NCBI GenBank assembly: GCA_902761635.1
Contig: CACWLG010000006.1
Coordinates: 1-35,468, forward strand
Source of the DNA: Oscillospiraceae bacterium
GTDB lineage: Bacteria; Bacillota; Clostridia; Oscillospirales; Oscillospiraceae
Direction of reading: 5' to 3'
DNA: 35,468 bases
The notes under the pieces were generated by a model. That model was given only the letters and a program-made list of their open reading frames with translations, was not told where the DNA came from and made no database searches. Shown here in pieces: positions 1 to 35,468 of this stretch. The stretch's first letter is position 1. Each line of letters starts with the position of its first letter. A program made the position numbers and the translations under genes.

Positions 1-29
1 ATGTTTACTGACATTCTGCCGGGGAACGG

Positions 30-64
30 ATTCCCACGCCAGTGTTGCGACACTGGCTCGGAAT
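30..64. repeat. Imperfect palindromic intergenic repeat
   Basis: GCCAGTGT (38-45) and ACACTGGC (50-57) form a perfect 8-bp stem with a TGCG loop. They are flanked by ATTCC (30-34) and GGAAT (60-64), which extend the dyad after a short internal mismatch. The form (GGATTCC-hairpin-GGAAT-GACG) resembles the short palindromic units scattered between genes in gut clostridia; that resemblance is from memory. It lies upstream of two further hairpins and has no coding potential. Confidence 0.5.
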
Positions 65-93
65 GACGAGAGTGGAGGTTTGTCTACACATTG

Positions 94-124
94 AAAGGGG
101 AAATCCGAACAGGATTTCCCCTTT
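94..124 (+). other. Perfect 13-bp hairpin
   Basis: AAAGGGGAAATCC (94-106) pairs perfectly with GGATTTCCCCTTT (112-124) around a 5-nt loop. There is no T-run directly after it, but the arms end in AAA/TTT, so it could terminate weakly in either direction. It is followed six bases later by a stronger terminator. Probably the 3' end region of a gene that lies before the window. Confidence 0.5.
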
Positions 125-130
125 CCATAT

Positions 131-167
131 CGGAGGTCCCACAGTGGACCTCCGGTTTGTTTTTTTA
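131..167 (+). terminator. Intrinsic terminator of an off-window gene
   Basis: CGGAGGTCC (131-139) pairs with GGACCTCCG (146-154) around a 6-nt loop. It is followed by a T-rich tract (GTTTGTTTTTTT, 155-166). This is a classical rho-independent terminator reading on the plus strand, so a plus-strand gene probably ends just before the window. It insulates the promoter at 269-297. Confidence 0.75.
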
Positions 168-268
168 CGGGGGTTTTTGGGTTCTTCACGCTTCTTCTGC
201 TGCGTAAACCTGCCGCCGGCAGTGGCAGGATAAGCGCTGCGTATTGATCGGAATGAGCGAAGAAAATC

Positions 269-297
269 TTGCCAAATTGACCAACAAGCTTTATAAT
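269..297 (+). promoter_or_regulatory. Sigma-A promoter of the large surface protein
   Basis: TTGCCA (269-274) and a perfect TATAAT (292-297) are separated by 17 bp. The predicted start is near 304, giving a leader of about 57 nt before the ATG at 361. This position rules out the upstream in-frame ATG at 253 and the 244 start as translation starts. Confidence 0.7.
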
Positions 298-360
298 TAT
301 AATAGAGGTATTGTATCAACACAAAAACCAATCTGCACAATTCGTTTTAGGAGTGAGCTT

Positions 361-3300
361 ATGACAAAAATCAGAAGATCTGCATGCACCATGCTCCTTG
401 TTCTGATCGCGTTCGCGGTATGCCTCGTGTTCCATGCGGCGCCCGCCCACGCCGATGGCTATACCCGCAATGCGGCGCTGAAGGACGGCGGCGCTTACCC
501 CGGCGTGTATTATGTGAAGGCAGTGCCGGGGGACTCGGATGCCACCATCGGCATCCCCAGCCTTGACAAGAATACACTCAACGCTCCCACAACCGAGTCC
601 CCGGCCATCATTATGGGCGCGGCGGTCCCCTATGAGGTAAAGACCGGCCCCACCTCCTATACGCCGCTGCCGGGCGGGGCCCTTTATCCGCCTTACAGCT
701 ACTTCCGCTACAATATCATCAATGAGCAGGGCGCAGACGGTACGTGGCACCCGAAAATGTCCGGCTTTGACGGCAGCTATTTCATCATCCGCGTGGATGT
801 CAGCGAGCTCATTAAGGACGCTCCGGAGGGCAGCTATCTGCATGTCAAGCAGGAGGGCAACAAGGCCCTGATGGCGTCGCTCCTCTACGAAAAATACGAC
901 GCGGCGCTCGGGCGCGGCAGCTTTTCGGAGGCGCTGGGCAACAAAGCGGCCGTCTACGCCATTGAAAACGGCGGCGTCTCCATGAAGGATAAGACGGGCA
1001 GCGACAACGCTGTCCCCTATGTGGACGTGATCGTGTATTCCTCCGGCACGCTCGTCGCGGGCGCGGATACCGGCAGCGCCACCGCCGCGCAGAACGCCGA
1101 CTTCAAGCTCAGGTTTTACATCGACCGGACGGCGGATTATAACCCCTCTCTGGACTATGATCCCAACAATCAGAGCACCGGCACGCCTACCCATGCCGAG
1201 CAGGTCATGGCCAAGTTCTATGACGAGAGCAAGGCACTTGGCGCCCAGGTCACCAGCTATATCATCAAGGGCAACGACCTGGAGATCGAGATCATCCATC
1301 CCGGCCCCAACGGCAGCGCTGCGGAATTCTGGTCTCTGCGCAAGGCCATGGGCTGGCCCCAGTACGACAACACGCCCATCAAGATGATCTGCGAGGTTCC
1401 CGTGCTTGAGGGCCTGCGTGTTGACGGCGGACGCTATGTCATCTTTGATGTCAACAGCTTCGATATCCAGATCGCAAACCATCAGACGACCGGCGCTGCT
1501 GCCCTGACGGTGGAAAACGGCACCCTGAAGCTCATGGACGGCTTCAACACCACCGGCGCGGAGCTGGCCGTGGGCAACAACGCCAGAATGTATATCGGCA
1601 GCGGCGGCAAGCTCATCATTGACGAGACCTGCCAGGTGGAGGTGGAATATGACGCGGCCTCCGTCGCCCCGACCGAGGGCGGCAGCACCACACCCACGAC
1701 CTATGACGTGGGCCTCATTACCATTGCCGACGGCGGCGAAATCGAGAACAACGGCGTCATCTCCATTGAGGGCACCGAGGGCAAGCCCATCGACCCCGCA
1801 GCCCCCGCGATTCGCGACATGAAGGCGGCCGAGCTGCACATCGAAGAGGGCGGCAGGCTCATCAACAACGGCGCCCTTGTCGCTTACGGCGGCCTGTACA
1901 ATCTCGGCACGCTTGAGAACAACGGCCGCTATAACGATATCCTGATCTCCAACGACCCGGACAAGGGGCGCTTCACCTATCACAAGGGCATCCAGGTCGC
2001 CTGGAAGGACGATGTGACCCAGTCGGGCGTGCGCATGGGCTACTTCTCCAACGGTGAGGAGGGCAGGCAGAACGCCTCCTTCATCAATAACGGCGACGTC
2101 GTGCTGGCCCCCGGCTTCCTGGAAAACTACGGCTCCCTGGAAAACACCGCAAACGGCAATCTGTATCTCTGCGCGGTGGACGAGGCCATGATCCCCGTGC
2201 AGGTACCCTGGTCGGTGCTCATCATGGAGCAGCGCATAGGCTTTGAACGCCCCATGGCGGTTTACTTCACCAACTATTCCGGCGCATCCCTCACAAACGC
2301 GGGCAGTATCGCCTCCGCGCATGTGGATATCGTCGGCAACGGCAATCTCGGCACCCTGGTCCCGGTGGTCCCGACGGATCTTGCCTGCGATATCTGCGTC
2401 GATAACTTCGGCTCATTCAACAACAGCGGCAGCATCAGACTCAACGCGCTGTATAACTTCGCCGCGATGGTCAACTCCGGCAGCGTTGAAAACAAGATCG
2501 TCCTGGAGGCCAACCTGCAGACCGAGGGCAGCCTGACCGACACGGCGGGCCTGACGGATATCTTCAACGGCGCGAAGACCGAAAACGGCGGCACGGCCGC
2601 CTGGACGCGCGTTGCCTGCGAAAAGCTCAGCGTAAGCCCCGCCGTTCAGTATGGCACCGGCGGCGGCACGGTGAGCTGGAAGCTCAAGGCGGAAACCGCC
2701 GATCCCGCGGCGCAGGGCGTGCGCTACTATGTCCTCATTTTCCAGGGCAACGGCGCCACCCCGTGTATGAGCTGCACGATCACCGCCAATGAGGAGAACA
2801 CCGTCACGAGCCCGGTCCTGCCCTGGCTGAACGGCAACGCCGTCTATCGCTTCCAGCTTCTTGACGGCCTTGAGAGCGTGTACACCGAGGCTGTCGTCAA
2901 GGTGACAAGCTCCGGCATAACGGCCCCGAGCGCGATCAAGGATCTCGTCTACAACGGCAAGGAGCAGGCGCTGATTACTTCGGGCGCCACGACCGACGGC
3001 ACCATGCTCTACAGACTCGGCGAGACCGGCGCGTGGGGTGAGAATATCCCCGCAGCCAAAGACGCCGGGACCTATAAGGTGTATTACAAGCTCTCCGGTG
3101 ACAACGATGATACCCAGCTCTATGCGCAGTCCGTGATCGCCAAAAAGTCCGTCACGGTTTCCGGCACCGACGCGGCCACCCAGGTCGGCGCGGATCTGGC
3201 CGCGCTCAGCTATACGGTCAGCGGCCTTGTCGACGGCGAGACGCTCACCGGGATTCAGGTCTCCACCGACGCGAAGAAGGACACCGCCGGCGAATACAAG

Positions 3301-4395
3301 ATCAGCGTGACGGTGAACGGGGAGAACCCGAACTATGAAATTACGGCGCACGAAGGAAAATACACCGTGACCGACAGCGCCTTTGCTGTCGTGGCAAAGG
3401 ACAAATACGGCGTATTCAGCGATGAGGCAAGCTATACCGGCTTCAATATCGAGCTGACCGTGCCCAAGGGCGCAACCGCCTACTACAGCACCGCAAAGCC
3501 TCTGACCGGGAACAACTACCAGATCGACGGCATGACCGCGCTCAAGAACCTGCCCTCTACGGCGGGCACGCATACGGTGTACTATTACGTGACCGACGGC
3601 ACCAGCGTTGTCAGCGGCAGCAAGCAGGTCATCATCGACAAGGCGGCTCAGACCGCACCCGATGCCGCCAAGCTCCTCACCCGCGCCGAAACCAGGCGCA
3701 ACTCCATGGACGGCGTGATCACGGGTCTCACTGCCCGCAAGACGGAGTACCGCAACAAGACAAACGACGGTACCTACACCCTGGCCTATTCGGAAAAGGT
3801 CTACGTGGAGCCGGGCACCTACCTTGTGCGCATGGCTGCCGACGAAAACCACTACGCAAGCCCGGATACGGAGGTAACGGTGGCCGAGGGCCCGTTTATC
3901 ACCGTGTACTTTGACCTCAACGGCAGCACGGACACCGTGGAGGCTGTGACCGGCCTTGCCTGCGGCGATCAGATCCCGCGCCCGAAAACCAACCCGACGA
4001 TGCCGGACGCGACCTTCCTCGGCTGGTTCAGACTGGGCAAGGCCTATGACTTCAACACACCCCTGAGCTTCGACACGACCCTCACCGCGGGCTGGGCGCC
4101 GAAGACCATCGACTTTAAGCTCCCCGCTGGGACGGCAAACATCGAAGACGCCGCCTTTGAGGGCGTGCCGATGAAGTCCGTGGAGATCCCGGCGGCCTGC
4201 CAGTGGGTCTATCCCGATGCCTTCAAGGGCTGCGCCGCGCTCCGGCAGGTGCTTGTTCTCTCCGCCGATACCAAGTTCACCCCGACTGCCTTCAGCGGCT
4301 GCGAGAATGTGTACATCTTTGCCCCGGGCACAAGCTTTGCAAGATATCTCTGCACCGCGGAGAACGGATTTATCTTCGTCGAAACCTTTCGGTGA
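361..4395 (+). CDS. Large secreted surface protein with beta-solenoid, MBG-like, InlB-type and BspA-LRR-like regions
   Basis: Predicted 1344-residue exported protein. The ATG at 361 is chosen because TTAGGAGTG lies just upstream and a signal peptide starts there: basic MTKIRR, a hydrophobic core to about residue 24, and an AHA cleavage site before D32. Residues about 390-725 carry repeated short strands rich in L-x-N-x-G, such as LENNGRY, FINNGDV and LTNAGSI, suggesting a right-handed beta-solenoid. About 860-1180 has MBG/Ig-like segments (YNGKEQ, DAGTYKV). About 1180-1248 is an InlB B-repeat-like unit (ITVYFDLNG to LTAGW), and the C-terminus is BspA-type LRR-like (AFEGVPMKSVEIP, FKGCAAL). 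There is no LPXTG motif and no C-terminal transmembrane anchor, so it is probably released or held non-covalently. An adhesin or host-contact role is inferred only. It stands alone with its own promoter. Confidence 0.8.
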   Translation: MTKIRRSACTMLLVLIAFAVCLVFHAAPAHADGYTRNAALKDGGAYPGVYYVKAVPGDSDATIGIPSLDKNTLNAPTTESPAIIMGAAVPYEVKTGPTSYTPLPGGALYPPYSYFRYNIINEQGADGTWHPKMSGFDGSYFIIRVDVSELIKDAPEGSYLHVKQEGNKALMASLLYEKYDAALGRGSFSEALGNKAAVYAIENGGVSMKDKTGSDNAVPYVDVIVYSSGTLVAGADTGSATAAQNADFKLRFYIDRTADYNPSLDYDPNNQSTGTPTHAEQVMAKFYDESKALGAQVTSYIIKGNDLEIEIIHPGPNGSAAEFWSLRKAMGWPQYDNTPIKMICEVPVLEGLRVDGGRYVIFDVNSFDIQIANHQTTGAAALTVENGTLKLMDGFNTTGAELAVGNNARMYIGSGGKLIIDETCQVEVEYDAASVAPTEGGSTTPTTYDVGLITIADGGEIENNGVISIEGTEGKPIDPAAPAIRDMKAAELHIEEGGRLINNGALVAYGGLYNLGTLENNGRYNDILISNDPDKGRFTYHKGIQVAWKDDVTQSGVRMGYFSNGEEGRQNASFINNGDVVLAPGFLENYGSLENTANGNLYLCAVDEAMIPVQVPWSVLIMEQRIGFERPMAVYFTNYSGASLTNAGSIASAHVDIVGNGNLGTLVPVVPTDLACDICVDNFGSFNNSGSIRLNALYNFAAMVNSGSVENKIVLEANLQTEGSLTDTAGLTDIFNGAKTENGGTAAWTRVACEKLSVSPAVQYGTGGGTVSWKLKAETADPAAQGVRYYVLIFQGNGATPCMSCTITANEENTVTSPVLPWLNGNAVYRFQLLDGLESVYTEAVVKVTSSGITAPSAIKDLVYNGKEQALITSGATTDGTMLYRLGETGAWGENIPAAKDAGTYKVYYKLSGDNDDTQLYAQSVIAKKSVTVSGTDAATQVGADLAALSYTVSGLVDGETLTGIQVSTDAKKDTAGEYKISVTVNGENPNYEITAHEGKYTVTDSAFAVVAKDKYGVFSDEASYTGFNIELTVPKGATAYYSTAKPLTGNNYQIDGMTALKNLPSTAGTHTVYYYVTDGTSVVSGSKQVIIDKAAQTAPDAAKLLTRAETRRNSMDGVITGLTARKTEYRNKTNDGTYTLAYSEKVYVEPGTYLVRMAADENHYASPDTEVTVAEGPFITVYFDLNGSTDTVEAVTGLACGDQIPRPKTNPTMPDATFLGWFRLGKAYDFNTPLSFDTTLTAGWAPKTIDFKLPAGTANIEDAAFEGVPMKSVEIPAACQWVYPDAFKGCAALRQVLVLSADTKFTPTAFSGCENVYIFAPGTSFARYLCTAENGFIFVETFR

Positions 4396-4425
4396 TCTGT
4401 GACACTTGTGTGACGATCCGTGTGC

Positions 4426-4431
4426 TATGAT
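4426..4431 (+). promoter_or_regulatory. Extended -10 promoter for the PepSY peptide gene
   Basis: TGCTATGAT (4423-4431) is an extended -10 element lying about 48 nt before the ATG of the PepSY gene. No good -35 at 17 bp is seen; the upstream bases are only loosely TTG-like. Extended -10 promoters can work without a strong -35. It shows that the small gene can be transcribed separately from the large gene 84 nt upstream. Confidence 0.4.
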
Positions 4432-4478
4432 AGCCTCACAAAGAACAAAAAACCAATGACTGAAAGGAGATCATAAAA

Positions 4479-4742
4479 ATGACCGGCATCAACAAACTCA
4501 ACGATAAGGAACTTGAGCATGTCGCAGGCGGCGCGCTCACGGAGGACGAGGCTCTTGCCAAGGCGCTTGAGCACGCGCAGCTCAAGAGGGATCAGCTCGA
4601 CTTTGTGAAGAAGATGGAGATGGACTATGAGCGCGGCCGTAAGGTCTGGGAGATCACGTTCTACCAGGGCGGCCTTGAATATGAGTACGACATCGACGCC
4701 GAGAACGGCAAAGTCCTCAAGTTTGAGAAGGACTGGGATTAA
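4479..4742 (+). CDS. PepSY-domain small protein with a double-glycine (bacteriocin-type) leader
   Basis: This 87-residue protein starts at an ATG preceded by AAAGGAGAT with good spacing. Residues 1-18 fit the class II bacteriocin/ComC-type leader consensus at each key place counted back from the cleavage site: L7 (-12), E11 (-8), L12 (-7), V15 (-4), G17-G18 (-2/-1). The following 69 residues form a PepSY-like domain: LTEDEALAKALEHA helix, then the VWEITFYQGGLEYEYDID hairpin, then GKVLKFE. PepSY domains are usually exported and inhibit peptidases or bind at the cell surface. Such leaders are normally cut by C39-peptidase ABC transporters. No C39 domain occurs in this window: the neighbouring ABC pair at 4818-8377 lacks one and is convergent. 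The mature product would be acidic and 69 residues long. An ordinary cytoplasmic protein with a chance GG match is less likely. Confidence 0.85.
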   Translation: MTGINKLNDKELEHVAGGALTEDEALAKALEHAQLKRDQLDFVKKMEMDYERGRKVWEITFYQGGLEYEYDIDAENGKVLKFEKDWD

Positions 4743-4756
4743 CCAAAAACATACAG

Positions 4757-4792
4757 CAGAGGGGCTGCCCGCTTGGGCAGCCCCTCTGTTGC
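4757..4792 (+). terminator. Strong convergent terminator hairpin
   Basis: CAGAGGGGCTGCCC (4757-4770) pairs perfectly with GGGCAGCCCCTCTG (4775-4788) around GCTT, a 14-bp stem. The plus-strand tail is only moderately T-rich. On the minus strand the hairpin is followed by TATGTTTTTGG, so it probably ends both the PepSY transcript and the convergent ABC exporter transcript. Confidence 0.8.
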
Positions 4793-4817
4793 TATTCGGG
4801 AGAAAAAGAATGAGGCG

Positions 4818-6632
4818 TCAGGTTTCCTGACCGGCAAACTGCGTCATGTACAGGCGGTAGTAATTGCCCTTCCTGTTCAGCAGCTCTTCGTGTGTGCCGG
4901 TCTCAATGATATGTCCCTGCTCCATGACCACGATCTCATCCGCGTCGCGGATCGTGGAAAGGCGATGGGCAATGATGAGGCTCGTGCGGTTTTTCATCAG
5001 CTCCATCATGGCGTTCTGAATCTGCTTTTCTGTGCGGGTATCCACGCTGGAGGTAGCCTCATCCAGCACCAGGATCTTCGGATAGCTGAGGAAGGCGCGC
5101 CCGATGGTCAGAAGCTGCCGCTGACCCTGGGAGAGACTTGCGCCCGCAGCGGTCAGCACCGTATCATAGCCGTCAGGCAGCGCAGCCACCACCTTGTCGC
5201 AGTTGGCGCTCTCGGCTGCCTCGATCATCTTCTTGTCGGAGATGGTGGGGTCGGCGTATTTGAGATTGCTGCGCACGGTATCGGTAAACAGAACGCTGTC
5301 CTGCAGGACGATGCCCACCGCGTCGCGCAGCACATCGCAGGAAATATCCTGAATATCCACCCCGTCGACCGTGATGCAGCCGCTGTCCAGCTCGTAAAAA
5401 CGCATCAGCAAATTGACGATGGTGGTCTTGCCCGAGCCGGTAGAGCCTACCAGCGCTATTTTTTTGCCTGCTTCCACCTTGAGATTGAAGTCATAAATGA
5501 CCTGCTTGCCGGGGACATAACTGAAATTCACATGCTTGAATTCAATGATGCCCTCATGAACGGGCAGGGCGTTATCGCCGCTCTTGTCCTCACTGTCGGC
5601 ATCGAGCACGGAGAAGATGCGTTCGGCACCGGCCACGGCGGTTTGAATCTGACCGTAGAGCTGCGCAAGCTCGTTGATCGGGCGGCTGAACTGCTTGGAG
5701 TAAATAATGAAAGCGGAGATCACGCCGACCGAGATCATGCCGCGAAGCGCAAACCACGCGCCGAAGGCCGCTACGATCACAAAGGAGAAGTTGTTGATCA
5801 TATTCATCAGCGGCCCCATGGCGTTGCCGATGACATCGGCAATGATGCCGGTTTTTGTCAGCGCGTCACTGGTCCCGGCAAAATCCCGGATCGTGGCTTC
5901 CTGGAGATTATAGGCCGTGACGGTCTTTCCCGCACTGACCTTTTCTTCGACAATACCGTTGAGCTGCCCCAGCAGCACCTGCCGGCTGAGATAGTAGTGC
6001 CGCATGAGATTGGACAGCACCTTTGTCACGATCACGGACAGAACCACGGTCACACAGGTCAGCAGCGTAAGCGGCACGCTGTAGCTTAGCATCATGACCA
6101 CCGTGCCGATGAGCGTCAGTACGCCGGAGAACAGAGAGGACAGGGAGGAGCTGATGACATTGGAGACATTTTCGGCGTCATTGGTCATGCGGCTCATGAG
6201 ATCGCCGTGGGAATGATTGTCAAGATAGGGGATGGGCAGATTGATGACCTTGCCGAAAAGCTCCGCGCGCAGACGGAAGATGACCCGCTGCCCGAGGCGG
6301 GCCGACAGGAAGCCCTGCAGAAGCGTGGCGATGCCGTTGAGGATGTATACGCAGAGCATCATGCCGAGCAGCGGCGGGATGGCGTTAAAATCCCGCGCAA
6401 CCAGATCGTCGATCACGCTGCTCTGCAGGCGCGGCGCGGTCACACCCGCCGCGACGGCCGCCACAACGCTGAACGCCAGACAGATCACGTATTTCTGCTC
6501 CGGGCGGAAATAGCCGAGCAGACGGCGGAGGGTCTGCCGCCCCTCCCTGGGCTTCTCTGTGGGGGCGCCGAGATTGGGGCCGCGCCGTCCGAAGCCCTGC
6601 TGCGCTGCCCTGGACTGTACGCTGCCGCTCAT
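4818..6632 (-). CDS. ABC exporter subunit with canonical ATPase motifs
   Basis: This 604-residue half-transporter has an N-terminal six-helix exporter membrane domain (about 45-335) fused to an ABC ATPase. Walker A is GSTGSGKT (about 394-401), the signature is LSQGQRQ (about 500), Walker B is ILVLDEATSSVD with the catalytic Glu present, and the H-loop is IIAHRLST with His present. The signature differs from canonical LSGGQ, as expected for the half that supplies the signature to a degenerate site. It overlaps the upstream half-transporter gene by 4 nt (ATGA), implying translational coupling and a heterodimer like BmrCD, LmrCD or TM287/288. The substrate is unknown: multidrug, lipid or peptide are all possible. 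The first 35 residues are polar and variable. No C39 peptidase domain is present. Confidence 0.93.
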   Translation of the reverse strand: MSGSVQSRAAQQGFGRRGPNLGAPTEKPREGRQTLRRLLGYFRPEQKYVICLAFSVVAAVAAGVTAPRLQSSVIDDLVARDFNAIPPLLGMMLCVYILNGIATLLQGFLSARLGQRVIFRLRAELFGKVINLPIPYLDNHSHGDLMSRMTNDAENVSNVISSSLSSLFSGVLTLIGTVVMMLSYSVPLTLLTCVTVVLSVIVTKVLSNLMRHYYLSRQVLLGQLNGIVEEKVSAGKTVTAYNLQEATIRDFAGTSDALTKTGIIADVIGNAMGPLMNMINNFSFVIVAAFGAWFALRGMISVGVISAFIIYSKQFSRPINELAQLYGQIQTAVAGAERIFSVLDADSEDKSGDNALPVHEGIIEFKHVNFSYVPGKQVIYDFNLKVEAGKKIALVGSTGSGKTTIVNLLMRFYELDSGCITVDGVDIQDISCDVLRDAVGIVLQDSVLFTDTVRSNLKYADPTISDKKMIEAAESANCDKVVAALPDGYDTVLTAAGASLSQGQRQLLTIGRAFLSYPKILVLDEATSSVDTRTEKQIQNAMMELMKNRTSLIIAHRLSTIRDADEIVVMEQGHIIETGTHEELLNRKGNYYRLYMTQFAGQET

Positions 6633-8377
6633 GCCGTCGCCTCCTCTCGAAGCTGGGAATCGTAGATATCCCGGTAAATGGGGCTTGTCGCCATCAGCTC
6701 CCGATGGGTTCCGCAGGCGGCAATGGTCCCGCCGTCAAGCACGACGATGCGGTTTGCGTTTTGTACCGAGGCAATGCGCTGGGCAATGATGATCTTTGTC
6801 ACATTGGCATACTCTCGGCTGAGAGCCTCATACAGCTTTGCTTCCGTCTTGAGGTCGAGGGCGCTGGTGGAATCATCAAATATCAGAATCTCGCTGCGCT
6901 TTAAAAGGGCGCGTGCGATGGCGATGCGTTGGCGCTGTCCGCCGGAGAGACTCATGCCGCGCTCCGCAACGGGGGTATCATAGCCCTGCGGCTGCTGGCG
7001 GATAAAATCGTCCGCCTGGGCGGCTTTCGCGGCCTCCACGATCTCCGCCTGCGAGGCGCCGGGCCTGCCGAGGGCAATGTTGTCGCGGATGGTGGTTGAA
7101 AACAGCTCACTCTTCTGCAGACAGATCGTGACCTTCTCCCGCAGCTTTTCAGGCTCCCAGGCGCGCACATCCGTACCGTCCACCAGAACCCGACCCGCCG
7201 TCACATCGTAGAAGCGGGGGATGAGATTGACAAGGGTGGATTTGCCGCAGCCGGTGGCGCCGATGATTGCCAGCGTTTCCCCGGCGGCGATGTCGAGGTT
7301 TATGTCATGCAGCACGTTTCTGCCGTTGGCGGCATAGGCAAAGCGCACGCCCTGAAAGCTGACAGTGCCCCTTTGCCCGTCGGCAGCAGGGGAGAGCGCC
7401 TCGTCCCGGACGATGGAGGACTCGGTATCCAGCACCTCGCCCAGACGCCTGGCTGAGGCCATGCCGCGCGAGAGCGTCTGGAAGATCATGGCGAGCATCA
7501 TCATGCCGTTGAGGATCTGGGAAATGTAGGTGATGGCGGCCATGACCATGCCGGGAGCGACCGTACCCTGCCGCACCTGCACCGACCCGACATAGAGAAT
7601 CCCCACCACAGCGAGATTGAGCACAATGTTCATGACCGGGCGCAGGAAGGACAGCATGACCTGCACGTTAAACTGCGTGTCGACAAGATGGCGGTTGGCC
7701 TCACCGAAGCGCTCCTCCTCACGCTTTTCCTGAACGAAGGCCTTGACCACACGGATGCCGGCGACATTCTCCTGGATGACGCCGTTGAGGCGGTCAAGAC
7801 TCTCCTGCAAAACGGTAAAGAGCGGGTTCGTGCGCCAGACAACGAAGATAATGTCGATCAAAATGAGCGGGAAAGCACAGGCCACGATCGCGCCGAAGCT
7901 CAGGTCAAGGCTCAGGAGCGCCGCCGTACCGCCGATGAAAAACATCATGCAGCGCACAAATCCGCGGATCAGCTGCATGACGAGCTGCTGCAGCTGCGTA
8001 ACGTCATTGGTGATGCGTGTGATGAGCGAGCCGGCGGAGAAACGGTCGGTCTGTTCAAAGCTCAGATGCATGATCCTTTCAAAGCAGGCCTTGCGGATAT
8101 CGTTGCCGTAATTCTGCCCGGTGATATTGGTAAAAAGACCCGAGCCGATGCCGCACAGGCCGCCCGCAATCACGATCAGCAGCATCCTGATCCCGGTGGA
8201 AATCACCAGGTCGAGATTGGAAACGCCGCCGCTGTTCACCCCCAGGATGCCCTCATCGACGATACGCTGCATCATGCGCGGCTGGTAGAGATCCACATAG
8301 ACCTCTGCCACCATAAAGCCCGAGGCCAGCAGGGCAAGGAACCAGTATTTTTTCAGATATTTGAGCAAGCTTTTCAT
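6629..8377 (-). CDS. ABC exporter subunit with a degenerate ATP site
   Basis: This 582-residue half-transporter begins MKSLLKYLKKYWF and has the exporter transmembrane domain followed by an ATPase. Walker A is GATGCGKST (about 372-380) and the signature is the canonical LSGGQRQ (about 475). Walker B reads ILIFDDSTSALD, with Asp where the catalytic Glu should be, and the H-loop His is replaced by Gln (IIAQRIAS, about 531). These two changes are the hallmark of the non-hydrolytic site in heterodimeric exporters of the BmrCD/LmrCD/TM287-288 group. It is the first gene of the two-gene operon, behind a near-consensus promoter at 8475-8503 and a leader of about 90 nt. The Shine-Dalgarno is weak (GGACTGATAAT before ATG). 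Confidence 0.93.
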   Translation of the reverse strand: MKSLLKYLKKYWFLALLASGFMVAEVYVDLYQPRMMQRIVDEGILGVNSGGVSNLDLVISTGIRMLLIVIAGGLCGIGSGLFTNITGQNYGNDIRKACFERIMHLSFEQTDRFSAGSLITRITNDVTQLQQLVMQLIRGFVRCMMFFIGGTAALLSLDLSFGAIVACAFPLILIDIIFVVWRTNPLFTVLQESLDRLNGVIQENVAGIRVVKAFVQEKREEERFGEANRHLVDTQFNVQVMLSFLRPVMNIVLNLAVVGILYVGSVQVRQGTVAPGMVMAAITYISQILNGMMMLAMIFQTLSRGMASARRLGEVLDTESSIVRDEALSPAADGQRGTVSFQGVRFAYAANGRNVLHDINLDIAAGETLAIIGATGCGKSTLVNLIPRFYDVTAGRVLVDGTDVRAWEPEKLREKVTICLQKSELFSTTIRDNIALGRPGASQAEIVEAAKAAQADDFIRQQPQGYDTPVAERGMSLSGGQRQRIAIARALLKRSEILIFDDSTSALDLKTEAKLYEALSREYANVTKIIIAQRIASVQNANRIVVLDGGTIAACGTHRELMATSPIYRDIYDSQLREEATA

Positions 8378-8474
8378 ATTATCAGTCCGCGATCATACCG
8401 CTCGCAGCTTTATGTCAGCTCCGGCGGCCTTTTGTTTGCAGGATTGTACTGTTTATCCTGTTTTTCCTGGAAGA

Positions 8475-8503
8475 AAAATAGCATAAAACGATTTACATGT
8501 CAA
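8475..8503 (-). promoter_or_regulatory. Sigma-A promoter of the ABC exporter operon
   Basis: Read on the minus strand: TTGACA (8498-8503), a 17-bp spacer and TGC-TATTTT (-10 at 8475-8480, with an extended TGC). The start is predicted near 8468, about 90 nt before the first gene. The -35 hexamer is a perfect match. Confidence 0.75.
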
Positions 8504-8569
8504 GAAAAGCGCCGGCGCGCCGAAGCGCGTACAAAGAAGGATATGGCTGAATAATCTGCCCGGCTTATC

Positions 8570-8587
8570 CGGAATACGGACATTCCG
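8570..8587. repeat. Inverted repeat upstream of sigK
   Basis: CGGAAT (8570-8575) and ATTCCG (8582-8587) form a dyad with a 6-nt spacer, about 33 nt before the sigK start. It could be an operator or a leader hairpin. I found no convincing sigma-E-type promoter here, and the assignment is weak. Confidence 0.3.
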
Positions 8588-8619
8588 TGCCGCAATAGGA
8601 TGAAGCTGAGGTGATGTGT

Positions 8620-9318
8620 ATGCTGGAGAGCGCGCTGCTGCTGATGATGAACGGTCTTCTCCTCATGCTCCGCATTGCGCCCGGGGAATCCTTCCCCAAG
8701 CCCCTGAGCCGGGAGGAAGAGCGGAGGTATCTGGAGCGCTGGATGGATGGAGACCTGGAGGCACGCAATAAGCTTGTCGAACACAATCTGCGGCTTGTGG
8801 CTCATATCGTAAAAAAATACTATCAGAATGACGATGCGGACGATCTGATTTCCATCGGCAGCATCGGACTGATCAAAGGGATCAATACGTATAAGCCGGA
8901 TAAAGGGGTGCGGCTTGCAACCTATGTCAGCCGCTGCATCGAAAATGAAATCCTGATGTATTTCAGGAGCCGCAAAAAAACGGCCGGGGACGTGAGTCTC
9001 TCGGAAGCGCTCGACGCGGACGGGGAGGGGAACGGCCTGCAGCTGATGGACGTGGTGGCGGCGGAAGAGGACCTGGCAGATCAGATCGGCAGCAGAGAGC
9101 AGTGCGAGAGCCTGCGGGCCGTGCTGGAGCGCTGCCTTGATCAGCGGGAGGAGCGCATCATCCGGCTGCGTTACGGGCTTGGCGGCAGAAAGCCGCTGAC
9201 CCAGCTCGAAACGGCGGAGAGATGCGGTATCAGCAGATCCTATGTATCCCGCCTTGAAAAGCGCGCCCTGGAAAAACTGCGCCATGCCCTGGACGAGGAG
9301 CGTGAAGCCGAGCGGTAG
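8620..9318 (+). CDS. sigK: Sporulation sigma factor SigK (pro-sigma-K type)
   Basis: RNA polymerase sigma-70 family factor of 232 residues. It reads through all regions: FPKPLSREEERRYLE, EARNKLVEHNLRLVAHIVKK, DDLISIGSIGLIKGI and TYVSRCIENEILMYFR (region 2), then the C-terminal helix-turn-helix with GISRSYVSRLEKRALEKL (region 4). These match the late mother-cell factor sigma-K closely. The hydrophobic N-terminus (ESALLLMMNGLLLML) resembles the roughly 20-residue pro-sequence that SpoIVFB removes in Bacillus; C. difficile SigK lacks it. The ATG at 8620 follows AGGTGAT at a suitable distance; GTG 8611 and ATG 8614 are alternatives but overlap that site. The gene is not split by a skin-type element. 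No neighbouring sporulation gene is seen. Confidence 0.9.
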   Translation: MLESALLLMMNGLLLMLRIAPGESFPKPLSREEERRYLERWMDGDLEARNKLVEHNLRLVAHIVKKYYQNDDADDLISIGSIGLIKGINTYKPDKGVRLATYVSRCIENEILMYFRSRKKTAGDVSLSEALDADGEGNGLQLMDVVAAEEDLADQIGSREQCESLRAVLERCLDQREERIIRLRYGLGGRKPLTQLETAERCGISRSYVSRLEKRALEKLRHALDEEREAER

Positions 9319-9375
9319 AGACAAAGACTGCCTTCTTTTGGTTCTGCGATTTTGCAAATTTATAAATTCTCCCTC

Positions 9376-9404
9376 TTGCTTTTTTATGCATTTTCTGGTA
9401 TATT
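9376..9404 (+). promoter_or_regulatory. Sigma-A promoter of the four-helix membrane protein gene
   Basis: TTGCTT (9376-9381), a 17-bp spacer and TGG-TATATT (-10 at 9399-9404, extended TGN). The predicted leader is about 100 nt. The same TTGCTT -35 recurs at the methyltransferase-STAS promoter. The flanks are AT-rich, including the palindrome AATTTATAAATT just upstream. Confidence 0.6.
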
Positions 9405-9509
9405 ATGTTAACATAGCGGCGCTTGAAATCCCGAGGCGTTGCAGCAGATAACAGAATGAACCCCAAAAGCTTCATTCACAAAGAAAACCAATTATAGGAG
9501 GAACAAATC

Positions 9510-9938
9510 ATGAGTCTTGAAAAAAGTCAGAAAATCGTCAAGGTGCTGGGTATCCTCAGCATTATCTCGGCTGTGCTTGGCATACTCCTCGCAGTCAGCA
9601 TGCTTGGCCTCACCGGCTTTGGCGCCGCAACGATGGATTCCGCAACGATGGACGATGAAACCGCCGGCGGTCTGGTCAGCCTGGGCCTGATCGGGGTCAT
9701 CGTTCTTGTGGGCGCGGTCGTGGATCTGCTCCAGGGGATCTTCTCCCTGCAGGCCGCAAAGGATGCCTCCAAGGCTATGCCCCTCTGGATCATCTCGATC
9801 GTCGGCATTGTGCTGAGCGTGATCTCTGTTATCAACAGCTTCGGCAGCGGTACGCAGGGGGTCTTCTCCGCCATCTTCGGCCTCGCTGTCAGCTGCGGCA
9901 TTTTCTATCTGGCCAACATCATCAAGAAGAACGCGTAA
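9510..9938 (+). CDS. Small four-helix membrane protein, unknown function
   Basis: This 142-residue protein has four predicted membrane helices: VKVLGILSIISAVLGILLAV, LVSLGLIGVIVLVGAVVDLL, LWIISIVGIVLSVISVI and GVFSAIFGLAVSCGIFYL. The N- and C-termini are both charged (EKSQK and KKNA), so both ends are probably cytoplasmic. The linker after helix 1 carries a short duplicated acidic/hydroxyl motif, ATMDSATMDDET. The start has a clear AGGAGGAAC site. It stands alone between sigK and the AIM24-like gene with its own promoter. I do not recognise the family; many clostridia carry similar short membrane proteins of unknown role. No enzyme motif is visible. Confidence 0.8.
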   Translation: MSLEKSQKIVKVLGILSIISAVLGILLAVSMLGLTGFGAATMDSATMDDETAGGLVSLGLIGVIVLVGAVVDLLQGIFSLQAAKDASKAMPLWIISIVGIVLSVISVINSFGSGTQGVFSAIFGLAVSCGIFYLANIIKKNA

Positions 9939-9960
9939 ACATAGTGTCTTTATCACGCAT

Positions 9961-9989
9961 TTGGCAGCAATTGTGATCGAGGCTATCCT
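9961..9989 (+). promoter_or_regulatory. Possible promoter for the AIM24-like gene
   Basis: TTGGCA (9961-9966), a 17-bp spacer and TATCCT (9984-9989). The -35 matches at 5 of 6 positions and the -10 at 4 of 6. If used, the transcript would begin near 9996, just before the long hairpin, which would then be a leader element. There is too little room for a promoter between that hairpin and the ribosome binding site. Confidence 0.35.
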
Positions 9990-10001
9990 GAATTGATGAA
10001 T

Positions 10002-10067
10002 ATGGGTATCAGTTGAAACCGGCTTTCTCCCAAGATCCGATGAAATGGTAACTGATACCCATTTTTT
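10002..10067 (+). terminator. Long-loop terminator or leader attenuator
   Basis: ATGGGTATCAGTT (10002-10014) pairs perfectly with AACTGATACCCAT (10050-10062) across a 35-nt loop, and a T6 run (10062-10067) follows. It lies 31 nt before the AIM24-like start, with its AAGGAGG site in between. It may simply terminate the preceding membrane-protein gene. Alternatively, with the promoter at 9961-9989, it sits in the leader and could attenuate the downstream gene. Confidence 0.6.
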
Positions 10068-10097
10068 CGTCACATGTTTGATTAAGGAGGAACGGAT

Positions 10098-10778
10098 ATG
10101 CAGTACAATATTCACGGAGACAACATGCCGGTGGTGATCTGCTCGCTGGACGATGGGGAGTCCATGATCTGCGAAGCCGGCGCCATGAGCTGGATGACAC
10201 CGAACATGGAAATGGAGACAAAGAGCGGAGGCGCGGGAAAGCTCTTCGGCCGTGTCTTTTCCGGCGAGACGGCGTTTCAGAACTATTATACTGCCCGCGG
10301 CGGCAGCGGCATCATTGCCTTTGCTTCCTGCTTCCCCGGCGACATTCTGGCTGTGGAGGTCACCCCGGAAAAGCCCGTTATCATTCAGAAGAGGGCGTTC
10401 CTTGCCTGCACGACCGGCGTCCAGATGGAGGTCGTTTTCCAGAAGAAGCTGTGTACCGCAATCTTTGGCGGAGAAGGCTTCATCATGCAGAAGTTGTCCG
10501 GCAGAGGCACTGTTTTCCTTGAAATCGACGGCAGCACCATCAACTACAGCCTCAAGCCCGGACAGCAGATGCTGATCTCCACCGGACATCTGGCGATGAT
10601 GGACGAGTCGGTCACGATGGACATTCAGCAGGTCAAGGGCGTGAAGAACGTCCTCTTCGGCGGCGAGAGCCTGTTCAACACGGTTGTCACCGGACCCGGC
10701 ACCATCACCCTGCAGACGATGCCCATGACGAATCTGATTTCCGCAATTATCGCGAGGCTGCCGGGAAAGAGCGGCTGA
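10098..10778 (+). CDS. AIM24/TIGR00266 family protein
   Basis: This 226-residue protein matches the AIM24 (DUF124, TIGR00266) family pattern: an N-terminal MSWMTPNMEMETKSGG segment, the mid-region GEGFIMQKLSGRGTVFLEIDG, then ISTGHLAMMDESVTMDIQQVKG and a C-terminal VTGPGTITLQTMP. The family folds as a trimeric beta-barrel; in bacteria its biochemical role is unknown. There is no signal peptide and no membrane helix, so it is probably cytosolic. The start has AAGGAGGAAC before ATG. It is transcribed alone and ends at a large hairpin shared with the convergent acyltransferase gene. The length is normal for the family. Confidence 0.88.
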   Translation: MQYNIHGDNMPVVICSLDDGESMICEAGAMSWMTPNMEMETKSGGAGKLFGRVFSGETAFQNYYTARGGSGIIAFASCFPGDILAVEVTPEKPVIIQKRAFLACTTGVQMEVVFQKKLCTAIFGGEGFIMQKLSGRGTVFLEIDGSTINYSLKPGQQMLISTGHLAMMDESVTMDIQQVKGVKNVLFGGESLFNTVVTGPGTITLQTMPMTNLISAIIARLPGKSG

Positions 10779-10881
10779 CGCACGAACCCCGACACTACCC
10801 GCGCGATGCTCGCCGATTGCCTGGCTAAGCCGGGATAAGCGCAGCACCGCAAACATGCGCGCTGCAAAACAGCGCCCCACA

Positions 10882-10930
10882 GCAAAAGCGCCGGTCAGGT
10901 CCTTTTGGGGATCTGAACCGGCGCTTTTGC
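10882..10930. terminator. Bidirectional hairpin between convergent genes
   Basis: GCAAAAGCGCCGGT (10882-10895) pairs perfectly with ACCGGCGCTTTTGC (10917-10930). The stem continues inward through CAG/CTG with a bulged A. No clean T-run follows on either strand, though the arms contain AAAA/TTTT near their bases. It lies between the AIM24-like gene and the convergent acyltransferase-like gene and probably ends both. Confidence 0.6.
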
Positions 10931-10983
10931 GTTGACAATCGTTTGAAAGATATCTGGTATACAGAGCTTTGCCTGCCGCGCCA

Positions 10984-12306
10984 TTATTGCCCCGCTTTTT
11001 TCCTGAGAAAGAAAGCGGAGGGCGTTTTCTCTCTGGGAAGCGCGTGCTTCGTAAGCCTTTTCGGAAACGGACCCTCAGCCTGAAACGGTATCCCGAGTTC
11101 CGTCAGGACAGCTTCAAAGGCATCCGTATATTTCTTCTCATCCAGAAGCTGCATGAAGCTGAGAAAAATCCTGTCTCCCAGAGAGGATACCTCGAGCAGC
11201 ACATGGCCTTCCACGATGAACACAAAGGAATCCACATAGTCCGCGACCTCGCCCCAGTCCATCCAGCCTGTGTAGTTGGCAATAAAGGTCCCATGCTGGG
11301 CGTTTTTTCCCGCGAAGGGATCATGCTTTTTGAAATAGGTCAGCTTTTGCTTCTGCCCATGGATCGTTTCCAGCTCTTCGAGAAAGCAGAATTCCTTCCT
11401 CAGCTCCGCAAAGCTGACACTGGGATCGGTCTGCAGGGCGATCTGCCCTCTTGTCATGGTCCCGAGCTTTTCCATATCCCATTGCAGCTGCTCGCGCGTA
11501 TAATCCAAATGGACATGGCTGAGCAGATCTATATGGCTGTGCGGCATGCCGAGGCTTGCGGAGGGATTATGCGCCGTCTCTCCGCCGATGACGCGGATCT
11601 TCTCCGGGAGCACCTTGTCCAGCGCCTTTGCCGTCACAACGAGAAAGAAGGAGGCGACGCTGGAGTCGTTGTTCTTCGCAAAGGACAGGATGTCCTTCTG
11701 GGCGAATGTATAGAGCCGAAAGTTGGGCTTTCTCTTAAACGGATTATACATGCCGTTGAGATAATCCACTCCCAGAACTGCCGGCTTTTTACTGCTGTAG
11801 CGGAAGATCGGCTGCTCTGTGCCCAGCATCTCAAGCGTCGGCTCCTCGTCCTCCCCCGGGAGCAGGGGGCTGTCCGGCTTGCGTATCGCCGGGGCGTTCG
11901 GCACGACATGGTATCTCTCTATGATGTACTGATACACCGTGGTCATAACCCAGGGCTGCGCGCCTCTGCCGCCGCACAGGGCATGGCTGATATAGAAGTT
12001 GATCTCCCGGCCTTCACACTGTACAAACAGCAAATGCCCGTTCACAGCACGGCTTCCAAGCCTGGGAAGCTGTCTTGACCTCCCGAGGATCACGACTTCC
12101 TCCGGATTCGAAGCAAGGACATAGCCGCCATCTTCATCCAGGCCGACCCTGACAGCAAAATAGGGATATCGCTTGATAGCAATATTCACGGCGGACTTGA
12201 GCTTTTTCACATCCACCTTTTCCTTCATCACGACGCGAATACGCATAATCATGGCGAAAACGGATTCGTCCTTATATAGTTTGAATGTATTGAGGCTGTA
12301 TTTCAT
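10984..12306 (-). CDS. CAT/condensation-superfamily acyltransferase-like protein (paralogue A)
   Basis: This 440-residue cytosolic protein has the look of the chloramphenicol acetyltransferase/condensation/alcohol acyltransferase fold. Residues 46-57 are RYPYFAVRVGLD, 84-92 include GSRAVNGHL, and the active-site-like motif is SHALCGG (His108, Cys111). This corresponds to HHxxxDG (HHAVCDG in CAT) with the first His replaced by Ser and the Asp by Gly. The catalytic His is kept. A DWG segment near the C-terminus (YTGWMDWG) recalls the DFGWG-type structural motif. It is a paralogue of the gene at 22283, with gap-free alignment over the first 120 residues. It starts after AAGGAGAC, 82 nt behind the methyltransferase-STAS gene, and is probably co-transcribed. 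The substrate is unknown. Confidence 0.75.
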   Translation of the reverse strand: MKYSLNTFKLYKDESVFAMIMRIRVVMKEKVDVKKLKSAVNIAIKRYPYFAVRVGLDEDGGYVLASNPEEVVILGRSRQLPRLGSRAVNGHLLFVQCEGREINFYISHALCGGRGAQPWVMTTVYQYIIERYHVVPNAPAIRKPDSPLLPGEDEEPTLEMLGTEQPIFRYSSKKPAVLGVDYLNGMYNPFKRKPNFRLYTFAQKDILSFAKNNDSSVASFFLVVTAKALDKVLPEKIRVIGGETAHNPSASLGMPHSHIDLLSHVHLDYTREQLQWDMEKLGTMTRGQIALQTDPSVSFAELRKEFCFLEELETIHGQKQKLTYFKKHDPFAGKNAQHGTFIANYTGWMDWGEVADYVDSFVFIVEGHVLLEVSSLGDRIFLSFMQLLDEKKYTDAFEAVLTELGIPFQAEGPFPKRLTKHALPREKTPSAFFLRKKAGQ

Positions 12307-12388
12307 GCACTTGTCTCCTTACGTATTGCAGCTTGCCAAATCAGCAGAGATGGACCGTTTTTTGCATAAGCAGCAAGGACCCGGCATA

Positions 12389-13660
12389 TCAGTGGAAAAT
12401 GGAATCAAAGCCGGTCTGTTCCAGGATTTCCCTCACGGTCTCGTTTTCGCCGTGAAGGGAAACCCCGCCTTTTAAGGCCTTGTGCATGATCAGCAGCACG
12501 CGCAGACCGGCAGAGGAGATATACTCGAGGCGGCTGCAATCCAGCTCCACGGCATCCGGTGTCTGCTCTGCCTTTGCCTTTTCAAAGAAAGACAGCAGGC
12601 TCGGCGCGGTGATCGTATCCAGCCGACCCGTCAGCGCCAGGGACAGCGTGCCCGACTGCATGGAGGCGTCGGCATGAAATCCCCTCGTTTCCGTGGAAGG
12701 AAGCGCCACCGCCGCCCCGCTTGGGGTGATTTTCCAGAAAGCGCAATGCTTCATGCCCTCACATATCGCGGCGGCCTGCTCGGGGGTAACTCTGTCCAGG
12801 GAATCCAGCTTCGGCATGTTTTCGCCGACATTCACACGCTCGGCCTTCAAACCGTGCTTTGCAAGAAAAACCATCGCTTTTCTGATACTGCCTTCCATAT
12901 CCGCAGGAGAGGCAATCAGCGCGTTCTTTCCGATCTCCACGTCGGACTTGTCCTTCGTCTGCTGCGTCGCATTCCTCATGATCTCCATGAAGCGATCACC
13001 CACCAGTGCGCGCATGACGAGGACATACTGAAGGGAGCATTCCACATCGGCCGTGTACCAGCAGCCGCCCTTTTTCTCCAGGATGCGGCGGATATTGTCG
13101 CAAAGCGCACCGGCCTCAGAATCGGTAAAGTACATCAGCAGGCCCTCGGTGGTGATCGTGACAGGGCTGTCGATATCCTCGAGCGCCTTTTCCAGCGAGG
13201 CGTAGTTGGTCGCGTCTACCTCCCGGAAGCGGGCAAGCTCCCGCTGCTCTGCCGGGATCAGCGAAAGGATTTTCTCCGCTGCTTCCCGAATGACCACCGG
13301 AAGATCCAGACCGTAATAGGCCAGGCCCTTCCTTGCAAATTCGATCGCCCGCGGCGTATATCCGCAGGGCATATCCACCAGCGTACAGCCGGATTTCTCC
13401 GCCAGACACGCCATCGTGCGGTAACGGCATTCCATCATGATCGTGCCGCCCAGCACCTGTTCCGGCGACGCCTTGGTGTTCGCGCTGTTTTGTGTCGCCT
13501 CCAGCGTAAGGCCCAAGCTCTTCGCCAGCGCTGCCGCATCCCTGTCACCGTTTGCGGCCAACTGAAACAGCGTCATCTTGGCTGTGTTGAACACGGGATT
13601 CACTTTTTCAAGAAGCGTATAATCAGCAGCGGTGTTTTCCCAGGACCAGGTATTTTCCAT
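12389..13660 (-). CDS. Leucine carboxyl methyltransferase-like domain fused to a STAS domain
   Basis: This 423-residue protein has two parts. Residues about 1-320 resemble the leucine carboxyl methyltransferase (LCM/PPM) family of SAM-dependent enzymes: SAM-site loop VDMPCGYTPR (95-104), LDLP (118-121), then EGLLMYF (172-178). The last 100 residues are a STAS (anti-sigma factor antagonist) domain: LSLALTGRLDT, then VELDCSRLEYISSAGLRVLL, with the usual phosphorylation-site serines at 382/383. STAS proteins are phosphorylated by RsbW/SpoIIAB-type kinases and dephosphorylated by SpoIIE-type phosphatases; exactly such a phosphatase is divergently encoded at 14051. No kinase is in view. The start follows GAGGAGA. 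The methyl acceptor is unknown; some LCM relatives methylate small molecules rather than PP2A-like tails. Confidence 0.85.
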   Translation of the reverse strand: MENTWSWENTAADYTLLEKVNPVFNTAKMTLFQLAANGDRDAAALAKSLGLTLEATQNSANTKASPEQVLGGTIMMECRYRTMACLAEKSGCTLVDMPCGYTPRAIEFARKGLAYYGLDLPVVIREAAEKILSLIPAEQRELARFREVDATNYASLEKALEDIDSPVTITTEGLLMYFTDSEAGALCDNIRRILEKKGGCWYTADVECSLQYVLVMRALVGDRFMEIMRNATQQTKDKSDVEIGKNALIASPADMEGSIRKAMVFLAKHGLKAERVNVGENMPKLDSLDRVTPEQAAAICEGMKHCAFWKITPSGAAVALPSTETRGFHADASMQSGTLSLALTGRLDTITAPSLLSFFEKAKAEQTPDAVELDCSRLEYISSAGLRVLLIMHKALKGGVSLHGENETVREILEQTGFDSIFH

Positions 13661-13700
13661 AATAATCTCTCCTCAAGCTTCTGTTTGCATATCCTGCGGA

Positions 13701-13722
13701 CTGCGGAAACTGTTCTCCGCAG
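13701..13722 (-). other. Leader hairpin before the methyltransferase-STAS gene
   Basis: CTGCGGA (13701-13707) and TCCGCAG (13716-13722) form a 7-bp stem with an 8-nt loop. It lies inside the predicted roughly 75-nt leader of the minus-strand gene. No T-run follows, so it is not an obvious terminator. It may stabilise the transcript or affect translation. Confidence 0.35.
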
Positions 13723-13743
13723 CCTCGGATTGAATCTTGCTGT

Positions 13744-13772
13744 ATTATACATGGCCGGTGGGTATAAAGCAA
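13744..13772 (-). promoter_or_regulatory. Sigma-A promoter of the methyltransferase-STAS operon
   Basis: On the minus strand: TTGCTT (13767-13772), a 17-bp spacer and a perfect TATAAT (13744-13749). Transcription would start near 13737 and run through the STAS fusion gene and probably the acyltransferase-like gene behind it. Confidence 0.65.
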
Positions 13773-13990
13773 TACCGGGTATGGATACAGAATAATGAAA
13801 ACACTTCTTTACCGGAGGGCGGCGCACACCCGGCTCTTGTATGGAAACGCAAGCAGGCGGTATTGTTCTGGTCCCTGCCTGAAACAGGAAAGCGAAGATG
13901 ATAAGATGACCGGGATCATCTCGAGACGATGCTCCGTCAATGTGTACAAAAGCAAAGTGTAAACAAACTGTGACTTTGCACCGCGCACTC
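13773..13990. other. Divergent intergenic region, no gene seen
   Basis: This is the core of the 390-nt gap between the minus-strand STAS operon and the plus-strand phosphatase gene. I see no convincing ORF or RNA gene. It contains a dyad, GCAAAGT (13952-13958) with ACTTTGC (13973-13979), just upstream of the phosphatase promoter, which is a reasonable operator candidate. The rest has no clear structure. Confidence 0.4.
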
Positions 13991-14019
13991 TGGAAATCCA
14001 GTGATTTATCGTGTACAAT
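13990..14019 (+). promoter_or_regulatory. Promoter of the SpoIIE-type phosphatase with an overlapping dyad
   Basis: TGGAAA (13991-13996), a 17-bp spacer and TACAAT (14014-14019). The perfect dyad CTGGAAATCCAG (13990-14001) covers the -35 region. A regulator binding there would block RNA polymerase. The predicted leader is about 25 nt, so the ATG at 14051 is favoured over the upstream in-frame ATG at 13940. Confidence 0.5.
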
Positions 14020-14050
14020 AGAAAAACAATGCCGATGTGGGGGCTGGAAT

Positions 14051-16249
14051 ATGAAAAAAGTGAGAAACATTGTGATCGGCGGCATCCAGCAGAAGGTTTT
14101 CAACCTTGTGGTTGTCACCGTCCTTTTGATGATGGCGGCCTATACTGCCGTGGTCATTCATCAGTCGGGCTCGCTGACCCATCTGATGGAAGAGACGAAT
14201 GAGCAGCAGAGACAGTCCATCAGCGCCATTTCCCGGGGAACGATGGATTCTGTGCTGGATGCAAGCTTTACGGAGAGCACACAGATGCAGGCATACATCG
14301 CTGACAGCTACTTCGGCGAGGCTGAGGATGTTGTGCGCATGCTGGCCGATTATGCAGAGCATCTCTATGCCGATCCCGGGGCTTACGGCCTGCGGGCCGT
14401 TTCACTGCCGGACAGGTCAAAGGACGGGGAGATCAGCGCACAGCTTCTGACAGAGGAGGGCGTTGACCTCAACGATCCCCGGATTCGTACAGAGCTTGGT
14501 CTGATCGGGAACATGACGGACATGATGATCGCCCTTTACCGCAACGCGAATGTGGATTCCTGCTATGTCGCCCTGCCGAGCGGCGTGATGCTGCTGGTGG
14601 ATGACCATGCTGCCACCAAATTTGACGAGGCAGGGAATCTGGTCTCTATCCCCATTCGGGAGAGAGCCTGGTATACCGGCGCTGTGGAAAAAGGCGAGCT
14701 GTACTATACCGATGTGACCAGAGATCATTTCACCGGAGAAATCAGCGTGATGTGCGCCCTGCCGGTTTACCATGAGGGCAGGCTCGCGGCGGTGATCGGC
14801 GCGGATCTGTTCCTGAATGACATGGCGGCGGCAGTCTCCGCCTCTGTCAGGGACGGCAGCTTTGTCTGCATCGTCAATGAGAAAGGACACGTGGTCTTCT
14901 CTCCGCAGGCGGAAGGAGCTTTCCGTGCGCTGCCGGACGAGCAGGCACAGGACCTGCGCGAATCAGACGATAAAGAGCTCGCCGAATTTGTGAAGACCGC
15001 GCTGAAAGAAAACACCGGCGTCCGCACGGCAACAATCAGCGGAGAGGGCTACTATATGACAGGCTCGCCGATCTCCAGAGTCGACTGGGCAATCATCGGC
15101 GTCGTGTCCAAGGAGGCTATGGACCAGCCGACCATCACACTGGAGGCGCAGTATGACGATATCCAGAGGGGCGCGCTTGAGCGTTTTCGGGCCGGCATCG
15201 GGATGGCAAAGGCCACGATCATCGTCCTGATCCTCATCGTTTTTGCGGTCTGTGCTGCGGCGGCGCTTGTTGTCTCCGCGCGGATCGTAAAGCCGCTTGA
15301 GGCAATCACGAAACGCGTAAGCTCCCTGGGCGGCGACGATCTGCAGTTCTTCGTCGAAAAGGAATATCGCACCGGGGACGAGATCGAGATCCTGGCCGAA
15401 TCGTTTGCCGCGCTCTCGGCCAAAACACTGCAATACGTGGATCAGGTGAAGCGGGTCACGGCAGAGAAGGAGCGCATCGGCGCCGAGCTTAAGATGGCCA
15501 CCGAGATCCAGGCAAGCCAGCTCCCGCGGCTGTTCCCGCCGTTCCCGACACGCACCGAGTTTGACATCTTTGCTTCCATGGACCCTGCCAAGGAGGTCGG
15601 CGGCGACTTTTACGACTTCTTTCTGGTGGATGATGACCACATTGCGCTGGTCATGGCCGACGTCTCCGGCAAGGGTGTGCCGGCAGCGCTGTTTATGATG
15701 GTGTCGCGGGTGCTGATCAAGTCCCGTCTCCAGAGCGGCGAAACGCCGAGCGAGGCCCTGAAAAACGTGAACAATCAGCTCTGTGAGGGCAATAATGCAG
15801 GCTTTTTCGTTACGGTGTGGCTTGCGGTATTGGAGATTTCCACCGGAAAAGGGATCGCTGCCAACGCCGGACATGAGCATCCGGCCCTGCGCCGCGCGAA
15901 CGGCCCCTATGAGCTGGTCACGTACCGTCATTCCGTGGCCGTGGCGGCAATGGAGGGTGTGCCGTTCAAGCAGCACGAATTCCTGCTTCATCCGGGGGAC
16001 AGCGTCTTTGTCTATACCGACGGTGTGGCGGAGGCCACCAATGAGAAGAAAGAGCTTTTCGGCACGGACAGAATGCTGGCGGCACTCAACAAAGATCCGG
16101 ACGCCATTCCCCAGCAGGTTTTGAAGAATGTGCAGGAGGACATTGACGCTTTCGTGGCGGGCGCGGAACAGTTTGACGACATCACGATGCTGTGCCTGAA
16201 GTATAACGGGCCGAGAAAGCGGGCACATGCAAACCATACGGCAAATTAA
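14051..16249 (+). CDS. Cache-HAMP-SpoIIE (PP2C) membrane phosphatase, RsbU/RsbP-like
   Basis: This 732-residue sensor phosphatase has a membrane helix at about 16-36, a large extracellular Cache-type sensor (about 40-380), a second helix (about 386-410), HAMP (about 411-465), a short coiled coil, and a SpoIIE/PP2C domain (about 495-715). Metal-site motifs are intact: EVGGDFYDFF (about 514), ADVSGKGVPAALFM (about 535), NAGHEHPAL, YTDGVAEATN (about 654) and FDDITML (about 708). Family members dephosphorylate the serine of STAS anti-anti-sigma proteins. The divergent gene at 12389-13660 encodes a STAS fusion and is the obvious substrate candidate, although this is inference. The ATG at 14051 is chosen because the first helix follows at once and the promoter lies just upstream; the Shine-Dalgarno (GGGGGCTGGA) is weak. 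The external ligand is unknown. Confidence 0.92.
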   Translation: MKKVRNIVIGGIQQKVFNLVVVTVLLMMAAYTAVVIHQSGSLTHLMEETNEQQRQSISAISRGTMDSVLDASFTESTQMQAYIADSYFGEAEDVVRMLADYAEHLYADPGAYGLRAVSLPDRSKDGEISAQLLTEEGVDLNDPRIRTELGLIGNMTDMMIALYRNANVDSCYVALPSGVMLLVDDHAATKFDEAGNLVSIPIRERAWYTGAVEKGELYYTDVTRDHFTGEISVMCALPVYHEGRLAAVIGADLFLNDMAAAVSASVRDGSFVCIVNEKGHVVFSPQAEGAFRALPDEQAQDLRESDDKELAEFVKTALKENTGVRTATISGEGYYMTGSPISRVDWAIIGVVSKEAMDQPTITLEAQYDDIQRGALERFRAGIGMAKATIIVLILIVFAVCAAAALVVSARIVKPLEAITKRVSSLGGDDLQFFVEKEYRTGDEIEILAESFAALSAKTLQYVDQVKRVTAEKERIGAELKMATEIQASQLPRLFPPFPTRTEFDIFASMDPAKEVGGDFYDFFLVDDDHIALVMADVSGKGVPAALFMMVSRVLIKSRLQSGETPSEALKNVNNQLCEGNNAGFFVTVWLAVLEISTGKGIAANAGHEHPALRRANGPYELVTYRHSVAVAAMEGVPFKQHEFLLHPGDSVFVYTDGVAEATNEKKELFGTDRMLAALNKDPDAIPQQVLKNVQEDIDAFVAGAEQFDDITMLCLKYNGPRKRAHANHTAN

Positions 16250-16264
16250 AACCGGATTCCCAAA

Positions 16265-16302
16265 AGCAAAGGCTGCTGCCGCATCGGCGGCAGTCTTTTG
16301 CT
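16265..16302 (+). terminator. Terminator of the phosphatase gene
   Basis: AGCAAAGGCTGCTGCCG (16265-16281) pairs with CGGCGGCAGTCTTTTGCT (16285-16302), with a G-U wobble and one bulge, around a CAT loop. The T-rich segment lies inside the 3' arm (CTTTTGCT). It starts 16 nt after the stop codon. Confidence 0.65.
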
Positions 16303-16325
16303 GTGTGCGCTCGTCGATACCGTAC

Positions 16326-16354
16326 TTGAATTCGTAACATTTTGATGCTATAAT
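16326..16354 (+). promoter_or_regulatory. Sigma-A promoter of the VanY-type peptidase
   Basis: TTGAAT (16326-16331), a 17-bp spacer and an extended TGC-TATAAT (-10 at 16349-16354). The leader would be about 60 nt. Confidence 0.75.
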
Positions 16355-16419
16355 TCAGCTTCAAGTCAAAGCTTTTACAGAGAAACGCTGTATGCTCGGG
16401 AGAAGGGAGGTCACGCATA

Positions 16420-17253
16420 ATGAGAAAAAAGACCGTTTGGATTCTCACAATGACTGCCCTGTGTCTTGTGCTCTATACCATTGTGGCATCGAGGGTCAAG
16501 ATCGGCAACACCATCATCTTCGGCGGCAATGAGGGGGCCTTTATCCATACAGACAGCATGGACTTTGCCGACAACAATGTTACCCCAACACCGGAGCCGA
16601 CGGAGGATATCTGGCCCAAGCTCACCACAAAGGATTTTGAGGACAACACCTATCTGCAGATCGTCAACAACAACAATCTGCTCTCCTCCGCTTACGAACC
16701 GGAGGTCTCCAAAATCGAGAGAACGCGCTATATGATGTACAGCACGGAGTATATGCCCTATCTGGATGCCTTCCTGGATGCGATCGAGGAGGCCGGCTTC
16801 GACTACTTTATTGCCGGCGCCTATCGCTCCTATTCCTATCAGGCGCATGTGTACAATTCCAAGGCCAGCCAGATCGCCTATGAGATGGCCGGCGGCAAGC
16901 AGGTGGATTATACCGACCCGATCTATCAGGAGGCCGCCGAGAAAGCAAAATCCATCACCGCCCCCGCAGGCGCCAGTGAACACCAGCTTGGCCTGTGCGT
17001 GGATATTCTCGACAAAAACCGTTCCCGCCTTGTGTATGAGGATATGAATCAGGAGCTTTTTGCCTGGCTGGATGCCCACTGCGCCGAATACGGCTTCATT
17101 AAGCGCTATCCTACCCGCAAGCTTCTGCTGACCGGCTGGGATGAGCCCTGGCACTATCGTTATGTGGGGCGGGAAGCCGCTGCCTTTATTATGGAGCAGG
17201 GACTCTGCTATGAAGAGTTTTATGCCCATTACTTCCCGGATTTTGAGTATTAA
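16420..17253 (+). CDS. VanY-type D-alanyl-D-alanine carboxypeptidase (M15B)
   Basis: This 277-residue extracytoplasmic zinc peptidase trims the terminal D-Ala of peptidoglycan stem peptides. An uncleaved-looking signal anchor (about 7-24) is followed by a low-complexity linker with TPTPEPTED and then the catalytic domain. The M15B motifs are visible: AGAYRSYSYQ substrate/fold motif, then GASEHQLGLCVDI carrying SxHxxGxxxD (Zn-ligand His about 188 and Asp about 195), and EPWHYRYVG (Glu about 242, Zn-ligand His about 245). It starts after GGGAGG. It stands alone, with no VanR/S or vanHAX genes nearby, so housekeeping wall maturation is likelier than glycopeptide resistance. Confidence 0.9.
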   Translation: MRKKTVWILTMTALCLVLYTIVASRVKIGNTIIFGGNEGAFIHTDSMDFADNNVTPTPEPTEDIWPKLTTKDFEDNTYLQIVNNNNLLSSAYEPEVSKIERTRYMMYSTEYMPYLDAFLDAIEEAGFDYFIAGAYRSYSYQAHVYNSKASQIAYEMAGGKQVDYTDPIYQEAAEKAKSITAPAGASEHQLGLCVDILDKNRSRLVYEDMNQELFAWLDAHCAEYGFIKRYPTRKLLLTGWDEPWHYRYVGREAAAFIMEQGLCYEEFYAHYFPDFEY

Positions 17254-17255
17254 GG

Positions 17256-17282
17256 AGAAAGAGCCCTGCCGGGGCTCTTTCT
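17256..17282 (+). terminator. Terminator of the VanY-type gene
   Basis: AGAAAGAGCCC (17256-17266) pairs with GGGCTCTTTCT (17272-17282) around a 5-nt loop, starting 3 nt after the stop codon. The 3' arm holds the T-rich segment. It separates this gene from the rimP operon promoter. Confidence 0.75.
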
Positions 17283-17316
17283 GACTGTAAAAACTGAAAC
17301 AATCCGCAAAAAACAC

Positions 17317-17345
17317 TTGCATTATGCGCTGCTTCGTGCTATTAT
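17317..17345 (+). promoter_or_regulatory. Sigma-A promoter of the rimP-nusA-infB operon
   Basis: TTGCAT (17317-17322), a 17-bp spacer and an extended TGC-TATTAT (-10 at 17340-17345). Transcription would begin near 17352, upstream of a complete intrinsic terminator in the leader. Confidence 0.7.
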
Positions 17346-17370
17346 CATACAGTAAGGTTTTGGTATTGTC

Positions 17371-17397
17371 AGAGTGGGTTTCGACCCACTCTTTTTT
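17371..17397 (+). promoter_or_regulatory. UUCG-capped terminator in the rimP leader (putative attenuator)
   Basis: AGAGTGGGT (17371-17379) pairs with ACCCACTCT (17384-17392) around TTCG, followed by T6 (17392-17397). It lies 20 nt after the predicted transcription start and 43 nt before rimP. Because promoter and upstream terminator both precede it, it must act within the operon leader. NusA stimulates intrinsic termination, so autoregulation by the operon's own product is a plausible inference. Confidence 0.65.
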
Positions 17398-17439
17398 GTG
17401 AGACTTTTTCACAAGATAAAAATGGTACGGTGAGGAAAA

Positions 17440-17895
17440 ATGAGTAAGATTACAGACAGAGTTTCGGCGCTGGCAAAGCCCATCGTGGAAGAAGAGGGAT
17501 GCAGTCTTTGGGATGTGGAATATGCGCGCGAGGCGGGCACCTGGTATTTGCGGATTTTTGTGGATAAAGAGGGCGGCCTCAGCATCGACGACTGCGAGCG
17601 GATCAGCCGCAGGCTCGACCCCCTGCTGGATGAGGAGGACCCCATACCCGACAGCTATGTCTTTGAAGTCGGCTCTGCCGGAGCAGAACGGGAATTGAAG
17701 CGCCCGCAGGATTATGAGCAGTTTATGGGCAGCGAGGTCGAGGTTCGGCTCTACCAGCCGCGAAACGGCAGCAAAAGCTTTGTCGGCACATTGAAGGCTT
17801 ACGAAGACGGCAATGTGACGATTGAAAACGGCGGCAACGAAATGCGCTTTGAAAAGGGCATGATTGCCCTGGTCAGGCTGCATGTATCTATATAA
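17440..17895 (+). CDS. rimP: Ribosome maturation factor RimP
   Basis: A 151-residue 30S subunit maturation factor. Family features are visible: VEEEGCSLWDVEYAREAGTW, LRIFVDKEGGLSIDDCERISR, then the AGAEREL segment that follows SYVFEVGS, and a C-terminal SH3-like barrel (VRLYQ to FEKGMIALVRLHV). The length is normal. It is first in the conserved Firmicutes operon rimP-nusA-ylxR-ylxQ-infB. The ATG follows GTGAGG. A 14-bp tandem duplication at the 3' end includes its stop codon. Confidence 0.95.
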   Translation: MSKITDRVSALAKPIVEEEGCSLWDVEYAREAGTWYLRIFVDKEGGLSIDDCERISRRLDPLLDEEDPIPDSYVFEVGSAGAERELKRPQDYEQFMGSEVEVRLYQPRNGSKSFVGTLKAYEDGNVTIENGGNEMRFEKGMIALVRLHVSI

Positions 17896-17919
17896 AGCAA
17901 TCAGCATAAAGCAATCAGC
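17892..17919 (+). repeat. 14-bp tandem duplication between rimP and nusA
   Basis: ATAAAGCAATCAGC occurs twice head to tail, at 17892-17905 and 17906-17919. The first copy contains the rimP stop codon. The second lies in the 41-nt gap before nusA and pushes the two genes further apart. It looks like a recent slippage event. Confidence 0.9.
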
Positions 17920-17936
17920 AGAATGGAGAATCAGAA

Positions 17937-18989
17937 ATGAACGCAGATTTTTTCGAGGCTATTGAAGATATCGAGAAAGAAAAGGGCATTCCGCGCGGTT
18001 ATATGTATGAAAAGATCCGGCAGGCCATGCTTGCCGCTTTCCGGCGCGACAACCCCGAGTGCGAGGACAATGTGGAGATTATCCTTGAGGAAGAGAACAA
18101 GCGCATTGAGATGAACGTCATCAAGACCGTCGTGGAAGAGGTCGAAGACCCCAGCCATGAGATCGCGCTTGAGGCGGCAAAGAAGATCAGCAAGCGCGCA
18201 AAACCCGGCGACGAGCTGCATGTGCCCGTGGAGACCAAAAAGTTCGGACGCATTGCGGCCCAGGCAGCCAAGCAGGTCATTATCCAGGGAATCCGCGAGG
18301 CGGAGCGCGGCATCATTTACGAGGAGTTTACCTCCAAGGAGCATGAGATCCTGACCGGCGTCGTGTCCCATATCGAGCCGAGAAACGGCAGCGTCTCCAT
18401 CCGCATCTCCTCCAACAGTGAGTATACCGAGGCCATGCTTGCCCCCAATGAGCGCATCAAGACCGAGCCGCTGCATGAGGGGGATCGCATCAAGGTCTAT
18501 GTGGTGGAGGTTCGCAATTCCACCCGCGGCCCGCAGGTGCTCATCTCCCGGACCCATCCCGGCCTTGTCAAGCGCCTGTTCGAGCTGGAGGTGCCGGAAA
18601 TTTATGACGGCACCGTTGAGATCAAGTCCATTGCCCGCGAGGCAGGCAGCCGCACCAAGATGGCGGTCTGGTCTGCCGATCCCGATGTAGATCCCATCGG
18701 CTCCTGCGTGGGCCCGAAGGGCGGCCGTGTCGCCAGCATTGTCAATGAGCTGGGCGGCGAGAAGATCGACATCGTGAAATACAGTGAAGTACCTGAGGAA
18801 TATATCGCGGCGGCGCTCTCTCCCTCTGAGGTCGTGAGTGTCACCATGATGGAGGACGGCAAGAGCTGCCGCGTCATCGTACCCGATTCCCAGCTTTCCC
18901 TTGCCATCGGCAAGGAAGGGCAGAACGCGCGTCTTGCCGCAAAGCTGACTGGATACAAGATAGATATCAAGCCCGAGTCCGAAGCCTGA
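17937..18989 (+). CDS. nusA: Transcription termination/antitermination factor NusA
   Basis: A 350-residue RNA polymerase-binding factor that controls pausing, intrinsic termination and antitermination. Domain order: N-terminal RNAP-binding domain (ADFFEAIEDIEKEKGIP onward), S1 domain (about 130-200), then two KH domains including DPIGSCVGPKGGRV and LAIGKEGQNARLAAKL. It ends at KPESEA without the C-terminal acidic repeats of proteobacteria, as is usual for Firmicutes. It starts 41 nt after rimP with TGGAGA upstream. Its position behind a leader terminator makes feedback control possible. Confidence 0.96.
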   Translation: MNADFFEAIEDIEKEKGIPRGYMYEKIRQAMLAAFRRDNPECEDNVEIILEEENKRIEMNVIKTVVEEVEDPSHEIALEAAKKISKRAKPGDELHVPVETKKFGRIAAQAAKQVIIQGIREAERGIIYEEFTSKEHEILTGVVSHIEPRNGSVSIRISSNSEYTEAMLAPNERIKTEPLHEGDRIKVYVVEVRNSTRGPQVLISRTHPGLVKRLFELEVPEIYDGTVEIKSIAREAGSRTKMAVWSADPDVDPIGSCVGPKGGRVASIVNELGGEKIDIVKYSEVPEEYIAAALSPSEVVSVTMMEDGKSCRVIVPDSQLSLAIGKEGQNARLAAKLTGYKIDIKPESEA

Positions 18990-19008
18990 AAAAGGAGGTG
19001 CGGCAGCC

Positions 19009-19281
19009 GTGGAAAAGAAAATACCGATGAGGCAGTGCCTGGGCTGCCGTGAGATGAAGGCCAAGCGGGACCTGATGCGCGTGGTGCGTTCACCGGAAGG
19101 GGAGATCAGCCTGGACTTTCGGGGCAAGTCACCCGGCCGCGGCGCTTATGTCTGCCGGGACGCACAGTGTCTGAGGAAGGCGATCAAAGCGCGGGCGCTT
19201 GAACGGGCCTTGTCCGTTCAAATTCCTCCCGAGATCTATGAGCGCCTGGAGAAAGAAATGGAGGCGGGCGATGGCGGATAA
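19009..19281 (+). CDS. rnpM: YlxR/RnpM family RNA-binding protein (DUF448)
   Basis: A 90-residue protein with the family signature: MRQCLGCREMKAKRDLMRVVR near the start and the GRGAYVCRDAQCLRKAIK loop. YlxR has been reported to bind RNase P RNA and modulate its activity, hence the name RnpM. It starts at GTG, preceded by AAAAAGGAGGTG, and lies between nusA and ylxQ as in other Firmicutes. Its 3' end overlaps the next gene by 11 nt. Confidence 0.92.
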   Translation: MEKKIPMRQCLGCREMKAKRDLMRVVRSPEGEISLDFRGKSPGRGAYVCRDAQCLRKAIKARALERALSVQIPPEIYERLEKEMEAGDGG

Positions 19282-19705
19282 AGCACTGGGCCTGTTGGGC
19301 CTGATGCGCCGGGCCCGCGCCGTGGAGGCAGGAACGGACAATGCCTGTGACGCAGTGCACGCGGGAAAGGCGAAGCTTGTGATCCTGAGCGGCGACAGCG
19401 CGGAAAACGCCCGTCGAAAGGCAGAGAACGCAGCGAATGGCCGCCGGGTACTGCTGCTGCCTGTGCACTATTCTCGTGAGGAGCTTGCCGCAGCCCTGGG
19501 ACTGGGGGATTGCTCCATGGCAGCGGTGACGGATCTGGGATTTGCCAGCGCATTCGTACAGGCGCTCTCAGCCGAGAATCCGGACCGCTACGCTGAGGCG
19601 GCACAAGAGCTTCAAAGGCGCAATGACAAGGCCGTGCGGCGCAGGAAAGAGAAAGCGGAACGCGCAGACAGCAAGAGGAATGGAAAGAGGAGGACTGAAG
19701 TATGA
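19271..19705 (+). CDS. ylxQ: YlxQ-like L7Ae-family RNA-binding protein
   Basis: A 144-residue protein of the L7Ae/L30e/YlxQ kink-turn-binding group. The start [21 protein letters not shown] is typical, and the L7Ae fold follows with [20 protein letters not shown] and the FASAFVQAL region. The C-terminal 35 residues are a highly basic, lysine/arginine-rich tail not needed for the fold. The ATG at 19271 is chosen because earlier in-frame ATGs would lie inside the previous gene and add non-homologous residues. It overlaps rnpM by 11 nt and infB by 4 nt, indicating translational coupling. Confidence 0.88.
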
Positions 19706-22089
19706 GCTTGATCAAGTATAGAATCCATGAGGTGGCAAAGGATTTTAATGTCACCTCCAAGGTGATCTCTCAGATTCTCACAGATTATATAGCACCACCG
19801 AAAAACCACATGCAGGTTCTGGAGACCCCGGAGCTGGATGTGATCTTTGAGTATATGACCCAGCACAACCAGGCCGAAAGCCTGGAGGAAATTTTCAAGA
19901 CCCCGGCAAAACCTGCTGCTCCCGCAAAGGAGAAGCCGGAGGCCAAGGCCGAGCAGAAGACTGTCCCGGCTCCCGCGGAACCTGCCAGGAAGAGCGAGCA
20001 GAAGCCTGCCGAAAAGGCGGCCCCGGCAGAGCCTCAGGCACAGGGCGCGGCGCCGATACAGAAGAAGCCCGATAAGCCGCACGCGCCCCGTCAGGTGGCG
20101 GAGAAACGCGTCGTGGACACCAGAGGCGGCGCGGCTGTCAATATTGAGAAGTATAACGAGAAGTTTGAGGATATGGCCGGAACGAAGGCCAATACCTCCA
20201 ACATGCGCCGGGGCAACAAAGAAAAGATTAACAGCAAGTCCAAGCAGCAGCGTCCCAGCAGCGCCCAGGCATCTTCCGCCAAGCGCCGTCAGGAAGAGCG
20301 CGACAAGATGAACCGCCTGCAGCTTGAAATTGCCAAGAAGCAGCCGCTCAAGGTGCAGATCCCGGACGAAATCAGCGTCGGCGATCTGGCAGTGCGCATG
20401 AAAAAGACGGCGTCCGAGGTCGTCAAGCAGCTCATGAAGCTCGGCGTTTTCGCATCTGTTTCGGAGATCATCGACTTTGATACCGCCGCACTCGTCGCCA
20501 TGGAGCTCGGGTGCAAGGTGGAAAAAGAGGTGATCGTCACGGTGGAGGAGCGTCTGATCGACGACTCCGCAGACAAGGAAGAAGACCTCGTTCCCCGCGC
20601 GCCGGTCGTGGTGGTCATGGGCCACGTCGACCACGGCAAGACCTCTCTGCTCGACTACATCCGCCATGCCAACGTTGTCTCCGGTGAGGCCGGCGGCATT
20701 ACGCAGCATATCGGCGCTTACACCGTTGAAATCAACGGCAGCCCCATCACCTTCCTTGATACCCCGGGCCATGAGGCCTTTACCTCCATGCGCGCCCGCG
20801 GCGCCATGGTCACGGATATCGCCATTCTCGTTGTTGCGGCGGACGACGGCATCATGCCCCAGACCGTGGAGTCCATCAACCACGCCAAAGCCGCCAATAT
20901 CCCGGTGGTCGTAGCGATCAACAAGATGGACACCGTCGGCGCCAATCCTGACCGCATCAAGCAGCAACTCACGGAGTATGACCTCGTGAGCGAGGAGTGG
21001 GGCGGAGATACCATCATCTGCCCGATCTCTGCCAAGACCGGTATGGGTATAGACAATCTGCTGGAAAACCTCGTCGTTCTGGCTGAGGTGCAGGAGCTCA
21101 AGGCAAACCCGAACCGCGCTGCCCGCGGCGCCGTCATCGAGGCACGGCTTGACAAGGGCCGCGGCCCCATCATGACCGTACTCGTGCAAAACGGCACGCT
21201 CCGTCTGGGAGATATCATCATCGCCGGCTCCAGCGTCGGCCGTGTGCGTACCATGATCAACGACAAGGGCCAGCGCGTGAACGAGGCCGGCCCCTCTACG
21301 CCTGTTGAGATATCCGGCATGGACTCCGTTCCCAGCGCGGGCGATACCTTCAACGCCGTCACGGATGAGCGCATGGCGAGAGAGCTTGCCGAGGAGCGCC
21401 GCATCGCAAGTGCGAACAATGCCCTCGCCGGCACCAAGAAGGTCAGCCTCGATGATCTGTTCAGTCAGATCCAGGCAGGTGAGATGAAGACCCTGAACAT
21501 CATCGTCAAGGCGGACGTGCAGGGCTCTGCCGAAGCGGTCAAGGCCTCCCTGGAGAAGATCTCCAACGAGGAGGTCCGCGTCAAGGTCATCCACAGTGCC
21601 GTAGGCGCCATCAACGAGTCCGACGTGATGCTGGCTGCAACCTCCGGGGCTATTATCGTGGGCTTCAACGTCCGCCCGGACAATGCGGCCCGTGACAGCG
21701 CTGCCCGAAGCAAGGTCGACATGCGTATGTATCGCGTCATCTATGACTGCATCAATGAGATCGAAGCCGCCATGAAGGGCATGCTGGCTCCCAAGTTCAA
21801 GGAAGTCATCATCGGCCATGCCGAGGTGCGCGAGACCTACAAGGTCTCCAAGGTCGGCACGGTCTGCGGCTGCTACTGCACCGACGGCAAGATCCAGCGC
21901 GGCTGCGAGGTTCGCGTTCTGCGCGACAATATCGTCATCCATGAGGGTGAGCTTGCGTCCCTGCGCCGTTTCAAGGACGACGTGAAGGAAGTTGCCAGCG
22001 GCTACGAATGCGGCATGCAGGTGGAGAAGTTCAACGACATCAAGGTCGGCGACGTGATCGAATGCTTCGTCATGGAGCAGATCGTGTGA
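19702..22089 (+). CDS. infB: Translation initiation factor IF-2
   Basis: A 795-residue GTPase that places initiator fMet-tRNA on the 30S subunit. It has an N-terminal IF2_N motif ([20 protein letters not shown]), a low-complexity Ala/Pro/Lys linker (about 70-200), and a second IF2_N (about 215-280). The G domain has GHVDHGKTS (about 306), [20 protein letters not shown] and SAKTG; domains II-IV follow, ending [14 protein letters not shown]. The start overlaps ylxQ by 4 nt, with AGAGGAGG upstream. It is last in the operon here: rbfA, which usually follows, is not found, and a long hairpin comes right after the stop. Confidence 0.97.
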
Positions 22090-22117
22090 GCCTTCGCGCC
22101 GGACGCCTGCATTCTGC

Positions 22118-22184
22118 TGCCTTTGAAAGCACTGCTCGGGAAACTCAATTTGAGGTACCTGAGCAGTGCATTGTTTCTAAAGGC
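22118..22184 (+). terminator. Long imperfect hairpin after infB
   Basis: GCACTGCTCGGG (22129-22140) pairs with CCTGAGCAGTGC (22158-22169), with one G-U wobble. The outer parts GCCTTT and AAAGGC extend the stem after bulges, and CTCAATTTGAG forms a nested alternative. The T content after the inner stem (ATTGTTTCT) is moderate. It ends the rimP-infB operon. Its length and symmetry also suit a small palindromic repeat element. Confidence 0.6.
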
Positions 22185-22189
22185 ACCGT

Positions 22190-22219
22190 TTGACAGCGCC
22201 TTGCTCATGATGGTATAAT
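22190..22219 (+). promoter_or_regulatory. Sigma-A promoter of acyltransferase paralogue B
   Basis: Perfect TTGACA (22190-22195), an 18-bp spacer and an extended TGG-TATAAT (-10 at 22214-22219). The predicted leader is about 57 nt. It shows this gene is transcribed independently of infB, and strongly. Confidence 0.75.
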
Positions 22220-22282
22220 ACCTACCAAATCGGAAAGAAGACAGGACCGATACAGCGGACGACAAAAGAAAGGATGCTGAAA

Positions 22283-23554
22283 ATGGCTCACAATCCCGAT
22301 ATCTATTTACTGTACGAATACATGGAAAAGGTGCCCTTCACTGTGAGAATGAAGGTCTGCCTCGACGCTCCGGTCGATGCGGAACTTCTGACGGAGGCGG
22401 CGCAGGAAGCGATCGGGAGGCTGCCATATTTCAGCGTCAAGGTCGGGCTGGACGCGGGGGAGAACTACACCCTGGAACATAACGACAGGCCAGTCGCGGT
22501 CCTGCCGGAAAAGGACGAGAGACTGACGCTCGGCAGCGAAGCGGTAAACGGCCATCTGGTCGCGATCACCTACCGGGACGACTGCGTCTGGTTCAATTAT
22601 TCTCATACCTTCTGCGGCGCGATGGGCGGCCTGTTCTGGGTCAAGGCGACTGTGTATCAATACATGACGAAAAAGTACGGGCCGTTGGAGGCGCCGAAGG
22701 ACATCAAGCTGCCGGGTACGCCCGTGACGGAGGGCGAGCTTTATTTCCCCGATGCAGACAAACTGCCTGACGACGAGCCGATCTCCCGCTACGAGGGCGG
22801 CGACTGCAATCTCCAGCTGCCCAGAATGCTCAAATACCTGTTCAATCCCTTCGCCAGAGATTGCTATTACTATCAGATCGAAATCCCCGCCGGAGACTTC
22901 ATGGAATACGCGGCCGGGATCGACGGAAGCCCGAACACCATCTTGACGGCGATGATGTTCAAGGTGTGCTCCCACCTGTTCAAGGAGAAGGAGGGGACCT
23001 TCCTCTCCGGAAGAGTTTCGGCAGATTACCGCAAGGATATCGGCGCCAATGCGTCCTACCGTGATTTCGTCCGCTTTATCCATGTGAAATATGAGTGGAG
23101 CATGAAGGATGAATCCGTTCAGAAGCTCAACATGCGCGCGAGGGGCGCGCTTATCAGGCAGAACCAGCCGGAGCTGAGCTATGAGCGGTTCAGAAGGCTG
23201 GACAAGGCACATCAGGGCATCGACGCGCAGCCGAACCTGAAAGCCAAAAAGAAGTTTGCCTCTCAAAACAGCACCTTCCGCAGCGACCCCCGGGACACCT
23301 ATACCATCAGCTATGTCGGGCAGACCGATTGGGGCGGGATGGAGGCGCATATTAAGAGCTTCTATACCATCACCGACGGCGACCTGATGATTGAGGTGAA
23401 CGCTCTGAAGGACATCTTCTGCATCACCTTCCAGCTTATCAACAAAGACCCAAAGCCCCTGGATCTGTTCTGCGAGCTGCTGAAGCAGGAGGGCCTTCCT
23501 TACAAGGTATCGGAGCGCTATACACGCCATATGCCGAAAATCAAGCTGCCCTGA
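22283..23554 (+). CDS. CAT/condensation-superfamily acyltransferase-like protein (paralogue B)
   Basis: A 423-residue cytosolic protein paralogous to the gene at 10984. With the ATG at 22283, residues 46-57 (RLPYFSVKVGLD), 84-92 (GSEAVNGHL) and the active-site-like motif SHTFCGA (His108, Cys111) have exactly the same numbering as in paralogue A. The upstream ATG at 22274 adds three residues and lacks a ribosome site, whereas GAAAGGA fits 22283. The motif corresponds to HHxxxDG with Ser for the first His and Gly for Asp; the general-base His is retained. YVGQTDWG near the C-terminus matches YTGWMDWG in paralogue A. Product and substrate are unknown. It stands alone with a strong promoter. Confidence 0.78.
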   Translation: MAHNPDIYLLYEYMEKVPFTVRMKVCLDAPVDAELLTEAAQEAIGRLPYFSVKVGLDAGENYTLEHNDRPVAVLPEKDERLTLGSEAVNGHLVAITYRDDCVWFNYSHTFCGAMGGLFWVKATVYQYMTKKYGPLEAPKDIKLPGTPVTEGELYFPDADKLPDDEPISRYEGGDCNLQLPRMLKYLFNPFARDCYYYQIEIPAGDFMEYAAGIDGSPNTILTAMMFKVCSHLFKEKEGTFLSGRVSADYRKDIGANASYRDFVRFIHVKYEWSMKDESVQKLNMRARGALIRQNQPELSYERFRRLDKAHQGIDAQPNLKAKKKFASQNSTFRSDPRDTYTISYVGQTDWGGMEAHIKSFYTITDGDLMIEVNALKDIFCITFQLINKDPKPLDLFCELLKQEGLPYKVSERYTRHMPKIKLP

Positions 23555-23562
23555 CTGGGGGC

Positions 23563-23585
23563 TGCCGGAAAAGGTTTCCCCGGCA
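23563..23585 (+). other. Small hairpin after paralogue B
   Basis: TGCCGG (23563-23568) pairs with CCGGCA (23580-23585), with AAAAGGTTTCC in the loop. It begins 9 nt after the stop codon and has no T-run. It may protect the mRNA 3' end. Confidence 0.35.
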
Positions 23586-23661
23586 ATGCCCAGGCGGAAA
23601 ACACTTTTCAATGGAAAAGGGGAGAGCAGTCTGTCCCGAACAATATGCCCCATAGGAAAAG

Positions 23662-23704
23662 AAAGCACAGAAACGGATGATCCCGCTTCTGTGCTTTTGC
23701 TTTT
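23662..23704 (+). terminator. Intrinsic terminator downstream of paralogue B
   Basis: AAAGCACAGAA (23662-23672) pairs with TTCTGTGCTTT (23687-23697), and an inner CGG/CCG adds to the stem. TTTTGCTTTT follows. This is a good rho-independent terminator about 110 nt after the stop codon of the acyltransferase-like gene. The stretch between stop and terminator has no gene that I can support. Confidence 0.75.
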
Positions 23705-23766
23705 ACGGCAGGGGACAGCCATGCTCTTCATCGTCCGGGCCGCTGTCCCGTCTTTGCTTTATCTGT

Positions 23767-23846
23767 TCATACTAGAACCTCATGAAAACCTTTAACCCCT
23801 TAAAGGTTTTCATAGCGCCATAAGGCGCGTAGAGGTTCTTGTATGA
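23767..23846. repeat. 80-nt three-way-junction palindromic element
   Basis: The outer arms 23767-23781 (TCATACTAGAACCTC) and 23832-23846 (GAGGTTCTTGTATGA) pair over 15 positions with one mismatch. Inside are two further perfect hairpins: ATGAAAACCTTTAA (23782-23795) with TTAAAGGTTTTCAT (23800-23813) around CCCC, and GCGCC (23815-23819) with GGCGC (23824-23828) around ATAA. Together they form a compact three-way junction on either strand, with almost no unpaired bases at the junction. It lies between the 3' ends of two convergent genes. It has no coding potential. It could be a MITE/REP-like mobile element, a structured RNA or a complex terminator. Confidence 0.75.
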
Positions 23847-23884
23847 GACGTGTTTTCAGCGTTTAATTTAATCGAGAAATAGTA

Positions 23885-26275
23885 TCAGTCTTCCCATTTC
23901 CAGTTGGAAACTTCCGGCAGATCCTGCCCGTACTGGTGGATATACTGCTTGTGCTCCACAAGCTTATCGCTCATCTTCTGATACAGATACGCGCCGCGAT
24001 TGCCGAGCTGCGGCAGATACTTGATCGCCTCCTGTACCAGATGGAAGCGGTCCACATCGTTCTGCACACGCACGTCAAAGGGCGTGGTGATGGTGCCCTC
24101 TTCCTTGTAGCCGCGAACGTGCATGAGACGGTTGTTGTGGCGGCGATAGGTCAGCTCGTGCACCAGGGAGGCGTAACCGTGGAAATTGAAAATAACAGGC
24201 TTGTCCTGGGTGAACAGAATGTCGTATTCCGCATCCGTCAGACCGTGGGGATGCTCCGTGGCGGGCTGCAGCTTGAACAGGTCGACCACGTTGATAAAGC
24301 GGATCTTCACCTCCGGCAGCTCCTTGTTGAGGATGGAGACCGCGGCCAGGGCTTCCAGCGTTGGGGTCTCGCCGGCGCAGGCAAAGACGATGTCCGGCTC
24401 CTGCCCCTGGTCATTGCTGGCCCATTCCCAGATGCCGATGCCCTGGGTGCAGTGCTTGATCGCCTCGGGCATGCTCAGCCACTGGGGGCGGGGATGCTTG
24501 CTTGCGACGATGACGTTGACATAGTTGCGGCTGCGGATGCAATGGTCAAAGCAGCTCAGCAGACAGTTGGCATCCGGCGGCAGATACAGGCGGACGACGT
24601 CGGCCTTCTTGTTGGCGATATGGTCCATGAAGCCGGGGTCCTGGTGGGTGAAGCCATTGTGATCCTGCTGCCAGACCGTGGAACACATGATCAGGTTCAG
24701 GGAGGCGATCTCCTCGCGCCAGGTCAGCTGGTTGCATACCTTGAGCCACTTGGCATGCTGCGCGGCCATGGAGTCGATGATGCGCGCGAAGGCCTCATAG
24801 GTAGCAAAAAAGCCGTGGCGTCCGGTGAGCAGATAGCCCTCGAGCCAGCCCTCGCACATATGTTCGGAGAGCATCGAGTCCATGATGCGGCCGTCTGCGG
24901 CCAGATGATCATCGGTGTCATAGTGCTCAGCATTCCAGGTGCGGTTTTCCACCTCGAAGACCGCGTTGAGACGGTTGGAATTTGTCTCGTCCGGGCCGAA
25001 TACGCGGAAGTTGCGGCTTTCGGCGTTGAGAGAAAGGATATCCCGCACGAACTTGCCAAGCTCGGTCATGTCCTGGCCTTCCCGTTCGCCGTGTTCCGAG
25101 ACCTCGAAAGCGTAATTGCGGAAGTCCGGCATACGCAGATCGCGCAGCAGCAGGCCGCCGTTGCCATGAGGGTTGGCGCCGATGCGGGCATTCCCCTCGG
25201 GCGCGAGGGAGGCGATCTCGGGCAGGAGGTGTCCGTCCCCGTCAAAGAGCTCTTCCGGGTGATAGCTGCGCAGCCACTCCTCCAGCAGGGCCAGGTGCTC
25301 CTCGCCCTTTTCCATGGAGATCGGCACCTGGTGGGCCAGGAAGTTGTTCTCGATCCGCTTGCCGTCGACCGTCTTTGGGCCGGTCCAGCCCTTCGGGGTG
25401 CGCAGCACGATCATCGGCCAGCGCGGACGGCTGCTGTCACCGGTCTCACGGGCGTGCTTCTGGATGGCCTGAATGCTCTCGATGACCTTGTCCATGGTTT
25501 CGGCCATCAGCCGGTGCATGGGCATGGGATCGTCGCCCTCCACAAAATAAGGCTCCCAGCCGCAGCCATGGAAGAAATCCGTGATCTCTTCCCGGGACAT
25601 GCGCGCAAAGAGAGTGGGGTTGGCAATTTTATAGCCATTCAGATGCAGGATGGGCAGGACCGCGCCATCCGTGATGGGGTTGAGGAACTTGTTGCATTGC
25701 CAGGAAGTGGCAAGCGGGCCGGTTTCGGCTTCGCCGTCGCCGACGGTGACCGCCGCGATCAGACCGGGATTGTCGAACACGGCGCCGAAGGCATGGGCAA
25801 TGCCGTAACCCAATTCGCCGCCCTCGTTGATCGAGCCCGGTGTCTCGGGCGCACAATGGCTGGGTACGCCGCCAGGGAAGGAGAACTGCTTGAACAGCTT
25901 CTGCATGCCCGCTTCATCCTGTGAGATGTTGGGATAGACCTCGCTGTAGGTGCCGTCCATATAATCGTTTGCGATATAGAAGTTGCCGCCGTGGCCGGGG
26001 CCGGAGAGAAGGATCAGATCCAGATCGTAGCGCTTGATGACGCGGTTGAGATGGACGAAAACGAAGTTCTGTCCGGGGACCGTACCCCAGTGGCCGACAA
26101 TCTTTTTCTTGATCATGTCCAAAGTCAGAGGTTTTTTGAGAAGGGGGTTTTCCAGCAGGTAGAGCTGTCCTGCCGAGAGATAGTTTGCCGCACGGAACCA
26201 GGCGTTCATTCTGCCGAGCAGTTCATCGGTGATGGGTCCCTTTTCCGCTTGCGCGGACATCGTTTGTTGTTGCAT
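23885..26275 (-). CDS. xfp: Phosphoketolase (xylulose-5-phosphate/fructose-6-phosphate)
   Basis: This 796-residue thiamine-diphosphate enzyme splits xylulose 5-phosphate (and often fructose 6-phosphate) with phosphate to acetyl phosphate plus an aldose phosphate. Family landmarks are [10 protein letters not shown], the [17 protein letters not shown] segment, the TPP motif GDGEAETGP (about 180), GWTGPK, and the C-terminal [25 protein letters not shown]. The start MQQQTMSAQ at 26275 is chosen over the 46-residue longer reading frame because AAAGGAG lies 9 nt upstream and the promoter at 26321-26349 falls inside the longer version. The length is normal for the family. It is a single-gene unit and indicates heterofermentative or bifid-type pentose use yielding acetyl phosphate. 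X5P versus dual specificity cannot be judged by eye. Confidence 0.96.
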
Positions 26276-26320
26276 CGTGTGTACTCCTTTTTGTCCGTAT
26301 TCTTGCTGGACTTCAAGCGT

Positions 26321-26349
26321 ATTATACGGGTACCGCATCAATCCGTCAA
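26321..26349 (-). promoter_or_regulatory. xfp: Sigma-A promoter of the phosphoketolase gene
   Basis: On the minus strand: TTGACG (26344-26349), a 17-bp spacer and a perfect TATAAT (26321-26326). Transcription would start near 26314, about 40 nt before the ATG. Confidence 0.8.
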
Positions 26350-26418
26350 GACGCGGATGTGGGGCGAAGCCATCTTCGTCAAATGAAAACGGAGTGTTGA
26401 TCGGGCCTGTCAAGCGAC

Positions 26419-26439
26419 GAAGCAGCGCTCTGCTTTTTT
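26419..26439 (+). terminator. Short terminator-like hairpin between divergent promoters
   Basis: AAGCAG pairs with CTGCTT around a CGCT loop, followed by T6 up to 26439. It reads on the plus strand, where no gene ends. It could block antisense transcription or be a remnant. The rest of the divergent gap (26350-26485) shows no gene or clear operator. Confidence 0.35.
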
Positions 26440-26485
26440 CCAGGGCTTCGGCAGCTCGAGACCATCCGTTTTTGGAGATTCATCC

Positions 26486-26514
26486 TTGACAGTCTATTTC
26501 TAAAATTTTATAAT
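26486..26514 (+). promoter_or_regulatory. Perfect-consensus promoter of the dehydratase-like redox operon
   Basis: TTGACA (26486-26491), exactly 17 bp, and TATAAT (26509-26514). Both hexamers are perfect, and the spacer is AT-rich. The leader is about 90 nt. It predicts very high or tightly repressed expression of the five-gene operon. Confidence 0.85.
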
Positions 26515-26611
26515 ACAATTGAGTTCGTGAACAATCTTTTGGGCAACGTTAAGCCATAGGGATTATATGACACAGCATGAGGGATAAAAACCATAACTGG
26601 AGGAGCATCTG

Positions 26612-29380
26612 ATGACAAAAGACCAAAAAATCGCAAAGCTCGGCCGTGAGATCACAGACTACATGGCCACCAAGCTCGGGGCCAAGGCAATCACACCGGA
26701 ATCCCCCGAGTATCTCGGCATCAATTCCGCCCTGAAGTTCACCGCAGTCAAGTATGACCAGAAAATGGCGGACGACATCCTGGACATCGCCCTGACCATG
26801 AAGCGCCGCGTTCCCATGACCTTTGAGCAGATCGCAAAGAAGAACCCGCAGTTTGACAGAGCATATCTGGAAAAGGCGCTCCAGGCCATCAGCGAGAGCG
26901 GCCTGGTAGAATATCACTGGGAAAACCTGGACGGCAAGAACCCCAACCATGAGAAGCGCTGGGTTCTCGACATGTTTGTACCCGGCAGCGCCGAGATCAT
27001 GGTGATCCAGCCCGAGCAGGCGGACATGTTCCCGGAGACCGCCCACTTCTTCGAGCGCATGGCGTATCTTCCCCTTGCGGGCGTTACGGAGCTGGTACCC
27101 CCCGGCGGCGCTGGCATCGGCATGCATGTCATCCCCGTGGAGAAGGCCATCCCCGCACACTCCCAGTCCCTGCCCATCGAGCATCTGTCCCACTGGCTGA
27201 AGAAGTACGAGGGCCATATCGGCGTATCCGTGTGCTCCTGCCGCAAGCAGATGCGTATTCTCGAGGAGGGCTCCGGCGATATCGAGGCCGACTGGTGCAT
27301 CGGTGTCGGCGACTTCTCCGACTACTGCAGAGAAACCAATCACGGCCGCGACATCACCTATGAAGAGGCGATGGAGATCCTCCAGAAGGCTGAGGACCGC
27401 GGCTACGTCCACCAGATCACCAACATCGACGGTGAAAACAAAATCTTCGGTATCTGCAACTGCGCCGTCGGCGTCTGCAACGCGCTGCGCACCTCTCAGC
27501 TTTTCAACACCCCCAACCTCTCCGCCTCCGCCTATACCGCCGAGAGCGACCCCGAAAAGTGCGTGGCCTGCGGCAAGTGCGTGGAGACATGTCCGGCCGG
27601 CGCTGTGCGCCTGGGCCAGAAGCTCTGCACGAAGGACGGTCCCATCCAGTACCCGCGCCATGAGCTGCCCGACGACACTGCCTGGGGCGAGGATCACTGG
27701 AACAAGAACTACCGCAATGAGAACGGCTCCATCCAGACCTGGCCTACGGGCACCGCGCCCTGCAAGGTAGCCTGCCCCGCGCACATCGCGATCCAGGGCT
27801 ACATCAAGATGGCGGCCGACGGGCGCTATGCAGACGCCCTCAAGCTCATCAAGAAGGACAACCCCTTCCCGGCCGTCTGCGGCAGCATCTGCCGCAAGTA
27901 CTGCGAGGATGCCTGCACCCGCGGCACTGTCGACGAGCCGCTGGCCATCGACGAGATCAAGAAGTTCATTGCCGAGCAGGATATGAAGGCCGAGCACCGC
28001 TATATCCCGCCCATGAATTCCTGCACCCGCGCCAAGTTCGATCAGAAGGTCGCCATCATCGGCTCCGGCCCTGCCGGCATGTCCTGCGCCTACTTCCTCG
28101 CCATTGAGGGCTACAGCCCCGTGGTGTTCGAGAAGGAAGCGGCCCCCGGCGGCATGCTCACAAACGGCATCCCCAGCTTCCGCGTGGACAAGGCTGTCGT
28201 CAATTCCGAGATCGACGTGCTGCGCGAGATGGGCGTGGAGTTCCGCTGCAGCGTCGAGGTCGGCAAGGACATTACCATTCAGCAGCTGCGCGAGGAGGGC
28301 TTCAAGGCCTTCTACGTCGCTGTCGGCCTGCAGAAGGCCTCGAAGCTGAATATCCCCGGCGAAGAGCTCATCGGCGTCACCGGCGGACTTGACTTCCTGC
28401 GCAAGGTCAACAGCGGCAGCCTCACGGCGCTTGAGGGCGACGTGGTGGTCATCGGCGGCGGCAACGCGGCCATCGACGTGGCTCGCGCGGCGCTGCGCCT
28501 CACCTCCGGCAAGGTGGATATCTACTGCCTGGAGAAGGATGAGGAAATGCCCACCGTCCCCGACGAGAAGGAAGCGGGCATCTCCGACGGCGTCGGCATC
28601 AACAATTCCTGGGCGCCCAGGGCTATCCTCGGGGAGGACGGCAAGGTGACCGGTATTGAGCTGATGCGCTGCGTCTCCGTGCGCGACGCAAATGGCCGCT
28701 TTGCCCCGGTATATGACGAGACCGAGACAAAGGTCGTCAAGTGCAGCAACGTTCTGGTTGCCATCGGTCAGCGCTCCGATTACGGCGCCGTCCTGGCCGG
28801 CACCAAGGCGGAGACGCCCGACGGCAGAATCATCGACCACGACAAGGTGACCTTCCAGACCGCGGAGAGCGATATTTTTGTCGGCGGCGACTGCGCCACC
28901 GGCCCCATGTACACCATCGACGCCATTGCCACCGGCCGCGAGGGCGCCGTCTCCATCCACCGCTATGTCAATGTCGGCCAGACCCTGACCATCCACCGCA
29001 ATCTGCGCGAGTTCAAGGAGCTCGACAAGGAGAGCGTCGTACTGCCCGCTGAGAAGATCCGCAAGCCTGCGCGCAGCGCCGTCGTTATCGACAAGGCAAA
29101 GATCCGCACCATGAAGGACGACCGCGTGACCTTCACGGAAGAGCAGATCAAGTCCGAGGCTTCCCGCTGCCTGAGCTGCGGCCGCAGCGTCGTCGATCCC
29201 AACAAGTGCATCGGCTGCGGCATCTGCACCACCAAGTGCGAGTTTGACGCGATCCACCTCAAGCGCGACCGGCCGCAGAACAGCAAGATGGTTCCCGCGG
29301 AGGACAAATTCAAGATGATCGCCCCTTATGCCGCCATGCGCGAGGTCAAGATCATCAAGAAAAAGCTGAGCGGAAAGTAA
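26612..29380 (+). CDS. FAD- and NAD(P)-binding oxidoreductase with multiple 4Fe-4S sites (NfnB/GltD-like)
   Basis: This 922-residue soluble electron-transfer protein has several parts. Residues 1-300 form an N-terminal module with a winged-helix-like start and a Cys-rich region (VSVCSCRKQM, ICNCAVGVCN). A ferredoxin motif CVACGKCVETCPAGAV follows at about 317. Then comes a GltD/NfnB-type N-domain (APCKVACPAHIAIQGYIKMA and CGSICRKYCEDACTRG, about 382-440). The FAD motif is IIGSGPAGMSCAYFL (about 482), the NAD(P) motif is VVIGGGNAAIDVARAA (about 612), and the C-terminal Cys-rich segment holds CLSCGRSVVDPNKCIGCGICTTKCEFDAI (about 852-880). It probably passes electrons from NAD(P)H through FAD to iron-sulfur centres. 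As first gene of the operon it is the likely reductase for the dehydratase-like subunits, which is inference. It starts after CTGGAGGAG. Confidence 0.9.
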   Translation: MTKDQKIAKLGREITDYMATKLGAKAITPESPEYLGINSALKFTAVKYDQKMADDILDIALTMKRRVPMTFEQIAKKNPQFDRAYLEKALQAISESGLVEYHWENLDGKNPNHEKRWVLDMFVPGSAEIMVIQPEQADMFPETAHFFERMAYLPLAGVTELVPPGGAGIGMHVIPVEKAIPAHSQSLPIEHLSHWLKKYEGHIGVSVCSCRKQMRILEEGSGDIEADWCIGVGDFSDYCRETNHGRDITYEEAMEILQKAEDRGYVHQITNIDGENKIFGICNCAVGVCNALRTSQLFNTPNLSASAYTAESDPEKCVACGKCVETCPAGAVRLGQKLCTKDGPIQYPRHELPDDTAWGEDHWNKNYRNENGSIQTWPTGTAPCKVACPAHIAIQGYIKMAADGRYADALKLIKKDNPFPAVCGSICRKYCEDACTRGTVDEPLAIDEIKKFIAEQDMKAEHRYIPPMNSCTRAKFDQKVAIIGSGPAGMSCAYFLAIEGYSPVVFEKEAAPGGMLTNGIPSFRVDKAVVNSEIDVLREMGVEFRCSVEVGKDITIQQLREEGFKAFYVAVGLQKASKLNIPGEELIGVTGGLDFLRKVNSGSLTALEGDVVVIGGGNAAIDVARAALRLTSGKVDIYCLEKDEEMPTVPDEKEAGISDGVGINNSWAPRAILGEDGKVTGIELMRCVSVRDANGRFAPVYDETETKVVKCSNVLVAIGQRSDYGAVLAGTKAETPDGRIIDHDKVTFQTAESDIFVGGDCATGPMYTIDAIATGREGAVSIHRYVNVGQTLTIHRNLREFKELDKESVVLPAEKIRKPARSAVVIDKAKIRTMKDDRVTFTEEQIKSEASRCLSCGRSVVDPNKCIGCGICTTKCEFDAIHLKRDRPQNSKMVPAEDKFKMIAPYAAMREVKIIKKKLSGK

Positions 29381-29381
29381 T

Positions 29382-29726
29382 ATGCACGAGCTTGGCATCG
29401 TTACTTATGTCATTGACCAGCTGGAGGAGATCATGAAGAAGAACGATCTCACGGAGCTGGAATCGGTCACCCTGGAGTTTGGCGAGGTCTCCGGCATCGA
29501 GCCGGAGTACCTGGCCGACTGCTGGAAGTGGTACGCGAAAAAAACGCCCATGATCGAGCATACCCGCTTCCTCTATGAGATCATTCCCGCCGTCACCTGG
29601 TGCAATGCCTGTAAAAAAACGTATTCGACGATGAAATACGGAAAAACCTGTCCCTACTGCGGCAGCGGGGAAACCTGGCTGCAGCAGGGCAATGAAATGA
29701 ACATCAAACAGATCGTGGCCGGATAG
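29382..29726 (+). CDS. hypA: HypA-like metallochaperone / zinc-ribbon protein
   Basis: A 114-residue protein with HypA/HybF features. It starts MHELGIV, where His2 is the nickel ligand in HypA, and has a zinc site of two CxxC pairs (CNAC 74-77, CPYC 90-93). HypA normally inserts nickel into [NiFe] hydrogenase with HypB. No hydrogenase or other hyp gene is in this window. It begins one base after the stop of the oxidoreductase gene, so it is translationally coupled to it. It may therefore serve metal delivery or assembly for this operon, or be a relic. A zinc-ribbon partner without nickel function is an alternative. Confidence 0.85.
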   Translation: MHELGIVTYVIDQLEEIMKKNDLTELESVTLEFGEVSGIEPEYLADCWKWYAKKTPMIEHTRFLYEIIPAVTWCNACKKTYSTMKYGKTCPYCGSGETWLQQGNEMNIKQIVAG

Positions 29727-29755
29727 CCGCGGTCTACGGGAAGGGTAGACATATC

Positions 29756-30952
29756 ATGAAAGATCTCAAATATTTGGCCTGGTTTGAGAATCTCCTGCAG
29801 GAGGCGAACAACGAGCTCGTTGCCGCGGCCAGAGAGCAGGGGAAAAAATGCGTCTCCTATATCTGTGAAAATTCGCCTGAGCCCCTCCTGAATCTCGACG
29901 GCTGCTTCTCGGTGCGTCTGCGCGCGCCGCGTACAGGCTCCATGGAGATGGCAACCTATTACATGACCAGCTTCCTCTGCGAATACAGCCGCGCTCTGCT
30001 CGAGCGCGCCATTGAGGGCGGATACAATTTTTCAGACTGCCTCATCGCGCCGGACGGCTGCAGTATGATCAACCGCTGCGCGGAAAACATGGAGCTGCTG
30101 CACGCCATGGAAAAGGGGAAGGAGCACTTCTTCTATGAGCACATGGAGATCCCCATGAAGGCGGATGACAATGGCCTGAACCTCTATGTGCTCCAGTGCA
30201 AAAACCATATCCTCACCCCACTGAAGGAAAACTTCGGCATTGATATCTCCGATGCCGCCATCCGCAGGGCAGTGGCGGAACACAACCGCGTCTGCGAGCT
30301 GATCCGCGCCATCGGCGAATTCAGGAAGGGCGACAGACCCACGATCACCGGCTACGAGTACAGCGTGATCACCATGGCGACCTATGCTGCGCCCAAGGCC
30401 ATGCTGATCGAGAAGCTGGAGGAGACGCTGGAAGAACTCAGAACGCGTGAGCCGGATGCGAAGAACGCCTTCCGCGTGCGCGTGGCACTGGTTGGCTCGG
30501 AGATTGACGATCCTGATTTCATCAAGCTTGTGGAGGATACGGGTGCCTTTGTCTGCGTGGACCGTTATTGCTACGGCTCCTTCCCCGGCAGAGACCCCAT
30601 CCATCTCACAGACGAGGAGGACGCGCTGACCCAGATCTGCCGCCAGTATATGGTCCGCGGCCAGTGCCCGCGCTATATGAACACCGCAAAGCTCCTGGAG
30701 CGGCGCAGCTATGTGGATGAGCTTGCAAAGGAATATGCCGCCGACGGTATCCTGTATGAGCAGGTCAAATTCTGTGACCCGTGGGCTTATGACAGAATGC
30801 TCGGCTCCCACATCATGCGCAACGAGTACGGCTATCCCGTGCTCTCCATAGACAGACCCTATGCTGTCTCCGGCATCGGCCAGCTGCGCACCCGCATCCA
30901 GGCATTCATTGAGAGCGTGGAAATCAAGAAGATTCATGGAGGTTCACGATGA
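29756..30952 (+). CDS. 2-hydroxyacyl-CoA dehydratase-family subunit (HgdB/BcrB-like), small
   Basis: A 398-residue protein of the 2-hydroxyacyl-CoA dehydratase/benzoyl-CoA reductase/double-cubane superfamily. Candidate cluster cysteines are C32 and C37 (KKCVSYICENSPEPLL), C95, C102 (PDGCSMINRCAEN, the place of the usual CD/CxxxxR element), C108, and the FCDPWAYDR motif near residue 340. The C-terminal SIDRPYAVSGIGQLRTRIQAFIE is typical of the D-component. Known relatives need an ATP-driven activator (archerase); none is seen here. It follows hypA by 29 nt with a weak GGGAAGGG site. It probably forms a heterodimer with the next subunit. Substrate unknown. Confidence 0.87.
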   Translation: MKDLKYLAWFENLLQEANNELVAAAREQGKKCVSYICENSPEPLLNLDGCFSVRLRAPRTGSMEMATYYMTSFLCEYSRALLERAIEGGYNFSDCLIAPDGCSMINRCAENMELLHAMEKGKEHFFYEHMEIPMKADDNGLNLYVLQCKNHILTPLKENFGIDISDAAIRRAVAEHNRVCELIRAIGEFRKGDRPTITGYEYSVITMATYAAPKAMLIEKLEETLEELRTREPDAKNAFRVRVALVGSEIDDPDFIKLVEDTGAFVCVDRYCYGSFPGRDPIHLTDEEDALTQICRQYMVRGQCPRYMNTAKLLERRSYVDELAKEYAADGILYEQVKFCDPWAYDRMLGSHIMRNEYGYPVLSIDRPYAVSGIGQLRTRIQAFIESVEIKKIHGGSR

Positions 30953-32520
30953 AAGACGAAAACAGAATCGGAACACAGAATCTCGGCAGCCTCTATACAA
31001 ACGGCCGGGTGAGAAGCCGCCGTGAGTGGCGCGGCATTGTGGACACGGCCTATGACTTTTCCCGCTGGCTTCACAACTGGATCACCATGTTCCGCGTCGT
31101 ACTGGTAAAGCCCCGGAATATCAAGGCCATGTTCCGTTACCGCTGGATGGCAAGCTATCTCGCGGTGCCGATGATGATCGACCGCCACACCCAGGGCCTG
31201 CGCAACGAGCATCTGCGGATCTGCCACGAAGAGCAGGATCTCATCGTGGAGGACGTGGCAAAGCTTCTGGACAAGCTGTTCCGCGGCGACCGCCGGATCG
31301 GCAACGACAGGGAGTTTTCCAGCAAGGTCGTGCTTGTGGATGAAAACGAGATGCAGTCTGTGATGATGGGCTTTCCGACCGTCGTCCCGCTCAGCCGCGA
31401 GATCGCCTCCACCTATATTCCCGTGCTGCTCAACCAGCGCGCTGCCCTGCATTATATCGACGTGGCGCAGGAGTATGGCCTCGCGGGCGATGTCTGCCCG
31501 ATGCCCGAGGCGGAGGCCGGTGTGTCCATCGACGATGACGCGCCTGTTCTCGGCTGCTGCGCCGTGCAGTGCAACACCACCTGCGACGGCTCCCTGATGG
31601 GCAACAGCGTCATTTCCAAGCGCCTGGAGCTGGAGGATGGGATCCCGGTGTTCCAGCTTGCCACACCGCTGCGTCACAGAGAGGACGACGTGCAGGAGTA
31701 CGCGGCGCAGGAGATCCGCAACGCCATCGCCTTTATCGAGGAGCATACCGGCGAAAAGTGGGACTGGACGCACTACTTTGAGTGCGCAAAGCGCGTGAAC
31801 TACGCCACGAAGTGCCGCCTCGAATGGCTGGAGATAAACCGCACGGACTATCCGCAGGTCTTCGGCTCCAACCTCGCTCTCTATACCGAGACAAACTATA
31901 TGGCCATCAGCGGCCGTCTGAAGGTCTTTGAGGATGCCGACCGCAAGATCACCGCTCTCGCGGAAAAGGCGTTCAAAAAGAAAAGAATGGCTGCCAACGA
32001 ATATCGCCACCGCGCCATTATCTGGGGCGTGCAGTCCCATTATTATATGGACTTCCTGGTCTGGCTGCTCAACTGCTGGGGCATCGTGCCGCTGACGGAT
32101 ATGCTCTCCATGGTCAACACCCGGATGATCGCCGAGACCGACACGCCGGAAAATCGTGAGCAGGCAATCTATGACATCGCGTGGCTGACGGAGAATATGA
32201 TCATGCGCAACCGCACCCACGGCGGCTACAAGGTGCTGCTGGATGAGCTGTGGGAGTTCGTGGAGGAATTCAACGCCGATATGGTCATTCTCTGGGAGCA
32301 TATGAGCTGCAAGGCTCTCGACGGCATGCACGGCATGTTTGAGGAGAAGGCCCGCGAAAAAGGGATCCACCTTGTCTGGGTCTCCCATGACCTGTTTGAT
32401 CCCCGCGTGATCTCCCGTCAGGGTGTCCGCGACCAGATCAACAGCTACATGCGCACGGTCATGAACGAGGAGCCTGTCGATCCTTCGCTTGAAATACTCA
32501 ACGATGTGGAATCCTGGTAA
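30949..32520 (+). CDS. 2-hydroxyacyl-CoA dehydratase-family subunit (HgdA-like), large
   Basis: A 523-residue subunit of the same superfamily as its upstream neighbour, overlapping it by 4 nt with GGAGGT before the ATG. It has an unusual Cys-rich loop, GCCAVQCNTTCDGS, with C203, C204, C208 and C212; the last Cys sits in the CD element. VCPMPEAE lies just upstream. The C-terminus reads VILWEHMSCKALDGMHGMFEEK, then the ISRQGVRDQINSYMRTVM helix typical of the family. It is longer than usual alpha subunits because of the N-terminal roughly 110 residues (RSRREWRGIVDTAYDFSRWL onward). The extra cysteines suggest either a larger cluster, as in double-cubane proteins, or a disulfide. Function is inferred from family only. 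Confidence 0.87.
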   Translation: MKDENRIGTQNLGSLYTNGRVRSRREWRGIVDTAYDFSRWLHNWITMFRVVLVKPRNIKAMFRYRWMASYLAVPMMIDRHTQGLRNEHLRICHEEQDLIVEDVAKLLDKLFRGDRRIGNDREFSSKVVLVDENEMQSVMMGFPTVVPLSREIASTYIPVLLNQRAALHYIDVAQEYGLAGDVCPMPEAEAGVSIDDDAPVLGCCAVQCNTTCDGSLMGNSVISKRLELEDGIPVFQLATPLRHREDDVQEYAAQEIRNAIAFIEEHTGEKWDWTHYFECAKRVNYATKCRLEWLEINRTDYPQVFGSNLALYTETNYMAISGRLKVFEDADRKITALAEKAFKKKRMAANEYRHRAIIWGVQSHYYMDFLVWLLNCWGIVPLTDMLSMVNTRMIAETDTPENREQAIYDIAWLTENMIMRNRTHGGYKVLLDELWEFVEEFNADMVILWEHMSCKALDGMHGMFEEKAREKGIHLVWVSHDLFDPRVISRQGVRDQINSYMRTVMNEEPVDPSLEILNDVESW

Positions 32521-32532
32521 GGAGGTTCGGAA

Positions 32533-32715
32533 ATGATGACACTGATAAAAAAACTGCTGTCCTTTTTGCTGAAGCTTGTCCTCATTGCCGTTGCCGGCAC
32601 GGCGCTTCTGTTCGTCGTCTATTTCTTTAACCTCGATATGAAGCTCACCGCGGCGATGGAACCGCTGCTGACGTGGTTCTATGACAACAAGGTGAAGCGG
32701 GATCAGCATCTGTGA
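32533..32715 (+). CDS. Small single-span membrane peptide at the end of the redox operon
   Basis: A 60-residue protein with one predicted helix (LLKLVLIAVAGTALLFVVYFF, about 13-33), a basic N-terminus (IKK) and a cytosol-or-outside tail with KVKRDQHL. The ribosome site is a strong AAGGAGG, with the start 12 nt after the previous stop, so it is clearly part of the operon. I do not recognise the family. It may anchor or regulate the redox complex. ATG 32536 is an equally possible start. Translated small membrane proteins of this kind are often overlooked by annotation. Confidence 0.65.
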   Translation: MMTLIKKLLSFLLKLVLIAVAGTALLFVVYFFNLDMKLTAAMEPLLTWFYDNKVKRDQHL

Positions 32716-32831
32716 GCAATAAACAAATGCAGGGGGCTGTGAAAAAAACCTGCACGGTTCATACCGCGTAGTATCAACACCGCAGTGGCGGGCGCCCCCC
32801 GGCAGCCCGGCGGAAAAACCACAAAAAACAG

Positions 32832-32873
32832 GCCTTCGGCGAATTCGTGTTTTTGTACGTTTTCGCCGAAGGC
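32832..32873. terminator. Bidirectional terminator
   Basis: GCCTTCGGCGAA (32832-32843) pairs perfectly with TTCGCCGAAGGC (32862-32873) around an 18-nt loop. Read on the minus strand, it is followed by CTGTTTTTTGTGGTTTTT, a strong terminator tail for the small gene at 32933. The plus-strand tail (TGTTATCATTTT) is weaker but adequate for the redox operon. The bases between 32716 and 32831 hold no gene that I can support. Confidence 0.75.
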
Positions 32874-32932
32874 TGTTATCATTTTATGAGGCTGTTCTTC
32901 GCGGGGCCGCCCCCTGCGAAGGCAGCCGGCTT

Positions 32933-33124
32933 TTATTTCTTTTTCGCGGCCCGATACAGCTTATAGCCGACAAGCCCGATTACGGTATTCACGAGCAGCA
33001 GAAGCAGCAGCAGGATACCGATGTCATCGTCGATCTGTACGGTGGCGTCAACGATCCGGATGATAAACCGGGAAACGATCAGCATGATCGCAAGGGTCGA
33101 GAGAACAAAAACTGTTTTTTTCAT
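32933..33124 (-). CDS. Small two-helix membrane protein, unknown function
   Basis: A 63-residue protein with two hydrophobic segments, VFVLSTLAIMLIVSRFII and IGILLLLLLLVNTVIGLVGY, separated by an acidic stretch (DATVQIDDD). The ends are basic (MKK and RAAKKK), so both termini are probably cytoplasmic. The ribosome binding site TGGAGGT before ATG is strong. No homology is recognised. It stands alone, ending at the shared terminator. I saw no clear promoter in the sequence upstream. Confidence 0.7.
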   Translation of the reverse strand: MKKTVFVLSTLAIMLIVSRFIIRIVDATVQIDDDIGILLLLLLLVNTVIGLVGYKLYRAAKKK

Positions 33125-33296
33125 TCCGAACCTCCATTCGGCGCTGGCCGTTACAGATTGAAGATCTGCCTCAGCCTCTCAGGCAAGGTAGGCCGTTCGA
33201 TCTCTGCCTCCCGGCAGATGGGCGCTGAGCTTGTGCGGCTGAGAGCGGATACATGAAAATCAGAAGAAGTTTTCAGTCAGTTTGATAATCTAAGTC
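33125..33296. other. Intergenic stretch without a recognisable gene
   Basis: This is the first part of the 305-nt gap between divergent genes. It contains a short stem CTGCC-TCCC-GGCAG and a TGCCT/AGGCA dyad with CTCTCAGG between. The latter briefly resembles part of a glycine riboswitch, but the rest of that aptamer is absent. I cannot support any RNA or coding feature here. Confidence 0.4.
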
Positions 33297-33325
33297 TTGC
33301 CATGACATGAAAACAAGTGTATGAT
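33297..33325 (+). promoter_or_regulatory. Sigma-A promoter of the EAL-domain gene
   Basis: TTGCCA (33297-33302), a 17-bp spacer and TATGAT (33320-33325). The leader is about 97 nt. I looked for a GEMM c-di-GMP riboswitch in it and saw none of the conserved core. Confidence 0.65.
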
Positions 33326-33429
33326 ATGTCTGCAGGAAATACAGGCACCGGATACGATTATGCGGTCAATCGGATAAAACCGAGGTTCCCGCTGTAAAGA
33401 AAAGCCTTAAGATAGTTGAGGACGGAGAT

Positions 33430-35181
33430 ATGTATATCTTTCCAGAAGAGATGCGAAAAAGCTACGAGAGCAGCCCGATTTCCTTCGTTTACTATCAGGA
33501 GATTGAGGGGAAGGCCGTACCGCTGCTGGCCTCGGAAGGCTTCTGCAGGAATACGGGCATGGACCGAGAAAACCTGCTCACATGGCTCTCAGAGGGGATG
33601 TATGAGCGCATGCACCCGGACGATGTGGGCGTCATGGTAAAAATCAGCCAGGAATTTTTACATCGGGAAGGTCCCTATGATGTCGTCTTCCGCTGCCGGA
33701 TTGGAAACGATTATCAATACATCCATGGCTTTGGACAATGGCAGCGCATGCCCGATGGCACTGAGCTGCCGGTCATCAACTATCTGAATGTGACGAAGAC
33801 AAAGGAAAAGATGGTGACCGTTACAGAAAACTATGATCTTTTCCGGAAGGATCTGTTTTACACAGATCCGCTGACGGGGCTGCCGAATCTCAATTATCTG
33901 CATGAGTTCGGAGATGAGCGCGTGCGTGTGCTTCGCGTCCTGAATAAAACACCTGTCGTGATTTTTTCGGACGTCTACTCCATGCAGTCCTACAACAACC
34001 AGTACGGCGTGCAGGAAGGGGACGAGCTGCTGCGCCTTGTCGCAGCTTCCCTGAAGGGGGAATTTCCGGAGGCGCTGTTGGTCCGCGGAGCAAACGACCA
34101 CTTCATCCTGGTGACTGAATTGGAGAGCCGGGAAAAGCTGACCGTGGGACTGGAGCGGGCCAATCAGCGGATAAAAAAAGAAGCGAAAGGCGTTACTTCC
34201 GGCATCCGGGCCGGTATCTGCGGAGTGCGGGAAGGGCAAACCGCCACCGAGGCGCTGGACCATGCAAGGCATGCGCTGCGGCGCATCAACAATGATATGA
34301 CGCGAACCTGGGCGTTCTTCTCTCAGGAGGCGGACGACCGGTATTGGAAAGAGCGCTATATCATCGAGAACTTTGAAAGGGCACTGGAAAGCCAGTGGAT
34401 CAAGGTTTACTATCAGGGGATCACGCGTGTTTGCACCCAGAAGATCGCAGCCTTTGAGGCTCTGGCACGCTGGGTGGATCCTGTGCGCGGGATCATCTCA
34501 CCGGCAGAGTTTATTCCGACGCTTCAGCAGTATCATCAACTGTACAAGCTGGATCTGTATATGCTGGAACAGGTGTGCCGGGATATCCCGAAGCGGTATG
34601 AAAACGGCCTGCCGCTTGTCCCGATCTCAATAAACTTCTCCAGGCAGGATTTCGATCATACGGATATAGTGGCCAGAATGAATGAACTGTATGAGAAATA
34701 TGAGCTTGACAAGTATGTGAGCAGGGATTATCTCATCGTGGAGATCACAGAGCAGGATATGGCGACCGGCGAGGAACGCTTTCGTGAGCAGATCCGACGG
34801 ATTCAGGATAACGGCTACGGTCTGTGGCTGGACGACTTCGGAAGCGGGTATTCCTCCATCAACATGTTCAGCCAGTTTCATTTTGACCTCATCAAATACG
34901 ATATGGAGCTGCTGCGCCACCTGGATGACAATAACGGTGTAAACCGCATTATCCTGAAGGAACTGGTCTGCATTGCCAAACAGTTGAAGCTGCATACACT
35001 GGTCGAAGGGCTTGAGGATGAAGACCAGCTCCGCTTCATACGGGATATAGAATGCGAGCTTGCGCAGGGCTATTATTACTGCCGGCCGGAGCCGCTGGAT
35101 GATATCCTGTTTCGCATGAACGGAGGTCAGAAGATGAAGCCCTGCGAAACCAGGGAAGAGAGAGAAGCGTTTCGCAGTTGA
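33430..35181 (+). CDS. PAS-like/degenerate GGDEF/EAL protein, probable c-di-GMP phosphodiesterase
   Basis: This 583-residue cytosolic protein has an N-terminal PAS-like region (about 1-130, with YERMHPDDV). A GGDEF domain follows (about 150-300), whose active-site loop reads RGANDHF where GGDEF should be, so cyclase activity is unlikely. The EAL domain (about 310-570) keeps its catalytic motifs: FEALARW (about 341), INFSRQDF, EITEQD, LDDFGSGYSS (about 466) and VEGLEDEDQ, with QGYYYCRPEP at the end. This points to hydrolysis of c-di-GMP, with the degenerate GGDEF possibly binding GTP as a control. There is no membrane helix. The start follows GGACGGAGAT. No partner gene is adjacent; the window ends soon after. 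Confidence 0.9.
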   Translation: MYIFPEEMRKSYESSPISFVYYQEIEGKAVPLLASEGFCRNTGMDRENLLTWLSEGMYERMHPDDVGVMVKISQEFLHREGPYDVVFRCRIGNDYQYIHGFGQWQRMPDGTELPVINYLNVTKTKEKMVTVTENYDLFRKDLFYTDPLTGLPNLNYLHEFGDERVRVLRVLNKTPVVIFSDVYSMQSYNNQYGVQEGDELLRLVAASLKGEFPEALLVRGANDHFILVTELESREKLTVGLERANQRIKKEAKGVTSGIRAGICGVREGQTATEALDHARHALRRINNDMTRTWAFFSQEADDRYWKERYIIENFERALESQWIKVYYQGITRVCTQKIAAFEALARWVDPVRGIISPAEFIPTLQQYHQLYKLDLYMLEQVCRDIPKRYENGLPLVPISINFSRQDFDHTDIVARMNELYEKYELDKYVSRDYLIVEITEQDMATGEERFREQIRRIQDNGYGLWLDDFGSGYSSINMFSQFHFDLIKYDMELLRHLDDNNGVNRIILKELVCIAKQLKLHTLVEGLEDEDQLRFIRDIECELAQGYYYCRPEPLDDILFRMNGGQKMKPCETREEREAFRS

Positions 35182-35206
35182 AGCTCGAGCGCGGATGCGC
35201 TGTATT

Positions 35207-35251
35207 CCGGCAAGGCTCTGCCGGGGCTGACAACAGTGAATACTGTTCTTT
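35207..35251 (+). terminator. Tandem hairpins after the EAL-domain gene
   Basis: CCGGCA (35207-35212) pairs with TGCCGG (35219-35224), and AACAGT (35232-35237) pairs with ACTGTT (35242-35247) around GAAT, followed by CTTT. Together they form a moderate terminator region 26-70 nt after the stop codon. Confidence 0.45.
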
Positions 35252-35331
35252 GACAGAAAGCCGACCCGGCATTTCGAGCAGAAACTGCGCGAGACAAGGC
35301 GGCTGTCGCAGAGCAAAAAGAATATATAGAG

Positions 35332-35365
35332 AGATTCCCGATCGTTCAATGCCGATCGGGAATCT
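35332..35365. terminator. Perfect 13-bp hairpin near the window end
   Basis: AGATTCCCGATCG (35332-35344) pairs perfectly with CGATCGGGAATCT (35353-35365) around an 8-nt loop. No long T-run follows. It may terminate convergent genes or belong to a palindromic repeat. The final 100 bases hold no gene that I can support and end in GATTCGCTTCGCTCAC, a sequence style common in clostridial intergenic repeats. Confidence 0.45.
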
Positions 35366-35468
35366 ATTGGGCAACACCGCACAATCCGCCTTCGGCATCT
35401 CCTGGAAAATTTGTGCCCTGATTTCGAGCCTTTTTCTTGAGGTACACAATACGATTCGCTTCGCTCAC

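What the first reader, a model, noticed from the sequence alone, without database searches (positions are those of the whole stretch)
12389..16249. Methyltransferase-STAS fusion paired divergently with a Cache-HAMP-SpoIIE phosphatase
A SAM-dependent LCM-type methyltransferase carries a C-terminal STAS domain with intact phospho-serines. Its divergent neighbour is a membrane sensor phosphatase of the type that dephosphorylates STAS domains. This suggests a sensor pathway in which an outside signal switches a methyltransferase rather than a sigma factor. The kinase is missing locally. I know of no described system of this design.
Basis: partly seen in the sequence, partly recalled or inferred. 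Interest (0 to 1): 0.75.

Follow-up and report, generated by a model that had tools for sequence, protein, structure and literature searches.

The report
Methyltransferase carrying a phospho-switch domain
A gut bacterium carries a protein that looks like a methyl-group-transferring enzyme with a built-in phosphorylation switch of the kind normally used to control sigma factors; the fusion recurs in many gut bacteria and may plug metabolism into a known signalling circuit, but the sensor gene beside it here is not a fixed partner.

Summary

The exact pair is not conserved. Four of the six nearest relatives keep a condensation-fold gene beside the methyltransferase; none shows this phosphatase. 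Its nearest homologues sit elsewhere, once in a genome without a detected methyltransferase-STAS. Yet unlike SpoIIE phosphatases recur next door (5 of 141 adjacent ORFs, about 0.3 expected), and two further loci hold SpoIIE, an RsbW-type kinase domain and STAS nearby. Carriers also fuse STAS or RsbW-type domains to an AMP-ligase, an APH kinase and MATE and SDF transporters.

Best reading: an enzyme plugged into a partner switch, kinase supplied in trans. Phosphorylation, activity and substrate are untested. A new variant of a known kind.

The parts
12389..13660 (-). Methyltransferase-STAS fusion, 423 aa
12716..13660 (-). LCM-fold SAM methyltransferase domain (residues 1-315); R79, C99-G100-Y101, D119, D149-A150-T151, E172 invariant in 86 sequences
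12395..12664 (-). STAS domain (residues 333-422)
12512..12514 (-). Codon of Ser383, aligned with SpoIIAA Ser58 (phospho-site); Ser in 83 of 86 homologues
10984..12306 (-). Condensation/CoA-acyltransferase-fold protein, 440 aa, 82 bp downstream on the same strand, AAGGAG ahead of its ATG; likely same operon (inferred)
14051..16249 (+). dCache-HAMP-SpoIIE phosphatase (open frame from 13940; probable start 14051)
14534..15100 (+). dCache_1 sensor domain, similar to PctA/PctC
15629..16204 (+). SpoIIE/PPM phosphatase domain
13661..14050 (.). Divergent intergenic region with a promoter-like site on + (13991-14019); consensus match only

Best explanation
The protein is an LCM-type SAM-dependent methyltransferase, probably acting on a small molecule or a carboxylate, whose C-terminal STAS domain makes it a direct client of a partner-switching circuit. 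An RsbW-type kinase domain encoded elsewhere would bind and phosphorylate Ser383; SpoIIE phosphatases such as the membrane dCache-HAMP-SpoIIE protein next door would remove the phosphate when an outside signal is sensed. The phosphorylation state would decide whether the STAS domain is bound by an RsbW-type domain, and so whether the methyltransferase is active, sequestered, or docked to a partner carrying an RsbW-type domain. SHOWN: the fusion, both folds (by model), conserved motifs, a phospho-site position conserved across phyla, recurrent SpoIIE adjacency. INFERRED: phosphorylation, which kinase and phosphatase, the effect on activity, the substrate. The neighbouring phosphatase is only one candidate among several in this genome.
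Against: The window pair is not conserved in near relatives. 71 of 78 loci show no SpoIIE in the DNA held, and the Pfam tallies of neighbours look mostly like unrelated genes. In the five adjacent cases no RsbW-like gene was seen in the DNA held; the two loci with one (L081, L049) have SpoIIE two or three ORFs away. Three Selenomonas-type homologues have Arg at position 383. HATPase_c_2 rings in 12 of 14 control genomes and SpoIIE in 5 of 14, so their presence in 50 of 50 carriers says little, and no matched non-carriers were searched. No biochemical evidence exists.
Confidence: 0.5

Rival explanations
1. Docking, not enzyme switching: the STAS domain is a plug that binds degenerate RsbW-type domains fused to other pathway proteins (AMP-ligase, MATE or SDF transporter). 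Phosphorylation sets where the methyltransferase sits, not its catalytic rate, and the divergent SpoIIE gene is incidental.
For: AMP-ligases with a HATPase_c_2 tail (24-25 bits, below the 27.4 cut-off) near the fusion in L049, L050 and L051; a MATE with such a tail (22.5 bits) directly downstream in L077; SDF symporters in L049, L061 and L064 with an N-domain that hhalign relates to RsbW (94.6%) though Pfam does not see it. By eye the N-box Asn is missing in the AMP-ligase and SDF versions.
Against: Several MATE versions keep an intact-looking N-box. No interaction was tested. Co-location with the fusion is seen in few loci.
Confidence: 0.25
2. The STAS domain is the output: methyltransferase-STAS is an anti-sigma antagonist whose methyltransferase domain senses SAM or a metabolite, and the target is a sigma factor freed from RsbW.
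For: STAS similarity to SpoIIAA and RsbV. A SigK-type sigma gene lies about 3 kb away in the window (8611-9318), and that synteny is kept in L040. STAS, RsbW-like and sigma genes lie together on C2.
Against: SAM-site motif residues are invariant in 86 of 86. No sigma-factor family is among the 25 most frequent families shown for either neighbour tally (the rarer ones were not shown).
Confidence: 0.12
3. Constitutive structural or ligand-binding STAS (as in SulP transporters or MlaB); the divergent phosphatase is a chance neighbour.
For: The exact pair is not conserved. Three homologues lack Ser383. Most loci lack a SpoIIE neighbour.
Against: Near-universal SSAGLR motif, repeated SpoIIE adjacency on separate branches, and another enzyme in the same genome fused to STAS (AMP-ligase).
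Confidence: 0.13

Closest known systems
SigmaSsdA/SipA of Actinoplanes missouriensis (PMC10733313; abstract, outline and passages seen)
   Same: An effector with a C-terminal STAS domain is controlled by an RsbW-like domain that binds that STAS domain.
   Different: The effector there is a sigma factor, here an LCM-fold methyltransferase; no SpoIIE phosphatase turned up in the passages seen.
SiaABCD of Pseudomonas aeruginosa (PMC7647112; abstract and outline seen)
   Same: A PP2C-type phosphatase (SiaA) and a kinase set the phosphorylation of an anti-sigma-antagonist-like protein (SiaC) in a pathway with a diguanylate cyclase (SiaD). SiaA is the best NCBIfam match of the window phosphatase (E 3e-17).
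   Different: SiaC is separate from the enzyme and phosphorylated on Thr68; the window phosphatase scores 62.4 against the SiaA cut-off of 700.
SpoIIAA/SpoIIAB/SpoIIE and RsbV/RsbW/RsbU (PMC11418112, PMC8256260; passages seen)
   Same: STAS domain with the aligned phospho-serine; PPM phosphatase of the same Pfam family.
   Different: Stand-alone STAS proteins controlling sigma factors; kinase usually encoded beside them (recalled).
LCMT1/PPM1 and mycobacterial ML2640/Rv0731c LCM methyltransferases
   Different: Sequence identity 13-17%; no STAS domain known to me in them; substrate here unknown.
RsbM/RsbK of Bacillus cereus (PMC4574943; abstract and outline seen)
   Same: A methyltransferase acting within a sigma-B circuit.
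   Different: RsbM methylates the sensor kinase RsbK; no fusion to STAS is mentioned in what I saw.
Rv1364c of Mycobacterium tuberculosis (PDB 3ke6)
   Same: Best PDB sequence match of the phosphatase domain (E 1.6e-11); a multidomain partner-switch protein (domain make-up recalled).
   Different: No methyltransferase, as far as recalled.

Membership tests
LCM methyltransferases (PF04072) | Pfam gathering score | tested here: not met
   18.3 bits against 22.3 for the window protein; 11 of 48 relatives match at E 1e-3 or better
LCM methyltransferases (PF04072) | LCM fold | tested here: met
LCM methyltransferases (PF04072) | Conserved SAM-site motif residues | tested here: met
   R79, G100, D119, D149, E172 in 86 of 86; their match to LCMT1 SAM contacts is recalled, not computed
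LCM methyltransferases (PF04072) | Carboxyl O-methylation | not testable with these tools
   needs an enzyme assay
STAS anti-sigma antagonists | STAS domain over cut-off | tested here: met
   PF01740 48.4 against 22.6 bits; 48 of 48 relatives at E 1e-3 or better
STAS anti-sigma antagonists | TIGR00377 anti-sigma factor antagonist cut-off | tested here: not met
   45.5 against 53.45 bits
STAS anti-sigma antagonists | Phosphorylatable Ser/Thr at the SpoIIAA Ser58 position | tested here: met
   Ser383 in 83 of 86; Arg in L101, L102, L103
SpoIIE/PPM serine phosphatases | PF07228 domain | tested here: met
   152.9 against 25 bits
SiaA equivalogs (NF038263) | NCBIfam cut-off | tested here: not met
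   62.4 against 700 bits
Complete partner-switch module at one locus | RsbW-like kinase next to phosphatase and STAS | tested here: not met
   no RsbW-like hit in the window; a stand-alone RsbW-like gene lies on contig C5; met in L081
Dedicated phosphatase/methyltransferase-STAS pair | Co-conservation in relatives | tested here: not met
dCache_1 AI-2 receptors (CahR, PMC9540692, passages seen) | Residues matching PctA R126, W128, Y144, D146, D173 | tested here: not met
   in the PctA alignment I read R, W, D, D as matched but Y144 as falling on Thr; positions counted by me

The most novel reading that the evidence does not exclude
Gut Clostridia, Coriobacteriia and relatives have turned partner switching into a general wiring system for metabolism: STAS plugs are fused to enzymes (LCM methyltransferase, AMP-ligase, APH-type kinase) and RsbW-type sockets, some apparently catalytically dead, are fused to transporters and enzymes (MATE, SDF, AMP-ligase). 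SpoIIE sensor phosphatases then decide which metabolic proteins assemble or work, with no sigma factor or change in transcription needed.
Probability: 0.35. Interest if true: 0.85.

Novelty: new variant of a known kind. Interest (0 to 1): 0.62.

Why it matters
Partner switching is usually read as a way to free sigma factors; STAS-to-enzyme fusions conserved across phyla would make it a direct post-translational control of metabolism. The 50 carrier genomes tested hold a mean of 7.2 and up to 25 SpoIIE phosphatase genes, whose outputs are, to my knowledge, mostly unknown. This family supplies a concrete, testable output with a defined residue (Ser383) and a defined enzyme fold, and some carriers are isolates by their record titles (for instance Butyrivibrio sp. 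YAB3001).

Tried and rejected
Rejected: that the two window genes are a fixed pair. Rejected: that the window dCache meets the published five-residue AI-2 receptor test. Set aside as uninformative: SpoIIE and HATPase_c_2 in all 50 carrier genomes as proof of a link; the tool's own controls ring in 5 and 12 of 14, and no matched non-carriers were searched. Dead ends: no Rfam match in 10500-17500. The VIA-align listing was filled mostly by methyltransferases, so absence of other families there says nothing. The RNA paper PMC11109978 (passages) mentions a STAS gene and a methyltransferase gene apart, not fused.

Literature: ten searches of the open-access PMC library listed no paper that I recognised, by title or start of abstract, as describing a methyltransferase-STAS fusion or a MATE, AMP-ligase or APH fusion to these domains. 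One search held 711 papers and listed 10. Subscription journals are mostly missing from the library.

Limits of counts: the 80 loci are the best 80 of 226 confirmed stretches, themselves found by two short patterns. Two of the 80 gave no selected methyltransferase ORF: L041 (frame broken) and L104 (missed by my gene caller; one search shows a 431-aa frame with STAS), so neighbour counts rest on 78. Gene calls are longest-ORF guesses and include antisense shadow ORFs. The Pfam tally covered 109 of 141 adjacent ORFs plus two SpoIIE genes from farther out that I added by hand (L081, L049), so its 7 SpoIIE include those two, and it showed only 25 of 64 and 25 of 73 families. Rows left out of the 86-row alignment: L059 and L040 (cut by contig ends), copies of the same genes (L007, L008, L028, L029, L032, L033), fragments under 385 aa, L041 and L104. 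The tree is the quick one, as the careful search did not finish, and it warns of long branches. Of ten regions fetched to look for MATE fusions six proteins were Pfam-scanned and all six had MatE and HATPase_c_2; L132 was not scanned, L123 gave no hit, L128 and L131 were SpoIIE-HATPase proteins. In one search the MATE query was wrongly chosen. One search ended in an error after its listing.
Full report
WHAT IS THERE. The window holds, on the minus strand, a 423-aa ORF (12389-13660) followed 82 bp on by a 440-aa ORF (10984-12306), and divergently a 769-aa open frame (13940-16249). Pfam finds STAS in the first (8.6e-13) with a sub-threshold LCM match, and SpoIIE (1.3e-44), dCache_1 (3.9e-17) and a weak HAMP in the third. 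The 440-aa protein has no Pfam match at E 1 or better.

THE FAMILY. A pattern scan of one genome for each of 84,980 species gave 226 confirmed relatives; the best 80 loci were kept. By record taxonomy they are Bacillota (69), Actinomycetota (5), Synergistota (3), Spirochaetota (1) and 2 unplaced, and 59 of 80 titles bear names that I take as ruminant-gut series. On the quick tree, four of the Actinomycetota rows nest inside Bacillota, which suggests horizontal transfer. In the window's genus the gene is patchy: 5 of 61 genomes, own included, had a match, and none of 38 from other genera of the order. STAS is fused in all 84 full-length ORFs, from 77 of the 80 loci. In an 86-row alignment R79, C99, G100, Y101, D119, D149, A150, T151, E172, S382, A384 and G385 are invariant and S383 is Ser in 83; the three exceptions are Selenomonas-type proteins with Arg. 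HMMER aligns S383 to Ser58 of SpoIIAA, the known phospho-site (PMC11418112, passages seen).

THE NEIGHBOUR. The window phosphatase is not a fixed partner. tblastn of its sensor region finds nothing in the loci of the near relatives L034-L038 and L040; L034, L035 and L040 show under 2 kb upstream, L038 4.5 kb, L036 and L037 8 kb. Its nearest homologues (77% identical) lie in G027 on contig C40, while that genome's methyltransferase-STAS is on C1, and in G037, where one search found no methyltransferase-STAS (assembly given as 75% complete). Both sit beside what look, by sequence, like phosphosugar genes. Among the same six relatives the condensation-fold gene follows the methyltransferase in four (L034, L035, L037, L040); L036 ends before it and L038 has another gene there. 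In L040 the synteny goes on through AIM24 to sigK and further. A paralogous methyltransferase-STAS on contig C48 also has a condensation-fold gene next to it, here upstream.

YET SpoIIE RECURS. Among 78 loci, SpoIIE genes are immediate neighbours in five (L047, L085, L093, L094, L109) and two or three ORFs away in two more (L049, L081): 5 of 141 adjacent ORFs against 2 of 456 outer ORFs, Fisher p 0.0096. Carrier genomes hold a mean of 7.2 SpoIIE genes (362 in 50 genomes), so about 0.3 adjacent hits would be expected if genomes have some 3,000 genes (assumed). The eight linked rows, window included, need six changes on the tree; L081 with L085 and L093 with L094 are sisters. The phosphatases carry different sensor parts, among them a Reg_prop propeller in L047. 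L081 also holds a 136-aa RsbW-like protein and a STAS protein, and L049 a SpoIIE-HATPase_c_2 protein and a STAS protein; L085 has a STAS gene just before its SpoIIE gene. This pattern suggests several sensor phosphatases feeding one kind of output, but 71 of 78 loci show none.

KINASE. None was found in the window. The own genome has two strong stand-alone RsbW-like genes, on C2 (with a STAS and a sigma gene, SpoIIA-like) and on C5 (in a cluster MATE-HATPase_c_2, SpoIIE, RsbW-like, STAS). All 50 carrier genomes tested have HATPase_c_2 and SpoIIE hits, but HATPase_c_2 also rings in 12 of the 14 control genomes and SpoIIE in 5, and no matched non-carriers were searched, so this is weak.

WIDER PATTERN. 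Pfam shows in the own genome STAS-AMP-ligase (C17), STAS-APH (C33, STAS 20.1 bits, below cut-off) and three MATE proteins with HATPase_c_2 (one just below cut-off). In other carriers, six of six scanned 580-611-aa proteins, picked for frame length, are MATE-HATPase_c_2 over both cut-offs; four further fetched regions gave one unscanned candidate, one without a hit and two SpoIIE-HATPase proteins. AMP-ligases with a HATPase_c_2 tail slightly below cut-off occur in L049, L050 and L051; in L077 the fusion is followed by a MATE with such a tail (below cut-off) and a STAS-APH protein. SDF symporters in L049, L061 and L064 carry an N-domain that hhalign relates to RsbW (94.6%). One own-genome row runs NRPS (A-PCP-C), a MATE-like protein (by eye), STAS, SpoIIE.

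MECHANISM. The most economical reading is that the STAS domain is the regulated plug of the methyltransferase: an RsbW-type domain binds and phosphorylates it, a SpoIIE phosphatase resets it. [quoted passage not shown] SiaABCD is a partner switch tied to an enzyme, a diguanylate cyclase (PMC7647112). What phosphorylation does to the methyltransferase, and what it methylates, is unknown. The condensation-fold, AMP-ligase and exporter genes seen near some copies hint at a small acyl or peptidyl product (inference).

VERDICT. Observation confirmed; interpretation partly supported; a new variant of partner switching. The strongest novelty lies in the family-wide STAS fusion and the surrounding set of STAS- and RsbW-tagged metabolic proteins, not in the divergent pair.

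Noticed in passing
L077:97-4650: Methyltransferase-STAS followed by a MATE transporter with a C-terminal HATPase_c_2 match (below Pfam cut-off) and a STAS-APH kinase fusion.
   Followed up: partly
L049:1910-15843: Coriobacterial locus with an ABC ATPase whose tail looks RsbW-like by eye (not seen by Pfam), SpoIIE-HATPase, STAS, methyltransferase-STAS, PAP2, AMP-ligase-HATPase, condensation-fold-like protein and SDF symporter with an RsbW-like N-domain.
   Followed up: partly
L114:5652-7574 (own genome, contig C17): N-terminal STAS fused to an AMP-ligase, with a C39-peptidase ABC exporter gene nearby (L114:1050-3248).
   Followed up: partly
L116:2725-9276 (own genome, contig C62): Gene row NRPS (adenylation, carrier, condensation), MATE-like (by eye), STAS, SpoIIE.
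   Followed up: no
L101, L102, L103: Selenomonas-type homologues with Arg at the phospho-site (ISRAG); in the genome of L103 the best HATPase_c_2 hit is weak (1.6e-9), but not in those of L101 and L102.
   Followed up: no
L031:1-3570: A divergent methyltransferase-STAS between a condensation-domain protein with a weak cNMP-binding tail and a carrier-protein-like ORF (the latter by eye).
   Followed up: no
window 22274-23554: A second ORF related to the condensation-fold gene (tblastn 26-28% identity to its relatives) lies after infB, without Pfam match.
   Followed up: no
G000 contig C96 (L007): A second, cut copy (91% identical) of the methyltransferase-STAS and its condensation-fold gene; a strain variant or duplication in an assembly given as 4.71% contaminated.
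   Followed up: no
L057, L058, L064, L065, L066, L083, L108: A second, divergent methyltransferase-STAS (404-412 aa) lies convergently beside the first; a PAP2 gene is nearby in five of these seven loci.
   Followed up: no
window 29756-32520 and 33430-35181: Two HGD-D (2-hydroxyglutaryl-CoA dehydratase D-component) ORFs in a row, and a PAS-GGDEF-EAL protein.
   Followed up: no
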